The translations under genes were made by a program, and so were the position numbers. Below the pieces are notes generated by a model that was not told the origin of the DNA, ran no database searches, and saw only the letters and a list, made by a program, of their open reading frames with translations. A DNA stretch of 64,000 nucleotides, taken from Sphingobium sp. SYK-6 (lineage in GTDB: Bacteria > Pseudomonadota > Alphaproteobacteria > Sphingomonadales > Sphingomonadaceae). The stretch lies in the NCBI RefSeq assembly GCF_000283515.1, contig NC_015976.1, positions 3,318,501-3,382,500 of the forward strand, in the 5' to 3' direction. Positions within the stretch are counted from its first letter, which is position 1. Every line of letters begins with the position of its first letter. Shown here one piece after another: positions 1-64,000 of the stretch.

Positions 1-1121
1 TGAAAGCGGCGGCGGAAAGCGCGCCCCGTTCCCGCGAGGACCTGCAGAAGGCGGCGGAAGCGGCGGTCGAGCGGATCGATGCCTTGTCGCCGGCCTTGCG
101 CGCGCCGCAGGATCAGGCCCGCGCCAAGGCCCTTCGCGGCTTCTATCGCGCAGCTGCCACGCGCCTCGCCATGATCGGCGGCGCGCGCTTCCCGTTCCTT
201 GATGAAGCGGAAGGCCTGTTCGGCATCCGGCCCGATCTCAAGCCGCTCTCTCATTATGATGACTTGCTGGCCCGGCTCGAGACATTGCTGCCCGGTCCGG
301 GCACGTTGGCCGCGCGGGTCGATGCCTTTCAGGATCGCTATGTCGTGGCCAAGGATCGCGTGCCGGCCGTCATGGAAGCGGCGATCGGAGAGTGCCGCCG
401 GCGCACGCTTGCCCATTTCGACCTGCCGGCCGACGAGAGCTTCGACATGGGGTTCGTCACGGACAAGCCATGGTCCGGCTACAATTACTACAAGGGCGCC
501 TTCCACAGCCGCATCGAGATCAACATGGACCTGCCCGCCAGGGTCGGCCGCGCGGTCGACCTTGGATGCCATGAAGGCTATCCCGGCCACCATGTGCTCA
601 ACATCATGATCGAGCGGACGCTCGTCGGACAGCGGGGCTGGCAGGAATATCAGGTCAATCCGCTCTACTCGCCGCAGAGCCTGATTGCCGAGGGCAGCGC
701 CAATTACGGCATCGACCTCGCATTCCCGGGCGAGGAGCAGCTCGCTTTCGAGCGGGATGTGCTCTTCCCGCTCGCCGGGCTGGATCCCGCCGGCGCCGAG
801 GCGCTGTGGAAGGTCCGCAAGGCAACGGAGGAGCTGGGCGGCGCGCGCATGACCATCGCGAAAATGTATCTCGATGGCGAAGTCGACCGGGCGACCGCCC
901 TGGAACTGCTGAAGACCTATCAGCTGGTGAGCGCCGAGCGGGCCGAGCAGTCACTCGGTTTCATCGAGCATTACCGCAGCTACGTCATCAATTATCATCT
1001 CGGCCGCACCCTGGTGCACGACTATGTCGAGCACGGCGCGCCCGACGAGTCGACGCGCTGGGAGCGGATGCGCCATGTGCTGTCCGACGCGGTCCTGCCC
1101 ACGGACCTGCTGGTTCGCTGA
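1..1121 (+). CDS. DUF885-family putative metallopeptidase, C-terminal part
   Basis: The reading frame is already open at base 3 with no stop, so the gene enters from the left of the window and only about 373 C-terminal codons are present. The sequence HEGYPGHH is the HExxPGHH-type zinc-binding signature of DUF885 proteins, a family annotated as secreted or periplasmic peptidases. A second conserved stretch, IAEGSANYGID, follows about 50 residues later and supplies the usual distal acidic residue (EGxAxY). The TTG at 84 is an internal codon, not a convincing start. The real start, and any signal peptide, lie outside the window. Substrate is unknown for most of the family. Confidence 0.85.
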   Translation, partial: KAAAESAPRSREDLQKAAEAAVERIDALSPALRAPQDQARAKALRGFYRAAATRLAMIGGARFPFLDEAEGLFGIRPDLKPLSHYDDLLARLETLLPGPGTLAARVDAFQDRYVVAKDRVPAVMEAAIGECRRRTLAHFDLPADESFDMGFVTDKPWSGYNYYKGAFHSRIEINMDLPARVGRAVDLGCHEGYPGHHVLNIMIERTLVGQRGWQEYQVNPLYSPQSLIAEGSANYGIDLAFPGEEQLAFERDVLFPLAGLDPAGAEALWKVRKATEELGGARMTIAKMYLDGEVDRATALELLKTYQLVSAERAEQSLGFIEHYRSYVINYHLGRTLVHDYVEHGAPDESTRWERMRHVLSDAVLPTDLLVR

Positions 1122-1261
1122 CACTGGTCCGGACCGCGCGCTGTCTGCCCATGCAAAGAAGGTTTCATTTCCCTTCCTCTCCAGACTAGCCTTCTCCCCG
1201 GCAATCAAGCATCCTGCCCGCGATACCAATGGATCCGGGGAGAACCCGGGGAGAGGACATC

Positions 1262-1774
1262 ATGCTTCGTCATTCGCTCGCCGCCCTCGCCTTGCTCAGC
1301 CTTGCAGCGCCCATGCCCGCCCAGGCGCAGGAGCCGGTCACCGGAGTCGACAATCCGGAAGCGCTCTTCACGGACAGCGACCCGGTTCTACACCGCAACA
1401 AACAGGCTGCGCTCCACATCATGCGGGAATTGCTGCAGTGCAATCACTGGAGCGACGCCGGGCAATGGCTCACGGAGCGCTACATCCAGCACAATCCGAA
1501 TGTGGTATCCGGCCTTGCGCCGGTCATGAAATATTTCGGCAGCCGGCCGCGGACCGAACCTTGCGGTCCCTTGAAGACGCCCATCGTCGCCGTCTTTGCG
1601 CAGGGCGACCTCGTCTCCGTCGTGATGGGCCGGACTCTCCCTCACCCGACCGAGCCCGGCAAGACCTACTCGACGAGCTGGTTCGACATGTGGCGCTTCG
1701 TGGACGGCAAGGCCGACGAGCATTGGGACGCGGCAGAACTGGCCCGGCCAAGGCCCGCGCCGGCGGCGAAATGA
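1262..1774 (+). CDS. secreted NTF2/SnoaL-like protein
   Basis: This 170-residue protein starts at the ATG at 1262, preceded by GGAGAGG; an upstream in-frame ATG at 1229 would place 11 hydrophilic residues before the signal peptide and is less likely. Residues 1-21 form a Sec signal peptide ending in AQA. The remainder has the SnoaL-like pattern: an N-terminal helix, ERYIQHNP (the HNP motif common in predicted SnoaL-like proteins), and strands ending in DMWRFVDGKADEHWD. Such proteins fold as small alpha+beta barrels and may be cyclases, lyases or binding proteins. No function can be assigned from context; the gene sits alone between the DUF885 gene and a convergent lipoprotein gene. Confidence 0.8.
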   Translation: MLRHSLAALALLSLAAPMPAQAQEPVTGVDNPEALFTDSDPVLHRNKQAALHIMRELLQCNHWSDAGQWLTERYIQHNPNVVSGLAPVMKYFGSRPRTEPCGPLKTPIVAVFAQGDLVSVVMGRTLPHPTEPGKTYSTSWFDMWRFVDGKADEHWDAAELARPRPAPAAK

Positions 1775-1790
1775 CGACGGGCCAATGAAA

Positions 1791-1815
1791 AGGCCGGCTC
1801 TCGCGGAGCCGGCCT
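1791..1815. terminator. hairpin between convergent genes
   Basis: Perfect 10-bp arms (aggccggctc / gagccggcct) enclose a 5-nt loop. A TTTT run follows on the minus strand, so it serves at least the lipoprotein gene at 1854-2237. It may act in both directions, since the NTF2-like gene ends just upstream. Confidence 0.75.
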
Positions 1816-1853
1816 GAAAAAGAGCGAAAGAAACGGAACGACCGCTCGCCGGC

Positions 1854-2237
1854 TCAGCCGGTCTTGCAGGTCTGGCCGTTGTAGCTGATCTCGTCGCCCG
1901 AACCGGTGATGGTCGTGGCGCCATCGGCCGAGACGAAAGGCTCCCCGGCCTCCGGAGCGGCGAGGTGGACCACCGGCGCATCCTTGGCGGAGCGGAAGTT
2001 GGCCGTCTTGTCGTCGGTCATGAAATCGACGAAAATCAGGCTGTTGTCCTTGCACCGATAGGTGTGGCTGGCCTTGATCATCGGCACGGCCGGCGGCGGC
2101 GCGGCATTCGCCAGCTCTTCGGCCGTCGGATCGTCGGCGCTCATGTTGGAGGAATCCGGCTCGCTGTTGCAGGCAGCCAGGGTGAGGAGCGAGGCGCAAA
2201 GCGCCATCGATATTGCGGTGCGACGTGAGTTTTTCAT
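1854..2237 (-). CDS. small lipoprotein, possibly MliC-like
   Basis: The 127-residue product begins with a lipoprotein signal peptide and a LAAC lipobox (Cys22), followed by an acidic serine-rich linker. From about residue 60 it has YRC, a beta-rich stretch and a terminal YNGQTCK, so two cysteines bracket the domain. That layout resembles membrane-bound lysozyme inhibitors of the MliC type, but the match is by pattern only and the family's typical SG(A/V)RY motif is not clearly present. It is probably anchored in the outer membrane because the residue after the Cys is not Asp. The gene is monocistronic and convergent with its left neighbour. Confidence 0.7.
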   Translation of the reverse strand: MKNSRRTAISMALCASLLTLAACNSEPDSSNMSADDPTAEELANAAPPPAVPMIKASHTYRCKDNSLIFVDFMTDDKTANFRSAKDAPVVHLAAPEAGEPFVSADGATTITGSGDEISYNGQTCKTG

Positions 2238-2360
2238 AGCCCTCTCTCTATTTCGTGCTGCATTTGCGTGGTCAACTCAATTTCCGCGACAGCCGGGCAT
2301 TTTTCCTTTGGATGATGAGAGCGCTTGACCCTGTGCGGGAGGCGGGTCAATGCAGGGACC

Positions 2361-2606
2361 ATGGCTGACAGCGCCGAAACCCAGATGTTAAGCTTCGAGG
2401 ATGCGCTCCGACGCCTGGAAGCCATCGTCCAGCAGCTTGAGCGCGGCGACGTGCCTCTCGAGCAGTCCATCACGCTCTATGAAGAGGGAGACCGACTGCG
2501 CGCTCAGTGCCAGCGCCGCCTTGAAGCCGCGCAGGCCCGGATCGAGCAGATCGTGAGCAATGCTGGCGGCGACGCAACCAAGACGGCTCCTTATCCGGTC
2601 GAATGA
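2361..2606 (+). CDS. xseB: exodeoxyribonuclease VII small subunit
   Basis: This 81-residue protein matches XseB in length and pattern: SFEDALRRLEAIVQQLE, then GDVPLEQSITLYEEG, then a coiled C-terminal helix. XseB binds the large subunit XseA to form ExoVII, which degrades single-stranded DNA. The ATG at 2361 gives the family's usual N-terminus; an in-frame upstream start at 2325 would add 12 atypical residues. xseA is not in the window. The next gene, ispA, starts 7 nt after the stop, and an xseB-ispA pair is common in proteobacteria. Confidence 0.95.
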   Translation: MADSAETQMLSFEDALRRLEAIVQQLERGDVPLEQSITLYEEGDRLRAQCQRRLEAAQARIEQIVSNAGGDATKTAPYPVE

Positions 2607-2613
2607 CAGTCTG

Positions 2614-3516
2614 ATGCGCATCGACGCGCCGCCCCGGCTTCCCGCAGCCATGGCCGCCATGGCCGAGGCGATCGATCGTCAGTTCGATCAGTGTCTCGCG
2701 CTGCCGGAGGACCAGCGTGCCCGGCTCTACGCCGCGATGCGCCATAGCGCGATCGGCGGCGGCAAAAGGCTGCGCCCCCTGCTCGTCCAGGCGAGCTGCG
2801 ACCTGTTCAACGTGTCGTTCGAGAGCGCCGTGCGCACTGGCCTCGCCGTCGAGTGCATTCACGTCTACTCCCTGATCCATGACGATCTCCCGGCGATGGA
2901 CAATGACGATCTGCGCCGGGGCAAGCCGACGACACATCGCGCCTTCGACGAAGCGACAGCCATTCTCGCCGGGGATTGCCTGCACGACCTGGCCTATTCC
3001 ATCCTCGTCGACGAGCGAACGCATCCCGATCCTTTCGCGCGCTGCGAGCTGGTGAAGGCACTGGCCGCGGCGAGTGGGCCGGGCGGCATGGCGGGCGGCC
3101 AGATGATGGACCTGATCGCCGAGACCATGGCCTTCGACCTCGCCACGGTCACGCGCATGCAGCAGCTCAAGACAGGCGCGCTGATCCTGTTCTGCGTCGA
3201 GGCTGGCGCGATTCTGGCGCGGGTGCCGGAGGACAAGCGGGTCGGTCTGCGCGGCTATGCCCATGACCTCGGCCTTGCCTTCCAGATCGCGGACGATCTG
3301 CTTGACGTGGAAGGCGATGCCGAAACGACCGGAAAGGCCGTGGGCAAGGATGCCGTGGCCGGCAAGGCGACGTTCGTCTCGCTGATGGGGCCGGCGCAGG
3401 CGCGCGCACAGGCGGAGATGCTGGTCGCGCAGGCGAAGGATCATCTCCATGGCTTCGGCAGCGAAGCGGCGTTGCTGCGCGAGATCGCGGACTTCGCCAT
3501 CGCGCGCAAGCACTGA
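2614..3516 (+). CDS. ispA: farnesyl diphosphate synthase (polyprenyl synthetase)
   Basis: The enzyme makes farnesyl diphosphate from IPP and DMAPP/GPP in the cytoplasm, feeding quinones, hopanoids, carotenoids and undecaprenyl carriers. The 300-residue product has GGGKRLRP (48-55), the first aspartate-rich motif DDLPAMD (90-96) with the two-residue insertion typical of bacterial short-chain synthases, and the second motif DDLLD (227-231). The ATG at 2614 lies just after the xseB stop; the frame is open further upstream, but that would overlap xseB and add a non-conserved leader. It is co-transcribed with xseB and probably with coaD 9 nt downstream. Confidence 0.95.
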   Translation: MRIDAPPRLPAAMAAMAEAIDRQFDQCLALPEDQRARLYAAMRHSAIGGGKRLRPLLVQASCDLFNVSFESAVRTGLAVECIHVYSLIHDDLPAMDNDDLRRGKPTTHRAFDEATAILAGDCLHDLAYSILVDERTHPDPFARCELVKALAAASGPGGMAGGQMMDLIAETMAFDLATVTRMQQLKTGALILFCVEAGAILARVPEDKRVGLRGYAHDLGLAFQIADDLLDVEGDAETTGKAVGKDAVAGKATFVSLMGPAQARAQAEMLVAQAKDHLHGFGSEAALLREIADFAIARKH

Positions 3517-3525
3517 GGGATCATC

Positions 3526-4026
3526 ATGGTACAGCGCATCGGCCTTTATCCCGGCACCTTCGATCCGGTCACGCTCGGCCATATGGACATCATCCGGCGC
3601 GGCGCGAAGCTGGTCGACCGGCTGGTCATCGGCGTCACCACCAATCCCAGCAAATCGCCCCTGTTCAGCCTGGAAGAGCGGCTGACGATGGTGCGCCGCG
3701 AATGCGCGGGCATTGCCGACACCGAGATCGACGTGCGCGCGTTCGATTCGCTGCTGATCGATTATGCCCGCTCGGTCGGCGCATCGATCATCCTGCGCGG
3801 TTTGCGCGCCGTTGCCGATTTCGAGTATGAATATCAGATGGCCGGCATGAATCAGTATCTCGATCCGGGCATCGAGACGGTATTCCTGATGGCGGACGTT
3901 GCGCTGCAGCCGATCGCCTCGCGCCTGGTCAAGGAAATCGCGTATCTGGGCGGCGATATCAGCCGGTTCGTGCCGCCCACGGTGCGGGACGACATGCTGG
4001 CCCGGATCGCGGCCAGAAAGACGTGA
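3526..4026 (+). CDS. coaD: phosphopantetheine adenylyltransferase
   Basis: CoaD transfers AMP from ATP to 4'-phosphopantetheine, the penultimate step of CoA synthesis. The 166-residue protein is of standard length. It has the nucleotidyltransferase signature GTFDPVTLGHMDII near the N-terminus (T/HxGH) and the conserved ILRGLRAVADFEYE and ASRLVKEIAYLGGD stretches. It starts 9 nt after ispA and its TGA touches the cyclophilin gene's region, so the four genes from xseB on look like one operon. Confidence 0.96.
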   Translation: MVQRIGLYPGTFDPVTLGHMDIIRRGAKLVDRLVIGVTTNPSKSPLFSLEERLTMVRRECAGIADTEIDVRAFDSLLIDYARSVGASIILRGLRAVADFEYEYQMAGMNQYLDPGIETVFLMADVALQPIASRLVKEIAYLGGDISRFVPPTVRDDMLARIAARKT

Positions 4027-4085
4027 TGAAAACGGTCAGCGCAGGTTCAGCCATGCGCGGCCAGGGACATGAAATGAGGACTCGA

Positions 4086-4790
4086 ATGATGCGTGTTTCC
4101 CGTCTGATCGGCCCTGCCCTGGCCGTCGCCTTGCTGGCAACCGGCATCACGCCGGCCTTTGCGCAGCGCACAGGCGAGGACGTTCTCAAGGAAGCGGAAA
4201 TGGCCGCGCGCGCGCGCAAGGATGCCGACGCGTTGCGTGACGAGGCCGAGAAGACCGGCGTGAAGCCGGTTACCGCCATGGCACCGGTCACGCCGGAGAA
4301 TGTCTGGGTGCTGGAGCTTTCCGATGGCAAGCGGGTGCGCGTCCTGCTGCGCCCGGACATCGCACCGAGCCATGTCGAGCGGATCAAGTCACTGACCCGG
4401 CAAGGCTTCTATAACGGCCTCGCTTTCCATCGCGTGATCGATGGTTTCATGGCGCAGGGCGGCGATCCCAAGGGCGACGGAACCGGCGGTTCGGAATTGC
4501 CGGACCTCAAGCAGGAGTTCAATTGGCTCCCGCACATGCGTGGCACCGTTTCGATGGCCCGCGCGGAAAGCGAGGACAGCGCCAACAGCCAGTTCTTCAT
4601 CATGCTGATGCCGCGCCTGCAACTCGACAACAAATATACCGTCTTCGGCCGGGTGATCGACGGAATGGCCGGCGTGGATGCCATCGCCAAGGGTGAGCCT
4701 CCCGCGACGCCCACCAAGATCGTCCGCGCCTGGATCGAGGGCGATCAGCAGGCCGCGGCGCCGGCGCCCGGCGGGCATCCGGCGGGATAA
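4086..4790 (+). CDS. periplasmic cyclophilin-type peptidyl-prolyl isomerase
   Basis: The start is set at ATG 4086 because GAGGA lies 5 nt upstream and the resulting N-terminus is a clean signal peptide ending in AFAQ. Earlier in-frame starts exist at 4023 (GTG) and 4026, overlapping coaD, but they add a hydrophilic leader. The cyclophilin core contains GLAFHRVIDGFMAQGGDPKGDGTGG and NSQFFIM (given here in two pieces of the active site: FHRVIDGFMAQGGDP, then SANSQFFIML), including the catalytic Arg and the QxxxG pattern. The protein would speed proline isomerisation during folding of exported proteins. The C-terminus is an Ala/Pro-rich tail. Confidence 0.92.
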   Translation: MMRVSRLIGPALAVALLATGITPAFAQRTGEDVLKEAEMAARARKDADALRDEAEKTGVKPVTAMAPVTPENVWVLELSDGKRVRVLLRPDIAPSHVERIKSLTRQGFYNGLAFHRVIDGFMAQGGDPKGDGTGGSELPDLKQEFNWLPHMRGTVSMARAESEDSANSQFFIMLMPRLQLDNKYTVFGRVIDGMAGVDAIAKGEPPATPTKIVRAWIEGDQQAAAPAPGGHPAG

Positions 4791-5600
4791 ACCTCCCGTC
4801 ACGGAGCCCGGCGGCACCCATGGTGCTGACCCTGTGACATGAGGGCCCTGGAGTAATCAGGGCACGGCCGCCGGCCGTTGGTGTCAGCCCTCGCACTCCT
4901 GCTCGAAATACCGGATCATTCCACTGGGATGCTTGCCCGAATTGCAGCGCCCCGGCGCATCCGGCGCGCCCTTGGGCTCCGGAACCATGGCACTGCGAGC
5001 GCATCGGCTGGCGCAAGGCATCCATAAATGTGCGGGGCCGTTCGGCCATGGGCGCGACAACCGACCCCTCAGAATGTGGCCAGACCGTCAGGCTGCCGCG
5101 CAAAGGAGGGAGAGTCTCGACGCGCGTAGCAGCCGCTTCCGGGAGCAGCGGAGACGTCGATCACGACCGTGCTCGCGGGGCAGTTCGCGTGCATGGATGG
5201 AGGACCACTATTGCCGGCCCTGCGACGGCGCGGGAAGGCGCGGGTCGAAGGACATCGCGCAGCAAGATAGTGGATGGGGCAGCGCGTTCAGCGTTGTGGG
5301 CGGCGCTCCATCGGTCGACCCGCAGTAGCGGGCGCTCCCCTCGCGCCTCCTATTCCAGCTTGTCATCCGTCGTGGACAGGAAGCTGCCGGAGAGCGCCGC
5401 ACGACCTGCGACTCCAGGATCGATCAGGACTCGCATCGGCGATTGCAATGGGTGGCTTCCGCTTCCCGGCTTCCCGCGCGCCCTGCTCTGATGCGCTGCG
5501 CGCCCGGTTCCGAAGAACCACCATTCCCGTTACGCCATCACCGGAATGTCGATCAATCCAGAGGTTCAACCGGACGTGGCGCGCCAGCCCGGAATAGAAA
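4791..5600. other. long stretch with no convincing gene
   Basis: Eight hundred bases lie between the cyclophilin gene and the terminator of the first PEP-CTERM gene. Frames are open on both strands, but the translations are Arg/Ser/Gly-rich and show no family pattern, signal peptide or good ribosome site. A weak hairpin (GCCCTG / CAGGGC, 4845-4863) follows the cyclophilin gene. The only frame with a protein-like composition is the tiny minus-strand ORF at 4884-5021, listed separately. The region may be a decayed gene or an undetected RNA. Confidence 0.5.
4884..5021 (-). CDS. candidate small Cys-containing ORF
   Basis: On the minus strand a 45-codon frame (or 34 codons from the inner ATG at 4988) ends in GRCNSGKHPSG, MIRYFEQECEG and a TGA. 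This end is unlike the random GC-rich translations around it: it has paired cysteines, aromatic residues and acidic residues. No clear Shine-Dalgarno sequence precedes either ATG. It could be the remnant 3' end of a larger decayed gene. I do not recognise the family. Confidence 0.3.
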   Translation of the reverse strand: MPCASRCARSAMVPEPKGAPDAPGRCNSGKHPSGMIRYFEQECEG

Positions 5601-5633
5601 AAGGCGCCAGCGATCCCACGATGCTGACGCCTT
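5601..5633 (-). terminator. terminator of first PEP-CTERM gene
   Basis: Arms of 11 bp (aaggcgccagc / gctgacgcctt, one mismatch) enclose an 11-nt loop, followed on the minus strand by a TTTTT run. It lies 50 nt beyond the stop of the gene at 5684-6211. Confidence 0.8.
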
Positions 5634-5683
5634 CTTCTTTGCTTTGAGAGCGGAGACGAGCCTGACGCTCGTCCCTGCCTTGA

Positions 5684-6211
5684 TCAGCTGAACGCGACGC
5701 GCACGTTCCGAGCGCGACGACGCATCGTCATGCCGACGGCAGCGATACCGGCAACCATCATGGCCCAGGTGGCGGGCTCGGGAACCGGCGACACGTTGAT
5801 GTTGCCGCCATAGCTCGCAGCACCGAAGGCCGTACCTTCGACGACGAGCGTGTGCGCACCGGCACCCAGCCAGACGCCAGCGACAGTTGCGAGGTCAACG
5901 CCACCGAACTGGTTGTTGTAGATATCGAACAGGATCGTGCCGTTGAACGACACCTTCGTGAAGTCGATATCCCCGGCGCCCTTGAGCGTCGTCAGGATCG
6001 ACGTGATCGACGACGAGGTCAGTGCGCTCGGCGTATCCAGAAAGAAATCAAAGGTGTCGACGAAATCGCCGGCGCCCGCAACTTCACCCGTGAACGCGTC
6101 GGTGACCTTGCCGCCCGACAGGTCGATCGGATCAACGACCGCAGCGTTAGCGGCCGGCGCGAGGCCGAGTGCCGCCATTGCAGCTGCCGCCGCAAACACA
6201 ACCTTCTTCAT
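5684..6211 (-). CDS. FxDxF-type PEP-CTERM protein, paralog 1
   Basis: This 175-residue exported protein has an N-terminal signal peptide (MKKVVFAAAAAMAALG, cut near ANA), then DFVDTFDFFLD, the FxDxF pattern that names this PEP-CTERM subgroup. It ends in VPEPATWAMM, a hydrophobic helix and an RRRAR patch, the sorting signal recognised by exosortase. The ATG at 6211 is chosen over one 15 nt upstream because GGGAG precedes it at good spacing. Such proteins are thought to be processed at the inner membrane and released or surface-displayed. No exosortase gene is in the window. It is a paralog of the next gene. Confidence 0.9.
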   Translation of the reverse strand: MKKVVFAAAAAMAALGLAPAANAAVVDPIDLSGGKVTDAFTGEVAGAGDFVDTFDFFLDTPSALTSSSITSILTTLKGAGDIDFTKVSFNGTILFDIYNNQFGGVDLATVAGVWLGAGAHTLVVEGTAFGAASYGGNINVSPVPEPATWAMMVAGIAAVGMTMRRRARNVRVAFS

Positions 6212-6512
6212 AAAATTCTCCCACATGCCTTGGTTGGCGATTCCTTAATGCCTTTCGCGCTCGCGAAATTCAAGCATGTTAGGCATAACTGATTTCGCCC
6301 CTGTGTCAGAATGAGATGCCTCGGGGCAGGAAAAGGGCACGGAAAACGGCGCATTCTCGCCAGAAATCAATCATCTCGATCCGCTGTGGGCGATCACAGG
6401 CGCAGGCGATTCCCCTGCCGCAGGCGGACTGTTTGTTAACCAAAGATCGCAACGCAGCATTTAGGGAGATCGAATCCCGGCAGGATGCGCGAGCCACCCG
6501 CGCTCAATGCGA

Positions 6513-6546
6513 CGAAGGCGCCGATCCGTTCAGGATGGCGCCTTCG
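6513..6546 (-). terminator. hairpin after second PEP-CTERM gene
   Basis: Arms cgaaggcgcc / ggcgccttcg extend inward by atcc / ggat after one bulged base. It lies about 40 nt beyond the stop at 6585. There is no T run on the minus strand, so it may act as an mRNA 3'-end stabiliser rather than a classical terminator. The core aaggcgcc is shared with the hairpin after paralog 1. Confidence 0.6.
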
Positions 6547-6584
6547 GTGTGAACCGATGGAGCGCGAAGCCCCGTCGGACCGCC

Positions 6585-7109
6585 TCAGCCGAAGCTGATC
6601 TGGGTCTGCGGCTTGCGACGCCGCATCGCCCAGCCCAGCGCCGAGAGACCGACAAGCATCAGGCCCCAGGTCGCGGGCTCGGGCACCGGCAGGATATTGA
6701 TATTGCCGCCATAGCTTGCCGGTGCATAGGCAAAGCCACTCACCGTCAGCTGATGGGAACCGGCCGAAAGATAAACGCCGCTGATATGAGCCACGTCGGT
6801 CGTGCCGGCAAAATTCGTCTCGACGTCGAAGAAGATCGAATTGTTGAAGGTGACCTGCGTGAAGTCGATGTCGCCGGCACCGCCAAGCGCCGTGAGGATG
6901 GACGTGATCGAAGAAGACGTCATCGCGCTCGCCTTGTCGAGCGTGAACGAGAAGACGTCCGTGAACGCTCCCGCGCTGGCGATCACACCGCTGAAGGAGT
7001 CAGTCGTCTTGCCCGTCAGATCGATCGGATCGACCACAGCGGCATTCACCGCCGGTGCCGCGAACAGCGCCGAAAGAGCGGCCGAAGCCGCGATCAACTG
7101 CTTCTTCAT
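6585..7109 (-). CDS. FxDxF-type PEP-CTERM protein, paralog 2
   Basis: The 174-residue product has a signal peptide (MKKQLIAASAALSALF, cut near VNA), a FTDVFSFTLD version of the FxDxF motif, the shared SSSITSILT and GAGDIDFTQV segments, and a C-terminal VPEPATWGLM sorting signal with RRRK. It aligns along its whole length with the protein at 5684-6211, and both carry YGGNIN just before the sorting signal, so the pair arose by tandem duplication. The frame continues upstream of 7109, but only this ATG has a ribosome site (GGGAG) and a signal peptide. Confidence 0.9.
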   Translation of the reverse strand: MKKQLIAASAALSALFAAPAVNAAVVDPIDLTGKTTDSFSGVIASAGAFTDVFSFTLDKASAMTSSSITSILTALGGAGDIDFTQVTFNNSIFFDVETNFAGTTDVAHISGVYLSAGSHQLTVSGFAYAPASYGGNINILPVPEPATWGLMLVGLSALGWAMRRRKPQTQISFG

Positions 7110-7298
7110 TGAACGTCTCCCACATACCCAGTGAAAGATGATCTCATGGTTCGGGGTCGCGCGCAACGAATTATTAACGTTTTGCGTCAACCCTGCGAGC
7201 GCACCTGTCTCGAAACGGCACGAATTTATAATATGCAATATCAGTATCTTAGATGACGCTTCAGGGCTTCGCCGGCCGTTCTTCAATGAGAAAGGAAA

Positions 7299-7329
7299 GG
7301 GCGCGCATTAACCCTTTGAATGCGCGCCC
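7299..7329 (-). terminator. terminator of M13 peptidase gene
   Basis: Perfect 11-bp arms (gggcgcgcatt / aatgcgcgccc) with a 9-nt loop are followed on the minus strand by a T-rich tract (TTTCCTTTCTC). Confidence 0.85.
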
Positions 7330-7358
7330 TGTAGTCCCGCCAGCAACGACTTTGCCGG

Positions 7359-9425
7359 TTACCAGATGCGCACCCGGTTCTCGGGCGAAAGCGCCAGACG
7401 GGCCGTGGCGGGCACGGTGTAAGCCTCATACCAGGGGTCGAGATTGCGCACGATCGCCACGCGTTCCTTAGAAGGCGCATGGGGGTCGGTCAGCAGCCGC
7501 TGCCGCAGATTCGCCTCGCGATAATTGCGACGCCACACCTGCGCCCAGCCGAGATAGAAGCGCTGATCGCCGGTCATGCCATCGATCACCGGCGCCTCCT
7601 TGCCGCCCAGGGATGCCTTGTAGGCCTCGTAAGCGACCGTGAGGCCAGCCAGGTCGGCGATATTCTCTCCCAGGGTGAGCGATCCGTTCACATGCTCGCC
7701 GGGCAGGGGCTCATAAGCATCATATTGCTTCACGAGCTTGTCCGTGAGCGCCTTGAAGTTCTTCACGTCCTGCTCGGTCCACCACTGCACGAGACGGCCA
7801 TTTTCGTCATATTTCGCGCCCTGGTCGTCGAAATGATGGCTGATCTCATGGCCGATCACTGCCCCGATGCCGCCATAGTTGATGGCGGGGTCCGCATGCG
7901 GATCGAAGAAGGGCGGCTGAAGGATTGCCGCGGGAAAGGCGATCTCGACCATGCCGAAATTGGCATAGGCATTGATCTCCATCGGCGTCATGAACCATTC
8001 CCAGCGATAGATCGGCTGGCCGAGCTTGCCGATATTATAGTCGTAATCGAACTGGTTGGAGCGCATGGCATTGCCGAAGAGGTCGTCCCGGCGCACGTCC
8101 AGCCCGGCATAATCGCGCCATTTGTCGGGATAGCCGATCTTGGGGATGAAGGCGTCCAGCTTCTTGTGGGCGCGAGCCTTGGCTTCGTCGCTCATCCATT
8201 CGAGACCATCGATCCGCTTGCCCATCGCAACCAGCACGTTGCGCACGAGCTCGTCCGCCGCCGCCTTCGTCTCGGGCGGGAAGTAGCGCGCGACATAGAC
8301 CTTGCCCACTTCCTCGCCGAGCGATCCCTTCACGAAGTTGACGGCGCGCTTCCAGCGCTCCTCGCGCTGCGGCGTGCCGCTGAGCGTCGTCCCGTAAAAG
8401 GCGAAGCTCTCCGCGCCGATGGCGTCCGGCAGATAATCCGCATAATCGTCCAGGCTGCGGATCAGGATCTGATCCTTCAGCACTGCGAGCGGCGCCTTGG
8501 AGAGAATCTCCGCTTCGCCCTTGATGGCGCTCGGCTGCGAGACCAGCAGCGTGTCGCTATGAATTCCCGCGCCCTTGAGCATCCCGGCGAAATCGAAACC
8601 CGGCACGAGCTTCGCCAGTTCGGCGAGGGTCATCTTGTTATAGGTCTTCTCGGCGTCCCGGCTGTCGACCCGGCTCCAGTGGATCTTCGCGATCGCCGTC
8701 TCCAGTTCCATGATCGCGGCGGCACGCTTCTCTCCGTCCGGCTCGCCGGCCAGCGCGAACATCTTTGCGAGATGCGCGACATAGGCCTTGCGCGTCGCCT
8801 CCATCTTCTCGCCCGGCTGGAGGTAGTAATCGCGGTCGGGCATCCCCAGCCCGCCCTGCATCATCACGAAGATATAGTGGTCAGGCGCCTTGTCATCCTG
8901 TCCCACATAGCCCCGGAACGGCCCGGAGACGCCATTGCGCGGCGTCTGCGCCAGCAGCGCGACATAGTCGGCGCGGCTCTTCACGGCCTTGATGGAATCG
9001 AGCCAGGGCTGGATCGGCGCCAGCCCCTTGGCCTCGACCGTGGCCGCATCGAGATAGGCAGCATAGGCATTGCCGATCTTGCTGGTGGCGTCGTCCTTGG
9101 CCTCATCGAGGATTTCCTGCGTGCGCTGCTTGGAAAGATCATCGAGCACCGTGAACATGCCGTAGTTGGACTTGTCCTCGGGGATCGGCGTGGCCTTCTC
9201 CCAGGTGCCGTTGGCATAGGCATAGAAGTCGTCGCCGGGCGCGACGCCGGCATCCATGCCGTTCATGTCGAAGCCGAAGTCTCCGATGGTGGCCTTGGGC
9301 GCGGTGGCGGTTTCGGCAGCGGCAGGCGCGGTTGGTGCAGCTGGTGCGGCCGTTTCGGAGAGGCGTGCCGAACAGGCCGAGAGGCTGGCTGACGCCAGGG
9401 CAAGGGCAAGAATGGAGCGATGCAT
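7359..9425 (-). CDS. M13-family metallopeptidase (neprilysin/PepO type) lipoprotein
   Basis: The 688-residue product is of full M13 length. It has a lipoprotein signal with a LSAC box, a low-complexity Ala/Pro/Thr linker, the N-terminal M13 motif DDFYAYANGTW, the zinc site VIGHEISHHFD (HExxH), and GENIADLAGL, which supplies the third zinc ligand Glu and the catalytic-site Asp. The C-terminus ends in VRIW, close to the family's usual xxCxxW end but without the Cys. These zinc enzymes cleave small extracytoplasmic peptides. ATG 9425 is preceded by AAGGG; an upstream in-frame start would add 11 hydrophilic residues. Confidence 0.93.
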   Translation of the reverse strand: MHRSILALALASASLSACSARLSETAAPAAPTAPAAAETATAPKATIGDFGFDMNGMDAGVAPGDDFYAYANGTWEKATPIPEDKSNYGMFTVLDDLSKQRTQEILDEAKDDATSKIGNAYAAYLDAATVEAKGLAPIQPWLDSIKAVKSRADYVALLAQTPRNGVSGPFRGYVGQDDKAPDHYIFVMMQGGLGMPDRDYYLQPGEKMEATRKAYVAHLAKMFALAGEPDGEKRAAAIMELETAIAKIHWSRVDSRDAEKTYNKMTLAELAKLVPGFDFAGMLKGAGIHSDTLLVSQPSAIKGEAEILSKAPLAVLKDQILIRSLDDYADYLPDAIGAESFAFYGTTLSGTPQREERWKRAVNFVKGSLGEEVGKVYVARYFPPETKAAADELVRNVLVAMGKRIDGLEWMSDEAKARAHKKLDAFIPKIGYPDKWRDYAGLDVRRDDLFGNAMRSNQFDYDYNIGKLGQPIYRWEWFMTPMEINAYANFGMVEIAFPAAILQPPFFDPHADPAINYGGIGAVIGHEISHHFDDQGAKYDENGRLVQWWTEQDVKNFKALTDKLVKQYDAYEPLPGEHVNGSLTLGENIADLAGLTVAYEAYKASLGGKEAPVIDGMTGDQRFYLGWAQVWRRNYREANLRQRLLTDPHAPSKERVAIVRNLDPWYEAYTVPATARLALSPENRVRIW

Positions 9426-9745
9426 GGAAATCCCTTCATGTCTTTGTCGTCCTGCCATCCGGCAGGCGGATGGCGCTTCCTAGCAACGCGGCCGCCGCAA
9501 CTGAACCCGGGATCGGCGGCCCGGACCCTGATCGCACCGGGTTTTCCGCATGTGTGGCATTCCGGCGGCGCCTTGCGGGCCCGCGCGCTCCCCCACCCAG
9601 GGGCAAGCGAAGCACGAACCGCTGTCCGCCGTATCAACCCCGGGCCTGCGGTTGTGCGACATTCCTGTGAAAAGCTGCTGGCGTCTTGCCCGCGCTTGCG
9701 GCATGCTTGTGCGATGCAGCATATGTCCGAGGATCGCTGACCCTC
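9426..9745. other. divergent promoter region, M13 peptidase / LysR
   Basis: This 320-bp gap separates the two divergent starts. Overlapping small frames in it are shadows without family features. It should hold both promoters and probably the LysR operator, but I see no clear palindrome or promoter boxes. Confidence 0.5.
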
Positions 9746-10624
9746 ATGCGCCGCCTACCCCCGCTGACGGCCCTGGAGGCATTCGTTCAAGTCGCCCGCA
9801 CGGGGTCCGTCAAGGCGGCGGCGGAGGAGCTTGCGCTTTCGGCGCCAGCGCTCAGCCGTCGCATCCAGGCGCTGGAGCGCTTCCTTGGCTACAACCTGTT
9901 CGATCGCAAGCACCAGCAGCTGGAGCTTAACCAGCACAGGGTCGGCCTGCTGAAGGAGATCGCCCCGGCGCTCGATGCGCTGAGCGCGGCGATCGAGACG
10001 GCGACAAGCGGCGCGCGGACCATGCGGGTGCGCCTCGGCATGCTGCCGCTCTTCGCCAGTCAGCGGCTGTTTCCGCGGCTTGGCGAGTTCCATCGCGCGC
10101 ATCCCGATGTGCATCTCGACGTCGACACCAGCCCGAACGCCATCGCGCGGCTTGGAGAAGGGCTGGACGCGGCCATCGCGCTCGCGCGCGATGTCGACCC
10201 CTCTTTATATGCACGCGAGCTCGATCGCGACGACGTCTATCTCATCGGGTCCCGGGCCATGCTCGAAGGCGAGAAGGCCATCCGGGCGCCGCAGGATATC
10301 GCGCGCCAGACCATCCTGGTCCATCGCGACATGTCCGCCACCTTCGATGTGTGGAAGGAGGCCGTGGGCCTGCCGCAGCTGATGCCCGCCTCGATCGATT
10401 ATTATGATTCGGGTGCGCTCATGCTCGAAGCGGCGGCGCAAGGGCTCGGCATTGCCATCATGCACGGCCGCCACTTCGCGCATGCCCATGATCCGCGCCT
10501 GGTGCGCCTGTTCGACATCCATGTGGAAAGCCCCTACCGCTACTTCTTCGTTTGCCGGCCAAGGGCACTGGAGCGCCGCGGCGTAAGGCTGTTCCACGAC
10601 TGGCTCATCCAAGCCGAGATCTGA
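9746..10624 (+). CDS. LysR-family transcriptional regulator
   Basis: The 292-residue protein has a LysR winged-helix at residues 6-64 (LTALEAFVQVARTGSVKAAA, then LSAPALSRRIQALE) followed by a periplasmic-binding-like effector domain. The ATG at 9746 gives a normal N-terminus; the frame continues upstream but with a Cys-rich leader. It resembles the GcvA-like subgroup in its LPPLTALEAF start and its FFVCRP segment near the C-terminus. It is divergent from the M13 peptidase gene and may regulate it, as many LysR proteins control their divergent neighbour. The effector is unknown. Confidence 0.93.
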   Translation: MRRLPPLTALEAFVQVARTGSVKAAAEELALSAPALSRRIQALERFLGYNLFDRKHQQLELNQHRVGLLKEIAPALDALSAAIETATSGARTMRVRLGMLPLFASQRLFPRLGEFHRAHPDVHLDVDTSPNAIARLGEGLDAAIALARDVDPSLYARELDRDDVYLIGSRAMLEGEKAIRAPQDIARQTILVHRDMSATFDVWKEAVGLPQLMPASIDYYDSGALMLEAAAQGLGIAIMHGRHFAHAHDPRLVRLFDIHVESPYRYFFVCRPRALERRGVRLFHDWLIQAEI

Positions 10625-10921
10625 GAGCCCCTGAGAGGCATTTACCATTTGTTGACGGATCGGCGTGTAAAGATGGCGCATTCCCGCGCCGATTGCCGCC
10701 GGCTTCTCCCACTCGGCCCGCAGTCGGCGCGGAAGACCCCTCCCCAGCCCTATCCAGACTCCTTGCCCCGCCCTTGCCGGTCCGCGTCCGCGCGTTGATC
10801 GCTCGCGGACCATCGGCCGGCTGACAGGGCGGCCGCGCCGGTCGCGGAACCATTTATAAACGCGATCTCCCTATCGTCCGGTCAGAAGGCCGGCAGGATG
10901 GCCAGCAACGGAAGGCGGTCC

Positions 10922-11293
10922 ATGCCGACAACACGGATTTTGACGGTCGACGACAGCAGGAGCATGCGCGCGTTGCTGCGCATGACGCTGGCCGGCAATG
11001 GCTTTGAAGTGATCGAAGCCGAGGATGGCCAGGCAGCCCTCGACTGGCTCGAGGACCATGACGTCGATCTCATCATCACCGACATCAACATGCCGCGACT
11101 CGATGGCTTCGGGCTGATCGGGCGGCTGCGCGAGGAACGCCGGCGCCATGTCGGCCGTCCCATCCTCGTGCTCACCACGGAAGCATCGGACGAGAAGCGG
11201 GCGCTGGCACGCGCCGCCGGTGCGACAGGCTGGATCGTCAAGCCCTTCGATCCCGAGCGGCTGATCGCGGCCGTGCGGCATGTCGTGCACTGA
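10922..11293 (+). CDS. CheY-like single-domain response regulator
   Basis: This 123-residue protein is one receiver domain with no output domain. It has the acidic pair in TVDDSRS, the phosphoacceptor Asp in IITDINMPRLDG, the Thr in VLTTEA and the Lys in VKPFDPE. The pattern is that of CheY/chemotaxis-type regulators. ATG 10922 has GGAAGG 7 nt upstream; the in-frame ATG at 10898 lacks good spacing. The downstream gene overlaps its 3' end, which suggests a functional pair. No histidine kinase or flagellar genes are nearby. Confidence 0.9.
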   Translation: MPTTRILTVDDSRSMRALLRMTLAGNGFEVIEAEDGQAALDWLEDHDVDLIITDINMPRLDGFGLIGRLREERRRHVGRPILVLTTEASDEKRALARAAGATGWIVKPFDPERLIAAVRHVVH

Positions 11294-11315
11294 GACCGAC
11301 ATCGCGCCGCGGCAC

Positions 11316-11651
11316 ATGGCATCCCGTTCCCCTGCTTCCCTGAGCCTCCCGGAACGCGGCGAGCGATCCGAATCGTTCATGCGCGGCCTCATCGCGGATG
11401 AACTGGATGGCATCCGGCGCGTGATCGAGGATCTCGGCGTCCAGCTCTGCGGCGACCCGGCGGTCGTGCGCAGCCATTTCAGCGTTCTCCAGGCGATCGA
11501 CGAGCTGTGCCAGAGGCATGAGAATCTGGCCCGCATGCTGCGTTCGGACGACATGGTGCGGGAGACGGCGGGGATCACGCTCGAATCGCTGCGCGCCCGC
11601 TTGTCGGCGAGGCTTGCCGATGCCCGGGATGACATCCACCGGCCAGATTGA
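11316..11651 (+). CDS. hypothetical helical protein next to CheY-like regulator
   Basis: I do not recognise this 111-residue product (123 if it starts at ATG 11280, which overlaps the regulator's end). It is predicted mostly helical and charged, with one Cys and a Leu/Arg-rich C-terminus. A small helical protein coupled to a single receiver could be a phosphotransfer or partner protein, but no conserved phosphorylatable His motif is evident, so this is only a suggestion from context. The two starts cannot be separated from sequence alone. Confidence 0.6.
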   Translation: MASRSPASLSLPERGERSESFMRGLIADELDGIRRVIEDLGVQLCGDPAVVRSHFSVLQAIDELCQRHENLARMLRSDDMVRETAGITLESLRARLSARLADARDDIHRPD

Positions 11652-11775
11652 CCGCAAGCGAGCGTGGCTTTCGGAGCGCGGCGGCGGGCAAAGTGCATGT
11701 CCTGCATCTTGCCTCTTTTCATGACCCCGGCCTGCTCTTAGTGTGACGGTCTCGTGAACGCCTGTGTGAGGGGCA

Positions 11776-12396
11776 ATGGCCACCAAGGGATCTGTGCTGA
11801 CGGAGCGCCGCACAAGCGCCAGCGACTATATTAAGTTTCTCCATGCCTGGATTCGCAAGCCCCGGCAAACGGCGTCGATCGTGCCGAGCAGCCCCTATCT
11901 GGGCCGGATGATGGCGTCCCAGATCGATCCGCAAGGTGGACCGGTCATCGAGTTCGGGGGCGGAACGGGCGCGCTCACGCGGCAGATTCTGGCCACTGGC
12001 CTGCCGAGCGACCAGCTCGAGGTGGTGGAAATCAACGAGACACTGGCGCGCAACCTGCGCCGGAGCCTTCACGGCGTGCGAGTCATCGAGGCGCCGGCCC
12101 AGTCCGTCCTGGCGGAAGCAGCGGGCGGCGCGGGCGGCTATCAGTGCGTCATCAGCGGCCTGCCGCTGCTGGCCATGAGCAAGTCGCTGCAGCATGCCAT
12201 CGTCGCCGAGGCGTTCCGGTTGCTCAGGCCCGGCGGCGCTTTCATCCAGTTCACTTATTCGCCGCGCCCGCCCCTCGCGGAGAGCGTAGCCGATGCGCTT
12301 GATCTCGGCGTCGAACGCATCGGGACGATCGTGCGGAACGTGCCCCCGGCCACCGTCTTCCGCTATCGCCGCGCGGCAGACATCGCGAAGGACTGA
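11776..12396 (+). CDS. SAM-dependent methyltransferase, PmtA-like
   Basis: The 206-residue protein has the SAM-binding motif I VIEFGGGTGALT at about residues 56-67 and an acidic motif II (VVEINETLARNL). N-terminal TASIVPSSPYLGRMMA matches the phospholipid N-methyltransferases of the PmtA type, which methylate phosphatidylethanolamine towards phosphatidylcholine at the cytoplasmic membrane face. RNA-dimethylase-like enzymes share the fold, but the FTYSPRPPL segment after the core fits PmtA better. ATG 11776 follows GAGGGG. The gene is monocistronic. Choice of substrate is inferred from family pattern only. Confidence 0.8.
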   Translation: MATKGSVLTERRTSASDYIKFLHAWIRKPRQTASIVPSSPYLGRMMASQIDPQGGPVIEFGGGTGALTRQILATGLPSDQLEVVEINETLARNLRRSLHGVRVIEAPAQSVLAEAAGGAGGYQCVISGLPLLAMSKSLQHAIVAEAFRLLRPGGAFIQFTYSPRPPLAESVADALDLGVERIGTIVRNVPPATVFRYRRAADIAKD

Positions 12397-12501
12397 GCGG
12401 GGCCGGCCACAAGGGCAGATGCCCCGCGCCGCATGATCTGACCGACGCCGGCAACGCGCCGCCCCGCAGGCACAGCGCGTTACGGGGGGTCAGCCCGCGT
12501 C

Positions 12502-13830
12502 TTATTCGGCCGCGATCGGGCCGGGCTCGTTGGCTACGATGGACAGCACCTGCGTCCAGGCCTCGACATTCTGCTCCAGCAGCGCCGGGTCGACCTTGTC
12601 GAGCGTGTCGTCCGCCGTGTGGTGAAGATTGAAATAGTCCGTGCCGTCCTGCGCCAGGTCGATCACTGCCAGCTTCTGCTTCGCGATGATGGCGCCCACA
12701 TCGGCGCCGCCGCCGGCCGGGTCACGCCCGGTCACGATGCCCATCGCGGCGAGCGCGGCGGATATGCGCTCGGCTATGGGCTTATTCTGGGCCCCGAGTT
12801 TCATCTCCATTTTCCAGATGCGCCCGGCGCCGAAATCGCTTTCCATGGCCAGCGCGTGGGGCTCGCTGCCATGTTTCTCCGCATAAGCCGCGCCGCCGAA
12901 CACGCCGATTTCCTCCGAGCCCGCCCAGAGCACGCGGATGGTGCGCAGCGCCTTCCCGTCCCGCTGCGCGCGCAGCGCCGCATCGGTAACGATGGCGCAA
13001 CCCGCCGCGTCGTCGATGGCGCCCGTGCCGATGTCCCAGCTGTCGAGATGGCAGGCGACGAGGATCGGCGGCAGCGAGGGATCGCGCCCGACCAGATCGG
13101 CGACGACATTGCCGGACGGCAGGTTCTCCGTGGTCCGGCCGGTGAGCATGAGAGAGAGGCGCATCGGCTTGCCCTGCTTCGCCACGCGGGCAATGAGATC
13201 GGCATCGGGATTGGACACGGCGCCGGCGGGAATGGCCGTGACGCCCTCGGGAAAGGTCGTGACGCCCGTGTGAGGCACGCGATGGCTGTCCGTTCCAACC
13301 GAGCGGATCACCGTACCAATAGCGCCCTTCTGCGCGGCCAGAGCCGGCCCCTGCCTCCGCGCGGCACCGAACGGACCATAGCCGCTTCCATCCTGATTGG
13401 CTTTCATCGCGTGATCGATGAAGGCGATCTTGCCCGCAAGCGACCCGGCCGGTGCCGCGCGCAGCGCGTCCATCGTCGGGAAATAGACCAGCTCCGCCTC
13501 GATGCCCTTGTCCGGCGTCGTCCCGCTATAGCCGAGCGCCGTGATCGCCAGCGGCTGCTCATAAGGCGCAGTGAGGCGCGCGCGATCCTCGCCGCGCACA
13601 TAGCTGCGCACCGTGAAGGGCTCGATGGCGACATTGGAAAAGCCCAGCTTGCGCAGCTTCGCGGCAGCCCAGTCCCGCGCCCGCGCCTCGGCCGGGGAAC
13701 CGGCAAGGCGCGGTCCTATCTCTGTCGTGAGGCCGGCCACGATGTCCCACGAGACCGTCTGCGGTTCGGCCGAAGCCATCGATGCGGGGAGAAGAGCGGA
13801 GAGCGCCGCGACGCGCAGGAAATTAGCCAT
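12502..13830 (-). CDS. secreted M28-family metallopeptidase
   Basis: The 442-residue protein starts at ATG 13830 with a Sec signal peptide (cut near ASA); the frame runs further upstream but gives a hydrophilic leader. It has a PA-type insert in the middle and the M28 zinc ligands in order: ACHLDSWD (His, Asp), GAIDDAAG (Asp), AGSEEIGVFG (two Glu, catalytic and metal), MESDFGAG (Asp) and FNLHHTADDT (His). That layout is typical of carboxypeptidase-Q-like aminopeptidases acting on dipeptides in the periplasm. Its left neighbour on the plus strand converges on it. Confidence 0.92.
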   Translation of the reverse strand: MANFLRVAALSALLPASMASAEPQTVSWDIVAGLTTEIGPRLAGSPAEARARDWAAAKLRKLGFSNVAIEPFTVRSYVRGEDRARLTAPYEQPLAITALGYSGTTPDKGIEAELVYFPTMDALRAAPAGSLAGKIAFIDHAMKANQDGSGYGPFGAARRQGPALAAQKGAIGTVIRSVGTDSHRVPHTGVTTFPEGVTAIPAGAVSNPDADLIARVAKQGKPMRLSLMLTGRTTENLPSGNVVADLVGRDPSLPPILVACHLDSWDIGTGAIDDAAGCAIVTDAALRAQRDGKALRTIRVLWAGSEEIGVFGGAAYAEKHGSEPHALAMESDFGAGRIWKMEMKLGAQNKPIAERISAALAAMGIVTGRDPAGGGADVGAIIAKQKLAVIDLAQDGTDYFNLHHTADDTLDKVDPALLEQNVEAWTQVLSIVANEPGPIAAE

Positions 13831-14062
13831 GACGCACCTGTTAGCAAGGGACGCGGCGGATGCAAATGCCGGGAAGCGCGAGGGCTCACAATGTTGCTTT
13901 CCCGCAGCGACATGCCGGCAATCCGGAGCCGCAAGGCGCGGTCCTGCGCGACCCGTACACGACCTTTGCGTTCGCTCGCCGGCCGCGTACGGATGACCCG
14001 GCGGCACGCCCCGTTTGCCGGCCCGGAACGATCCTGCAAGGACATCGGTTCAAGCGATAATC

Positions 14063-14701
14063 ATGACCGACTTCCCCGCTCTCCTTCTCGACTTCATCGT
14101 TCGTCACGCGGCCTGGGCGGGGCCGATCGTCGGCGTCCTCGCGTTCCTCGAGTCGCTCGTGGTCATCGGCCTCTTCATTCCTGCCATCGCCACCATGATC
14201 GCGGTGGGCGGGCTGATCGGGGCCGGTATCATCGAACCCGCCCCCGTCATCGTTCTGGGGATCGTGGGCGCGATCCTCGGTGATTGGGTGTCCTATGCGA
14301 TCGGCCGGGCCATGGGCCCCGCCATCTACAGCCATCGCTGGCTGCGCGATCATCGCATCGGCTTTGCCCGGGCCAGACTGTTCTTCCGCCGCTTCGGCTT
14401 CCTCGCCGTTCTGCTTGGCCGCTTCCTGGGACCGGTGCGTGCGACGGTGCCGGTCGTCGCGGGCGTGCTCAGGATGCCGCACATGTCCTTTCAGGCCGCC
14501 AATGCGCTGTCGGGCCTGATCTGGGTGCCGGTGCTTATGCTGCCGGGCTATCTCGCGGGCACGCAGGCCGCCGCGATGGGCTTCGAGATCGAGTATCTCC
14601 TGCCGCTCGCCTTCGTTGCCTGCCTGATTCCGCTGATCGGTGGATGGATCGCGATCAGGCTGTTCAGCCGTCCGCGCCGGCGGGAGAATCGCCGGTCCTA
14701 G
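14063..14701 (+). CDS. DedA-family membrane protein
   Basis: This 212-residue integral membrane protein has the DedA/SNARE-associated (VTT) pattern: [14 protein letters not shown] near the N-terminus, [14 protein letters not shown] in the middle and [18 protein letters not shown] (as [18 protein letters not shown]). The acidic Glu and the two Arg of these motifs are present. DedA proteins are thought to be proton-coupled lipid transporters, including undecaprenyl-phosphate flippases. ATG 14063 follows a long leader frame with no membrane features. It is followed 59 nt later by queA on the same strand. Confidence 0.92.
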
Positions 14702-14760
14702 GACGATCGCTTCGGCCGCCTCTGTTCAATGGCGCCGATGACGGATATGGGCCCTGCCCC

Positions 14761-15792
14761 ATGCGTGTCGACCTTTTCGATTTCGATCTCCCCGGCGAGC
14801 GGATCGCCCTGCGTCCGGCGTCACCGCGCGATGCGGCGCGCATGATGGTGGTCACCGGCGACGAGATCGCCGACCGGGGCGTGCGCGATCTGCCGGCCCT
14901 GCTGCGCAAGGGCGACTGCCTTGTCTTCAACGACACGCGCGTCATCCCCGCCCAGCTCGAAGGACGGCGAGGCAAGGCGAAAGTGGGCGTCACGCTCCAC
15001 AAGCGCCTTGGCCCGCGGGACTGGCAAGTGTTCGTGCGCAATGCCAAGCGCGTGCGCCCCGGCGATCTCATCGATTTCGCGGCAGGCGTTCAGGCGCGCG
15101 CGGGCGAGCGGGACGCCGATGGCGGCATGACACTCGCCTTTCTCGGCGAGGAACCCGTGGAACTGCTGCTGGAGCGCGCGGGCCAGATGCCGCTGCCGCC
15201 CTATATCGCCAGCAAGCGCCCGACCGATGCGCGGGACCAGGACGATTATCAGACGATGTTCGCGCGCGAGGCCGGCGCCGTCGCCGCCCCCACGGCCGCG
15301 CTGCACTTCACGCCTTCTCTCATGGATGCGCTGGCCGAGGCGGGCATCGCGCACGAGACGCTGACGCTGCATGTCGGCGCCGGGACTTTCCTGCCGGTCA
15401 AGGCGGACGACACCAGCGATCATCGCATGCATGCCGAATGGGGCCGGATCGATGCTGCCACGGCCGACCGGCTGAACGCGGTGCGCGCGCAGGGCGGCCG
15501 GCTGATCGCCGTGGGCACGACGAGCCTGCGCCTGCTGGAGAGCGCAACGGACGAGCAAGGCACCATCCGCCCGTTCGCCGACGAGACGCGGATCTTCATC
15601 ACGCCCGGCTATCGCTTTCGCGCGGTGGATGGGCTCATGACCAATTTCCACCTGCCGCGCTCGACCCTCTTCATGCTGGTCAGCGCTCTCATGGGGCTGG
15701 AAACGATGCAGGCTGCCTATGCCCATGCCATCGCGCAGGGCTATCGTTTCTACAGCTACGGGGATGCGAGCCTGCTGCTCCCCGCGCGGTGA
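14761..15792 (+). CDS. queA: tRNA preQ1(34) S-adenosylmethionine ribosyltransferase-isomerase
   Basis: QueA builds epoxyqueuosine at the wobble position of tRNAs with GUN anticodons, using the ribosyl part of SAM. The 343-residue product has the family's start [12 protein letters not shown], the core [14 protein letters not shown] and [19 protein letters not shown], and the [11 protein letters not shown] and TTSLRLLES motifs near the end. The frame is open much further upstream (to 14284), but that part overlaps dedA out of frame. The partner tgt is not in the window. Confidence 0.96.
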
Positions 15793-15816
15793 ACCGAGCG
15801 GGAGACCGCGCTAGCC

Positions 15817-16215
15817 CTAAAGCAGCCCCAGCCGGCCCAGTTCCGCCGCCACGCCCTCGGGAAGCGAATCGCCGTCATGCGCGGCATCCAGATCGGGCGG
15901 AACATCCTCCTCGGCCAGATAGCGCCAACCCTGATGCGCGCGCTTGGGTCTCGGAACCACGGCGATCAGGGTCGGCGCGAGGCGTATCCAATGCTTGCCG
16001 TCGGGCCGCTCGGCGAAACCCAGAATAGGGCTGCGTCCCACAAGCTGATGGCCGAGAATCCAGTAGAGGGATCCCCCTTCCATCTCCGCATGCCGCTTGG
16101 GCAGATAGCGCGTCGTGAGCCGCGCTTCTCCCGTCGCGGCATGGCTTTCCAGCCAGGCGCGCAGCGTATCGGCGCTTTCCGACTGAAAGGCGATTTTCGT
16201 CATGTGCAGGGGCAT
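15817..16215 (-). CDS. DUF1489-family protein
   Basis: The 132-residue protein matches the alphaproteobacterial DUF1489 family: a start with HMTKIAF, then TTRYLPKRHAEM, SLYWILGHQLVGR and AHQGWRYL towards the end. Function is unknown; the family is cytosolic and conserved in the class. It converges on queA with a 24-nt gap. The ATG at 16215 gives the standard length, and a second ATG at 16203 is possible. Confidence 0.85.
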   Translation of the reverse strand: MPLHMTKIAFQSESADTLRAWLESHAATGEARLTTRYLPKRHAEMEGGSLYWILGHQLVGRSPILGFAERPDGKHWIRLAPTLIAVVPRPKRAHQGWRYLAEEDVPPDLDAAHDGDSLPEGVAAELGRLGLL

Positions 16216-16617
16216 GGCGCCGCTTTAGCCAAGCCGCGCCGTCAACTCCACTGCCGCTTGAGGGTCGCGGTCCGGCTGGCCGGGTTTCCTGAGACTCTTC
16301 GCTCGACAGGCTGTCCACCCCGAAGCGACAGCCTTGCTTTTCCGCTGTCCTACACCCCCTCCGTCATGGCAGCCCTGCCGGACGCCTCCTTCTGGAAGCA
16401 GCGGCAGGCAAGCCACGGCTCTTTCTCATTGAAGGACCTTCATCGTCCGTCGGGTCATGCAGTCCTGCCGGAACAGGTGCTGATGTCCGCCTCGTCGAAA
16501 GTTGAGGGAAGCGGAAGATGACACGGACGTGTCGTCATCTTTGTAAACTTCCAGGCCGCAGCGCCCTGTTGGACGGGCATGGTCGGGCCGTCCGCCAGCG
16601 CTAAATGTCGATCAGCC
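16216..16617. other. intergenic stretch with one hairpin
   Basis: This 400-bp gap between the DUF1489 gene start and the phoD stop holds no protein-like frame. A hairpin (aggctgtc / gacagcct, 16308-16334) is followed by tgctttt on the plus strand, terminator-like, although no plus-strand gene is seen just upstream. The rest should hold the DUF1489 promoter and the 3' end of the TonB receptor-phoD transcript. Confidence 0.5.
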
Positions 16618-18300
16618 CTAACCCCCTTCAGCGTTCGCCGAAGCCCGCTTCAGCACCCGGGGCTGCGCCGCCGCAGCGACTTCGAAGCGCGCGAGCAGGC
16701 GGGCTTCATAATCCCGCGCAAAGATGGTCGACATCGCGACATAATCGGCCACTGCCGCCTCGCGCGTCAGCCGGAGCAGGGTGTAACCCTTGGCCCGCTG
16801 GTCGCAGAAGGCAACTTCCGGACTGGACCGCGTGAGGAAGTCGCCGAGCGGCAGTTGCGGGATCGCGTCGCCCACGGAGGGGCTGCTGATGCCGCTGGTT
16901 CCGAACTCCACCGCAACCGGCTCTCCCTGCTGATCGGCAAGCGCGTTGGCCCAGAAGGCATGGCTGTCGCCCGAGAGTATCAGCGGCTGTGATCCGGCGC
17001 GCCGGAAGCTGTCATAGAGCCGCTCCCGCGCGGCGGGATAGCCGTCCCACGCGTCGAGATTGAACGGCAGTCCGGCCCGATAGCCCGCCTGTGCGGCCTC
17101 CACCTGCGCGCGCGTGGCTGCGTCCAGTCCCCCGATGGCACCCGCCGCACGCTCCGCGCCGAGCAGGGCCGCAAGGTCCGGCCCGTTCACGCGCGCCATC
17201 ACCACCTGATTGCCGATCAGTTGCCAGGGCACGCCCGCCGCCACCGATGCCGTGAGTTCCCGTTCGAGCCAGGCGCGCTGGGGTTCGCCGAGCAATTCGC
17301 GATCCGGACGGTTGCGTTCGGCAAGGACAGCGGCGATGTCCTCGGCGGCCGGCGTCGCGCCCTTGAAACCGGCCTGCTCCGACCGCGCCAGCAAGCGCGT
17401 CTCGACCATCGCGAGTGTCGCCAGATCGCCGAAGGTGAAGCTGCGATTGATCGCGTCCCATGGCGCCCCGGGGGCAGGATCGCGGATCGGCATCCATTCG
17501 AAATAGGCCTGCATGGCAGCGGCCTTGCGGTCCGCCCACTGGCCCTCGCGCTCCGGCTGGTGATTCTCCGCACCGTGCAGCCACGCATCGTTGGCGGTCT
17601 CATGATCGTCCCACACGCAGATGAAGGCCGCGCGGGCATGTGCCGCCTGGAGCGCGGGGTCGCTCTTGTACTGCGCATGGCGCATGCGATAGTCGGCCAG
17701 TGTCACGATCTCGTGCGGCGGTTCGACAGAGCGGCCGATCTTGCTGCCGATCGCGGCGCCATATCCCTCCGCGCCATATTCATAGATATAGTCGCCCAGA
17801 TGGATGACCGCATCCAGCCGCTCGAGCCGCGCGACCGAATCCCAGGCATTGAAGAACCCGCCGGGAAAGAGCTGGCAACTCGCGACCGCGAGAACGAGGT
17901 CGGCCGTCTCGCCCGCTGGCAATGTGCGGAACCGGCCCACTGGCGAACGCGTGCCGTCCGCCAGCTCGAACCAGTAGACATAGTCCCGCCCCGCCTTTAG
18001 GCGGCGCGGCTGGACCTTCACCGTGAAATCGCGCGCGGGCCTTGCTTCGGCGGACCCGTGCTCGATCGGTTTTCCCTCCGGCGTGGCGGCGACGAACCAC
18101 CGGACGGGAAGGGCGCCGGCATGATCCGGATCGCCCGGCGTTACGCGCGTCCACAGCACTGCCCCGTCTCGCGAGGGATCGCCACTGGCGACGCCGTGGC
18201 GGAAGGATGCGTTCCCGGGGCCCTGCGCGCGCGCGGCCGCGACGGGGAGGATGGCGCCCGAGCCGAACAGGCCGAGCGCGCGGCGACGATCGACCTTCAC
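16618..18300 (-). CDS. phoD: Tat-exported PhoD-family alkaline phosphatase/phosphodiesterase
   Basis: The 560-residue protein starts with a twin-arginine signal (RRRALGLFG), then the PhoD N-terminal domain (FRHGVASGDPSRDGAVLWTR in part: HGVASGDP and VLWTRV). The metallophosphatase core has SCQ, HLGDYIYEYG, CVWDDHETANDAW and LSGDSHAFWAN, the metal ligands of PhoD enzymes. These release phosphate from mono- and diesters in the periplasm with Ca/Fe. The start is GTG at 18300 with GGAGGTG upstream; it overlaps the TonB receptor stop by 4 nt (GTGA), so translation is probably coupled. The Tat route fits folding with metal in the cytoplasm. Confidence 0.94.
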   Translation of the reverse strand: MKVDRRRALGLFGSGAILPVAAARAQGPGNASFRHGVASGDPSRDGAVLWTRVTPGDPDHAGALPVRWFVAATPEGKPIEHGSAEARPARDFTVKVQPRRLKAGRDYVYWFELADGTRSPVGRFRTLPAGETADLVLAVASCQLFPGGFFNAWDSVARLERLDAVIHLGDYIYEYGAEGYGAAIGSKIGRSVEPPHEIVTLADYRMRHAQYKSDPALQAAHARAAFICVWDDHETANDAWLHGAENHQPEREGQWADRKAAAMQAYFEWMPIRDPAPGAPWDAINRSFTFGDLATLAMVETRLLARSEQAGFKGATPAAEDIAAVLAERNRPDRELLGEPQRAWLERELTASVAAGVPWQLIGNQVVMARVNGPDLAALLGAERAAGAIGGLDAATRAQVEAAQAGYRAGLPFNLDAWDGYPAARERLYDSFRRAGSQPLILSGDSHAFWANALADQQGEPVAVEFGTSGISSPSVGDAIPQLPLGDFLTRSSPEVAFCDQRAKGYTLLRLTREAAVADYVAMSTIFARDYEARLLARFEVAAAAQPRVLKRASANAEGG

Positions 18301-20834
18301 CGGGCACCTCCGAAGCGGAAGCCAAGCGCAACGCCATAGAAGCGTGGCGCGCCCGCGATGAAGGTCGGCAGGCCCAGGCTGTCCCCCGTGTTGCCTGCGT
18401 CCATGATGTACGCCTTGTCGAAGAGATTCTCCACGAAGGCTTCGACCCGCCAGCCGCCATCCCGCGATTCATAGCCGAGCCGTGCGTTCACGAGCGCATA
18501 GCCGTCCTGATATTCATCCTGGATATTGTCGGCGACCAGTGCCGCGGGGGGCTGCTGGAGGTCCGGCCGGTCATTGTCGTCATCGAAGAATATCTTCGAT
18601 TGCACCGTCACGCTCGGGGAGAAGCTGACCCGTCCGGGTCCAGCCGGCACGGAGACGATCGCGCCAAGCGATGCGCTGTGATCCGGGCTGAGGCGGAACC
18701 GGTTGCCTTCCCGCACGCCCGTCTTGAACCGTCCATGGCCGTAGGCATAGGTCGCGAACAGGCTGAGCATGTCGTTAGGCATCCAGCGGACCTGCCCCTC
18801 GAAGCCGTAGCTTTCCGCCCTGCCTGCATTGGTGGTGATGAACTGCGTGCCCTGCTGCTCGGTGGTCTGGAAATTCTCATACTGGTAGAAGAAGACCGCG
18901 CCGTCCACGAAGAGGCTCCGGTCGAGCAACGCCGCCTTGGCGCCAAGCTCGAAGCTGTCGACCGTCTCGGACGGAAGAACCGGGAAGGTCACCGCGCCGA
19001 ATGGTGCGCCGGGTCCCCGAGGCGAAAGGATCTCGGGCCGGCGCCCGCGCGCATAGGTCGCATAGATGCTGCTATCGTCGCTGGGCAGGTAGCGGGCCGT
19101 CAGGCGCCAGGAAAATCCGCCATTCTTGTGCGTCGCTTCCACCATCTCGCCATTGCCGGCCGTGGGCTGGGCGCCCAGGCCGAAGAGCGGCACCGGATAG
19201 GCTGCCGAAGGCGGGATGGTCGCCGCCCCGGGCACGGCCAGCGCCTGCAGCAAGGCTGTGCGCGTGGCCGCCGGCTGCGACAGCGCACCGATGAAGCCGC
19301 CCACGATGGAACGGCCGTTCAGCACGGACGCGGTATAACCGCTGCGCTTGTCGTCATGCGTGTAGCGCAGGCCCGCGCCCAGCTCGAAGCGTTCGGAGAC
19401 CCGCATGGTCACGTCGCCGAACAGATCGAACGCATTGGTGCGAGCAGTGTTCGTGCTGGTTTCCAGATGAGCGCTCTTGAGATTGGCGGCAATCGCCTGG
19501 GCCTGCGCGGAAGAGAGCGCGACGCCATAAGCGCCCGCCACGCCCTGGAGCAGCATGCCGGTGAAGGCGGGATTGGCAAACAGGGCGGCCGGCGCCGGGT
19601 CGGTTGCAGCCCTGCCCGGAATCGCGCCGCCGCCGTTCAGGGCGCCCGCGAGCCGCGCCAGCACCATGCGCTCGTCGAACTGGGCCGGTCCGCGCTGCGC
19701 GCCATCCTCATGGAAATAGCTGGCCCCCACGAAGGCCGTGAGTGGTCCCTGCGCGAAGGCAAGGCGCAGCTCCTGACTGAACTGCTTGCCCTCGGCGCCT
19801 TCCGCGGCGGTCAGGATCGGAAGAGAAACGCCGTCCGCGTCGAAGATCTCGAGGGATTCGAACCGTCGATAGGCCGTGATGGACGTGAGCGTGAAGCGGT
19901 CGTCCAGTTCCAGATTGGCAAGGCCGGTCACGCCCCACACTTCCCGGTCGAGCCCGAGGGGCTTGCCGCCTTCAAATCCCCCCGCGCCCGCGACCAGCGC
20001 CGCGCCGCTGTTGCGCCCACGGTCGCCGATCACCGCGCCAGTGGCCGGGTCTGTCGGATTATAGGCGATGGACTTGAAGGACGTCCCGGCCGGGCGGTCC
20101 TTCTGGTAATTGCCGATGAGATCGAACGTCAGCTTGCCGGCTTCCGCATGCAGGGCGCCGCGAATGGCCTTGGTGTCCGCTGAGTTGAAATCCTCGCCAC
20201 CCAGCAGATTCTCGACATAGCCGTCGCGCTGGCGGACGCGGCCGGCGATACGGACCGCGACATTGTCGCCGATCGGCGCGTTGACCATCGCCTCGCCGAT
20301 GAAGCTCTCATAATTGCCATAGGACAGAGCGGCACTGCCCTCGATCCGGCCGAGCTTCGCCTTGTTCTGGATGATGTTGACGGCGCCGGTCAGCGCGCCG
20401 CGCCCGTAAAGCGTCGATTGCGGGCCTTTGGCCACCTCGACGCGCTCGATGTCGAACAGCTCGACATAGGAACCGCGCGATTTCGATATGGAGACGCCGT
20501 CCTGGAAGACGGAGACGCGCGGCTCGTTGGTCGCCGCGCCACTGTCGGACGTGATGCCGCGCATGACGAAGCCGGGATTGTTGGGAGACTGGTTCTGCAC
20601 CACGAAGCCGGGCACGAAGCGCGACAGCTTGTCCAGCTCCTGAAGGCCGAACCGGTCCAGCTCGTCCGCGCCAATGGCAGTGAGCGCCATGGGAACGGCG
20701 ATGGGATCCTGCTCGCGCAGCTGCGCGGTAACGATAATCGTGTCGGCATCTGCTGGCTCGGCTTCCGCACGGGCCTGCGCGGCCACGAGCGTCGAGAGGC
20801 TGGCGCCAGCCAGCGCGAGAATCCGGAAGTTCAT
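18297..20834 (-). CDS. TonB-dependent outer-membrane receptor, coupled to phoD
   Basis: The 845-residue product has a signal peptide (cut near ARA), a short TonB-box-like stretch (DTIIVTA), a plug domain with TLYGRGALTGAVNI and a beta barrel ending in GVALGFRFGGAR. TonB receptors import large or scarce nutrients across the outer membrane using the TonB-ExbBD energy chain. The 4-nt overlap with phoD and the upstream PhoB-box-like repeats indicate that its cargo is a phosphorylated organic compound, such as a phosphodiester. That cargo is inferred. ATG 20834 is preceded by AGGGGG. Confidence 0.92.
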   Translation of the reverse strand: MNFRILALAGASLSTLVAAQARAEAEPADADTIIVTAQLREQDPIAVPMALTAIGADELDRFGLQELDKLSRFVPGFVVQNQSPNNPGFVMRGITSDSGAATNEPRVSVFQDGVSISKSRGSYVELFDIERVEVAKGPQSTLYGRGALTGAVNIIQNKAKLGRIEGSAALSYGNYESFIGEAMVNAPIGDNVAVRIAGRVRQRDGYVENLLGGEDFNSADTKAIRGALHAEAGKLTFDLIGNYQKDRPAGTSFKSIAYNPTDPATGAVIGDRGRNSGAALVAGAGGFEGGKPLGLDREVWGVTGLANLELDDRFTLTSITAYRRFESLEIFDADGVSLPILTAAEGAEGKQFSQELRLAFAQGPLTAFVGASYFHEDGAQRGPAQFDERMVLARLAGALNGGGAIPGRAATDPAPAALFANPAFTGMLLQGVAGAYGVALSSAQAQAIAANLKSAHLETSTNTARTNAFDLFGDVTMRVSERFELGAGLRYTHDDKRSGYTASVLNGRSIVGGFIGALSQPAATRTALLQALAVPGAATIPPSAAYPVPLFGLGAQPTAGNGEMVEATHKNGGFSWRLTARYLPSDDSSIYATYARGRRPEILSPRGPGAPFGAVTFPVLPSETVDSFELGAKAALLDRSLFVDGAVFFYQYENFQTTEQQGTQFITTNAGRAESYGFEGQVRWMPNDMLSLFATYAYGHGRFKTGVREGNRFRLSPDHSASLGAIVSVPAGPGRVSFSPSVTVQSKIFFDDDNDRPDLQQPPAALVADNIQDEYQDGYALVNARLGYESRDGGWRVEAFVENLFDKAYIMDAGNTGDSLGLPTFIAGAPRFYGVALGFRFGGAR

Positions 20835-20879
20835 GCGACTTGTCCCCCTTCACTTTGGAAGGGGCGCTAGGCGCGATCC

Positions 20880-20919
20880 GTGAAACATCGGTGACAGGTG
20901 CGAGACACGCAAATGACAC
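20880..20919 (-). promoter_or_regulatory. putative PhoB box, four tandem half sites
   Basis: Read on the minus strand, the sequence has GTGTCAT, GTGTCTC, CTGTCAC and GTTTCAC, each 7 nt long with 4-nt spacers, an exact 11-bp period. The known PhoB half site is close to CTGTCAT with a 4-nt AT-rich spacer. The block ends 46 nt before the TonB receptor start, the right place for an activator site. The spacers here are not very AT-rich. Confidence 0.7.
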
Positions 20920-21072
20920 ATCGCGCCAACGCGTTCATGCCCGCACAAGTCGAGCATGAACGCGTTGGTAATCGAGTGATTTTGCTCCGCCGGCGCGCCT
21001 GACTATATCAGCAAATGCGCGCGGTTGGCGCGTGTGCGGATGGGCGGGGAAGAGTCGGGGACGCGACCCGCG

Positions 21073-21282
21073 TCACCCCATGCCTGCCTCGTCCAGCCTG
21101 CGCTCCTTTTCCAGAGCGTCATGCTGCTTCTGGGCTTCGACCCGAATCAGGCGATCCGCCATGGCCTGCCAGGCCGCTTCGGCGCGCAAGCAGCGCTCCT
21201 TCACATTGACAAGATCGCTTTCGCGAGCGGCTTTGGCGCTTTCAGCGGCCCGGGAAAGATAGAAGTCGACGGTGGCGGACAT
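21073..21282 (-). CDS. small conserved-type helical protein
   Basis: The 69-residue product is almost all helix with heptad-like Ala/Leu and charge (ATVDFYLSRAAESAKAARES near the start, LIRVEAQKQHDALEKE near the end). It has AAGGAG 8 nt before the ATG, a strong ribosome site. Its composition is clearly that of a real protein. I recall similar small proteins in sphingomonads but cannot name the family. It lies 34 nt after the 45-codon gene at 21317-21454 and is probably co-transcribed with it. Confidence 0.75.
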   Translation of the reverse strand: MSATVDFYLSRAAESAKAARESDLVNVKERCLRAEAAWQAMADRLIRVEAQKQHDALEKERRLDEAGMG

Positions 21283-21316
21283 GTGAGCGCTCCTTGCTGC
21301 CGGTATTCGGCCTCGC

Positions 21317-21454
21317 TCAGTCGATCATCTCGGCAACGAGATCCCGCAGCACATGGCGGGGCAAGATCGAAAGGTGCGGCTGATGACGCGAGTGGTGCGG
21401 CCGCCGGCTGAACGCCGGTACTGACCGAGGGGTAATCTGAAATTTCTTCTGCAT
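21317..21454 (-). CDS. 45-residue basic small protein
   Basis: A 45-codon frame with GAGGA 5 nt before its ATG encodes a His/Arg/Pro-rich N-terminal part (QKKFQITPRSV, HHSRHQPH) and a more ordinary amphipathic end (LPRHVLRDLVAEMID). The ribosome site and the co-oriented neighbour 34 nt away support it. Its length is below common gene-caller thresholds. Function is unknown; basic tiny proteins of this kind may bind nucleic acid. Confidence 0.6.
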   Translation of the reverse strand: MQKKFQITPRSVPAFSRRPHHSRHQPHLSILPRHVLRDLVAEMID

Positions 21455-21767
21455 TTTAATCCTCGGAGCCGTTTCCTTGAACGGCCCTCTTTATTGGTAT
21501 GGAACACCCCTTCAGGGGGTGGAAGGCGCCGGCAGGTCCGCTGGACCGCGCCCGGCGCGCGCTCGTGGGGAATAAGGTTCTCCGTGGAGCGCGGGAGCGG
21601 CGACATCGTCCGGCTCACACCGGGCATGGTCGCCGATCGCCATTCGAACGAGGCAGCCGCGCCAGTCGGCAGCGCTGCGCCCGATCTGCTTGTGATCGCG
21701 ACCGGAGGGACGGACATCCGCCCATCCGGCCTTCCTTTCTCGCCGGGCTAGTGCCGCGGCGCCTGAC
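21455..21767. other. intergenic stretch with a short hairpin
   Basis: Between the 45-residue gene and the cold-shock gene's stop there is no convincing frame. Two plus-strand frames begin near 21494 (TTG) and 21499 (ATG), but neither has a ribosome site or family pattern. A hairpin (CACCCC / GGGGTG, 21505-21521) lies just upstream of the 45-codon gene. The region is likely to hold that gene's promoter and the 3' end of the cold-shock transcript. Confidence 0.45.
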
Positions 21768-21974
21768 TCAGACGCTTTCGAGCTGGGTCGCGGAGAAACG
21801 TCCGCGCTGGTCCTTCTGGACCTGATAGCTCAGACGCTGATCCTTGTTGAGCGTGGCCATGCCGGCCTGCTCGACGGCGCTGATGTGCACGAAGCTGTCA
21901 TCGCCGCCTTCGTCGGGCGAGATGAAGCCATAGCCTTTTTCGGTATTGAAGAACTTTACGGTGCCGATGGGCAT
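21768..21974 (-). CDS. cold-shock-domain protein (CspA family)
   Basis: The 68-residue product is a single cold-shock domain with both RNA-binding motifs: KGYGFI (RNP1) and SFVHIS (RNP2), starting with IGTVKFFN. It binds single-stranded RNA or DNA and melts mRNA structure. ATG 21974 gives the family length; the frame is open upstream to 22070 but only as a low-complexity leader. The leader RNA upstream may be long, as in regulated csp genes. Temperature control is not shown by the sequence. Confidence 0.95.
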   Translation of the reverse strand: MPIGTVKFFNTEKGYGFISPDEGGDDSFVHISAVEQAGMATLNKDQRLSYQVQKDQRGRFSATQLESV

Positions 21975-22233
21975 GGAATTATTCCTTTGCATAGGAAGAA
22001 ACCCGTCAGAACCCATGTCCTGACGGCGCTGGTCGAGTGTCAAAGGAAGAATCCGCGCTTCTCGCGTCAAAATCCGTCGCAGGCGACGATAGCAGGGTCA
22101 AGATGGGCCCTCCGACGCGGAAAGTCAATGTCAGGGCGCGCATCGGCGCTCCACGCCGGCGATTGGCTGCCAAAGGGACGGGGTTTGCGCGCGGTTCGGC
22201 GAGACCGGAAGGCGATGTGCTGATGACCCGCTT

Positions 22234-23592
22234 TCATCCTTTGGCGGAACTGTTCCCATCGCCCACCACGTCGTCGGCGAGTTCCAAACCCGCCCTCCCA
22301 TCGGCAGCGGTGTGGGCGGGGGCTTTGGGGTGGGCCACATATTCGGGCTCCTCGACCTCGAGCATGCCTTCCCATTTCGTCACCACCGATGTCGCGATAG
22401 CATTGCCCAGCACATTGGTCGCGGTGCGGCCCATGTCCATGAAATGATCCACGGCGAGGATGAACGCGATGCCTTCGACCGGCAGGTTGAACTGCCCCAG
22501 CGTCGCGGCAACCACCACCAGGCTCGCGCGCGGCACCGCGGCAATGCCCTTGCTCGTCACCATCAGCACCAGCAGGATGGTGATCTGCGTGAGGATCGGA
22601 AGATCGATGCCATAGGCCTGCGCGATGAAGATCGTCGCGAAGCTGGCATACATCATCGAGCCGTCGAGATTGAAGCTGTAGCCCAGCGGCAGCACGAAGC
22701 TGTAGATGCGGCGCGGCACGCCGAACCGGTCGAGCTGCTCCAGCATCTTGGGATAGGCTGCTTCCGAGGATGCGGTGGAGAAGGCCAGCAGCACCGGCTC
22801 GCGCACATAGCGCAGCAGCGTGAGGATGCGCCGCCCCAGGAAGAAGGCGCCGGCCAGGATCAGCAGTCCCCACAGGAGGAACAGCGCGATGTAGAACTCG
22901 CCCACCAGCTCGCCATAGGTCAGCAGCACGCCGGGCCCTTCCCGCGTGATCGAGGCGGCCAGCGCACCGAACACCGCGATCGGCGAGACCCGCATCACAT
23001 AGCCGGTCACCTGCAGCATGAGCTCGACCAGCGATTCCACCAGCGTGACGATCGGCTTGCCCTTCTCCCCGATCGCCGTGAGTGCCACCCCGACGAACAG
23101 CGAGAAGACCACGATCTGGAGGATCTGGTTGTCCGCCATGGCCTGCACCATGGAGGTGGGGAAGATGTGCAGGATGAAATCGCGCAGGTTGAGCCCGCCG
23201 GTCTCGATGCCCATGCCGCCGGCCGCGCCCGCCTCCGCCGCCGTGCGCGTGAGGTTGAGCCCCTCGCCCGGCGCCAGCAGGTTCACCATCACAAGACCCA
23301 GGCCGATCGAGATCAGGCTGGCGACCAGGAACCAGCCGATCGCCCGTCCCCCGATCCGCCCCAGCGCCGCGCTGTCGCCCATATGCGCAATCCCCGCCAC
23401 CAGCGTCGAGAACACCAGCGGCGCAATGATCATCTTGATGAGATGCAGGAACACGTCCGCCGGCAGATGGAGATAGCCCGCTACCCGACCCGAAAGCGCC
23501 GCATCCTCCCCAAGCGCAAAATGCGCCCCCGTCCCGGCCGCCACGCCGAGCACCATGCCCATGATGATATAACGCGTAAGGCGCGGTGCCAT
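22234..23592 (-). CDS. dicarboxylate/amino-acid:cation symporter (DAACS family)
   Basis: The 452-residue protein has eight or more membrane segments and the glutamate-transporter-fold signatures: FLHLIKMIIAPLVFSTL early, the serine-rich hairpin AFSTASSEAAYPKM in HP1, and GYSFNLDGSMMYAS in TM7 (NxDGS variant of the sodium-site motif). GltP and DctA belong to this family; the sequence does not separate glutamate/aspartate from C4-dicarboxylates. It would import substrate with protons or sodium at the inner membrane. It is monocistronic with a 260-bp gap downstream. Confidence 0.92.
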   Translation of the reverse strand: MAPRLTRYIIMGMVLGVAAGTGAHFALGEDAALSGRVAGYLHLPADVFLHLIKMIIAPLVFSTLVAGIAHMGDSAALGRIGGRAIGWFLVASLISIGLGLVMVNLLAPGEGLNLTRTAAEAGAAGGMGIETGGLNLRDFILHIFPTSMVQAMADNQILQIVVFSLFVGVALTAIGEKGKPIVTLVESLVELMLQVTGYVMRVSPIAVFGALAASITREGPGVLLTYGELVGEFYIALFLLWGLLILAGAFFLGRRILTLLRYVREPVLLAFSTASSEAAYPKMLEQLDRFGVPRRIYSFVLPLGYSFNLDGSMMYASFATIFIAQAYGIDLPILTQITILLVLMVTSKGIAAVPRASLVVVAATLGQFNLPVEGIAFILAVDHFMDMGRTATNVLGNAIATSVVTKWEGMLEVEEPEYVAHPKAPAHTAADGRAGLELADDVVGDGNSSAKG

Positions 23593-23714
23593 GCTTGTCT
23601 TCCCGTCAGCCAGAAGTAACGCGCGGCCTTAAACGACCGCGCGCCCGGTGCAAATGAATCAATTGCCGGTCAATCGGCGCCGAGGCACGCGTAGGCGGAT
23701 TGTCGCGCGCGCCC

Positions 23715-24749
23715 TCAGAACCAGATGCGCAGGCCCGCCACGAAGCTGGTCGAAGCCGCCGCCTCGCCCTCTGCACGCGCCAGTCGCGCGGTCCGGCCGA
23801 TCCTCGCTTCGTGGGAGAGCCCGACATAGGGCGCGAACTGGCGGGTGATCTCATAGCGCAGTCGCAAGCCGGCTTCCGCGCTGCTGAAGCCAGCACCGAT
23901 GCGATTCTCCGGGATGTCCTGAGCGGCGATGTTGAGCTCGGCCTGAGGCTGAAGCACAAGCCGCTGCGTGATGCGCTGATCATAATAGCCGCTGAGCCGG
24001 CCAAGCAGATCCCCCTTGTCGGACAGGAACAGGGCGCCTTCGACCTCGAACCAATAAGGCGCGAGGCCTTCAAACCCGACCACCGCATAGCTGCGCGAGG
24101 GACCAGGTTCGAAATCGTGGCGCACGCCGGCCTGAAGATTGAAATAAGGGCCAATCGCGCGACTGTAGAGTGCCTGGACCTCCGCCGCCTCGACGCCCCC
24201 TTGGAACAGCCCTTCGCCTTCGGCCTTGATCGTCAGCCGGTCGATGTCGCCCCCGAACCAGGCCTCGCCATCCCAATGATAGCCATCCTGCCCTTTCCGC
24301 GCCTGATATTCGGCCAGGTTCAGCATCAGGGTGGCAATCGTCTGCCCGCCGCTTTCGCGCATCATCATGTGACGCGCATGCGCCATTTCCGCCGGAGGGA
24401 ACTGGCGATCGGCATAGTGGTCCACCGGCGGCCTTGGCGCCGGTGCATTGCCCGCGGGCTGGTTGGTGCCGACCGGCTCATCCGGGGACATTGCCGACAT
24501 ATCGTGCCCGGCATGGGCGGACGGCGCATCCTGGCCCTGCATCGCACCATGATCATGGGGCGGTTCGGGTTGCGCTGGCCTGTCGGGGATCGGGTGATGG
24601 GGCTGGTGGCCCATGTCATGGCCGGCATGATCGCCGGCCGGCGGTGACGACACGCCGGGCATGTCGTGCTTGCTGTGATCCTGCGCAAAGACGGGTGACG
24701 CCAGCGCAAGCGCGAGGACGACCGGCAGGTGCATGGCGAGGCGCATCAT
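23715..24749 (-). CDS. copB: copper resistance protein B, outer membrane
   Basis: The 344-residue protein has a signal peptide (cut after VFAQ), a His/Met-rich N-terminal part with several DHxxHDM and HDMG repeats that can bind copper, and a C-terminal CopB/PcoB beta-barrel domain containing WFGGDIDRLTIKAEGEG, FFNLQAGVR-like FNLQAGVRHD and an aromatic end (LRIWF). The start ATG at 24749 overlaps the copA stop as ATGA, with GGGGAGAGG upstream. CopB works with CopA in periplasmic copper handling and export. Confidence 0.93.
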   Translation of the reverse strand: MMRLAMHLPVVLALALASPVFAQDHSKHDMPGVSSPPAGDHAGHDMGHQPHHPIPDRPAQPEPPHDHGAMQGQDAPSAHAGHDMSAMSPDEPVGTNQPAGNAPAPRPPVDHYADRQFPPAEMAHARHMMMRESGGQTIATLMLNLAEYQARKGQDGYHWDGEAWFGGDIDRLTIKAEGEGLFQGGVEAAEVQALYSRAIGPYFNLQAGVRHDFEPGPSRSYAVVGFEGLAPYWFEVEGALFLSDKGDLLGRLSGYYDQRITQRLVLQPQAELNIAAQDIPENRIGAGFSSAEAGLRLRYEITRQFAPYVGLSHEARIGRTARLARAEGEAAASTSFVAGLRIWF

Positions 24750-26641
24750 GCCGCCTCTCCCCGGGGCCGTACGCTCAGGATGCGCATCATGCCTGCCGCC
24801 ATGTGATAGAGAAGGTGGCAATGGAACGCCCAGTCGCCGACGGCATCGGCCGTGAAGTCCCAGGTCACGATGCCGCCTGGCTGCACGATCACGGTGTGCT
24901 TGCGGGGGGCATGATCGCCATGGCCCGTCACCAGCTCGAAGAAATGACCATGGATATGGATCGGATGGGCCATCATGCTGTCATTGATGAGCTTCACCCG
25001 CACCCGTTCGCCCTCCGTGAAGGGGATCGGTTCACGCACGTCCGACATCTTCTCGCCGTCGAACGACCACATGAAGCGCTCCATGTTGCCAGTGAGGTGA
25101 ATGTCGATGCTGCGGGAGGGCGCCCGAACGTCGGGATTGCGATCCAGCGCCATCAGGTCCCGATAGACCAGCACCTTGTGACCGACATCGGCGAGGCCCT
25201 GGCCGGGCTCGCCGGTCCGGTCGACCGGCATGGGCGAGATCGTCTGCACGCCGGGCCCGCGCTTGACCTGCGGTGCGTTGGCGAAGTCGCGCATGCTCAT
25301 CGCGCTCATGTCGTGGCCCGCCATCGCGTCACCATGATCCATCGTCCCGTGGTCGGTCGCACCATGACCCATCGCGCCATGATCCATGGGGGGATGCCCC
25401 ATCGCAGAATGGTCCATGCCGGTATGATCCGGGGTGGACGCCTGCACCGGCGCGTTCCTGTCCGCCGTGGCGAGCTTGCGCGACGCATTCTGCTCCGCGC
25501 TCGGATCGACGCCGCGCGGCTTCGTCTCGCCGCCCATGTCCATGCCCATGTCCTTCATGGTGGCCAGCGGACGCTCGCGCAGTGCCGGGACCGGCGCCAC
25601 CATGCCGACGCGCGGCGCCAGCGTGGCGCGTGCCATGCCCGAGCGGTCCACTGCCTCGCCGACCAGCGTGAAGGCCTTGTCCTCGTCGGGCGTCACGATG
25701 ATGTCGTAGGTCTCGGCGACACCCATCTGGAACTCATCGACGTCCACCGGCATCACATTCTGGCCGTCCGCCTGGACGACCGTCAGCACCAGCCCCGGGA
25801 TGCGCACGTTGAAGGTCGTCATCGCCGAGGCGTTGATGATGCGCAGGCGCACCCGCTGCCCCGGCGTGAACAGCGCGGTCCAGTTGTCGGCCGGGCCATG
25901 CCCGTTCACGAGATAGGTATAAGCGGCGCCGGTCGTGTCCGAGATGTCGGCGGGGTCCATGCGCATCGCGCCCCAGGCAAGCCGATCCTTGAGTGTCTGG
26001 TCGCGCTTGCTCAGCAGTCCGGACAGCGTCTGGCGCTGGAAGTTGAAGTGGCCCGGATTGATCTTCATGCGGCGGAAAATCGTTTCCGGCGCAAGCTGGC
26101 TGTGATCGGACAGCACGATGACATGCTCGCGATCGGCTCGGATCGGATCGGCGCCGGCAGGATCGATCACGATCGGACCATAAAGGCCCAGCTGCTCCTG
26201 GAACCCCGAATGGCTGTGATACCAGTAGGTCCCGCTCTGCCGGACCGGAAACTCGTAAAGATAGCTTGAGCGCGGCTTGATGCCGGGGAAAGAGACGCCC
26301 GGCACGCCGTCATGCTCCGGCGGGACGAGCAGGCCGTGCCAGTGGATGGAACTCTCTTCATCGAGATCGTTGAACACGTTGAGCCGGATGGTCTGCCCCT
26401 CCCGCAGCCGGATCAGCGGCGCCGGCACCGTTCCGTTGATCCCGATCGCGGCCGACCGCCGGCCGTCGATCGTCATCGTCTGGCGCGCGATGCGCAGCGT
26501 GATGTCATCGCCGGACAGCGCCGGGAGTCCTTCAGAAACTGGTTGTGCCCAGGCGGGCATCCACGCGGCGAGCGCGGCCGTGCCGCCGGCTGCCCCCAGG
26601 CCGCGCAGCATGGTGCGGCGATCGATGGTCGAGAAGGTCAT
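24746..26641 (-). CDS. copA: Tat-exported multicopper oxidase CopA
   Basis: The 631-residue product has a twin-arginine signal (DRRTMLRGLGAAGG), three cupredoxin domains and all copper-site motifs: HWHGLLVP, YWYHSHSG, HPIHIHGHFFE and HCHLLYHMAAGM. Between domains two and three is a Met/His-rich insert (MDHSAMGHPPMDH and similar, about residues 395-430), as in PcoA/CopA. The enzyme oxidises Cu(I) to less toxic Cu(II) in the periplasm. It follows the sigma-factor gene by 50 nt on the same strand, which suggests direct control by that sigma. Confidence 0.95.
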   Translation of the reverse strand: MTFSTIDRRTMLRGLGAAGGTAALAAWMPAWAQPVSEGLPALSGDDITLRIARQTMTIDGRRSAAIGINGTVPAPLIRLREGQTIRLNVFNDLDEESSIHWHGLLVPPEHDGVPGVSFPGIKPRSSYLYEFPVRQSGTYWYHSHSGFQEQLGLYGPIVIDPAGADPIRADREHVIVLSDHSQLAPETIFRRMKINPGHFNFQRQTLSGLLSKRDQTLKDRLAWGAMRMDPADISDTTGAAYTYLVNGHGPADNWTALFTPGQRVRLRIINASAMTTFNVRIPGLVLTVVQADGQNVMPVDVDEFQMGVAETYDIIVTPDEDKAFTLVGEAVDRSGMARATLAPRVGMVAPVPALRERPLATMKDMGMDMGGETKPRGVDPSAEQNASRKLATADRNAPVQASTPDHTGMDHSAMGHPPMDHGAMGHGATDHGTMDHGDAMAGHDMSAMSMRDFANAPQVKRGPGVQTISPMPVDRTGEPGQGLADVGHKVLVYRDLMALDRNPDVRAPSRSIDIHLTGNMERFMWSFDGEKMSDVREPIPFTEGERVRVKLINDSMMAHPIHIHGHFFELVTGHGDHAPRKHTVIVQPGGIVTWDFTADAVGDWAFHCHLLYHMAAGMMRILSVRPRGEAA

Positions 26642-26691
26642 GAAAGATCCGATTCTGCTGTCCGGGCTTCATCCTCTACGCAGCCCCGCGA

Positions 26692-27255
26692 TCAACCCCT
26701 CAACTTTTCCTCCAGCTTTCTGCGCGCGCGATAGAGGCGCGTCTCGACGGCCTTGTCGCTGATGCCAAGGGTCTGGGCCGTCTCGGTTTCGCTGAGACCC
26801 TCGATCGTGCGCAGGACGAGCACATCCTTGAGGCTGGCCGGCAGCGCGGCGATCGCGGCCATGGTCCGCGCCAGTTCTCGCCGCCCCGCAAGAGCCACGT
26901 CGCTGCCCGGCGCCGGGTCCACGACATCCAGCCCCTCCTCGATCGGCCGCGCAAATGTGAAGAAGCGACGCACCGCACGCCGCCGCGACCAGTCGCGCGC
27001 CTTGTTGACGGCGATCCTCATGACCCAGGCGCGGAAGGACCGCTCCCCGTCATAACGGGCCAGTGCGGCGAAAGCGGCGATGAAGGTCTGCTGCGTCAGG
27101 TCGATGGCCGCATCGCCATCGCCCGTCAGGCCGCGCAGCAGTCGAAAGACGCTGTCCTGATGCCGGCGCATGAGTTCGCTATAGGCTGCCTGGCGCTTGC
27201 CGAGCGCAAGTGACGCCAGCTCGCCATCCGAACAGGCGGCAAGATCGAGGCTCAC
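26692..27255 (-). CDS. ECF RNA polymerase sigma factor (CnrH-like)
   Basis: The 187-residue protein has sigma region 2 (DLTQQTFIAAFAAL, then RSFRAWVMRIAVNKARDW) and region 4 (LPASLKDVLVLRTIEGLSETETAQ, split here as LPASLKDVLVLR and EGLSETETAQTLGIS), with no region 3, so it is an ECF sigma. It starts at GTG 27255 with AAGGA upstream, overlapping the periplasmic sensor gene by 4 nt. The order anti-sigma, sensor, sigma matches cnrYXH of metal resistance. It probably drives the copAB genes just downstream. Confidence 0.9.
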   Translation of the reverse strand: MSLDLAACSDGELASLALGKRQAAYSELMRRHQDSVFRLLRGLTGDGDAAIDLTQQTFIAAFAALARYDGERSFRAWVMRIAVNKARDWSRRRAVRRFFTFARPIEEGLDVVDPAPGSDVALAGRRELARTMAAIAALPASLKDVLVLRTIEGLSETETAQTLGISDKAVETRLYRARRKLEEKLRG

Positions 27256-27692
27256 CGGTCCTTGGCCGTGAGCGCCTTGACTACCGCCGCATCGAACTTT
27301 GCCGCCTGTTCGGGCGTGAGCACGGCGCGCATCGCGAAGATATGCTCCAGCGTTTCCTTCTGGAGCTGACCCATCGCCTGATGCGAACGATCCACGGCCG
27401 CGGCGACGGCAGGCCCATAGCCATGTTCGCGCTCGATCGCTTCGGCAAGGCGCGCATTGTCCGCACGCAGCTCGAGTTCCAGGGCATGCTTGCGAACGGC
27501 AAAGCGGCTTTCGATTGCTTCCATCCGGGCATGCTGGCGCGCATCGAGATCGAGGCCGCGATGAAGCAGCGCGTGCAGCTCGCTCTCCACGGGGGCCTGT
27601 CGGGAGATGAGCGCACGGCCGACGAAGGCGCCCGCGACCGCCGCCACAAACACCATCGCCACGATCAGGATCAGGCGCCGCAGGTCATTCAT
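27252..27692 (-). CDS. periplasmic heavy-metal sensor, CnrX-like
   Basis: The 146-residue protein has one N-terminal membrane helix (LILIVAMVFVAAVAGAFVG) and a periplasmic all-helical domain with His-rich spots (LHALLHRGLD, ARQHARMEAI) and LTPEQAAKFD at its end, the LTxxQ-like mark of the Spy/CnrX/ZraP group. In CnrX, such a domain binds metal and controls the membrane anti-sigma. Its ATG overlaps the stop of the upstream anti-sigma-like gene, and its stop overlaps the sigma start, so the three genes are translationally coupled. Confidence 0.85.
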   Translation of the reverse strand: MNDLRRLILIVAMVFVAAVAGAFVGRALISRQAPVESELHALLHRGLDLDARQHARMEAIESRFAVRKHALELELRADNARLAEAIEREHGYGPAVAAAVDRSHQAMGQLQKETLEHIFAMRAVLTPEQAAKFDAAVVKALTAKDR

Positions 27693-27961
27693 CGGGCCGT
27701 CACCAGAAGCGATGAGGGAGCGAGTGTCGGTGCCATTCCGAAGGGCGCGACGGACGACGAAGGCGTCCCGCCGCCGGGAATGATCGCGCCCAGTGCGCCC
27801 ATCACCAGCGCGAGGCCCGTCACGGCACCGATGAAGCCGCCCGACAGCGGGGCACTGCGCCGGGGCCGCGCAATGGCGTCCAGCACGGCGCTTTCCATTC
27901 CCGCCAGCCGCGGATCGGCAGGCAAGTCCCTGAGTTGCCGCAAGGCTGCATCGATATCCAT
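27689..27961 (-). CDS. single-pass membrane protein, probable anti-sigma (CnrY-like)
   Basis: The 90-residue protein has a short cytosolic part (DIDAALRQLRDLPADPRL), one membrane helix (about residues 50-72) and a short periplasmic tail. This is the topology of CnrY, which holds the CnrH sigma at the membrane. ATG 27961 is chosen since GGAG lies 8 nt upstream; ATG 27967 sits too close, and the frame can also extend to 28006. No sequence motif identifies CnrY, which is poorly conserved, so the call rests on size, topology and gene order. Confidence 0.65.
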   Translation of the reverse strand: MDIDAALRQLRDLPADPRLAGMESAVLDAIARPRRSAPLSGGFIGAVTGLALVMGALGAIIPGGGTPSSSVAPFGMAPTLAPSSLLVTAR

Positions 27962-28004
27962 CGTCATCACTCCACCGCCTGCACGCCTATACGCATCCCG
28001 GCGC

Positions 28005-28026
28005 AAAAGCCCTCAAGGGCAATTTT
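28005..28026 (-). terminator. terminator of kdp operon
   Basis: A GCCC/GGGC stem with a 4-nt loop is flanked by AAAA and TTTT, so the minus-strand transcript ends in a hairpin plus U run just beyond the kdpE stop at 28086. The stem is short, so the strength is uncertain. Confidence 0.6.
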
Positions 28027-28085
28027 CAACACCCACGGCAAAGGCGGTTCCGAAGCCCGGGAGATGGGATGATATCGCCATGGGA

Positions 28086-28769
28086 TCAGCGGGTCAGCCG
28101 ATAGCCCACCCCGGGCTCGTTGCGAATGAAGGATGTCTCGATCCGGTCGTCCTGGAGCTTCTTGCGAACCCCGCGCGCGGCGACGCGGAGATACTCGACA
28201 TCCCGCTCATGCCCGGGGCCCCAGACATTGCGGAGCAGCTGCAGGTGCGTCACCACGCGCCCCGGATGCTTGGCAAGTTCAGCCAGGAAACCGAATTCCT
28301 TGGGCGTGAGATGCACTTCCTCCCCTGCCCGGCGAACGAGGCGCGCCGCCAGATCGATCTCGATGTCGCCGATCTGCACCAGCGGCGCCTCGGCCTCCAC
28401 TGACAGCCGGTGCCGGAGCGCCGTGCGGATGCGCGCCAGCACTTCCTCCGTGTCGAACGGCTTGGTCACATAATCGTCCGCGCCAAGGTCCAGCGCCGCG
28501 ACCTTCTGGTCGGTCGCGTCGCGCGCGGAAATGACGAGCACGGCGGCGCCGGCCCGCTTGATCAACGGCACGAGTTCGAGGCCGTCGCGGTCCGGCAAGC
28601 CAAGATCGAGCAGGACCGCATCCGGCTTGTCGATCTGGAGGGCGGCCAGGGACTCGCGCGCGGACCCGGCTTCGACGATCCGGTAGCCCGCCCGGGTCAA
28701 CGCGGTGCCCAGCAGCCTTCGGATGGCGGGCTCGTCATCCGTGACGAGGATCTTCGCGCCGCTGCTCAT
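28086..28769 (-). CDS. kdpE: KdpE response regulator
   Basis: The 227-residue OmpR-type regulator has a receiver domain (LVTDDEPAIRRLL, phosphoacceptor in VLLDLGLPDRDG, Lys in VTKPFD) and a winged-helix domain with VHLTPKEFGFLAEL. It starts at ATG 28769 overlapping the kdpD stop. KdpE activates the kdp genes when phosphorylated by KdpD at low potassium or osmotic upshift. Its place at the end of the operon follows the usual order. Confidence 0.95.
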   Translation of the reverse strand: MSSGAKILVTDDEPAIRRLLGTALTRAGYRIVEAGSARESLAALQIDKPDAVLLDLGLPDRDGLELVPLIKRAGAAVLVISARDATDQKVAALDLGADDYVTKPFDTEEVLARIRTALRHRLSVEAEAPLVQIGDIEIDLAARLVRRAGEEVHLTPKEFGFLAELAKHPGRVVTHLQLLRNVWGPGHERDVEYLRVAARGVRKKLQDDRIETSFIRNEPGVGYRLTR

Positions 28770-31441
28770 TCGTCGCGCGCCCCTTTCACCAGGATGGCTT
28801 CCGGCATGAAGAGGTCGAAGCGGGCGCCGCTGCGGTCTGGTCGGTTCATGGCATGCACCTCGATTCCCATGGCTTCCGCGAAGCCCTTGACGATCGCGAG
28901 ACCGAGCCCGGTGCCGCCCTTCCGGTCCGAGCCTTCGATGCGCGCGAAGGTCTCGAAGATGCGGCGTTCCTCTCCGGAGGGGAAGCCCGCCCCTTCATCC
29001 AGCACCGAGAGGGCCAGTCCCGTGGCCGAGCGGCGGGCGGTGATGGTGACCGGGGTGTCCGGGGACCCATATTTTACGGCATTGTCGATGAGATTGATGA
29101 GGCAATGGTGGAACAGCCGGGGATCGACCCGCACGAAAGGCAGGTCGGGCGACACGTCGAGTTCGACCTCGCGTCCCCGCAGCACGGCGCGCATGTCGTG
29201 GACGGCCGCTACCACCGCTTCGGCCAGGTCGACCGGCTCGACCGACTGGAGCAATGCTCCGGTCTCGATCCGCACCATATCGAGCAGATTGTCGACGAAG
29301 CGGTTGAGGCGCTCAGCTTCGCCCCGCATTTCGCCGAGCTGGCGGCGCTGCTCGTCCGTTGCCGGCCGCAGCTCGCCCAGCATGCCCAGGATCGTGGTGA
29401 GCGGCGTGCGCAGATCGTGGCTCACCGACGACAGCAGGGCCGCGCGAAGCCGGTCACGCTCCTTCAGCTGGGTGATGCTCGCCATCTCGCCTTCCAGGGC
29501 GATCCGCTCCAGTGCGAGCGCTGCCTGATCGAGCAGGCTCAGCAGTAGGGGTAGTCGGTCCGACCGGATCGGCGTGCCCGCATCCGGCCGCGCGATGCCG
29601 AACACGCCGAGCACCTGCCCCCCCGCCGCAAGCGGATGGAACAGCCATTCCGATGCCGTCAGCGTATCGGACCCGCGTCCGGCCGGCTGATTATGGTCGA
29701 AGGCCCAGCGCGAGGCGGCCAGTTCGATCGTTTCCAGCCGCGCATCGGGCGGTACGGCGGCGCGCAGCACCAGCTCCTCTTCTTCCGGCAGCAGCAGCAG
29801 CGTGTGCACGCCGAGCAGCCGGCCCACTTCCCCGCAAAGCAGCCGGGCGAGCTCTTCGGCATTGCTGACCGCTGTGAGCTGGCGGGCGAAACCGGCGAGC
29901 GAGCTGTTCTGCGCGGCACTGCGCTGGGCGAGCAGGGCCTGATCGCGGGCGCGAGCCGCAAGCTGGCTCGAAACCACCGCCACGCCAAGCAGCACGAGAA
30001 CCGTCAGGATGTTCTGGGGATCCTGAATCGTGAACGTGTGGGTGGGAGGAATGAAGAAGAAATTATAGGCAAGCGATGCGACCAGGCTGCACACGATCCC
30101 GAGCCGCAGGCCGTATCGGGACGCCGCGATCATGACCGGCAACAGGAACAGCAGGCCGACGTTGGCGATGCTTGCGGCCGTAAAAACGACTTCGCCGACC
30201 AGCGTGACCAGCGCGATCAGGCCGAAGGAAATCACATAATCGGCGGGCCGCCCCCACTGCGCCTTCTTTCGCCCGGTTGGCGCTGCGACCGGAGCTTGCT
30301 CTTCCATCGGCAGGACGTGCACGGTGATCCCCGGCGTCTCGCGCACCAGTCGATCGACCACCGAGCCGTGGCGCAACTCGAACCAGCGTGAGCGCTGGGA
30401 CTTGCCGACGATCAACTGGGTGGCACGCGCTTCCGCCGCGAAGCGGATCACGCCGTCGACCACAGTCTCCGCCGGCACGGTGGCCACCTGCGCGCCGAGC
30501 TGGCTCGCCAGATGCAGTGTCGCGGCCAGCCTCGCATTGTCCGCGTCGCCCAGCTGACTGGATCGTGGCGTCTCGATATGCACCACGGTCCAGGGACCGC
30601 GCAGCGCATCGGCAATTCGCTTTGCGGCCCGGACGAGCTCGGCGGCGCCGCTCTGCTCGCTGACGGCCACCACGATGCGCTCCCCGGCGGCCCAGTTCCC
30701 TGCAAGGGCGTGGGCGCGCAGATAGTCGAGCATCTCGGCATCCACCGCCTGGGCCGCGCGGCGCAGGGCAAGCTCGCGCAGCGCGGTCAGATTGGACTTG
30801 GAGAAATAGTTGCCGAGCGCCCGTGTCGCTTCCGCCGGAACATAGACCTTTCCCTGCTTCAGCCGCTCGATGAGCTCGTCCGGCGGGATGTCGATCACCT
30901 CGATGTCGGCATTCTCGATCACCCGGTCCGGCAGGGTCTCGCGCACGCGCACCCGGGTGAAGGACGCCACGACGTCGTTGAGGCTCTCGAGATGCTGGAC
31001 ATTGACGGTCGAATAGACCTCGATGCCGGCGGCCAGCAGTTCCTCCACGTCCTGGTAGCGCTTGTCGTGGCGGCTTCCGGGCGCATTCGTGTGGGCCAGC
31101 TCGTCCACGAGCACCAGCTGAGGGCGCCGGGCGAGAATGGCATCCACATCCATCTCGGAAAGAGTGCGGCCCTGATAATCGACGGGACGCCGGGCAATGA
31201 CCTCGAGCCCGTGAACCAGCGCCTCCGTCTCGGCACGACCGTGAGTCTCCACCACGCCGATGACCACATCGGTGCCCTCGCGCTTGCGCGCCACCGCTTC
31301 GGTCAGCATCTCGTAGGTCTTGCCTACCCCTGGCGCTGCGCCGAGGAAGACCTTGAGACGACCGCGGCCCTCCTGCGCAGCCTGGCGCAGAAGGGCCTCC
31401 GGATTGGGACGCAGATCCTCGGGGGGCGGCTGGGAACTCAC
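28766..31441 (-). CDS. kdpD: KdpD osmosensitive potassium sensor histidine kinase
   Basis: The 891-residue protein has the KdpD N-terminal domain with the Walker-like [13 protein letters not shown] and LVDELAHTN, a Usp-like region, four membrane helices near residues 400-500, a GAF-like domain and a kinase core (H box in [12 protein letters not shown] box [11 protein letters not shown] box [11 protein letters not shown]). It senses potassium limitation and phosphorylates KdpE. It starts at GTG 31441, overlapping kdpC by 4 nt. Length is standard. Confidence 0.96.
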
Positions 31442-32037
31442 GGAGCCTTGTTAGCGGTTTCCGCCGTCAATGTATCGAGCGACCGGTTGAGCAGCAGCAC
31501 GTTGACGCGCGGTTCGCCCAGAAAGCCCAGCAGGGGATGTTCGACCCCGTCGGCGATGAGCGCGCGGACCCGCGCGACGTCCAGTCCGCGCGCGTTCGCC
31601 ACGCGATCGGCCTGGAACAAGGCCGCCTCGGGGCTGATGTGGGGATCCAGCCCCGAGGCGGAGGTCGTCACCAGATCGGCAGGAGGAACAGGAACGTCTG
31701 GTGATGTGCCGTATCCCGCCAGATCCGCCTTCACGCGGTCGTGCAGCGCCTGGCTGGTCGGGCCGAGGTTCGAGCCATAGCTGTTGTCGGCCTCATAGCC
31801 TGCGCCGGCGGCGGACGGCCTGGGATGAAAGTAGCGATCGCTGCTGAAGCCCTGGGCGATCAACTGTGAGCCGATGATCCGCCCGTCCTCGCGGATCAGG
31901 CTGCCATTGGCCTGAGCAGGGAAGACGAGCTGGCCGATGCCGGTCAGAAGCGCCGGATAGGCGAGCCCCAGCAACAGCGCGAAAAGCAGCGTCATGACGA
32001 TGGCGGGCCGCAGAGCGGACGTGATTTCCTTGAGCAT
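31438..32037 (-). CDS. kdpC: potassium-transporting ATPase subunit KdpC
   Basis: KdpC is the single-pass subunit of the KdpFABC pump. The 199-residue protein has an N-terminal membrane helix ([16 protein letters not shown]), [12 protein letters not shown], the YFHPRPSA motif and the NLGPTSQAL and [12 protein letters not shown] stretches typical of the family. It lies 11 nt after kdpB and its stop overlaps kdpD. Confidence 0.95.
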
Positions 32038-32048
32038 GGATGATCTCC

Positions 32049-34064
32049 TCAGGCGAGGCCGAGCCCGGCGACCGCGAGGTCGATGAGCTTGATGCCGATG
32101 AAGGGCGCGACGAGGCCGCCGAGGCCATAGACCGCGAGGTTGCGCGCCAGCAGCGGACCCGCCCCCATCGGGCGATAGCGGACGCCTTTCAGCGCCAGCG
32201 GAACGAGCAGCGGAATGATGAGGGCATTGAAGATGATTGCCGAGAGGATCGCGCTGTTCGGGCTTGCAAGGCCCATGATGTTGAGCACGCCCAGCCCCGG
32301 ATAAAGGACCACGAACATCGCGGGAATGATCGCGAAATATTTGGCGACGTCGTTGGCGACGGAGAAGGTGGTGAGCGCGCCGCGAGTCATCAGCAATTGC
32401 TTGCCCAGGCCCACGATCTCGATGAGCTTGGTCGGATCGCTGTCGAGATCCACCATGTTGCCGGCTTCGCGCGCGGCCTGCGTGCCGGTATTCATGGCGA
32501 CGCCGACATCGGCCTGCGCCAGCGCGGGCGCGTCATTGGTGCCGTCCCCGCACATCGCCACCAGCCGGCCGCCCTGCTGTTCCTTGCGGATGAGGGCCAG
32601 CTTGTCCTCGGGCGTGGCTTCGGCGAGGAAATCATCGACCCCAGCCTCGGCGGCAATGGACGCGGCGGTGAGCGGATTGTCGCCGGTGATCATGACGGTG
32701 CGGATGCCCATGCGGCGCAGTTCCGAGAAACGCTCGCGCACCCCGGCCTTGATCACGTCCTTGAGCGCCACCGCGCCGAGGATGCGACCATCGCGCGCCA
32801 CGGCAAGCGGCGTCATGCCCGCGCGCGCGATCTCGTCCGTGATGCGGCGCAACTCGTTGGCCGGGGGGCTGCTGCCCGCGCCCGGATTGGCCCGGAAGAC
32901 CGAATCGACCGCGCCCTTCTGGATGAGCGAGCCCTCGATCTGGACGCCCGAGATGCGGGTCTGCGCCGTGAAGGGAATGACCTCGGCGCCCGCTGGGAGC
33001 GCGGCCTGCATCGCTCCGAAGCGCTCGCGGGCCAGCGCGACTACCGAGCGGCCTTCCGGCGTCTCGTCCGCCAGACTGGCGAGCAGCGCCGCTTCGGCCA
33101 GATCGGAGACGGGCACGCCCGTCACGGGACGGAAATCGCTCGCCTGGCGGTCGCCGATCGTGATCGTGCCCGTCTTGTCGAGCAGCAGCACGTCGACGTC
33201 GCCAGCCGCCTCGACCGCACGGCCGGACTTGGCGAGTACGTTGAAACGCACGAGGCGGTCCATGCCGGCGATGCCGATGGCCGAGAGCAGTGCCGCGATG
33301 GTGGTGGGAATAAGCGTGATGAGCAGCGCCGCGAGGATGGCGACGGGGATCTCGCCGCCTGCATAGGCGGCAAAGCCGGGGATCGTCGCCACCGCGATCA
33401 GGAAGATGATCGTCAGCCCGACGAGCAGGATGGTGAGCGCGATCTCGTTGGGCGTCTTCTGCCGTTCGGCGCCTTCCACCAGCGCGATCATGCGGTCGAG
33501 GAAGCCCTGGCCTGGCTCCTGGGTGACGCGGACCTTGATCTGATCGGAGATGACGCGCGTGCCCGCAGTCACGGCCGAGCGATCGCCGCCGGCCTCGCGG
33601 ATCACCGGCGCACTCTCGCCGGTGATCGCCGCCTCGTTGACCGATGCCACGCCCTCGATCACTTCTCCGTCGGCGGGGATGAGGTCATTGGTTTCGACCA
33701 GCACGATGTCACCGCGCTTGAGCTGCGAGGCGGGAATGGTCTTCCCGTCCGGCAGGCGCGCGGTCAGCTCGGACTTGGTCGCGCGCAGGGAAGCCGCCTG
33801 TGCCCGCCCCCGGCCTTCGGCGAGCGCCTCGGCAAAGGTACCGAACAGCACGGTGAGCCAGAGCCATGCAATGAGCTGGAGCTGGAAGCCGAGCGGCAGC
33901 GTTCCGCCGCCGACCGCGAGCAGCACGGTGAGCAGCGCCGCGACGACGGCGGTGGTGAACAGCACGGGGTTCTTCACGAGCGCGCGCGGGGCGAGCTTCC
34001 TGAATGCGTCGCCGATCGCCGGGACGATGAGCTTGGCGGAAAAGATGGAGGATGCGCTTGTCAT
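32049..34064 (-). CDS. kdpB: potassium-transporting P-type ATPase subunit KdpB
   Basis: The 671-residue protein is the ATP-hydrolysing subunit. The phosphorylated Asp is in DKTGT at residue 296, the actuator TGES at about 148-151, and the hinge motif [10 protein letters not shown] is near residue 500. The serine whose phosphorylation inhibits the E. coli pump lies within TGES and is present here. It follows kdpA by 12 nt. Confidence 0.97.
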
Positions 34065-34076
34065 GGCTGTCTGCCT

Positions 34077-35780
34077 TTAGAAAAGCTGGCCGCGCACCAT
34101 CGCGAGATGATCCGCGATGGGGCCGAGCGCGAGGCTGGGGAGGAATGTGAGGCCGCCCACGATCAGGATGATGGTGAGGAGCAGGCCGACCCACAGGGCG
34201 CCCGTGGTCGGGAACGAGCCTGCGGTTTCCGGCGTGTACTTCTTCGCGGCGAGACTGCCGGCGATCGCCAGCACCGGCACGATCACGAAGAAGCGACCGA
34301 TCCACATGGCCATGCCGAGCAGGCCGTTATACCAGGGCGTGCCCGAGGTGATGCCCGCAAACGCCGAGCCATTGTTGCCCGTCGCGGAGCTGAACGCATA
34401 GAGGATCTCGGAAAAACCGTGCGGCCCCTTGTTGAGCGGCCCGGCGAGACCCTGCGGCATGACGGCGGACAGGGCCGTGAAACCCAGGATGCAGAGCGGC
34501 AAGACCGCGATCGCCAGCACCGCCAGCTTCACTTCCCTGCCCTCGATCTTCTTGCCGACATATTCCGGCGTGCGCCCGACCATGAGGCCGGCGACGAACA
34601 CGGCCAGCAGGGCGAACAGCAGGAAGCCGTAGATGCCCGCGCCCACGCCGCCGACGACGATCTCGCCGAGCTGGATGTTGAACATCGGGATCATGCCGCC
34701 CAGTGCCGTGAAGCTGTCATGCATGGCATTGACCGCGCCGCAGCTCGCCGCCGTGGTGATGACGGCAAACAGCGCGGAGGCGGCGATGCCGAAGCGGACT
34801 TCCTTGCCCTCCAGATTGCCACCCGCGAGACCGAGCTGGTGGAGCACGGGGTTGCCGACGGCTTCCTGCCAGTAGACGATGCCGACCCCGGCGAGGAACA
34901 GCGCCATCATGGCCGCAAGGATCGCCCAGCCCTGGCGCGTGTTGCCCACCGCCTTGCCGAAGCACCAGGTCAGGCCGACGCCGATCGAGAAGATCGAGAG
35001 CATCTGCACCAGATTGGTGAGCGCCGTCGGGTTCTCGAACGGGTGGGCGCTGTTCGCATTGAAGAAGCCGCCGCCATTGGTGCCGAGCATCTTGATCGCT
35101 TCCTGGGAGGCGACGGGCCCGACGACGATGTGCTGCGTGGCGCCTTCGAGCGTGGTCGCGTCCAATATGCTCGCGAAGGTCTGCGGGACACCGCTGGCGA
35201 TCAGGAAGAGCGCATAGACGATGCAGATCGGCAGCAGCAGGTATAGCGTCACGCGCGTCATGTCGGCCCAGAAATTGCCGATCGTGGCAGATTGCCGCCG
35301 CGCGAATCCCCGAAACAGGGCAAAGGCGATGGCGATGCCGGTCGCCGCCGAGAGGAAGTTGTGGAGAGCGAGGCCGAGCATCTGCGAGAGATTGGAAAGG
35401 GCGACCTCGCCTGAATACCACTGCCAGTTGGTGTTGGTCGTGAAGCTGATCGCGGTGTTGAAAGCCCCGTCGGCGCCGATGCCGGCGAGACCGCGCGGAT
35501 TCATCGGCAGCACGCCCTGCAGGCGCAGCACGGCATAAGTGAAGAGCAGCGCGACGAGCTGGAAGAGCAGCATGTGCAGGGCATAGCGGCGCCAGCTCTG
35601 CTCGGCCTGCGGGTCGATGCGGGCCAGAGCGTAGAAGCCGCGCTCGATGGGGCCGAAGACCATATGCAACGGCGTGCGGCGCCCCTCATAGAGCGCGAAC
35701 AGCCACAGCCCCATCGGCTTGGCGATCGCCACGATGAGGGCGGTGAAGACGAGGATGAGGATCCAGCCCTGAACGGTCAT
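34077..35780 (-). CDS. kdpA: potassium-transporting ATPase subunit KdpA
   Basis: KdpA is the potassium channel-like subunit, with about ten membrane helices in 567 residues. It shows four degenerate selectivity loops, such as [31 protein letters not shown] (split here as GTNGGGFFN and HPFENPT) and NNGSAFAG. Length and order fit the standard operon. It starts 15 nt after kdpF ends. Confidence 0.97.
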
Positions 35781-35795
35781 GGGCGCATCTCCCTT

Positions 35796-35885
35796 CTAGA
35801 AGCGTTCAGGCCGCACGAGGACGGCCACGAGATAGATGAGCAGGCCGAGCGCTGTCGCGCCGGCAAGGGCGAGCTGGATAGTCAT
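35796..35885 (-). CDS. kdpF: KdpF accessory peptide
   Basis: A 29-residue single-membrane-helix peptide (LALAGATALGLLIYLVAVLV, ending RPERF) lies directly before kdpA, with GAGGAGG before its ATG. KdpF stabilises the KdpABC complex and this size, position and the xRPExF end are those of the family. It is too short for most gene callers. Confidence 0.93.
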   Translation of the reverse strand: MTIQLALAGATALGLLIYLVAVLVRPERF

Positions 35886-35895
35886 GCCGCCCTCC

Positions 35896-35979
35896 TCACG
35901 CGTCGCCGCACAGGCGCGCGAAGGCCAGGGTGAGCAGGAACAGGCCCGCCAGCACGGCGAGCCAGATGATGTCGTTCAT
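35896..35979 (-). CDS. 27-residue membrane peptide upstream of kdpF
   Basis: The frame encodes MNDIIWLAVLAGLFLLTLAF followed by ARLCGDA: one membrane helix with a terminal Cys. AGGAGG lies 8 nt before the ATG, a very strong ribosome site, and the stop lies 10 nt before the kdpF start. Tiny proteins starting MxDxxxLA and ending near a CD pair are found before kdpF in other bacteria, as I recall, but their role is not established. It may be a further subunit or regulator of the Kdp pump. Confidence 0.8.
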   Translation of the reverse strand: MNDIIWLAVLAGLFLLTLAFARLCGDA

Positions 35980-35997
35980 GTCGGTTATCCTCCTGGA

Positions 35998-36285
35998 TCA
36001 TGGCACAATGCGTGCGTGGCGCGCGGGCAGGTCGACGAGGCGGAACAGGCCCGGCCCCTCGACAAGGAAGGACCAGCCGACACTCCAGCCAGTGGCGGCG
36101 CCGAGCGCCAAGGCGAACTCGATGGCGTCGGGCTGATGATGTACCGGGGGCCGGTGCACCGCATGGTAGAGACAGAGCGCGGAGAGCGCGCACAGCGCGA
36201 GCATGAACAGGCCGAAGCCGCGCAGCCCTATCTCGGCCGCCAACCACCGTTCGCCGCTCTGGAGACGTTGCATCACTCGGCCCAT
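35998..36285 (-). CDS. two-TM membrane protein at head of kdp operon
   Basis: The product is 95 residues from ATG 36285 (GGAG 7 nt upstream) or 101 from ATG 36303. It has two membrane helices (FGLFMLALCALSALCLYHAV and IEFALALGAATGWSVGWSFL, about residues 25-75) joined by a His/Pro-rich loop (RPPVHHQPD). It is co-oriented and only 18 nt before the 27-residue peptide gene, so it is probably the first gene of the kdp operon. I do not recognise the family. Confidence 0.7.
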   Translation of the reverse strand: MGRVMQRLQSGERWLAAEIGLRGFGLFMLALCALSALCLYHAVHRPPVHHQPDAIEFALALGAATGWSVGWSFLVEGPGLFRLVDLPARHARIVP

Positions 36286-36382
36286 GGCCTTGCTCCGGCG
36301 CATGATTGCGCCCCGCCGATGTGGCGGAGGGAGCGGTTAAGGTTCCACGGGGAATTGCGGCGCGGGCATAAGGATTGCGTAA

Positions 36383-36501
36383 AGTCGGGGATGCAAGTCA
36401 TGGCGCCACACGGCAGCGGTGCTCCCCGACTGAGGAAGAGCGCCCGAAGGGCAGGATTCCCGATAGATTGGCCAGCAACGGTGGCGGGTTACGTTCCCGC
36501 C
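36383..36501. other. structured intergenic region upstream of kdp
   Basis: Within the 437-bp gap before the kdp operon there are three hairpins in a row: perfect 9-bp arms (AGTCGGGGA, 36383-36391 / TCCCCGACT, 36423-36431), a small GCCC-GAA-GGGC loop near 36438-36455 and GGCGGG / CCCGCC (36483-36501). No frame in the gap looks coding. The block lies about 100 nt upstream of the first kdp gene on the minus strand, so it could be a leader, an operator zone or a small RNA. It fits no RNA family I can recognise. Confidence 0.45.
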
Positions 36502-36722
36502 CCTTTCAGGGAGTCCGGCAAGCTGGACATAACTCTTCGCCGGAATGGTTCGCGGAGAGCACCGCGGCGTCCTGCGATCCGTCGACCGACAGGACTATCA
36601 AAAGGGTCAATCGGGCCATGCTCTAGCACGGAAGGGTGCGCCCCGATCGCCTTTGCCGCCACCCGAAACCCGTCGCTTATTCCTATTCGCCGGGATGAAA
36701 AGCCTGAGCGGTCACAGGGAAG
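36502..36722. other. remaining intergenic between kdp head and amidohydrolase 1
   Basis: Nothing recognisable is seen here. Frames are open in several phases with no ribosome sites. The minus-strand amidohydrolase gene ends at 36723, so its 3' untranslated region and perhaps the kdp promoter are within. Confidence 0.4.
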
Positions 36723-38441
36723 TCATTCTCCAGCAGCACGTCTTTCATACACGACTTTTCCTCCCACGATCGTCATGTCGACCTTCGTCGACAGAAGCTG
36801 CTCCGCCGGCACCGTCATGGGATCCTTGTCCAGCACGACCATGTCGGCGAACTTGCCGACCTCCAGCGTGCCTTTCTTCTTCTCGTCCCAGCCGAGATAG
36901 GCTGCCTTCTCTGTGTAGAGACGGATCGCTTCTTCCCGGCTGACGGCTTCCTCAGGCGCGAACACCTTGCCATCCGCGCCCTTGCGCGTGATGGCGACAT
37001 ACAGACCCACCATCGGACCGATCGGCAGATTGTCGCTGCCGAAGGCGATCTTGACGCCATGCTTGAGCGGCACGCCGACCGGATTGTTGTGCTGCAGGCG
37101 ATAGCCTTCGAGCGTCTGCTCGTAGCGGCCTTGCAGATTATAGAGGAAGTTCGGCTGAGCCGCCGCCCAGGTTCCGTTCCTTGCCATCATCTCCATGGTC
37201 TCGACCGAGGGAATCATGGTGAAGTGGGAAAGGAACCAGCGATGATCCTTCTTCGGGTGCGCCTTCAGTTCGTCGTCGTAGATCTTCGCAATATCCTCGA
37301 TCGCCTGATCCCCGATCGCATGGATGCCGATCTGCCAGCCCAGAGCGCCCGCGGTCGAGACGATCTCGCGCGCGACGTCCTGCGAATAGAAGGTCGTCCC
37401 GCGGAAGCCGGGCAGGCCCTTGTAATCCTCCTTGGTGAAGGCGGTCGGACCGGTGAAGCCGCCATCATAGGGCGTTTCGCCAATCGGGCCGAGCTTCAGC
37501 CGATCGTCACCATAGCCGGTCTTGTAGGGGAAGGCCTTCAGCCGCTCGGCGCCGGGCCAGGCAATGTAGGAGATCATGCGCGGCAGTTCCGGCCCCATCT
37601 CGGCATAGATCGACCGGAATTCGGCCCAGCTGTGGAGACCCGAAAAGGCGCCGCCAGCCTTGCTCCGGTCGAGACCGCCCTTGCCGACAGGTTCGTCGTC
37701 GATCGAGGTGAAGGCCTCCATGACCGTGGTGATGCCAAGGCTCAGCAGCCATTTGAGGCGAGCGATATAGCTCGGTCGCATCTGCTCCTTGCTGTCCGGC
37801 GGGACGAGCCGGGTGACGAGATCGCTGCGCTCGCGGATGATGCCATTGGGCTCCTTGTCCGCGCCGCGCTCGATGAGGCCGCCGTCCGGGTCGGGCGTCG
37901 AGGCATCGATCCCGGCGAGGGCGAGCGCTGCGGAATTGGACACCGAGGAATGGCTGCCGGCCCGCGTCAGCACCACAGGATTGTTCGGCGCGGCCACGTC
38001 GAGATCGGCACGCGTGGGTACGCGCTTCTCGGCAAGCAGCGCTTCGTCCCAGCCATAGCCGGTAATCCATTCACCCGGGCCGAGCGCCTTCGCCTTGGCT
38101 GCGACCATCTGCTGGATTTCGGCGATCGATTTTGCCTTGTCCGGTTCGATTGCGCGATGCGCGAGTCCAGTGACATGGATATGCGTATCGATGAAGCCCG
38201 GCATCAGCGTCCGGCCGGTCAGATCGATCCGCTCGGCCTTCGGAAAGCGCTTGAGCAGTTCCTGCCCGCCGACGGCAACGATCTTTCCATCCTTGACGGC
38301 CACGGCGGACCGGACGCTGAACGCCTTGTCGACGGTCAGCACCTTGCCGTTGAACAGCAGCATATCGGCCTGGTCCGCCAGCGCCGGGGTGCCGGCCAGT
38401 GCAGCCGACAGCGTCGCGATGGCATAGATGACTGTTTTCAT
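36723..38441 (-). CDS. secreted YtcJ-type amidohydrolase, paralog 1
   Basis: The 572-residue protein has a Sec signal peptide (cut after ALA), then a metal-dependent amidohydrolase of the amidohydrolase_3/YtcJ type. The HxH metal pair is in GFIDTHIHVTG, with GWQIGIHAIGDQAI and the SDNLPIGPM segment near the end, plus FADMVVLDKDP. Relatives include N-substituted formamide deformylases. It is one of three close paralogs here, sharing the ASxSIDDEPVGKGG-like block (SIDDEPVGKGG). AGAGG precedes ATG 38441. Substrate is unknown, most likely a cyclic or N-substituted amide. Confidence 0.88.
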   Translation of the reverse strand: MKTVIYAIATLSAALAGTPALADQADMLLFNGKVLTVDKAFSVRSAVAVKDGKIVAVGGQELLKRFPKAERIDLTGRTLMPGFIDTHIHVTGLAHRAIEPDKAKSIAEIQQMVAAKAKALGPGEWITGYGWDEALLAEKRVPTRADLDVAAPNNPVVLTRAGSHSSVSNSAALALAGIDASTPDPDGGLIERGADKEPNGIIRERSDLVTRLVPPDSKEQMRPSYIARLKWLLSLGITTVMEAFTSIDDEPVGKGGLDRSKAGGAFSGLHSWAEFRSIYAEMGPELPRMISYIAWPGAERLKAFPYKTGYGDDRLKLGPIGETPYDGGFTGPTAFTKEDYKGLPGFRGTTFYSQDVAREIVSTAGALGWQIGIHAIGDQAIEDIAKIYDDELKAHPKKDHRWFLSHFTMIPSVETMEMMARNGTWAAAQPNFLYNLQGRYEQTLEGYRLQHNNPVGVPLKHGVKIAFGSDNLPIGPMVGLYVAITRKGADGKVFAPEEAVSREEAIRLYTEKAAYLGWDEKKKGTLEVGKFADMVVLDKDPMTVPAEQLLSTKVDMTIVGGKVVYERRAAGE

Positions 38442-38497
38442 GGGGACCTCTTTGTCGGGCGAATGGTGGGAATGGGAAGGTCGGGCAGGACGGCTGC

Positions 38498-38953
38498 TCA
38501 GAGCAGCTCGCGATACTGGACAAAGCCGGATCGCTGGGCGATCCGATCATAAAGAAGCATGGCATCGACATTGGTCTCATGGGTCAGCCAGTGGACGCGC
38601 GAACAGCCGCGCTCCGCTGCCGCCGCATAGACCGCCTCGATGAGGCGCCGGCCGATCCCGCCACCGCGCTCGGCAGGATCCACGAACAAATCCTGCAGAT
38701 AGCAATAGTCGCCAGGCGTCCAGGTCGAACGATGCCAGATGAAGTGGACGAGCCCGATGGCATTGCCACCCTCCCAGGCGAGCAGACCGCTCATCGGCTC
38801 GTCCGGATCGAGCAGGCGCGCCCATGTCACATCCGAAACCGCCGGGGCGATCGCCACTTCGTAGAAGGCCTGATATCCTTCCCATAGCGGCGTCCAGGCG
38901 CCCCGGTCCTGCGCGCGCAGCGGCAGCAGGCTCGTCTTTGTCCCATCAATCAT
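38498..38953 (-). CDS. GNAT-family N-acetyltransferase
   Basis: The 151-residue protein has the GNAT fold: an acceptor-side N-terminus (LWEGYQAFYEVAI), then YLQDLFVDPAERGGGIGRRL, the acetyl-CoA pyrophosphate motif (R/QxxGxG/A as RGGGIGRR), and VHWLTHETNVDAMLLYDRIA. It starts at ATG 38953, or at GTG 38959, which overlaps the small HTH gene. It could acetylate amines or amino acids and may protect or process the amine released by the amidohydrolases. Confidence 0.85.
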   Translation of the reverse strand: MIDGTKTSLLPLRAQDRGAWTPLWEGYQAFYEVAIAPAVSDVTWARLLDPDEPMSGLLAWEGGNAIGLVHFIWHRSTWTPGDYCYLQDLFVDPAERGGGIGRRLIEAVYAAAAERGCSRVHWLTHETNVDAMLLYDRIAQRSGFVQYRELL

Positions 38954-39200
38954 TAGCACATCGTCTAGGGCCGGGGTCGAGGCTCGACAACCGCGCGAGC
39001 AGGCGGTCCGCCACCGATGACCGCACCCCCTGCCCCGCCGCGATCTTGCGCCAGGTATTGTAGCTTATCCCGAAGCGGGCATTCAGCCTCTCGTCGGTGC
39101 GCCCGTCCAGGTGGCGCTGCATCAGCGCCACCGCTTCCGGGTCGAGCTGCACAAGCTTCATGATCCTGCCGCTCCGGGCCAAGCCTGTCTCGCGCGACAT
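38946..39200 (-). CDS. small HTH-like protein
   Basis: The 84-residue protein (71 from ATG 39161, which has GGAG before it) has a helix-turn-helix-like part: RLNARFGISYNTWRKIAAG followed by VRSSVADRLLARL. It resembles small XRE-like DNA-binding proteins but lacks a clear full domain. It lies between two amidohydrolase genes, 4 nt after paralog 2 and overlapping the GNAT gene by 8-14 nt, so it is in the same transcript. It may be a local regulator. Confidence 0.65.
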   Translation of the reverse strand: MSRETGLARSGRIMKLVQLDPEAVALMQRHLDGRTDERLNARFGISYNTWRKIAAGQGVRSSVADRLLARLSSLDPGPRRCAND

Positions 39201-39204
39201 GCGC

Positions 39205-40920
39205 TTACCGCTGGAAGACGAGCTTGCCGCCGACGAAGGTCATGTCGACCTTGCCATCCAGCAGCGTCTTTTCGTCGGCCGTCAGCGGATCGAAGGGCAG
39301 CACCACCATGTCGGCGAGCTTGCCGGGTTCCAGCGTGCCCTTGATCTTCTCTTCCCAGGAAAGGAAAGCGCCATTTGCCGTATACATGCGGATCGCTTCC
39401 TGCCGTGACACCGCCTCGTCCTCGAAGCCATGGGCGCGACCACTCGGTCCCTTGCGCGTCACGGCGGCATAGAGGCCGACCATCGGGTTGATCGGCAGAT
39501 TGTCGCTGCCAAGCGCGACGAACAGGCCGAACTTGTTCACCGGCGTGCCTACCGGATTGTTGTGAGCGAGGCGCCAGTCGTCGAGCGTCTGCTCGTAGCG
39601 ATCCTCCAGATTGTAGAGGAAGTTCGGCTGCTGCGCGATCATGATCTTGTTGCGCTTCATCGTCTCCATGGTCGCGTCCGGCGGCATGATCGTGAAGTGA
39701 TCGAGGAACCAGCGATGGTCCTTCTTGCCGACGCCGGTGCTGGCGAGGGACTTGGCATAAGCATCCACCGTCTGGACGATGGCAGCATCGCCGATCGCAT
39801 GCAGGGCCATCTGCCAGCCCAGCTTCGCGGCGGAATCGACCGCTTCCTGCAATTCGGCGTCCGTGAAACGGCCCTTGCCGCGGAAGCCGGGCTGCCCCTT
39901 GTAATCGGCAAGCAGCCAGGCGGTGGGGCCGGTAAAGCCACCGTCGACCGCCATCTCGCCGATCCCGCCCAGCCGCACGCGGGTGTCGCCATAGCCGGTG
40001 TGCTGGCCAAAGGCCTGCAGCCGCTCGGCACCGGGATGATTGATGTAGAGCGTCATGCGCGGCAGGTCGGCGCCCATCTCCGCATAGAGCTCGCGGCTGC
40101 GCTTGAAGGTGAGGGTCGGGGGCGGATTCGCAATGCCGCCCTTGCCGACCGGTTCGTCATCGATGCTGCCACTGGCATTGTGGAAGCTGGTGATGCCGAG
40201 CGAGAGGATATGCTTGAGCCAGGTGATATAGGCCGGCCGCATCTCCGCCCAGGTCGCCGGCGGCACGAACTTGCGGACGAGATCATTGCGCTCGCGGATG
40301 ATGCCATTGAGCTCGCCATTGGCGTCCCGCTCGATGAGGCCGTTCTTGGGCTCCGGCGCATTACGATCCAGGCCGGCGATCTTGAGCGCCATCGAATTGC
40401 TGACCGAGGAATGGCCGCCATTGCGCACGAGAATCACGGGATTGTTCGGCGCGGCGGCGTCGAGATCGGCGCGATTGAGGTTGCGGTTCTCGGCCAGGTT
40501 TGATTCCTGCCAGCAGCAGCCGGTGATCCACTTGCCCGGCCCGAGTTCCGCAGCCTTCTTGCGGATCATGTCCTGGATTTCGCCGACCGAGCGCGCCGCG
40601 CCGCTGTCGATGTCGCTCGGCGCCACCGGCTGCGGGTGGAGGTGCGTGTCGATGAAGCCGGGCATCAGCGTGCGTCCGGCAAGGTCGATCTCCTGCGCGC
40701 CTTCATATTTTGCGCGCAATTCCTCACCGCCGACGGCGACGATCTTTTCACCCTGCACGACCACCACGGACTTGGTGGAGAAGGCGGGGTCGACGGTCAG
40801 GACCTTGCCGTGATGAAGGACCAGATCGACCTTCTCCTTCGCAATCGCCGGCAGTGCGCTTGCCCCCAGCAGCAGGCCGAGCCCGATCAGCCGATATCCC
40901 CTGTTAAGTCCCGTCCTCAT
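39205..40920 (-). CDS. secreted YtcJ-type amidohydrolase, paralog 2
   Basis: The 571-residue protein has a signal peptide (cut after PAIA), the metal pair in GFIDTHLHPQP, and the shared family blocks GITSFHNASGSIDDEPVGKGG (split: SLGITSFHNA and SIDDEPVGKGG), GWQMALHAIGDAAI and LGSDNLPINPMVG. GGAGG precedes ATG 40920. Divergence from paralogs 1 and 3 in the residues after HLH suggests a different substrate. Confidence 0.88.
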   Translation of the reverse strand: MRTGLNRGYRLIGLGLLLGASALPAIAKEKVDLVLHHGKVLTVDPAFSTKSVVVVQGEKIVAVGGEELRAKYEGAQEIDLAGRTLMPGFIDTHLHPQPVAPSDIDSGAARSVGEIQDMIRKKAAELGPGKWITGCCWQESNLAENRNLNRADLDAAAPNNPVILVRNGGHSSVSNSMALKIAGLDRNAPEPKNGLIERDANGELNGIIRERNDLVRKFVPPATWAEMRPAYITWLKHILSLGITSFHNASGSIDDEPVGKGGIANPPPTLTFKRSRELYAEMGADLPRMTLYINHPGAERLQAFGQHTGYGDTRVRLGGIGEMAVDGGFTGPTAWLLADYKGQPGFRGKGRFTDAELQEAVDSAAKLGWQMALHAIGDAAIVQTVDAYAKSLASTGVGKKDHRWFLDHFTIMPPDATMETMKRNKIMIAQQPNFLYNLEDRYEQTLDDWRLAHNNPVGTPVNKFGLFVALGSDNLPINPMVGLYAAVTRKGPSGRAHGFEDEAVSRQEAIRMYTANGAFLSWEEKIKGTLEPGKLADMVVLPFDPLTADEKTLLDGKVDMTFVGGKLVFQR

Positions 40921-41107
40921 GTCCTGTGCCTCCCTGCTGCGACGGGTCCGTTGTGATCTGGCGGCACCATAGGATGGCCCCGACTTTCATCAGCCCCGTC
41001 GATGATGTCCGAGAAAGCAGAGAATGCGGCGCGAAGGGAGGTGCCTTACCGGCTCCGGATGGTGCTAAAACATCACCACCTGGCAGCGAAACCGCGGTCC
41101 GACAAAG

Positions 41108-41143
41108 AGGGCGCCGCGCTGAAACAAGTCAGCACGACGCCCT
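41108..41143 (-). terminator. hairpin after amidohydrolase paralog 3
   Basis: Outer arms agggcg / cgccct and inner arms gctga / tcagc around aacaag form a bulged hairpin between the stop of paralog 3 (41193) and the start of paralog 2. The minus strand continues CTCTTTGTC, a weak U tract, so it may only partly separate the two genes. Confidence 0.5.
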
Positions 41144-41192
41144 GCTTGAGATTGCACGCCCTTGTCGGACCTGAAAGGCAAGCGTCGGCAAG

Positions 41193-42893
41193 CTAGCGCT
41201 TGAACACCGTCTTGCCGCCGATGATCGTCATATCCACCTGCGCCTTCAATATCTCCTCCTCGGGCACTGTCAGCAGATTGCGATCGACAACGATCATGTC
41301 GGCGAGCTTGCCCGGCGTCAGGCTGCCCTTCTTCGCCTCGTCCCAGGTGAGGTAGGCGGCATCCTGCGTATAGGCCTTGAGCGCCTCGTAACGCGAAACG
41401 GCTTCCTCCGGGCCATAGACGGTCCCGCTTTCGCCCTTGCGCGTTACGGAAACATAGAAGCCCCAGAGCGGCCCGATCGGCAGATTGTCCGATCCCAGCG
41501 CCATCCGCACGCCCCAGCGCAGCGGGGTGCCGAGCGGATTGATGTGCTGCAGCCGCGCGCCCTCCAGCGTCTGGTTGTAGCGGCCCTCCAGATTGTAGAG
41601 GAAGTTGGGCTGCGCCGCGCCCCAGATGCCGTGGCTGGCCATCTTCTCCAGCGTCGGCAGTGGCGGCAACATGGTGAGATGCGAGGAGAACCAGCGATGA
41701 TCCTTCATCGGCTTCTCGTCGAGCGCGCCTGCATAAATGTCGATCAGCGTGGCGATGGCTGCATCGCCGATCGCGTGAATGCCGAGCTGCCAGCCAAGAT
41801 CGCGGGACGTGCGCACCAGTTCCGTCAGAGCCTCGGGCTTGGTCGCGGCATGACCCCGGAAGCCGGGCATGCCTTTATAGTCGTCCAGCGTCCAGGCGGT
41901 CGGCCCGGTAAAGCCGCCATCCGCGCCGGGCGCCTCGCCGATCGGCCCCAGCTTCAGCCGGTCATCGCCATGGCCGGTCTTGTAGGGAAAAGCCTTCAGC
42001 CGCTCGGCGCCCGGATAGACGATGTAAAGGGCCGCGCGGGGCAGGCTCTCGCCCTCCTTCGCATAGATTTCGCGGAACTGCTTGTAGGTGTGGACGCCGC
42101 GCCATTCGCTCTGCGGGACGCCACCCTTGCCGACCGGCTCATCGTCGATCGTGGTCAGCGCTTCCATGATGCTCGTGATGCCGAGCGGCAGCAGCGACTT
42201 GAGCGCCGCGGTCCAGCCGGGCTTCATTTCCTCGCTGGTCGGCGGGGGCACGAGCTTGCCGTAGAGGTCACCACGCTCGCGGATGATGCCGTTCGGTTCG
42301 CCATTCGGATAATGTTCGATGACGCCGCGCTCCGGATCGGGCGTCGCCCTTGTGATGCCGGCGAGCTTCAGCGCGAGGCTGTTGCCGACGACGCTGTGCT
42401 GTCCCGCGCGGGTGAGCGCGACCGGGTTGCGCGGCGCGGCGGCGTCGAGATCGGTGCTGACGATGTTGCGCCCTTCGGCCAGCTTCGCCTCGTCCCAGCC
42501 ATAGCCGACGATCCACTCGTTCGGGCCAAGTTCCTTCGCTTTGGCGCGGACCATCGCCTGCACGTCCTTGATCGACTTCGCCTCACCCAGCGGCACCGAT
42601 CGGCGGGACGGGCCCATGATGTGAATGTGCGTGTCGATGAAGCCGGGCATCAGCATCCGGCCCTTGAGGTCGACCGTTTCCGGCGCGGTATAGGCATTCG
42701 CCAGCTCCGGGCCGCCCACAGCGAGGATCTTGCCATCCTTCACCGCGACGCTGGTGGCGGCGGGCCTGTCGGGATCCATCGTGACCACGGCGCCATTGAC
42801 GAGCAGCATGTCCGCCTGTTCCGCCGCCAGCGCCGCGTGCGACAGGCCGGAGAGGAGGAGTGCCGCGCCGGCGAGAATGGATGTGCGGATCAC
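41193..42893 (-). CDS. secreted YtcJ-type amidohydrolase, paralog 3
   Basis: The frame is open far upstream (to 44006), but that part is antisense-frame shadow of the permease gene. The true start is GTG 42893, which forms a GTGA overlap with the permease stop and begins a clean signal peptide (cut after ALAA). The 566-residue enzyme has the metal pair in GFIDTHIHIMG, GWQLGIHAIGDAAIA and LGSDNLPIGPLWG. Being coupled to the permease, it is the paralog most clearly tied to amine uptake. Confidence 0.88.
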   Translation of the reverse strand: MIRTSILAGAALLLSGLSHAALAAEQADMLLVNGAVVTMDPDRPAATSVAVKDGKILAVGGPELANAYTAPETVDLKGRMLMPGFIDTHIHIMGPSRRSVPLGEAKSIKDVQAMVRAKAKELGPNEWIVGYGWDEAKLAEGRNIVSTDLDAAAPRNPVALTRAGQHSVVGNSLALKLAGITRATPDPERGVIEHYPNGEPNGIIRERGDLYGKLVPPPTSEEMKPGWTAALKSLLPLGITSIMEALTTIDDEPVGKGGVPQSEWRGVHTYKQFREIYAKEGESLPRAALYIVYPGAERLKAFPYKTGHGDDRLKLGPIGEAPGADGGFTGPTAWTLDDYKGMPGFRGHAATKPEALTELVRTSRDLGWQLGIHAIGDAAIATLIDIYAGALDEKPMKDHRWFSSHLTMLPPLPTLEKMASHGIWGAAQPNFLYNLEGRYNQTLEGARLQHINPLGTPLRWGVRMALGSDNLPIGPLWGFYVSVTRKGESGTVYGPEEAVSRYEALKAYTQDAAYLTWDEAKKGSLTPGKLADMIVVDRNLLTVPEEEILKAQVDMTIIGGKTVFKR

Positions 42894-44281
42894 AGCGTGG
42901 AGCTCCGTTCGAGAGAGGAGGACAAGGCCGCCGCACGCCGCCTGTCCTTGAGGTAGGAGAGGCCCACGACGAGGACGAGGAGGAGGAGGCTGCTCATCAG
43001 CTCGATCCGCAAGCTCGGCTTGATCAGCATGGCGAACAGCACGATGCCGATGCCGGCCGCCGTCAAATAGCTGCCGAACGGGTGGAACCACATGCGGATG
43101 ACCAGCCGCTCCGGCGCCTCCCGCTCCATCTGGTTGCGCATCTTCACCTGCGCGAAGCAGACCAGCAGATAGATGAACAGCATGATCGCGCCCGAGGCAT
43201 TGACCAGGAAGCTGAACACGAGCTCCGGCGAAAGCACCGATGCGGCCAGCGCGACATAGGCAAACAGGCTCCCGATCAGCGTCGAGCGCACCGGCACACG
43301 CCGCTTGTTGAGCGCCACCAGCGCCTTGGGCGCATCGCCCTTCTCCGAGAGAACGAACAGCACGCGCGAGGTCACATACATGCCGGAATTGAGGCAGGAG
43401 AGCACCGCAACGAGCACCACGAAATTCATGATATCGCCGGCGTGCGGGATCTGCATGAAGCTCAGCGTCGCGGCAAAGGGCGACTGGCCCGGCACGATGC
43501 TCGTCCAGGGCATGACCGAGACGATCAGGCCGATCGACAGCAGATAGAAGAGGAGGATCCGCAACGCGACGCTGCCGGTGATCCTGGCGATCGTACGCGC
43601 GGGCTCCTGCGATTCCGCTGCCGCGATGGTAGCGATTTCCGCCCCGCACAGGGCGAAGATGACGCTGGTCACGCCCGCCAGCACTGCCCCCCAGCCATTG
43701 GGCACGAACCCGCCATGCGCCACCAGATTGCCGAAGGTCGGCCCGTCCGGTGAGGTCGCGCCGAACGCCCAGAGCCCCGCGACGCCGATGAAAGCCACGA
43801 TCGCCACGACCTTCATCAGCGAGAACCAGTATTCGAACTCGCCATAGGAACGCGTCGACATGAGATTGACGCCGGTCAGCACCGCGAGCAGCACAACCCC
43901 GATCAGCCAGACAGGCGCGTCGATCCATCCGGCAATGATGACCGCCCCCGCAATCGCCTCGATCGCGACGACCACCACCCAAAAATACCAGTAGAGCCAG
44001 CCGCACACGAAACCGGCCCGGTCACCCAGCCCCGCCCGCACCAGCTCGGTGAAAGAGCCGGCGCCGGGCAGCAGGCTCGCCATCTCGCTCAGCATCCGCA
44101 TGACCATGAGGATGACGAGGCCGGCGATCCCATAGCTCACCACCACGGCCGGCCCCACCTGCGAGATGGAGGTACTGGAACCGACGAACAGCCCCGCCCC
44201 GATGATGCCGCCAATCGCGATCATCGAGACATGGCGTGATTTCAGCGAATGGCTGAGGCGACCTTCTTCTTGTTCGACCAT
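42890..44281 (-). CDS. amino-acid permease, GABA-permease-like (APC superfamily)
   Basis: The 463-residue protein has twelve membrane segments and the AAT signature GGIIGAGLFVGSS near the N-terminus, GAGSFTELVRAGLGDRAGF (as GAGSFTEL and LGDRAGF) and FALCGAEIATIAAAE. GabP-type permeases import GABA with protons. The role is inferred from family and from gabD/gabT upstream on the same strand. Its stop overlaps the start of amidohydrolase paralog 3. Confidence 0.87.
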   Translation of the reverse strand: MVEQEEGRLSHSLKSRHVSMIAIGGIIGAGLFVGSSTSISQVGPAVVVSYGIAGLVILMVMRMLSEMASLLPGAGSFTELVRAGLGDRAGFVCGWLYWYFWVVVVAIEAIAGAVIIAGWIDAPVWLIGVVLLAVLTGVNLMSTRSYGEFEYWFSLMKVVAIVAFIGVAGLWAFGATSPDGPTFGNLVAHGGFVPNGWGAVLAGVTSVIFALCGAEIATIAAAESQEPARTIARITGSVALRILLFYLLSIGLIVSVMPWTSIVPGQSPFAATLSFMQIPHAGDIMNFVVLVAVLSCLNSGMYVTSRVLFVLSEKGDAPKALVALNKRRVPVRSTLIGSLFAYVALAASVLSPELVFSFLVNASGAIMLFIYLLVCFAQVKMRNQMEREAPERLVIRMWFHPFGSYLTAAGIGIVLFAMLIKPSLRIELMSSLLLLVLVVGLSYLKDRRRAAALSSSLERSSTL

Positions 44282-44320
44282 TATCGTTTTCCCTGTCGGT
44301 GCCTCTTGTGTCGCCTGATT

Positions 44321-45814
44321 TCAGGCCGAGGAAACCGCCGTGCAGATCAGCTTCATGTTGAGATATTCGTCCATGCCATAGCGCGACCCCTCGCGACCGA
44401 AGCCGGACTCCTTCACACCCCCGAACGGCGCCACCTCTGTCGAGATGAGGCCCGTGTTGAGGCCCACCATCCCATATTGCAGTGCTTCGCTGACGCGATA
44501 GCTGCGCGAGAGGTCGCGTGTATAGAGATAGGCTGCCAGACCGGCCCGCGTGTCATTGGCCAGCGCGATCGCCTCGGCTTCCGTGTTGAAGCGCACGACG
44601 CCCGCGAGCGGACCGAATGTCTCCTCGACGCACAGGCGCGCCGTGGCGGACACGTCGCTGATGAGCGTCGGCTGGAAGAAATGCCCTGCCCCCTCGATCG
44701 CCTCGCCCCCGGCCAGCAGCTTGCCGCCCTGCCGAAGCGCGTCCGCAACATGGCTGCGCACCTTGTCGATGGCGGCTCCATTGATTAGCGGACCCGTTTC
44801 GATGCCCTCGTCCAGCCCGTTGCCGACGCGGAGCGCCTGAACCCTTTCCTTGAGGGCGGCGACGAACCGGTCGTAAATGCCCGTCTGGACGATGAAACGG
44901 TTTGCGCAGACACAAGTCTGGCCCGCATTGCGAAACTTGGATGCGATCGCACCCTCGACAGCCGCATCGAGATCCGCATCGTCGAACACGACGAACGGCG
45001 CATTGCCACCCAACTCGAGCGACACGCGCTTGACTGTCTCCATGCATCGCGCGGCGAGCATCTTGCCGACCGCCGTCGACCCGGTAAAGCTGAGCTTCGC
45101 GATGGCTGGATGAGAGACAAGCACGTTCCCGATCTCGCGTGGCGATCCGGTCACGATGTTGAGGGCGCCTGCCGGTATCCCGGCTTCCTCGCCGAGCAAT
45201 GCCAACGCAAGCGCCGAGAAAGGCGTCAGTTCCGAGGGCTTGACGACCATCGTGCAACCGGCTGCCAGCGCCGGCCCCGCCTTGCGGGTGATCATGGCGA
45301 GCGGGAAATTCCAGGGCGTGATCGCCGCGACGACGCCGATCGGCTCTCGGGTGACCATCAGGCGCTTGTCGGTGCCATGACCCGGGATCACATCGCCATA
45401 AGTGCGCCGCGCTTCCTCGCCAAACCAGGTGAGGAAGGACGCGGCATAGGCCACCTCGCCCCGCGCCTCTGCAAGCGGCTTGCCCTGCTCATGCGTCATG
45501 ATGCGGGCGAGGTCCTCGCGATGGGCGAGCATCAGGTCCGCCCAGCGCCGCAGAACGGCACCGCGCTCACTCGCCGTCTTCGCGCGCCAGCCGACCAGCG
45601 CGGCCTGCGCGGAAACGACGGCCCATTCCGCGTGGGAAGTGCCCAGATCGGGCACGGTTCCGAGCGCCGCGCCGGTCGCCGGGTCCTCGACAGTCAGCTT
45701 CCGGTCCCCGGATATCCAGATTCCGTCGATATGCGCCTGATGCCGCAACAGATCGGGCCTGTTCAGGCTCATGCTCGTCGCCATGGCATCGGCCTCGAGA
45801 ATCAGGCTGCTCAT
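44321..45814 (-). CDS. gabD: succinate-semialdehyde dehydrogenase
   Basis: The 497-residue aldehyde dehydrogenase has the Glu of LELGGNAPFVVFDDADLD (short form: LELGGNAP), the catalytic Cys in NAGQTCVCANRF, the Asn in TPWNFPLAM and the Lys in VVKPSE. Length and the WFGEEARRTYGDVIPG segment point to GabD, oxidising succinate semialdehyde to succinate with NAD(P). ATG 45814 overlaps the gabT stop by 4 nt. An ATG at 45781 is an alternative start. Confidence 0.92.
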   Translation of the reverse strand: MSSLILEADAMATSMSLNRPDLLRHQAHIDGIWISGDRKLTVEDPATGAALGTVPDLGTSHAEWAVVSAQAALVGWRAKTASERGAVLRRWADLMLAHREDLARIMTHEQGKPLAEARGEVAYAASFLTWFGEEARRTYGDVIPGHGTDKRLMVTREPIGVVAAITPWNFPLAMITRKAGPALAAGCTMVVKPSELTPFSALALALLGEEAGIPAGALNIVTGSPREIGNVLVSHPAIAKLSFTGSTAVGKMLAARCMETVKRVSLELGGNAPFVVFDDADLDAAVEGAIASKFRNAGQTCVCANRFIVQTGIYDRFVAALKERVQALRVGNGLDEGIETGPLINGAAIDKVRSHVADALRQGGKLLAGGEAIEGAGHFFQPTLISDVSATARLCVEETFGPLAGVVRFNTEAEAIALANDTRAGLAAYLYTRDLSRSYRVSEALQYGMVGLNTGLISTEVAPFGGVKESGFGREGSRYGMDEYLNMKLICTAVSSA

Positions 45815-47091
45815 GCGACCGCCGACAATGCCTTTTCAAGGCGGTCGAGCCCCTCGTCGAGGATCGCGTCCGAAGCTGTCAGCGGCACCAAAATGCGCAC
45901 AGTCTCGCCGCGGCTGCCACAATTGAGGACGACGAGGCCTTCGCCAAGCGCCTTGGCGGCGATCACCTTGCCGCCATTGGCGAGCGGCATCATCTCATTC
46001 CTGTCGTCCAGAATGTCGAAGCCGATCATGCCGCCAAGGCCGCGCGGGACGGAGATGCTCACCAGATCGTTCCGGCTGCGCCAGCCATTGATGCGGTCGC
46101 AGATATGCGTGCCCATGGCCGTCGAACGCGCGAGCAGCCCTTCTTCCTCGATGATGTCGAGAACCGCGAGCGCCGCGGCGCAGCCGATCGGCGAGCCGCC
46201 ATAAGTGCCGCCCAGTCCGCCTGGTTCCACCACATCCATCAGTTCCATGCGACCGATGACGCCCGAGAGCGGGAAGCCGCCGGCCAGCGACTTGGCGACC
46301 GTCACCAGATCCGGCTCGACGCCGCTATGCTCGATGGCGAACATGCGGCCCGTGCGAGCAAAGCCCGTCTGCACTTCGTCGACGATGAGCTTGATGCCAT
46401 GTGTATCGCAGATCGCACGCAGCGCCTGCAGCAGCTCGACCGGCGCGACGTTGAAGCCGCCCTCCCCCTGCACCGGCTCGATGATGATTGCCGCGACGCT
46501 GCCGGGGTGGATGTCGGCCGCGAACAGGAAGTCCAGCGCCTTCAGGCTGTTGGCGACGGTCGTGCCGTAGGCCGGGTTGGGGAAAGGCACATGATAGACG
46601 TCCGGCAGCGACGGGCCGAACTGCCACTTGTAGGGATTGACCTTGCCGGTCATCGCGCTGGCGAGGCCGCTGCGGCCGTGGAACGCGCCCGTGAAGGAGA
46701 TGACGCCGGTGCGGCCGGTGGCGGCACGCGCGATCTTCACTGCATTCTCCGTCGCCTCGGCGCCCGTCGTGAAGAGGATGGTCTGGGCCTCGCCGGCGAA
46801 GGGCGCCAGGGCATTCAGCCGTTCAGCGAGAGTGACATAGCTTTCATAACCCATCACCTGGAATGAGGTGTGGGAGAAGCGGGTCAGCTGCTCCGACACG
46901 GCGGCCACCACGCGCGGGTGAAGATGGCCGACATTGAGGACGGCGATGCCGCCCGCAAAATCGACATAGCGATTGCCATCGACATCCCAGATTTCGGCAT
47001 TGGCGGCGTGGTCGGCGAAGACAGGGGTCGCATTGGCAACGCCGCGCGGAACGGCCTTTTTGCGCCGGGCCAGGAGTGCATCGTTCGACAT
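45811..47091 (-). CDS. gabT: 4-aminobutyrate aminotransferase
   Basis: The 426-residue class III PLP aminotransferase has the GAFHGRS, IIEPVQGEGGF and VDEVQTGFARTG motifs and the PLP Lys in VAKSLAGGFPLSGVIG. The N-terminal NATPVFADHA is typical of GabT. It transfers the amino group of GABA to 2-oxoglutarate, giving succinate semialdehyde for GabD. A related diamine substrate cannot be ruled out. It lies upstream of gabD in a coupled pair. Confidence 0.92.
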   Translation of the reverse strand: MSNDALLARRKKAVPRGVANATPVFADHAANAEIWDVDGNRYVDFAGGIAVLNVGHLHPRVVAAVSEQLTRFSHTSFQVMGYESYVTLAERLNALAPFAGEAQTILFTTGAEATENAVKIARAATGRTGVISFTGAFHGRSGLASAMTGKVNPYKWQFGPSLPDVYHVPFPNPAYGTTVANSLKALDFLFAADIHPGSVAAIIIEPVQGEGGFNVAPVELLQALRAICDTHGIKLIVDEVQTGFARTGRMFAIEHSGVEPDLVTVAKSLAGGFPLSGVIGRMELMDVVEPGGLGGTYGGSPIGCAAALAVLDIIEEEGLLARSTAMGTHICDRINGWRSRNDLVSISVPRGLGGMIGFDILDDRNEMMPLANGGKVIAAKALGEGLVVLNCGSRGETVRILVPLTASDAILDEGLDRLEKALSAVA

Positions 47092-47137
47092 GAAAACCTA
47101 GATCTTTCTTATAGGAAACAGGTCACCGCCCCAGGGA

Positions 47138-47173
47138 GGGATGACCGGGCGGAAGGACGTGCCCGGTCATCCC
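47138..47173 (-). terminator. strong hairpin after TonB receptor gene
   Basis: Perfect 13-bp arms (gggatgaccgggc / gcccggtcatccc) flank a 10-nt loop between the receptor stop at 47187 and gabT. No T run follows on the minus strand, so read-through or Rho dependence is possible. Confidence 0.6.
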
Positions 47174-47186
47174 TGCGGGGAAGGCG

Positions 47187-49763
47187 TCAGAAGGAGATTG
47201 CCGCCGTCAGACCCACGCTGCGCGGGCGCGTCACCAGCGTGGTGAACACCGGCTGGTTGCGGGTGTGACCCAGATTGATCATCGGCGCGACGTTGAAGAT
47301 GTTGTTCACGTAGAGCGACAGGTCCAGATCGCCGAGTTCGATGCCAGCCCGGCCATTGACGATCGTGTAGGCCTTGTTGACCGGCTGGTTGGGATCATAG
47401 TTGATCGAGCCCGGGTCGGTATTGCCGGTACGACCTTCCTTGCTGCGATAGGTGTAATCGGCGCGGACATAATAGGTCTTGTCGGCGATCGGATAACGGA
47501 AGTCGCCGGAGAGCGTGACCGTCCAGGGCGAACCGGAGGATGGCAGGACCGAACCACCCGTGTAGAGCGTGCGACCGTTGATGATGGTGTCGTCGTCGAA
47601 CGTGGCATCGGTATAGCCGACATTCGCCATCAGGGTCAGTTCGCGCACCGGCTTCAACACCGCCTGCAGATCGAAACCCTGGCTCGTCGCGGAGCCGAGA
47701 TTGGCGGTGAGCGACTGGAGGCACGTCTGCACCGAAACGGTTGACTGGATGTTCGACCATTTGATGTGGAAGACGCTGCCGTTCAGCTGAAGCGCGCCGC
47801 CGAACATGCGCGTCTTGGCGCCGGCTTCATAGGACCAGACCGAGTCCGAACCATAAGTCTGCGGCGAACTCGCCTGACCCTGGGCATTGACATAGCCAAG
47901 CTGCACCAGTTCCGGATTGCAATTGCCCGGCAGGGCGATCTGCGCGCCGCTGGGACGGAAGCCCTTGCTGACCGTCGCATAGACCATGGTGTCTCGCGTC
48001 GCCTGATAGGAGATGCCGAACTTCGGCGTGACGGCGGTATCCGAACCGGATGCCGAGCTGTTCAGATAGCGCGGCGTGAAGGGGCCCGTTCCCGGCTCAT
48101 ACTGGCCGACTGCGACCGCCGTGCAGGGCACGGTTCCGACACCGGTGCCGGGAACGCAGGCAAGGCCACGGGGCGCGTTCAGGTTGTTCGCCGGACCATC
48201 ATAGAAGGCGGTATATTCGATCTTGTTCTTGGAGACGCGCACGCCAGCCGTCACCTTGAGCCCTTCAAGCAGTTCATAGGTCGCATCCGCGAAGCCGGCG
48301 ATCTGCGTGTCGATCGCCTTGAAGTCCGACAGATAGCTGGACGTGCCGTTCAGCTGCGGAACGCCATAGAAGTTGATGAAAGCGCTGTAGCCGGGGCCGA
48401 ACGGCGCGCCGTCATTCCGGATACCGAACAGCGGATTGAGGAAAGGCAGGAAGTTGGTCTGCGAATTCTGGATCGCCTGCTGCTCGTTGCGCGAATAGAA
48501 ACCGCCCGCAACCCAGGTCAGCGGCCCGTCGCTCACCGATTGCAGCCGCACTTCCTGCGTCCAGTTGCGCTGCCGGTTGGACACGGTCGAGATCGCGACG
48601 TCACCCACATTGGGTGTCTGCCGCCCGGCATAGGAAACGGCGTAGATGTTGGTGTAATCGAGCGTCTGGCTCGTATCGCGCTTGAAGTAGGACGTGGTCG
48701 AGACCAGGTCCGCAAAACCCAGATCAGCCTCGATCTTGAGCGCCGGCATGATGAACTTGTCCCGCTGCGGCTCGCCCGAGTCGACGTCCAGCGGCAGGTG
48801 CGTCGCATCGATCGTCGGGTTCCAGCGCGGCGTTGCATAGTCCGCCGTTTCGAAGTTCGACATGGTGGGCCACACGTTCGGCGCAGCGTCCGGGGTGAAG
48901 AAGCTCTGATAATTGATCGACGGCGTGATGGTGATGGTCTCGGACGGCTTGAACGTCAGCGCGAGACGCGCCGCGAACGTGTCCGAGGAGTTCACGTCGG
49001 CCTTGTAGAGGCTGGTGTTGGTGAAACTGAGAGACTGCACGCCGAGCGCGCCGGTGGTATTGCGCACGACCGGCGTGCCGACCATCTTGTCGATGAAGCC
49101 GCCCTCGTGACGGAAATAGGCGCTGGCGCGAATGCCGATCTTGTCGGTGACCAGCGGGCCACCGATCGCGAACGCCGCTTCATAGCTTTCCTTGCCATTG
49201 GTCGTCGTCGAGAGGTCGCCGCGCGCAAGGCCGCTCCACTCGGTCACGCTCGGCTCGGGCTGGATGAAGCGGATCGTGCCGCCTTCCGAACCGGCGCCGA
49301 AGAGAGTGCCCTGCGGACCACGCAGCACCTCGACACGCTCCAGATCGAACAGCGCCGGATACATGATCGACGAGGCGACGCCGAGCGAACGGACCTGAAT
49401 GGGCGTATCGTCGATATAGACGCCAATCGTCGAGGCGCCGGCACCCGAGGAGATGCCGCGGATGGAGACGTTGCTGACGCCAAGGCCACCGCGACGCAGC
49501 GATACGCCCGGCGTCATGCGTGCCAGATCCTCGACATTGCGAAGGCCCTGCTTCACCAGTTCATTCTGCGTGAACGCCTGAACGCTGACCGGAACCTTCG
49601 AGAGCGTCTCGCTCTTGCGGGTCGCGGTGACAACGATCTCGCCGCCGCCATCAGCCTCGTCGGCGGGCGAGTCCTGCGCCTGCACGGGCATCGCGGAGAC
49701 GGCGATCATGAGAGAGAGCGCCATTCTCGCGACGCCAGTGTTCAACAGGTCAAAATGCCGCAT
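47187..49763 (-). CDS. TonB-dependent receptor of amidohydrolase/GABA cluster
   Basis: The 858-residue product has a signal peptide (cut after VQA), a TonB-box-like EIVVTATRKSE, a plug domain (NVEDLARMTPGVSLRRGG, then EVLRGPQGTLFGAGSEGG in part: LRGPQGTLFG) and a barrel ending in SVGLTAAISF. It has the features of the sphingomonad receptor expansion with wide cargo range. Divergent from a LysR gene and just upstream of the gabT operon, it probably imports the cluster's substrate. Confidence 0.92.
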   Translation of the reverse strand: MRHFDLLNTGVARMALSLMIAVSAMPVQAQDSPADEADGGGEIVVTATRKSETLSKVPVSVQAFTQNELVKQGLRNVEDLARMTPGVSLRRGGLGVSNVSIRGISSGAGASTIGVYIDDTPIQVRSLGVASSIMYPALFDLERVEVLRGPQGTLFGAGSEGGTIRFIQPEPSVTEWSGLARGDLSTTTNGKESYEAAFAIGGPLVTDKIGIRASAYFRHEGGFIDKMVGTPVVRNTTGALGVQSLSFTNTSLYKADVNSSDTFAARLALTFKPSETITITPSINYQSFFTPDAAPNVWPTMSNFETADYATPRWNPTIDATHLPLDVDSGEPQRDKFIMPALKIEADLGFADLVSTTSYFKRDTSQTLDYTNIYAVSYAGRQTPNVGDVAISTVSNRQRNWTQEVRLQSVSDGPLTWVAGGFYSRNEQQAIQNSQTNFLPFLNPLFGIRNDGAPFGPGYSAFINFYGVPQLNGTSSYLSDFKAIDTQIAGFADATYELLEGLKVTAGVRVSKNKIEYTAFYDGPANNLNAPRGLACVPGTGVGTVPCTAVAVGQYEPGTGPFTPRYLNSSASGSDTAVTPKFGISYQATRDTMVYATVSKGFRPSGAQIALPGNCNPELVQLGYVNAQGQASSPQTYGSDSVWSYEAGAKTRMFGGALQLNGSVFHIKWSNIQSTVSVQTCLQSLTANLGSATSQGFDLQAVLKPVRELTLMANVGYTDATFDDDTIINGRTLYTGGSVLPSSGSPWTVTLSGDFRYPIADKTYYVRADYTYRSKEGRTGNTDPGSINYDPNQPVNKAYTIVNGRAGIELGDLDLSLYVNNIFNVAPMINLGHTRNQPVFTTLVTRPRSVGLTAAISF

Positions 49764-50046
49764 GCTAACCCCCTTTGGTTTTTCGGCTGGTGAGGGACGG
49801 GGCCTATTTTTCGTCTGGTCTGCCAGGCTCGGCCGTCGATCTTGTGGGCCGATCCTATAACAGGGCCGCTGGGACGAAAGGTGCTTTCATGACGTAAGAT
49901 GGTGACTATTTGACACCACAATCAACCCGGGCGCCTGCTCCAGGGGTTGCAATCTCTCGGAAAATCGTCAGTTTTCTTCATGCCCCGGCATGGCCGTCGC
50001 GTGTACGTGCCGATCAGTCACCATCGCCACCAAGAGGGTCCTTGCG
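49764..50046. other. divergent regulatory region, TonB receptor / LysR
   Basis: The 283-bp gap has a TGGTG-N9-CACCA palindrome at 49900-49918, a plausible LysR binding site between the two divergent starts. No gene is seen in it. The AT-rich part on each side (ggtttttcgg, ctatttttcg) could hold the receptor promoter. Confidence 0.5.
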
Positions 50047-50970
50047 ATGAATGCGTCCCGATCCGTTCCCTCCCTCGCCATGCTGCGGGCGTTTGACGCA
50101 TTCGGGCGCGCGGGCGGTATCCGCAAGGCAGCCCAGATGCTCGAGGTGGATCATGCCGTAGTGAGCCGCCATCTCGCGGCGCTCGAGGCATTCGTCGGCA
50201 CGGCGCTGGTGGACCGTAGCGGCGGCATTCGCGGACTCACCAGCGACGGCGCGGAATATCATCGCCGCATCTCCGCCGCCTTTCAGGAGATTTCGAACGC
50301 CACGCTCATGCTGCGCAAGCGCCACGACCAGCAACTCCTCATCTGGTGCAGCCCCGGCTTTGCCTATCACTGGCTGAGCCCGCGCCTGTCGAGCTTCGCC
50401 GCGCAGGACGAGGAGATCGCCTTCGAACTCCGCCCGATGGATTATGGCCCGGACTTCGCGATCAACGAGGCTGATGGCGATATTCGCTATGTTCGTCACA
50501 CCGCAGCCATGGCCGAACCGCCCGGCTGCCGATGGCTCAAGCTCGCCACGCCGCTTGTCTATCCGGTAGCAAGCCCCACCTTCGCCGAATCGATCGCCGG
50601 CCGCCTGCGCGAGGCGCGCGACCTGCTCGGCATGCGATTGCTCCACGAGGAAAGCGACACGGAATGGCGTCTCTGGTTCGAAAGCCAGGGCCTGACTCTC
50701 CCTCCATCGCCAATTGCCGGCCCCCGCTTCTGGCACGCCCACGTCATGCTCGACGCTGCGAAGAGTGGCCAGGGCATCGCGCTCGCCAATGATTTCCTGG
50801 TGCGAAACGATCTTCTGAGTGGCCAGCTCGTTGCGCTCAAGCCGTCAGATGCCGCGTTCGGCCCCGCATCGATCGGCAGCTATCATTTCACCGCCCGGTC
50901 GGACCGATGGCATAACGACACGCTTGCCCGTTTCCGCAACTGGTTGATCCGGGAAGCCGGGCGGGCTTGA
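50047..50970 (+). CDS. LysR-family regulator (GcvA-like)
   Basis: The 307-residue protein has a winged-helix at residues 8-66 (LAMLRAFDAFGRAGGIRKAA, then VDHAVVSRHLAALE) and an effector domain with WCSPGFAYHWLSPRL at the start. ATG 50047 has GAGGG 8 nt upstream; the frame extends upstream only as a Cys-rich leader. It is divergent from the TonB receptor and probably controls the receptor and GABA cluster in response to its substrate. Confidence 0.92.
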   Translation: MNASRSVPSLAMLRAFDAFGRAGGIRKAAQMLEVDHAVVSRHLAALEAFVGTALVDRSGGIRGLTSDGAEYHRRISAAFQEISNATLMLRKRHDQQLLIWCSPGFAYHWLSPRLSSFAAQDEEIAFELRPMDYGPDFAINEADGDIRYVRHTAAMAEPPGCRWLKLATPLVYPVASPTFAESIAGRLREARDLLGMRLLHEESDTEWRLWFESQGLTLPPSPIAGPRFWHAHVMLDAAKSGQGIALANDFLVRNDLLSGQLVALKPSDAAFGPASIGSYHFTARSDRWHNDTLARFRNWLIREAGRA

Positions 50971-51275
50971 TGACGGAATTGAAATCGGATTTTCATTATA
51001 ACACATTGATTTTCAAACTGAATCTCGCGATGAAATAACAACGGCTTGAGCCACCGCGAGCCGAGCAGACCGGCCTCCCCCCACGAATGAGCGCCCTCCC
51101 GTCGCGCATCTAAGGCAGCGCGCCTTCCCCTTCGGATGCGCAACGACGAGCCCGACCGCACGATGAATTAGAAGCTGGCGCGAAGTCTTCGGACAGGTTG
51201 ACACAACTCGCCCCCCTGATAAATGACATAAATACGGACTTTAAGACTAAATACGTGACCGCGATTGGAGATTGT
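50971..51275. other. AT-rich intergenic before FAH-family gene
   Basis: This stretch is clearly AT-rich against its surroundings. It has a direct repeat GATTTTCA at 50988-50995 and 51008-51015, spaced 20 bp, about two helical turns, so an activator or repressor could bind both on one DNA face. A further AT-rich part runs near 51222-51260. It probably contains the promoter of the downstream gene. Confidence 0.5.
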
Positions 51276-52136
51276 ATGTCGGCGACCCTCGAAGGCAGGA
51301 TTTCGGGCTCTTTCAATGCCGGCGCCGCGGGCATTCGCTGGGCTCGAATAGCGACCGGAAATGACATCTTCTACGCCACGCTTGAAGGAAACGTCGCTCT
51401 GCCTGTCGATGGCACGCCCTTTGGCGAATGGCGCCACGCAGGCGCATCGTTTGATCTGAACAAAGTCAGACTGCTGCCACCCGTCATCCCGACCACCTTC
51501 TATGCCTGCGGCATCAATTATACCGGCCATGCTCATGCCTGCTCGGCCGAATTCGACCGACCGCTGGAGAGCTTCCTGCCCTCTCGACCGCAAATCGGCT
51601 ATCGCGCGCAAAGCGCTATCATCGCGTCGGGAGAAACCATTGTGCTCCCTGCAGACGCACCCGACAATATCCAGTGTGAGGGCGAACTCGCAGTCGTGAT
51701 CGGCAAGCCGGCCCGGAATGTCCGTGCGCGCGACGCGCTGGATTTCGTGCTCGGCTACACGATCGGAAACGATGTGAGCATCCGGGACTGGCAATTTACC
51801 GACCGAACATTCTGGCGCAGTAAGAACAGCGATACGTTCAAGCCTCTGGGGCCCTGGATTGTCACGGGCCTCGACGTCGCCGACATGACGACACGCGTCA
51901 GTGTCAATGGAAAGGTAACCGAGCAGTTCGCGACGGCCAATATGCTTTTCAGTGTCGCCGACTATATCGAAGCGATCACCGAATATATAACGCTTCAGCC
52001 TGGCGATGTGATCATCATGGGAACCGACGGGCACAGCCCCCGCATCGCGCATGGCGACACGATCGAGATTGCCATCGAGGGAATAGGCGCATTGTCCAAC
52101 CCCGTTGTTCGCGCCGAGCCCGTCAATCGTCGATAA
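51276..52136 (+). CDS. fumarylacetoacetate-hydrolase-family enzyme
   Basis: The 286-residue protein has an FAH C-terminal domain: YACGINYTGHA at the domain start, the acidic metal ligands in CEGELAVVIG, GYTIGNDVSIRDWQ, and FKPLGPWIVTG, TDGHSP near the end. Family members hydrolyse or decarboxylate 2-oxo acids after aromatic ring cleavage. ATG 51276 follows GGAG at 6 nt; the frame starts upstream at 51198 with a non-conserved part. It may act in the catabolic route of the cluster to its right. The 3' end overlaps the convergent GST gene by 14 nt. Confidence 0.9.
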   Translation: MSATLEGRISGSFNAGAAGIRWARIATGNDIFYATLEGNVALPVDGTPFGEWRHAGASFDLNKVRLLPPVIPTTFYACGINYTGHAHACSAEFDRPLESFLPSRPQIGYRAQSAIIASGETIVLPADAPDNIQCEGELAVVIGKPARNVRARDALDFVLGYTIGNDVSIRDWQFTDRTFWRSKNSDTFKPLGPWIVTGLDVADMTTRVSVNGKVTEQFATANMLFSVADYIEAITEYITLQPGDVIIMGTDGHSPRIAHGDTIEIAIEGIGALSNPVVRAEPVNRR

Positions 52137-52734
52137 TGGGTGCCGCGAGTGCCGAGGGCCTGGCTTCGAACTCACGCTGCCAGTTCGCAAGGGCGGGATG
52201 GGCCGCTTGCCACTGACGGTCACCGAACCGGAAATCGGCGTAGGCCAGCGCACATCCAATCGCGATATGCCCCAGGTCGAAACGCGCCATCCCGAGCGCC
52301 GCGATCTCCTCCTCCAGCACCGCCAGGGCCCGATCGAGCTTGACAGCGAATGCTGCAACATGGGCATCCGAACGGATCGCCTCCGGCCGCAATTGTTCGC
52401 CGCGCCAGGCGATCATGAGATCGAGCATGCCGTCGCCCAGCGCTTGCCAGCGCAGCGTGTCATAATATCCTTCATCGCGACGCAGGAACGACGAGCCTGG
52501 CGAGAGCCCGACCAGAAACTCGCAGATCACGCGGGAGTCGAAGAGCGCTCGACCATCTTCGAGGACGAGCGTCGGTATCTTGTTGAGCGGATTGTCCGCC
52601 ATGATGGCAGGATTGGGTTGTGTGGTGACGGCGACCGAACGAACACGATCAATCCGGGAATACAGACCAAGCTCGTGCGCGAGGATGACGACCTTTCGCA
52701 CGTAAGGCGAGCGCGGCGACCAGTGCAGGCGCAT
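52123..52734 (-). CDS. glutathione S-transferase family protein
   Basis: The 203-residue protein has an N-terminal thioredoxin-like GST domain (LHWSPRSPYVRKVVILAHE, with SPYVRK near the glutathione-activating site) and NPLNKIPTLVLEDG, and an all-helical C-terminal domain ending in the FEARPSALA pattern. In sphingomonads GSTs open ether or thioether bonds or detoxify electrophiles; which is unknown here. It lies 5 nt after the GntR gene on the same strand and was likely co-transcribed. Confidence 0.92.
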   Translation of the reverse strand: MRLHWSPRSPYVRKVVILAHELGLYSRIDRVRSVAVTTQPNPAIMADNPLNKIPTLVLEDGRALFDSRVICEFLVGLSPGSSFLRRDEGYYDTLRWQALGDGMLDLMIAWRGEQLRPEAIRSDAHVAAFAVKLDRALAVLEEEIAALGMARFDLGHIAIGCALAYADFRFGDRQWQAAHPALANWQREFEARPSALAAPIIDD

Positions 52735-52739
52735 GAGCG

Positions 52740-53483
52740 TCAGCGCAGCTTGACTTCGAACCGAACCACGTCGCCGCGGTAGGTGCTCTCGACCGACAGG
52801 ACCAGCAGACCATTTTCATCGATCGCTTCGCGATGAAGATGCGCGACCGGTGCATTGAGCGGAATCTTGAGCAGGGATGCAGTGAGCGGATCGGCCGCCC
52901 CGATCGTCAGGATCTGGCTCGCCGAACAGAGCTTGACGCCCGGCGTTTCGGCAAGGAGCCGCAGGGCCGTCTTGCTGTGGACATGCTCCTCTTCGATGCT
53001 CGATCGCAGGGTTTCCGCGATATAGATGTCGGCGAACATGAAAGGCGCCCCATGTCGTGAATGAAGACGGCGCAAATGGCGATAGGTGGGCGCTCGGGTT
53101 GCCGTGTCATGGGCGATATGGAGCGCCTCGTCGTCCGCCTGGTCAGACAGCAATTCCATCTCTGCGTCCTGGGTCGGCCGCAACAGGCCTGACCAGTCGG
53201 TCCCGACGGAGCACCACAAGGCTTCCTGCGGCTTTTTGACAACGAAGGTTCCCTTGGCGCGAAACCGCTCGATCAAGCCCTCGTCGGCCAGCAAATCCAT
53301 CGCCTGGCGAATGGTAGCCCGGGCCACACCACATTCGCTTGCCAGGTCGTCGATGATCGGCAGTCGGGTACCTACCGGCCATTGTCCGGACTCGATGCGC
53401 TGCCGGAACAGCGCTGCGAGCTGGATATAACGCGAGACCGAGCTTCGATTGAGATCTTCGGCGATGTTTGCAATCTGGTTCAA
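52740..53483 (-). CDS. GntR/HutC-family regulator with UTRA domain
   Basis: The 247-residue protein has a GntR winged-helix at residues 16-84 (YIQLAALFRQRIESGQW, then ECGVARATIRQAMDLLADEG, shortened as GVARATIRQAMD) and a UTRA effector domain from about residue 95. It starts at TTG 53483, as no in-frame ATG precedes the HTH. Its effector is probably a small carboxylate or sugar-like catabolite. It likely represses the nearby GST, FAH or TonB receptor genes. Confidence 0.9.
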   Translation of the reverse strand: MNQIANIAEDLNRSSVSRYIQLAALFRQRIESGQWPVGTRLPIIDDLASECGVARATIRQAMDLLADEGLIERFRAKGTFVVKKPQEALWCSVGTDWSGLLRPTQDAEMELLSDQADDEALHIAHDTATRAPTYRHLRRLHSRHGAPFMFADIYIAETLRSSIEEEHVHSKTALRLLAETPGVKLCSASQILTIGAADPLTASLLKIPLNAPVAHLHREAIDENGLLVLSVESTYRGDVVRFEVKLR

Positions 53484-53593
53484 TTCAACAGACCTTCACG
53501 GCAGCCCAGGAAGCTTGATTCGATGCAGGCCGGTGAAGTCATGTATTCCCCGGCCTGCAATCTTGTAATGTGGCTGATGCTCAAGCACCAGCG

Positions 53594-56452
53594 TTAGAAC
53601 CTGGCCCTGACGCCTGCCGCATAACGCCGCCCCAGCACATCATAGTAGGGGGACGTCGCCGTTTGCGGGGCAGCCACGCCATTGGTCGTCACCGGCGGAT
53701 CATTGTCGAACAGATTGTCGACCTTGAGAAACACTGCAAAAACATCGTTCAGATCGTAGTCGGCACTGGTGTTCACATAAAAGCGGCCACCCACCCGATT
53801 ATCGTTGATGTCGATGCCTTCGACGAAGGTCGCGTCACGCTTACCACCCTGCACCCAGCGAAGCTGCGTGTTGAGCGTGAGCGGACCGTCCCGGTAGATG
53901 GTATTGAGGTTGACGCGCCAATGTGGAGCGCCGCCTCCTTGCACCTGCCCCGCGCGATCGATTGTGACCCCGCTGGACGTTGTCGCCAGCTTGCCCACAT
54001 AGGTGCCGAGCAGCCGGAAGCTGATATTGCCGTTCCAGTTCTCCGAGATATTGGTGAGACCGGTGCGGTATGCGACCTCAATGTCGAGGCCCTGCGTTTT
54101 CACCTCGTCGGCATTGAAACGGACCGCCGCCACCGAGGTAATGGCATTGCTTACCGGATCGCGCGTGACGCCGCTGCAGAGATTGGTCTGTTTAAGGATG
54201 TAGCATCCATCAACCACCTGCTGAGCCGCCAGCAGCGAGATCGCGCCACTGATCGAGATATCATAATAATCGATGGAAAGCTGCAGCCCCGGAAGGAAGC
54301 CTGGCGACAGCACGACACCCGCCGTCCAGCTGTCTGCCTTTTCCGGAACGAGATCGGGATTACCCCCCGAAGACCAGTTGGTGGAAATATTCTGATTGGT
54401 GAGCGGATCGATGATCTGCCCGGGGTTCGATCCTTGCGACTGGAAAAGCTCGTTGATATTTGGCGCCCGGATATCGCGCGACCGCGTCGCCCGCACTCGA
54501 ACGGCGTCGTTGAGAACATAATTGAGACCGATCTTCCAGGTCGTGACCCCACCACTGATCGTATAGTCGGTGTAGCGCAGCGCAGCATTAAGATCGAGGC
54601 TTCTGGCGAACGGCAGATCGGCAAGCAGGGGCACGAGCGTTTCCACATAACCTTCGCGAACCGACTGAGCCCCGGACAAGGGCTGGGGATTGAGGACACG
54701 CCAGTCTCGCGCCGCCGAGGTCGCATCCACGGTTCCCTCTGTCGCGTCTCGCCGATATTCACCGCCAAAAGCGAGATGGACGTCGCCCGCCCAGTTCTTG
54801 AGCAAGGTTCCCTCGATATTGAAGGCAGCGTCGTGCTGCGTTTGGGTCTGCAGCAACTGCATGGTGCCAGTGATATAGTCGACAGCCGATTGCGAGATCG
54901 AATTCGGCCCGAACACATTCGCAGGCACGCAACCATTATTGGGGTTGGTCAGGGTCGATCGACACTTGATCGTGCCGGTGGCCGGATCGAGCACCGCATC
55001 GATGGCTGCGAGCCAGCGTGACTGGATGCGGTTATTGAAGATTCGATAATTATATTTGTTGTCAGCATACTGATAATAGGCGCTCCAGCGCCAGTTGCTG
55101 CCGATACTGCCTTCAACGCCCGCCGCGTAGCGTTTCACATCGTAAATGGAATCGGCAATGTTGAATCCCTGCTCCAGTGTCGCGCGTCCAAACCGGAAAC
55201 TGGTAATATTGTTGTCGATCATCGCTTGTCGGATGGAGGCCGGCAGAAACGCATTGTCGCGCTGGATCGTAAGAGACCCGCTATCATAGTTGGGCGTGAT
55301 ATCCGTCCTTTGGTGCGACCGCGAATAAAGGCCTTCAACCCAGAGCTTGACCGTGTCAGTCAAGTCATAGTCCGCCCGGCCATAAAGGGATCTGCGATCG
55401 ATATCCGGGGTCAAATTTCCGGTCGGCGAGAAGGTCGATCCATCTCCCCCGACCATGAACACCGCACCGACATACTGACCATAATTGAACGGAATCGGCG
55501 TCCCCCCGGGGCCGAACTGGGTCCCGCGCAGCGGCCCCGCCACGATGACGCCGCCATAGCTCATCTGGGAATGGCGCGTGTTGGGGGTGAGGATCAGACG
55601 TGGCTGCCCGTTGTTGGAGCCGGCGACATACAAGGGATTCGCAAACTGAGCCCACTCGTGTTGCCCCCATTTGCGCGATGATTGGTCGTTCACTCCGTCG
55701 CTGTAAAAGACGCTCCCGGCCAGCACGAAATGCCCTCGCCCTCCGTCGAAATCATCTCCCCAGGTCAACGAGCTGACGCGCTCGAAGCTGTCGCCGCGGC
55801 TTGTCAGGCCAAGCTGGCCATAGGCTTCGACGCCCTGAAAATCCTTCTTCAGAAACAGATTGACTGCACCGGCAACAGCGTCCGATCCATATGCCGCCGA
55901 TGCACCACCTGTCACGATCTCGACGCGCTGGATAAGCGACACCGGCAGAATGTTAACGTCCGTTGTCCCTTCCGGACTGGTCGGGGCCATGCGCCGGCCA
56001 TCGACGAGCAACAAGGTCCGCTGAGCGCCAAGGCCGCGCAGGTTGAAGGTGCTGCCGCCAGGCGGCGAGGAAACCATCTGCGTTGCCTGATTCGGGATCA
56101 GCGCCGGAATATCTTCCTGAAGCTGCTGCACGCTGTACTTGCCGGTCAGGGCCAACTGCTCTGACGAGACGGCCGTCACGGGTGTGGGCGAGGAGAAGCC
56201 GGTTATCCGGGATCCCGTAATGACGAGATCCTGATTCGACGCTGCGCCATTGTCGCTGGCCTCAGCAACTTCGATGCCCTCCCCTTGCTGCTCGGCAGAG
56301 CCGGCCTGTGCGTGCGCGTTCCCGGCAAATCCCATCAGGCAAGCGACAACCAGCCCCAGCCGACTGGCGGAAGTGCGCCATCCGACGCTGTGCGCGGTAA
56401 AGGGTAACTGTGGCGCCATGCGGGCAGCAGCAGGATCGAGTCTCAGGATCAA
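53594..56452 (-). CDS. TonB-dependent receptor of NTF2 cluster
   Basis: The 952-residue product starts at TTG 56452, since GGGGAGGA lies at perfect spacing while the in-frame ATG at 56419 has none. It has a long signal peptide (cut near AHAQ), a TonB-box-like DLVITGSRI, a plug with GGSTFNLRGLGAQRTLLLVDG (in part: FNLRGLGAQRTL) and a barrel ending in YAAGVRARF. It belongs to the larger receptor class common in sphingomonads. Its place beside the NTF2 and GST genes suggests uptake of the same substrate. Confidence 0.93.
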   Translation of the reverse strand: MILRLDPAAARMAPQLPFTAHSVGWRTSASRLGLVVACLMGFAGNAHAQAGSAEQQGEGIEVAEASDNGAASNQDLVITGSRITGFSSPTPVTAVSSEQLALTGKYSVQQLQEDIPALIPNQATQMVSSPPGGSTFNLRGLGAQRTLLLVDGRRMAPTSPEGTTDVNILPVSLIQRVEIVTGGASAAYGSDAVAGAVNLFLKKDFQGVEAYGQLGLTSRGDSFERVSSLTWGDDFDGGRGHFVLAGSVFYSDGVNDQSSRKWGQHEWAQFANPLYVAGSNNGQPRLILTPNTRHSQMSYGGVIVAGPLRGTQFGPGGTPIPFNYGQYVGAVFMVGGDGSTFSPTGNLTPDIDRRSLYGRADYDLTDTVKLWVEGLYSRSHQRTDITPNYDSGSLTIQRDNAFLPASIRQAMIDNNITSFRFGRATLEQGFNIADSIYDVKRYAAGVEGSIGSNWRWSAYYQYADNKYNYRIFNNRIQSRWLAAIDAVLDPATGTIKCRSTLTNPNNGCVPANVFGPNSISQSAVDYITGTMQLLQTQTQHDAAFNIEGTLLKNWAGDVHLAFGGEYRRDATEGTVDATSAARDWRVLNPQPLSGAQSVREGYVETLVPLLADLPFARSLDLNAALRYTDYTISGGVTTWKIGLNYVLNDAVRVRATRSRDIRAPNINELFQSQGSNPGQIIDPLTNQNISTNWSSGGNPDLVPEKADSWTAGVVLSPGFLPGLQLSIDYYDISISGAISLLAAQQVVDGCYILKQTNLCSGVTRDPVSNAITSVAAVRFNADEVKTQGLDIEVAYRTGLTNISENWNGNISFRLLGTYVGKLATTSSGVTIDRAGQVQGGGAPHWRVNLNTIYRDGPLTLNTQLRWVQGGKRDATFVEGIDINDNRVGGRFYVNTSADYDLNDVFAVFLKVDNLFDNDPPVTTNGVAAPQTATSPYYDVLGRRYAAGVRARF

Positions 56453-56495
56453 TTTATCCTCCCCAGAAATACGAGCACTCTTCGGTGTCTATAGG

Positions 56496-56549
56496 CCTAT
56501 AAGTCATGTTTATGTCCTTTGTCAAAAGGTCAATAATATGACTTTTATG
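56496..56549. promoter_or_regulatory. large imperfect palindrome before TonB receptor
   Basis: Two 22-bp arms, 56496-56517 and 56528-56549 (inverted), match at 16 of 22 positions, sharing AAGTCAT in the middle and TG-CC at the end, around a spacer TTTGTCAAAA. It lies 44-97 bp upstream of the receptor start. It could be an operator for a dimeric regulator such as the GntR protein nearby, or a transcription-termination hairpin of the upstream gene; the AT-rich nature favours the operator. Confidence 0.5.
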
Positions 56550-56558
56550 GCGTGGCGT

Positions 56559-58538
56559 TTAGAGCGCTTTTTCCGGACAGCGTCTCATAGGGGACGCCGG
56601 CAGGCGCCCGGAGACGGGATTGGCATAGTGAAAGCAAATCGGGCTGACGCTCGGAAAGACCGCATAGCCGTCTTCCTTCAACGGAAAATCCGGTGGGAAA
56701 TCGCGCAAGAGCTTGTCGGGAGGCGGAGCCGCACGACGGCCGAAGTCGGTCGGGACGCGGGCCCAGCCTTCGGCATAGCCAGGCGACCGCCAGAGATGCC
56801 GGATGAGAACTTCGCTGAACCGCCAGGTGCCGTCTTCGATGCGCGCGCTGTCCTCATACAGGCCTGCCGTCAGGGAGCCCGGACGGGAATGATTACTATT
56901 GAACTGAAGGAGACGTGCGCGCAGCCTGGCGGACGTCCCATCTGCATTGCTGTGAATCACGGGCTGAACCCGCAGATGCATCGGAACTGAACCGCGCGGC
57001 CGTCGAAGCGGGCCGTAGCGTGCTTCCTGCATGGCCCCAATCCGTTCCGGTCCGATATAATATCCTGCGGCGGGCGAGAGGCGCACGCCATCGGCGGTGA
57101 ACAGGTCTGCCATGTCGGCCCATTGGAAATCGTCGATCCAGTTCCCCAGCGCGCCTGAGATATTCTCGACCGCGTCGTAGCCGATGGCTCGGGCGAGGTC
57201 GCGACGGGGGTCGATCGCCGAAGCGTCAGCCTGAGGCGCCGCCGCCATCCCCTCCGCGGGATCTTCAACCGATCGTGACCCGGCTGGATAAGCGATGGGC
57301 GCTGCCGTCACGGGGTGGCGGTAATGGAATGCGGGTATATCTGACGGGCCGGAGGCAGGAGAGGTCCGATCTGGCGCAAAGGCCGGACCGACCTGGGGTT
57401 CCGGCAACCAGCTCCTGGACCAGCCCTGAAAATAGTCGGTGCGCATCTGGGGGAAGATACGCATGGCCGCAATCCGCCATTTTCCTTCGCGGCGGACATA
57501 TCTGTTTTCGAACGTGGCAACGGTCCAATAGGCATCGGCTCCGTTCTTGCCCAACATGCCGAATTCCAGGCCGCGGGCGCGTGCTTCGTTGCCGCCGGGC
57601 GAGATCGTGACGATCATGTTGAGTTGCAAACGATCGTTGACCTCTCCCTCGCGCAGGCCTGGAGGGCCATCGCGCTCCAGGCCGCGACGGATGCTGGCTG
57701 GTCCGTCCCAAGCGCCGACGCCGGCAATCTCGACGGAGGCGTCATTCTCAAACAGATCGGCAACATCGTCCCACATCTTGCGGTCGACATAATAGCCATA
57801 GGCATTTTGAAGATTGCGCACGTCGTCCTCGGCATTGAGCGCGCTGATGCGCCTTGCCAGCGTTGCCTTGTCGGGCACTGCGCTGCGGCGCTTCGCCGCT
57901 GATGCATCCCCCCGCGGGATCGGCGCGCCGGCCTGCTCGGGCGTGTAATGATAGGGAACAATCCCCAAGTCTTCGGTGACGTTCGTCCAGCCCCGATCAT
58001 AGGGTCCGGCAAACTGCGGGAAGTAGTGAAGCGTGGCGATGCGCCAGACACCGTTCTGCCGCACATATTCATTTTCCATGATGCCGCCGGCCCATTCGGC
58101 ACTTCCGCCGCGGCGGCCCCACATGGTGACGACGTGCCAACGCCCTCTGGCATGGTTGCCGTCCGGCGCCATCGTGACCACCGGCGTCATCGCCAGCTCG
58201 ACACTGAGCGCTCCCTCGGCCGGCCCCGTCGCGGCATCCCCGAGGCGCGCCGTCAGATGAGCCCTTATCGCGGCGCGCCCCGTCACCGTCTCTTCGCCGA
58301 AGATCGCTTTTGCATCCTTGGCGTAGAGCTGCACCGCGTCATCCCAGAGACGATACTGGATGAACTGTGCATGGGCGGTCTGGAGGCGTTTGACCGCCCG
58401 CAGCGACTCTGCCTGATCGAGGTCGTGGGCGAGCTGTCGGGCTTCGCTGGTATTGGCAGGCGTCCGAGTCGAGCCTGGTGCACCAAGTCCGAATAGGACG
58501 GCCAGAGCGGTAGCCACCGGCAGCATCTTGTGGATCAT
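56559..58538 (-). CDS. secreted three-domain NTF2/SnoaL-like protein
   Basis: The 659-residue product starts at ATG 58538 (AAGGA upstream) with a signal peptide. It has three NTF2/SnoaL-like domains: near residues 40-190 (RLWDDAVQLYAKDA), 215-370 (RKMWDDVADLFENDA) and 440-620 (DFQWADMADLFTADG). Each has the family's paired Asp/Trp near the first helix. A PYHY or FHYRHP motif follows domains 1 and 2 and FHYANPVSGR ends the protein with a Cys. NTF2-fold enzymes include cyclases, dehydratases and lyases. Fusion of three is rare. Function is unknown. Confidence 0.82.
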   Translation of the reverse strand: MIHKMLPVATALAVLFGLGAPGSTRTPANTSEARQLAHDLDQAESLRAVKRLQTAHAQFIQYRLWDDAVQLYAKDAKAIFGEETVTGRAAIRAHLTARLGDAATGPAEGALSVELAMTPVVTMAPDGNHARGRWHVVTMWGRRGGSAEWAGGIMENEYVRQNGVWRIATLHYFPQFAGPYDRGWTNVTEDLGIVPYHYTPEQAGAPIPRGDASAAKRRSAVPDKATLARRISALNAEDDVRNLQNAYGYYVDRKMWDDVADLFENDASVEIAGVGAWDGPASIRRGLERDGPPGLREGEVNDRLQLNMIVTISPGGNEARARGLEFGMLGKNGADAYWTVATFENRYVRREGKWRIAAMRIFPQMRTDYFQGWSRSWLPEPQVGPAFAPDRTSPASGPSDIPAFHYRHPVTAAPIAYPAGSRSVEDPAEGMAAAPQADASAIDPRRDLARAIGYDAVENISGALGNWIDDFQWADMADLFTADGVRLSPAAGYYIGPERIGAMQEARYGPLRRPRGSVPMHLRVQPVIHSNADGTSARLRARLLQFNSNHSRPGSLTAGLYEDSARIEDGTWRFSEVLIRHLWRSPGYAEGWARVPTDFGRRAAPPPDKLLRDFPPDFPLKEDGYAVFPSVSPICFHYANPVSGRLPASPMRRCPEKAL

Positions 58539-58560
58539 GCATAGTTCCTTGTTCGGCAAT

Positions 58561-59352
58561 TTAGCGTGCGAGCGCAGATTCACATGTCCGCAGGTCGGGG
58601 CAGTAATGGGATGGCACGCGTCCGCTGACCGGGTTCCGATAATGGAACCACATGGGCTTCACCTCCGGATAGTGGACGAATGCCGGCCCCGGCGTGAATG
58701 CCCCCTCACGTACCGGCATCGCGGTCAGCGGGACATCAGGCGGCATTTGGTCGAGCATCTGCTGCATCATGGGCGGCGTCGTCAGCCGCCTCTTTTCGGT
58801 TATTGGCGCCACCCGTGCCCAGCCACCCTTCCAGCCATTGGACACGAAATAAGGTTCATCGATCGCGACGACCGAGAGCTTCCAGATTCCATCTTCAAGG
58901 ACCGCCGCATCATTGGGATACATGCCGTTCTTGACGGATCCCGCCTCGCCCCAATTGCTCGTGATATGAAAGAGGCGAGTGCGCAGATAGGCGGACTGTG
59001 CGTCGTCGGACACAGTGATGACAGGCTGCTCACGCAGATGGATACGGACGGAGCGGCGCGGCGAGGGCATGACTGACACTTGCAGGGTTTCAGCCGCACG
59101 GATGCGCGCGGGCCCGGCATAGAAGCCGACGAGGTATTTTTGCCGCCATCCGTCGACGGAGAACAGGCTGCTTTGAGAATCCCACTGGGCGTCGTCGATC
59201 CAGTTACCAAATGCGTTCGAGATATTCTCCACCGCTTCATAAGCGATCGAACGATCGAGTTGCCGCCGTAACGCGCTGATGTCATCCCCGGCATTTGCCA
59301 GGGTGGCGCTATTCAGAAGCGCCATGGCGCATATGAAGTTCAGGCACTTCAC
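58561..59352 (-). CDS. secreted single-domain NTF2-like protein
   Basis: The 263-residue protein is a paralog of the last domain of its downstream neighbour: AYEAVENISNAFGNWIDDAQW matches YDAVENISGALGNWIDDFQW (each given in part), and both end with WFHYRNPVSGR- or CFHYANPVSGR-type motifs. It has a signal peptide (cut near ANA). It starts at GTG 59352, overlapping the ABC-binding-protein stop as GTGA, so the two are coupled. Three cysteines near the end may form disulfides. Confidence 0.82.
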   Translation of the reverse strand: MKCLNFICAMALLNSATLANAGDDISALRRQLDRSIAYEAVENISNAFGNWIDDAQWDSQSSLFSVDGWRQKYLVGFYAGPARIRAAETLQVSVMPSPRRSVRIHLREQPVITVSDDAQSAYLRTRLFHITSNWGEAGSVKNGMYPNDAAVLEDGIWKLSVVAIDEPYFVSNGWKGGWARVAPITEKRRLTTPPMMQQMLDQMPPDVPLTAMPVREGAFTPGPAFVHYPEVKPMWFHYRNPVSGRVPSHYCPDLRTCESALAR

Positions 59353-60326
59353 GGCAGCACCCGCTGCGCCTCGCCGAGGAGGTCTACCGGAACAGTCAGT
59401 CCGAGCGCACGCGCCGCCGCGAGATTGAGCGTCATCGCGGCCGGCGGGCGGCGAACGGCCATGCTTCCTGGCGACTGCCCCTTGAGGATCGCATCCACAA
59501 CAATGGCCTGTTCGAACCAGATACGGTTAAAATCCGGGCCGAACGCGGCCACACCGCCCCCTTGCAGGACCGTCTCGACAAGTGACGCCGTGGGCAGGCC
59601 GTTGGCGAGAGCGAGCCCGCCGATCTTGCGGCCATTCATGCTGAACAGGGAGTGCGGTCCGACGACCATTGCCTGCATGCCGTCCGCCTTCATCTCTCGC
59701 ACCGCGCCTTCAAAGGCGTCGACGCTGCGCGCTTCATAGGGCCGGACCTCGATGCCGCTTTTGGCCCCCTCTGTCTGAAGCGCCCGCAGAGCGCCGGGGG
59801 CCGGGGCGTATGTTGGATTGTACAGCATGCCCACGCGCTTCAGCCCGGGCACCAGGCGGCTGAGCAAATCCAGTTCCCGCCTTTGGGTGTCGGCCGCGTC
59901 GGCAGTCCCGGAAAAGTCGCCGCCCGGCTGATCGAAACTGCCGGCGACACCAGCGCCTACAGGATCCAGCGACCAGAAGACGACAGGAACGGCCGACTTT
60001 ACCAACCTCTTTGCAACCGCAAGCGCCTGAGTGGATGTTGTATCGCCGGCGATGATAAGACGTGGCTTCAAAGCGACCAATTCGGCGGCTGCGCTCTCAA
60101 GGGCGTGATGATCGCGATTGGCGGCGCGGCGCACCCATATGATCGAGTCTGCATCGCGGCCCTGCGCGCCCAGTCCGGCCTTCAACCGTCCGAACAGCGC
60201 CGATTCGGGGCCCAGGTCAACGTTGTTGGTGAGAATCGCGATTGTCAGCTCGTTTGCCGCTTGCACTTGGGCAGCCAAGAAGGTGACCATGAGTGCGAAC
60301 AGGCATTTCAGGCCCCAACTCGACAT
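59349..60326 (-). CDS. orphan ABC transporter substrate-binding protein
   Basis: The 325-residue protein has a signal peptide (cut after VQA) and the ABC_sub_bind (PF04392/TrpX-like) pattern: two Rossmann-like lobes, with KPRLIIAGDTTST and AVPVVFWSLDPVGAG in the first and RVGMLYNPT in the second. No permease or ATPase gene is in the window. It is coupled to the NTF2-like gene. It may present a substrate to the NTF2 proteins, or partner with transporters encoded elsewhere. AGGAGGGG lies before ATG 60326. Confidence 0.86.
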   Translation of the reverse strand: MSSWGLKCLFALMVTFLAAQVQAANELTIAILTNNVDLGPESALFGRLKAGLGAQGRDADSIIWVRRAANRDHHALESAAAELVALKPRLIIAGDTTSTQALAVAKRLVKSAVPVVFWSLDPVGAGVAGSFDQPGGDFSGTADAADTQRRELDLLSRLVPGLKRVGMLYNPTYAPAPGALRALQTEGAKSGIEVRPYEARSVDAFEGAVREMKADGMQAMVVGPHSLFSMNGRKIGGLALANGLPTASLVETVLQGGGVAAFGPDFNRIWFEQAIVVDAILKGQSPGSMAVRRPPAAMTLNLAAARALGLTVPVDLLGEAQRVLP

Positions 60327-60351
60327 CTGCCCCTCCTTTATCCTATAAACC

Positions 60352-60429
60352 AGTCTTACGGTTTTTATGTCGTGTCAGCAAGGCTGTTTCTCCCGATGAG
60401 CAGCTTGACTCATTAAAAGCCATAAGACT
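60352..60429. promoter_or_regulatory. inverted repeat in divergent promoter region
   Basis: AGTCTTACGGTTTTTA at 60352-60367 and, inverted, AGTCTTATGGCTTTTA at 60414-60429 agree at 14 of 16 positions. They lie between the divergent ABC-binding-protein and MFS genes. The core TTATGG also occurs in the palindrome upstream of the TonB receptor at 56541-56550. It is a good candidate operator for a shared regulator. Confidence 0.45.
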
Positions 60430-60477
60430 ATCCTTTTATCACATCATGCGTGCTGCATCGCGGCTTAGGAGAGGGTT

Positions 60478-61833
60478 TTGACGAACGATGCGATCACGCC
60501 GAGAGACGCCTCCGGCTCGCAAGCGCCTTCGGCACGAACGCACCTCGTAGAGCCGGAGAACGATCTCCTGTATCGACGGGTGCTGTGGCGGATCATGCCT
60601 CTTCTCGTCATCTGCTACATCGTCGCATTCATCGATCGCTCGAATGTCGGGATTGCCAAGATCCAGTTCATGGGCGACCTCGGCTTCACCAACGCGCAAT
60701 ACGGATTCGGCGCGGGCATCTTTTATCTCGGCTATGTTCTGCTGGAGATTCCGAGCAATCAGTGGCTCGCAAAGATCGGCGCACGCATCACGATCCTGCG
60801 GATCATGATCTTCTGGGGAATCTGCTGCACGCTGATGGCGTGGATGTCCACCGCGCCTCATTTCTACGCGTTGCGCTTCTTGCTGGGCGCCGCCGAGGCT
60901 GGATTCTTCCCTGGCGTCCTGCTGTATCTCACTTTCTGGATCCCGGCGCGTCGGCGCGCACGGTTCAACGCCATCTTTCTGGCGGCCATTCCTGTGGCCG
61001 GGATGCTGGGAGGTCCGCTTGCCGGGCTCATCATGAGCGGAATGGATGGCGTTTGGGGATGGCGCGGCTGGCAATGGCTGTTCGTGCTCGAGGGTCTGCC
61101 AGCAATCCTTCTCGGGCTGGTCGCCTATGCGGTGCTCGACGACAAGCCATCCGACTGTCGCTGGCTTGCCGAGCATGAGCGTGCACAGATCATGGCTGAT
61201 GCCTCGGCCGATGCGCGAAAGCTCGGAGACGGCGCCCATGCCACCTTTGGCGCAGTGCTGGCTGATCCGGCCTTCTATGCGCTTGGACTGCTCGGTTTTG
61301 GTATCATGGTGAGCACGGGCGGCATTTTCTTCTGGCTGCCCACGATCATCGACAAGAGCGGTGTTGAGAATTTGCGCGATGTCGGATTGCTCTCGGCGCT
61401 GCCCTTCATCATCGCTGTCTTTTTCCAGTATTTCATCGCGCGCAGGTCGGACCGACTGCAGGAACGGCGCTGGCACACGTTGATCCCGGCGCTTGTCGGT
61501 GCCGTGGGGTGGTCACTCCTCCCTTTCGTCGCCCAGAATACCAGCCTGGCATTGATCGCGCTGGCGGTCGCGACAAGTGGCACATTCTCGGCGATGGGAC
61601 CTTTCTGGTCATTGCCTTCGACCATGCTGTCGGGGCCGGCAATGGCTGGCGGGATCGCGCTCGTCACGACGCTTGCCGGTCTTGGCAACTTCCTCAGTCC
61701 CATCCTCGTTGGCTGGCTGGTTGATAGAACCGGTTCGCTGGCAGCAGGACAATTCTACTTCGCCGGATTGCTGGCGCTTGGTACGGCGGGCATCCTGGTC
61801 AGCCAGCGCAGATTTTCATCGGGGACCGATTGA
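60478..61833 (+). CDS. MFS transporter, ACS family
   Basis: The 451-residue transporter has twelve membrane segments and the ACS-family pattern: IVAFIDRSNVGIAKIQ in TM1, NAQYGFGAGIFYLGYVLLEIPSN in part (FGAGIFYLGYVLLEIPSN) and GAAEAGFFPGVLLYL. This group imports organic anions such as tartrate, 4-hydroxyphenylacetate or galactonate. It starts at TTG 60478, with AGGAGAGG just upstream; no in-frame ATG is near. It would carry the product of periplasmic steps into the cytosol. Confidence 0.9.
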   Translation: MTNDAITPRDASGSQAPSARTHLVEPENDLLYRRVLWRIMPLLVICYIVAFIDRSNVGIAKIQFMGDLGFTNAQYGFGAGIFYLGYVLLEIPSNQWLAKIGARITILRIMIFWGICCTLMAWMSTAPHFYALRFLLGAAEAGFFPGVLLYLTFWIPARRRARFNAIFLAAIPVAGMLGGPLAGLIMSGMDGVWGWRGWQWLFVLEGLPAILLGLVAYAVLDDKPSDCRWLAEHERAQIMADASADARKLGDGAHATFGAVLADPAFYALGLLGFGIMVSTGGIFFWLPTIIDKSGVENLRDVGLLSALPFIIAVFFQYFIARRSDRLQERRWHTLIPALVGAVGWSLLPFVAQNTSLALIALAVATSGTFSAMGPFWSLPSTMLSGPAMAGGIALVTTLAGLGNFLSPILVGWLVDRTGSLAAGQFYFAGLLALGTAGILVSQRRFSSGTD

Positions 61834-61893
61834 GGAGCCGGATCGTCTTCCGGCCCGATCATCCCCCCCCCCTCGACCCTGGAGAAGAATGAC

Positions 61894-62670
61894 ATGCCAT
61901 TTGTCACCCATGACGGCGTCCGCTTGCACTGGAAACTGGAGGGCGCGTCCGGCAAACCGCCAATCGTCCTCCTCAACTCGATCGGGACCGATATGGGCAT
62001 GTGGGATCGCGCCATGCCTTTCTTGCTGGAGGATTTTCTCGTCCTTCGGATCGATGCGCGTGGACATGGAGCATCGGACGCATCGCCCAGTGACTATGAC
62101 CTTCTAAGCCTGGCGGGCGACGTGGTGGCGGTCATGGATGCGGCCGGCATCGAGCAGGCCGTGATCGCCGGCGTATCCCTTGGCGGAATGATCGCCATGG
62201 AACTGGCACTGGCGAGGCCAGAGCGTGTATCTGGCCTCGCCCTCATCTGCACGACCGCCACGACGCATGCTCAGATGTGGAGCGACCGGATTCAACGCGT
62301 GCGTACCGAGGGCATGGCCAGCATCGTTGAAACGGTGATGGGGCGTTTCCTCAGCCCCGAATTCATCGAGACGTCTCCGCAATATGCCGAAACGATCCGC
62401 AGATCCTTCCTTTCCACGCTCCCGGAGGGCTACGCGGGCTGTGGCGCCGCGATCCGGGACATGGCCCTCGTCGATCGCTTGGACGAGATCGGCGCACCTG
62501 CTTTGGTGGTCATCGGCACAAGGGATATTTCGACACCTCTCGCGGGAAATGGCGAACTGCTGCTCGCCAGGATCGCCGGCGCAAAGCTCGCCCAGGTTTC
62601 AGGAGCCCATATTTCTCCGATCGAAGCGCCTGAGGAAATCGCGAAGGTCCTGGCCGATCATTTCGGGTGA
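61894..62670 (+). CDS. alpha/beta hydrolase, enol-lactonase-like
   Basis: The 258-residue protein has an alpha/beta-hydrolase core: GWDRAMPFL-like WDRAMPFL, RIDARGHGASD, the nucleophile elbow GVSLGG (Ser about residue 96), the acid in GTRDISTP and His in GAHISPIEAP. It is closest in pattern to 3-oxoadipate enol-lactonase (PcaD), an enzyme of the beta-ketoadipate route, but other ester or C-C hydrolases fit as well. It follows the MFS gene by 60 nt and shares its terminator. Confidence 0.88.
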   Translation: MPFVTHDGVRLHWKLEGASGKPPIVLLNSIGTDMGMWDRAMPFLLEDFLVLRIDARGHGASDASPSDYDLLSLAGDVVAVMDAAGIEQAVIAGVSLGGMIAMELALARPERVSGLALICTTATTHAQMWSDRIQRVRTEGMASIVETVMGRFLSPEFIETSPQYAETIRRSFLSTLPEGYAGCGAAIRDMALVDRLDEIGAPALVVIGTRDISTPLAGNGELLLARIAGAKLAQVSGAHISPIEAPEEIAKVLADHFG

Positions 62671-62697
62671 CCTGGCCTAACGATAACGCAGCAGCGC

Positions 62698-62719
62698 GCA
62701 CCCGGCGCGGGTGCCTTTT
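62698..62719 (+). terminator. terminator after MFS-hydrolase genes
   Basis: A GCACCC / GGGTGC stem with a GGCGC loop is followed by CTTTTA. It lies about 30 nt after the hydrolase stop. Confidence 0.75.
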
Positions 62720-62852
62720 ATCTCGTTCTGACGACAGGCTGCCAAAGCGCGGCCCGACGGCCGGATGGCTGAGCGGCTGCATGTTGCCCGTGTCAGGCTT
62801 GCCTGGAGAAAAATCAAATCCGCTTGCCCTCGGTGAATAACCATATTATCAG

Positions 62853-62874
62853 TTACCGGAATTTTTTTCGGTAA
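62853..62874. promoter_or_regulatory. TTACCG / CGGTAA inverted repeat before HD-domain gene
   Basis: Perfect 6-bp arms with a 10-nt AT-rich loop (gaattttttt) lie 16-37 nt before the ATG of the HD-domain gene. The position fits an operator or a 5' hairpin affecting translation. It contains no ribosome site itself. Confidence 0.4.
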
Positions 62875-62889
62875 TAGGATTGAGCGAGC

Positions 62890-63729
62890 ATGGAGCAGGA
62901 TCCGTTACGGTCGAGCAATTTGAAACTGCCTGTCCTGGATCGGCGCAATTTCATAACTGCTTTGGGTGGCGCAGCCGCCGTGGCGAGCATGAGCGGTGAA
63001 GCCAAAGCTGACGCCTTGGAAATGCATCTGAACGATGCCCTCAATTCATCGAAAAAGACGTTTCCCTCGGTCGCTGAGGTCAACGCACAGATCAATACCC
63101 GCCCTTATCGTCGCGGCGTGGGAAAGCTGTTCGCCGGCCAGGAAGGCAATGTCGGTTACCTGCCGGCCATGCCCGCCAACCCGACCCTGATCGATTTCAT
63201 ACGGTTACGCCTCGATGGCTCCAGGGATCATTGCCTCCAGAGCGCTCATCTGGCGAAAAGCCGCGGCATGGATGAGGAAGTCGTCCTCGCCTGCCTGCTG
63301 CATGATCTGCCAATGTCGCTGATGCGCAGCGAACATGGCTTCTGGAGCGCGCAGCTCTTCGAGCCCTATGTCTCCGAACGGACGACCTTCGCCATCCGGC
63401 ATCACGCGTCCCTGCGGTTCTTCCCCGACGAGGACGCCGGATACGAATACCCGGACCTGTACCGCAACATGTATGGCGAGGATTATGTCCCGCCCCCGCA
63501 TATGCAGGCCGAGTACAAGATGGTTCGCGCCCATCGCTGGTACATGGCCCCGCGTCTCGTCACCGTGAACGACCTCTATTCGTTCGATCCGGACGTGAAG
63601 GTCGAACTGGGGGAATTCGAGGATATTATCGGTCGCCATTTCCGCCAGCCGAAGGAAGGTCTCGGCCTCGACGGCAGTCATGTCGCGCACATGTGGCGCA
63701 CGATCGCCAATCCTGATTCACCCTTATAA
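62890..63729 (+). CDS. Tat-exported HD-domain protein, diiron-oxygenase-like
   Basis: The 279-residue protein has a twin-arginine signal (DRRNFITALGGAAAVAS, cut near AKA) and an HD-type domain. Candidate metal ligands are H114 (RDHCLQSAH), H138-D139 (LLHDLP), H149 (SEHG), H171/H172 (IRHHAS) and D228 (VNDLY). The spacing H-24-HD and a final Asp about 56 residues after the last His resembles mixed-valence diiron HD oxygenases such as PhnZ, rather than HD phosphohydrolases. Export folded by Tat fits a metal cofactor. Substrate is unknown; the neighbours suggest catabolism. Confidence 0.82.
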   Translation: MEQDPLRSSNLKLPVLDRRNFITALGGAAAVASMSGEAKADALEMHLNDALNSSKKTFPSVAEVNAQINTRPYRRGVGKLFAGQEGNVGYLPAMPANPTLIDFIRLRLDGSRDHCLQSAHLAKSRGMDEEVVLACLLHDLPMSLMRSEHGFWSAQLFEPYVSERTTFAIRHHASLRFFPDEDAGYEYPDLYRNMYGEDYVPPPHMQAEYKMVRAHRWYMAPRLVTVNDLYSFDPDVKVELGEFEDIIGRHFRQPKEGLGLDGSHVAHMWRTIANPDSPL

Positions 63730-63774
63730 CGACCGGTGCGCGCCACGGACCATCTTTCCAGTGGTGAATGAGGC

Positions 63775-64000
63775 ATGATGCGCTTCCTCGCAGCATTCTG
63801 TGCGTCCCTGGCATTTCTGTCCGACAGTCCTGCGGGCGCGGATCCCGCACGGAGCATGCTCGCGCGGGATATCTCGATCACGGAAAGCCTGCGGCGCGTC
63901 CGACTGCTTCAGGATAGCTATGCCCAATATGCTCAGTACGGCCTGTGGGACGAAATCGGCGACCTGTTCGCGCCGGAGGGCAGATTCATATTCGACGGGC
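63775..64000 (+). CDS. secreted NTF2-like protein, partial at right edge
   Basis: Only the first 75 codons are present before the window ends. The product starts with a signal peptide (cut near AGA) and continues SLRRVRLLQDSYAQYAQYGLW and DEIGDLFAPEG, the same motif as domain 1 of the three-domain protein at 56559-58538 (LRAVKRLQ, QYRLWDDAVQLY). It follows the HD gene by 45 nt and is co-oriented. A second ATG at 63778 is an alternative start. Whether it has one or three domains cannot be told. Confidence 0.8.
   Translation, partial: MMRFLAAFCASLAFLSDSPAGADPARSMLARDISITESLRRVRLLQDSYAQYAQYGLWDEIGDLFAPEGRFIFDG

What the first reader, a model, noticed from the sequence alone, without database searches (positions are those of the whole stretch)
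51276..64000. Candidate undescribed catabolic island with exported NTF2 and HD enzymes
A three-domain NTF2-like protein, a single-domain paralog, a further NTF2-like gene at the edge, an orphan substrate-binding protein and a Tat-exported HD protein are all secreted and adjacent. With a TonB receptor, MFS importer, FAH, GST and lactonase-like enzymes around them they suggest a pathway whose first chemistry occurs in the periplasm. NTF2-fold lyases are known in sphingomonad degradation of lignin-type dimers, but those are not exported multi-domain fusions as far as I know.
Basis: partly seen in the sequence, partly recalled or inferred. Interest (0 to 1): 0.75.

Follow-up and report, generated by a model that had tools for sequence, protein, structure and literature searches.

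The report
Exported three-domain NTF2 proteins, catabolic cluster
A bacterium related to Sphingobium carries nine copies of a probably exported protein made of three enzyme-like domains resembling a known lignin-fragment-splitting enzyme, suggesting that it starts breaking down plant-type aromatic compounds outside its cytoplasm.

Summary
56559-58538 encodes an exported protein with three SnoaL_4/NTF2 domains (TRI1), in an operon-like run with a one-domain paralogue and an orphan binding protein. The "NTF2 gene at the edge" is a second three-domain protein (TRI2, 697 aa). The genome holds nine in four clusters; relatives occur sparsely in several phyla. A confident model (pLDDT 91.4) matches LdpA, the lignin-dimer formaldehyde lyase, best. 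Domain 3 keeps the histidine aligned with LdpA H97, domain 2 an invariant Tyr-x-Asp; domain 1 has lost both. Synteny supports a periplasmic catabolic module: TonB receptors, amidohydrolases and binding proteins recur; two relatives fuse a binding protein to the three domains. The Tat HD protein and the PcaD-like gene are not part of the conserved module (0 of 75 loci each). Substrate and reaction are unproven; an exported LdpA-like lyase on aromatic compounds is my best guess. New variant of a known kind.

The parts
51276..52136 (+). FAH-family hydrolase/isomerase (PF01557 + PF10370)
   Evidence: homologues of 58-63% identity lie in 2 of 75 three-domain loci, L130 and L135
52123..52734 (-). 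glutathione S-transferase
   Evidence: 46-47% homologues in 2 of 75 loci, L130 and L135; a clustered relative in the genome's own cluster at 3.03-3.04 Mb
52740..53483 (-). GntR/UTRA repressor
   Evidence: 56% homologues in 2 of 75 loci, both Brevundimonas, L131 and L136
53594..56452 (-). TonB-dependent receptor
   Evidence: homologues in 10 of 75 loci
56559..58538 (-). TRI1: exported three-domain SnoaL_4 (NTF2-fold) protein
58561..59352 (-). one-domain SnoaL_4 protein with leader, a stand-alone version of TRI domain 3 (48% identity to TRI1 439-656), keeps the aligned His
   Evidence: GTG start overlaps the binding-protein stop
59349..60326 (-). orphan substrate-binding protein with leader, PF04392
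   Evidence: at E <= 1e-15 the 298 family genomes hold only 2 matches, both in this genome and both beside a TRI gene; also in loci L133 and L135
60478..61833 (+). MFS importer, HpaX/galactonate type
   Evidence: homologues in 2 of 75 loci, L133 and L151
61894..62670 (+). PcaD-type 3-oxoadipate enol-lactonase
   Evidence: 0 of 75 loci, so probably not part of the conserved module
62890..63729 (+). HD protein with Tat-like leader, nearest to PhnZ/TmpB HD oxygenases; six candidate metal-ligand residues kept
   Evidence: 0 of 75 loci
63775..64000 (+). TRI2: second exported three-domain SnoaL_4 protein (697 aa; runs on to genome position 3384368)

Best explanation
TRI1 and TRI2 are exported single-chain enzymes of the LdpA type working in the periplasm on a plant- or lignin-type aromatic compound that a TonB receptor brings through the outer membrane. 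Shown by computation: three NTF2 domains; signal-peptide-like N-terminus; LdpA as the closest solved structure; conserved polar residues in domains 2 and 3; recurring catabolic and exported neighbours. Inferred: domains 2 and 3 are catalytic, domain 1 is structural or binding; the orphan binding protein holds or delivers the substrate or product instead of feeding an ABC importer; the chemistry is cofactor-free acid/base lysis (dehydration, deformylation or retro-aldol type, as in LdpA); products cross the inner membrane by the MFS carrier and are finished by GST, FAH and lactonase-type amidohydrolases in the cytoplasm.
Against: No substrate is known and no activity was tested. In TRI1 and TRI2 domain 2 has Arg, not His, at the LdpA H97 position, although domain 2 is the one that superposes on LdpA. 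Identity to LdpA is only 25-29%. Actinobacterial L148, L152 and L182 lack a leader by eye, so export is not essential to the reaction. NMT1 proteins also sit in catabolic clusters without TRI. FAH, GST, GntR, binding-protein and MFS homologues recur in only 2 of 75 loci each. Another cluster of this genome carries a 3,5-dioxohexanoate-type BKACE, which points to phloroglucinol- or polyketide-like rather than lignin-dimer substrates.
Confidence: 0.5

Rival explanations
1. The three-domain protein is an exported lyase/hydrolase, but for polyphenol or polyketide-like compounds (phloroglucinol-type, acylated rings), not for lignin dimers.
For: BKACE near TRI genes in this genome's cluster at 1.31-1.33 Mb passes the 3,5-dioxohexanoate:acetyl-CoA model (466.6 against 430 bits), as does L194's (468.2); in Clostridium such an enzyme cleaves the 3,5-dioxohexanoate formed in phloroglucinol breakdown (PMC10470551, passages); HpaI-type aldolases, Fe-ADH and lactonase-like amidohydrolases recur. 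SnoaL itself is a polyketide cyclase (recalled).
Against: No BKACE is in the window's cluster; LdpA is the closest structure by a clear margin. No phloroglucinol reductase or hydrolase was looked for, so their presence is open.
Confidence: 0.25
2. The protein is not an enzyme but a periplasmic binding or solubilising scaffold for a hydrophobic aromatic, with the binding protein as co-receptor.
For: NTF2-type folds also serve as binders (one search lists designed cortisol and vitamin-D binders); domain 1 has lost the polar residues; fused to a binding protein in L134 and L187 and to CBMs in L193.
Against: Near-invariant Tyr/Asp/Asn in domain 2 and Asp/His/Gln in domain 3 across several phyla; forms without a leader exist next to importer-like genes in Actinomycetota, odd for a periplasmic carrier.
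Confidence: 0.15
3. The secreted HD protein belongs to the pathway as an exported diiron oxygenase acting with the NTF2 proteins.
For: Next to TRI2 on the same strand (45 bases between the stop at 63729 and the ATG at 63775); a Tat leader suits a cofactor-loaded enzyme; H114, H138, D139, H149, H172 and D228 invariant in 16 of 16 family members; best relatives PhnZ and TmpB oxygenases.
Against: 0 of 75 three-domain loci carry it; no three-domain profile hit in 15 HD loci; only 2 of the 15 genomes with a close homologue have TRI.
Confidence: 0.2
4. Ordinary juxtaposition: a paralogue-rich family of NTF2 proteins scattered among unrelated catabolic genes.
For: 58 SnoaL_4 places in this genome; no one of the 75 loci holds homologues of all the window's genes.
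Against: Three of four own clusters share GST, LigI-like amidohydrolase or PF04392 binding-protein relatives beside TRI; fusions and repeated binding-protein pairing in other genera.
Confidence: 0.12

Closest known systems
LdpA / PcfL gamma-formaldehyde lyases of sphingomonads (PDB 8abt, 8abu, 8abv)
   Different: The solved LdpA chains are of 251-263 residues and match one domain, with no leader seen in the aligned part; here three domains in one exported chain, and Arg at the H97 position of domain 2 in TRI1
BaiE bile-acid 7-alpha-dehydratase, scytalone dehydratase, LinA
   Same: Same fold; cofactor-free elimination (recalled)
PhnZ / TmpB HD-domain oxygenases
   Same: HD protein keeps six candidate metal-ligand positions
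   Different: 25.1 bits against a cut-off of 214.6; Tat-like leader; no phosphonate gene recognised beside it
TonB receptor plus MFS carrier for lignin dimers in SYK-6 (DdvT, DdvK)
   Same: TonB receptor plus MFS carrier with catabolic genes
   Different: Known here only from an abstract and a reference list; I recall no exported NTF2 protein or binding protein in that system

Membership tests
SnoaL_4 (PF13577) | score over the curated cut-off | tested here: met
   TRI1 215.4 bits, three stretches; one-domain paralogue 36.1; cut-off 24
LdpA/PcfL lyase | fold of LdpA | tested here: met
LdpA/PcfL lyase | His at the H97 position of NaLdpA | tested here: inconclusive
   His in domain 3 (62/64) but Arg in domain 2 of TRI1; His in domain 2 in 32/64
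LdpA/PcfL lyase | the other active-site residues of LdpA | not tested
   the LdpA paper is not held; PcfL is said to share eight of eleven (PMC11323797, passage)
LdpA/PcfL lyase | single-domain, unexported protein | tested here: not met
   three domains and a hydrophobic leader
LdpA/PcfL lyase | cofactor-free deformylation of a dimer | not testable with these tools
   needs enzyme assay
ABC importer with substrate-binding protein | permease and ATPase genes alongside | tested here: not met
   none among the ten proteins scanned at 51276-63726
PhnZ-type HD oxygenase | six metal ligands | tested here: met
   H114, H138, D139, H149, H172, D228 in 16 of 16; only H114/H138/D139 are covered by the alignment to PhnZ, the rest is matched from recall
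PhnZ-type HD oxygenase | curated model score | tested here: not met
   TIGR03276 25.1 bits against 214.6
PhnZ-type HD oxygenase | fold of the whole protein | tested here: inconclusive
   single-sequence model pLDDT 38.7, unusable
PcaD 3-oxoadipate enol-lactonase | TIGR02427 cut-off | tested here: met
   268.8 against 255.85

The most novel reading that the evidence does not exclude
The three-domain protein is a covalently joined pseudo-trimer of an LdpA-like lyase, exported to the periplasm (or, in some actinobacteria, to plant polymer surfaces by CBMs), where a dedicated orphan binding protein, sometimes fused to it, acts as its substrate-delivery subunit: a new extracytoplasmic first stage of bacterial aromatic-oligomer catabolism, run in parallel by up to nine paralogues in one genome.
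Probability: 0.25. Interest if true: 0.82.

Novelty: new variant of a known kind. Interest (0 to 1): 0.6.

Why it matters
A review counts 62 NTF2 homologues in SYK-6 and says that such enzymes' substrates are unknown while more lignin-related pathways surely await discovery (PMC12997858, passages). A recognisable exported subfamily with its own partners gives a defined set of genes to test, and would move the first chemistry outside the cytoplasm, where compounds too large for inner-membrane carriers could be cut. The binding-protein fusion suggests a use for orphan binding proteins other than feeding an ABC importer.

Tried and rejected
HD as a member of the module: rejected as unsupported. 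HD fold from a single sequence: pLDDT 38.7, not searched. Weak hits of the HD profile to other PDB chains, E 0.06 and worse, were set aside as chance. L190 looked like a TRI-esterase fusion, but two undetermined bases (12112-12113) lie in the reading frame near the junction, so it is not counted; the esterase is a neighbour, as in this genome's own cluster at 1.31 Mb (46% identity). Recent tandem amplification of the nine copies: rejected, the tree scatters them (nine changes, shuffled mean 8.7). Plasmid spread: no match in the plasmid collection at E 1e-20.

Limits. The window's binding protein (PF04392) is of another family than the NMT1 ones that are fused, so the fusion evidence is by analogy. 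Neighbour counts use ORFs called by a base-composition script, not a trained gene finder; loci overlap in part and some genomes give several. TonB clusters other than the window's, ALDH and SDR clusters were named by eye; the others by one representative each. 68 of 75 loci gave a near-full-length three-domain row, 82 rows, plus nine own copies = 91. The TonB/amidohydrolase control (21 and 25 of 45 long TRI loci against 2 and 0 of 11 HD loci) used queries mostly drawn from TRI loci, so it favours TRI; 30 of 75 TRI loci under 18 kb and HD loci L092, L096, L101 and L103 were left out. Searches scored only 3-4 candidates a genome, so copy numbers elsewhere and the 7-of-21 count are lower bounds. 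Alignment A2 holds TRI1 and 63 of 76 listed relatives: 13 were left out by hand to thin the set, and six loci (L134, L178, L182, L187, L190, L193: fusions, truncated or long-start rows) before the list was made. Signal peptides were judged by hydrophobicity and eye only. LysR (0 of 75) and the first TonB receptor at 47187-49763 (6 of 75, 23-26% identity) do not belong to the module on this evidence. Print: ten full-text searches ran; those with SnoaL terms listed no paper whose title or abstract start describes a bacterial three-domain SnoaL protein; one search listed eight papers, none opened; most subscription papers are not held. The LdpA paper itself was not held.
Full report
What is there. 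The window lies at 3318501-3382500 of a 4.35 Mb, two-contig genome. Its genus contains Sphingobium xanthum NL9: same-genus genome G076 has a contig of 587,318 bases with a three-domain gene where the NL9 record of that length has one. On the minus strand, binding protein (PF04392), one-domain SnoaL_4, three-domain SnoaL_4 (TRI1), TonB receptor, GntR and GST follow each other with short gaps; the binding-protein stop overlaps the GTG of the one-domain gene and TRI1 has a good ribosome-binding site before ATG 58538. The gene cut by the window's edge is a second three-domain protein, TRI2, followed outside the window by a lactonase-like amidohydrolase.

More than chance. Pfam finds SnoaL_4 three times in TRI1 (E 2.5e-64). 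The genome has 58 SnoaL_4 places and nine three-domain proteins: 1312892 and 1316470, 1662316 and 1668459, 3035597, 3037749 and 3040495, 3375059 (TRI1) and 3382275 (TRI2). A tree of 91 family members scatters the nine over the family, so they are old paralogues. The full three-domain form is uncommon: 15 of 298 genomes of the family and 3 of 398 drawn from the phylum, at E <= 1e-60. A scan of genome contigs gave 75 loci in Sphingomonadales, Caulobacterales, Parvularculaceae, Steroidobacteraceae, Acidobacteriota, Myxococcota and Actinomycetota (lineages).

Export. Of 91 family rows 82 have a strongly hydrophobic leader. Of the nine others, two are fusions whose leader lies further upstream, one (L169) has a weaker leader by eye, three actinobacterial rows (L148, L152, L182) lack one by eye, L178 starts inside domain 1, and L139 and L202 are unclear. 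L148, L152 and L182 lie near importer-type genes (identified by my reading of the sequences, not by a profile search). So diderms as a rule export the protein and some monoderms do not, while Micromonospora (L165) and L193 do. L193 carries an Ig-like and three CBM_5_12 modules behind the three domains on DNA without undetermined bases, which puts that copy on a polymer surface outside the cell (inference).

Synteny. Clustering of neighbours, with representatives named by Pfam and NCBIfam or by eye, shows recurring amidohydrolases (29 of 75 loci), TonB receptors (24), AraC regulators (22), NMT1-type binding proteins (17), cupin-like proteins (15), Fe-alcohol dehydrogenases (14), ALDH (12), BNR-repeat proteins (11), HpaI-type aldolases (10) and BKACE (8) (counts). 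Some of the amidohydrolases and BNR proteins begin with twin-arginine-like leaders (by eye). In 12 loci the NMT1 gene lies directly before the three-domain gene on its strand, and in L134 and L187 the two are one reading frame. In 298 family genomes NMT1 matches lie 54-204 bp before a three-domain match at 7 of 21 places. Against exclusivity: other NMT1 places are in related catabolic clusters without a three-domain gene or elsewhere. The window's own binding protein is of another family, PF04392; its only two matches at E <= 1e-15 in the 298 genomes both lie beside three-domain genes of this genome. Window genes in the 75 loci: TonB receptor 10, FAH 2, GST 2, GntR 2, binding protein 2, MFS 2, PcaD-like 0, HD 0.

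The HD protein. Sixteen places of 190 bits or more in 15 of 298 genomes keep six candidate metal-ligand residues (16 rows). The nearest solved relatives are PhnZ and TmpB, HD oxygenases, and 16 of 16 members match the phosphonate HD-oxygenase model weakly, below its cut-off. No three-domain profile hit lies in 15 HD loci; one (L093) stands among ring-cleavage-type genes by my reading. The genome's own second copy and the 13 others whose N-termini I printed show no clear twin-arginine leader by eye, so export of the window's copy seems a local trait. It may be an exported diiron oxygenase recruited to this cluster; this is a guess.

How it most likely works, and what remains open. I propose that the TonB receptor admits an aromatic compound, the exported three-domain protein lyses it by LdpA-like acid/base chemistry with the binding protein as partner, and the MFS carrier passes products to GST, FAH and lactonase-type enzymes. 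Only the anatomy is shown. The substrate class is open: LdpA homology favours lignin-type dimers; the BKACE in this genome's other cluster, passing the 3,5-dioxohexanoate model, favours phloroglucinol-like products (PMC10470551, passages). LdpA and PcfL are described in PMC12997858 and PMC11323797 (passages), with no three-domain or exported form mentioned in those passages. That SnoaL-type enzymes such as LinA, BaiE and scytalone dehydratase are trimers is recalled; the pseudo-trimer idea was not tested.

Noticed in passing
L180, L183, L185, L188, L189: A PEP-utiliser protein of about 615 aa and a PPDK-N-like protein (by eye) of about 358 aa recur beside three-domain genes in Erythrobacteraceae and related MAGs, sizes like the two subunits of phenylphosphate synthase (recalled), with an amidohydrolase, a CoA-transferase and LigAB-like genes.
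   Followed up: partly
genome position 3013327-3019188 (L055): A one-domain SnoaL_4 protein without an obvious leader lies a few genes from a carotenoid-oxygenase/lignostilbene-dioxygenase-like gene (by eye), a candidate ordinary LdpA/PcfL pathway in the same genome.
   Followed up: no
L194:11819-12733 and 14 further loci: A family of about 305 aa whose representative has no Pfam or NCBIfam match at E 1e-4, cupin-like by weak PDB hits and by eye, recurs beside three-domain genes.
   Followed up: partly
L211:9027-10166 (genome 487 kb): An NMT1 homologue of the TRI-linked type sits behind ABC-transporter-like genes (by eye) in this genome, apart from any three-domain gene.
   Followed up: no
genome position 1330432-1332742 (L051): A run of three further one-domain SnoaL_4 genes with leader-like N-termini.
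   Followed up: no
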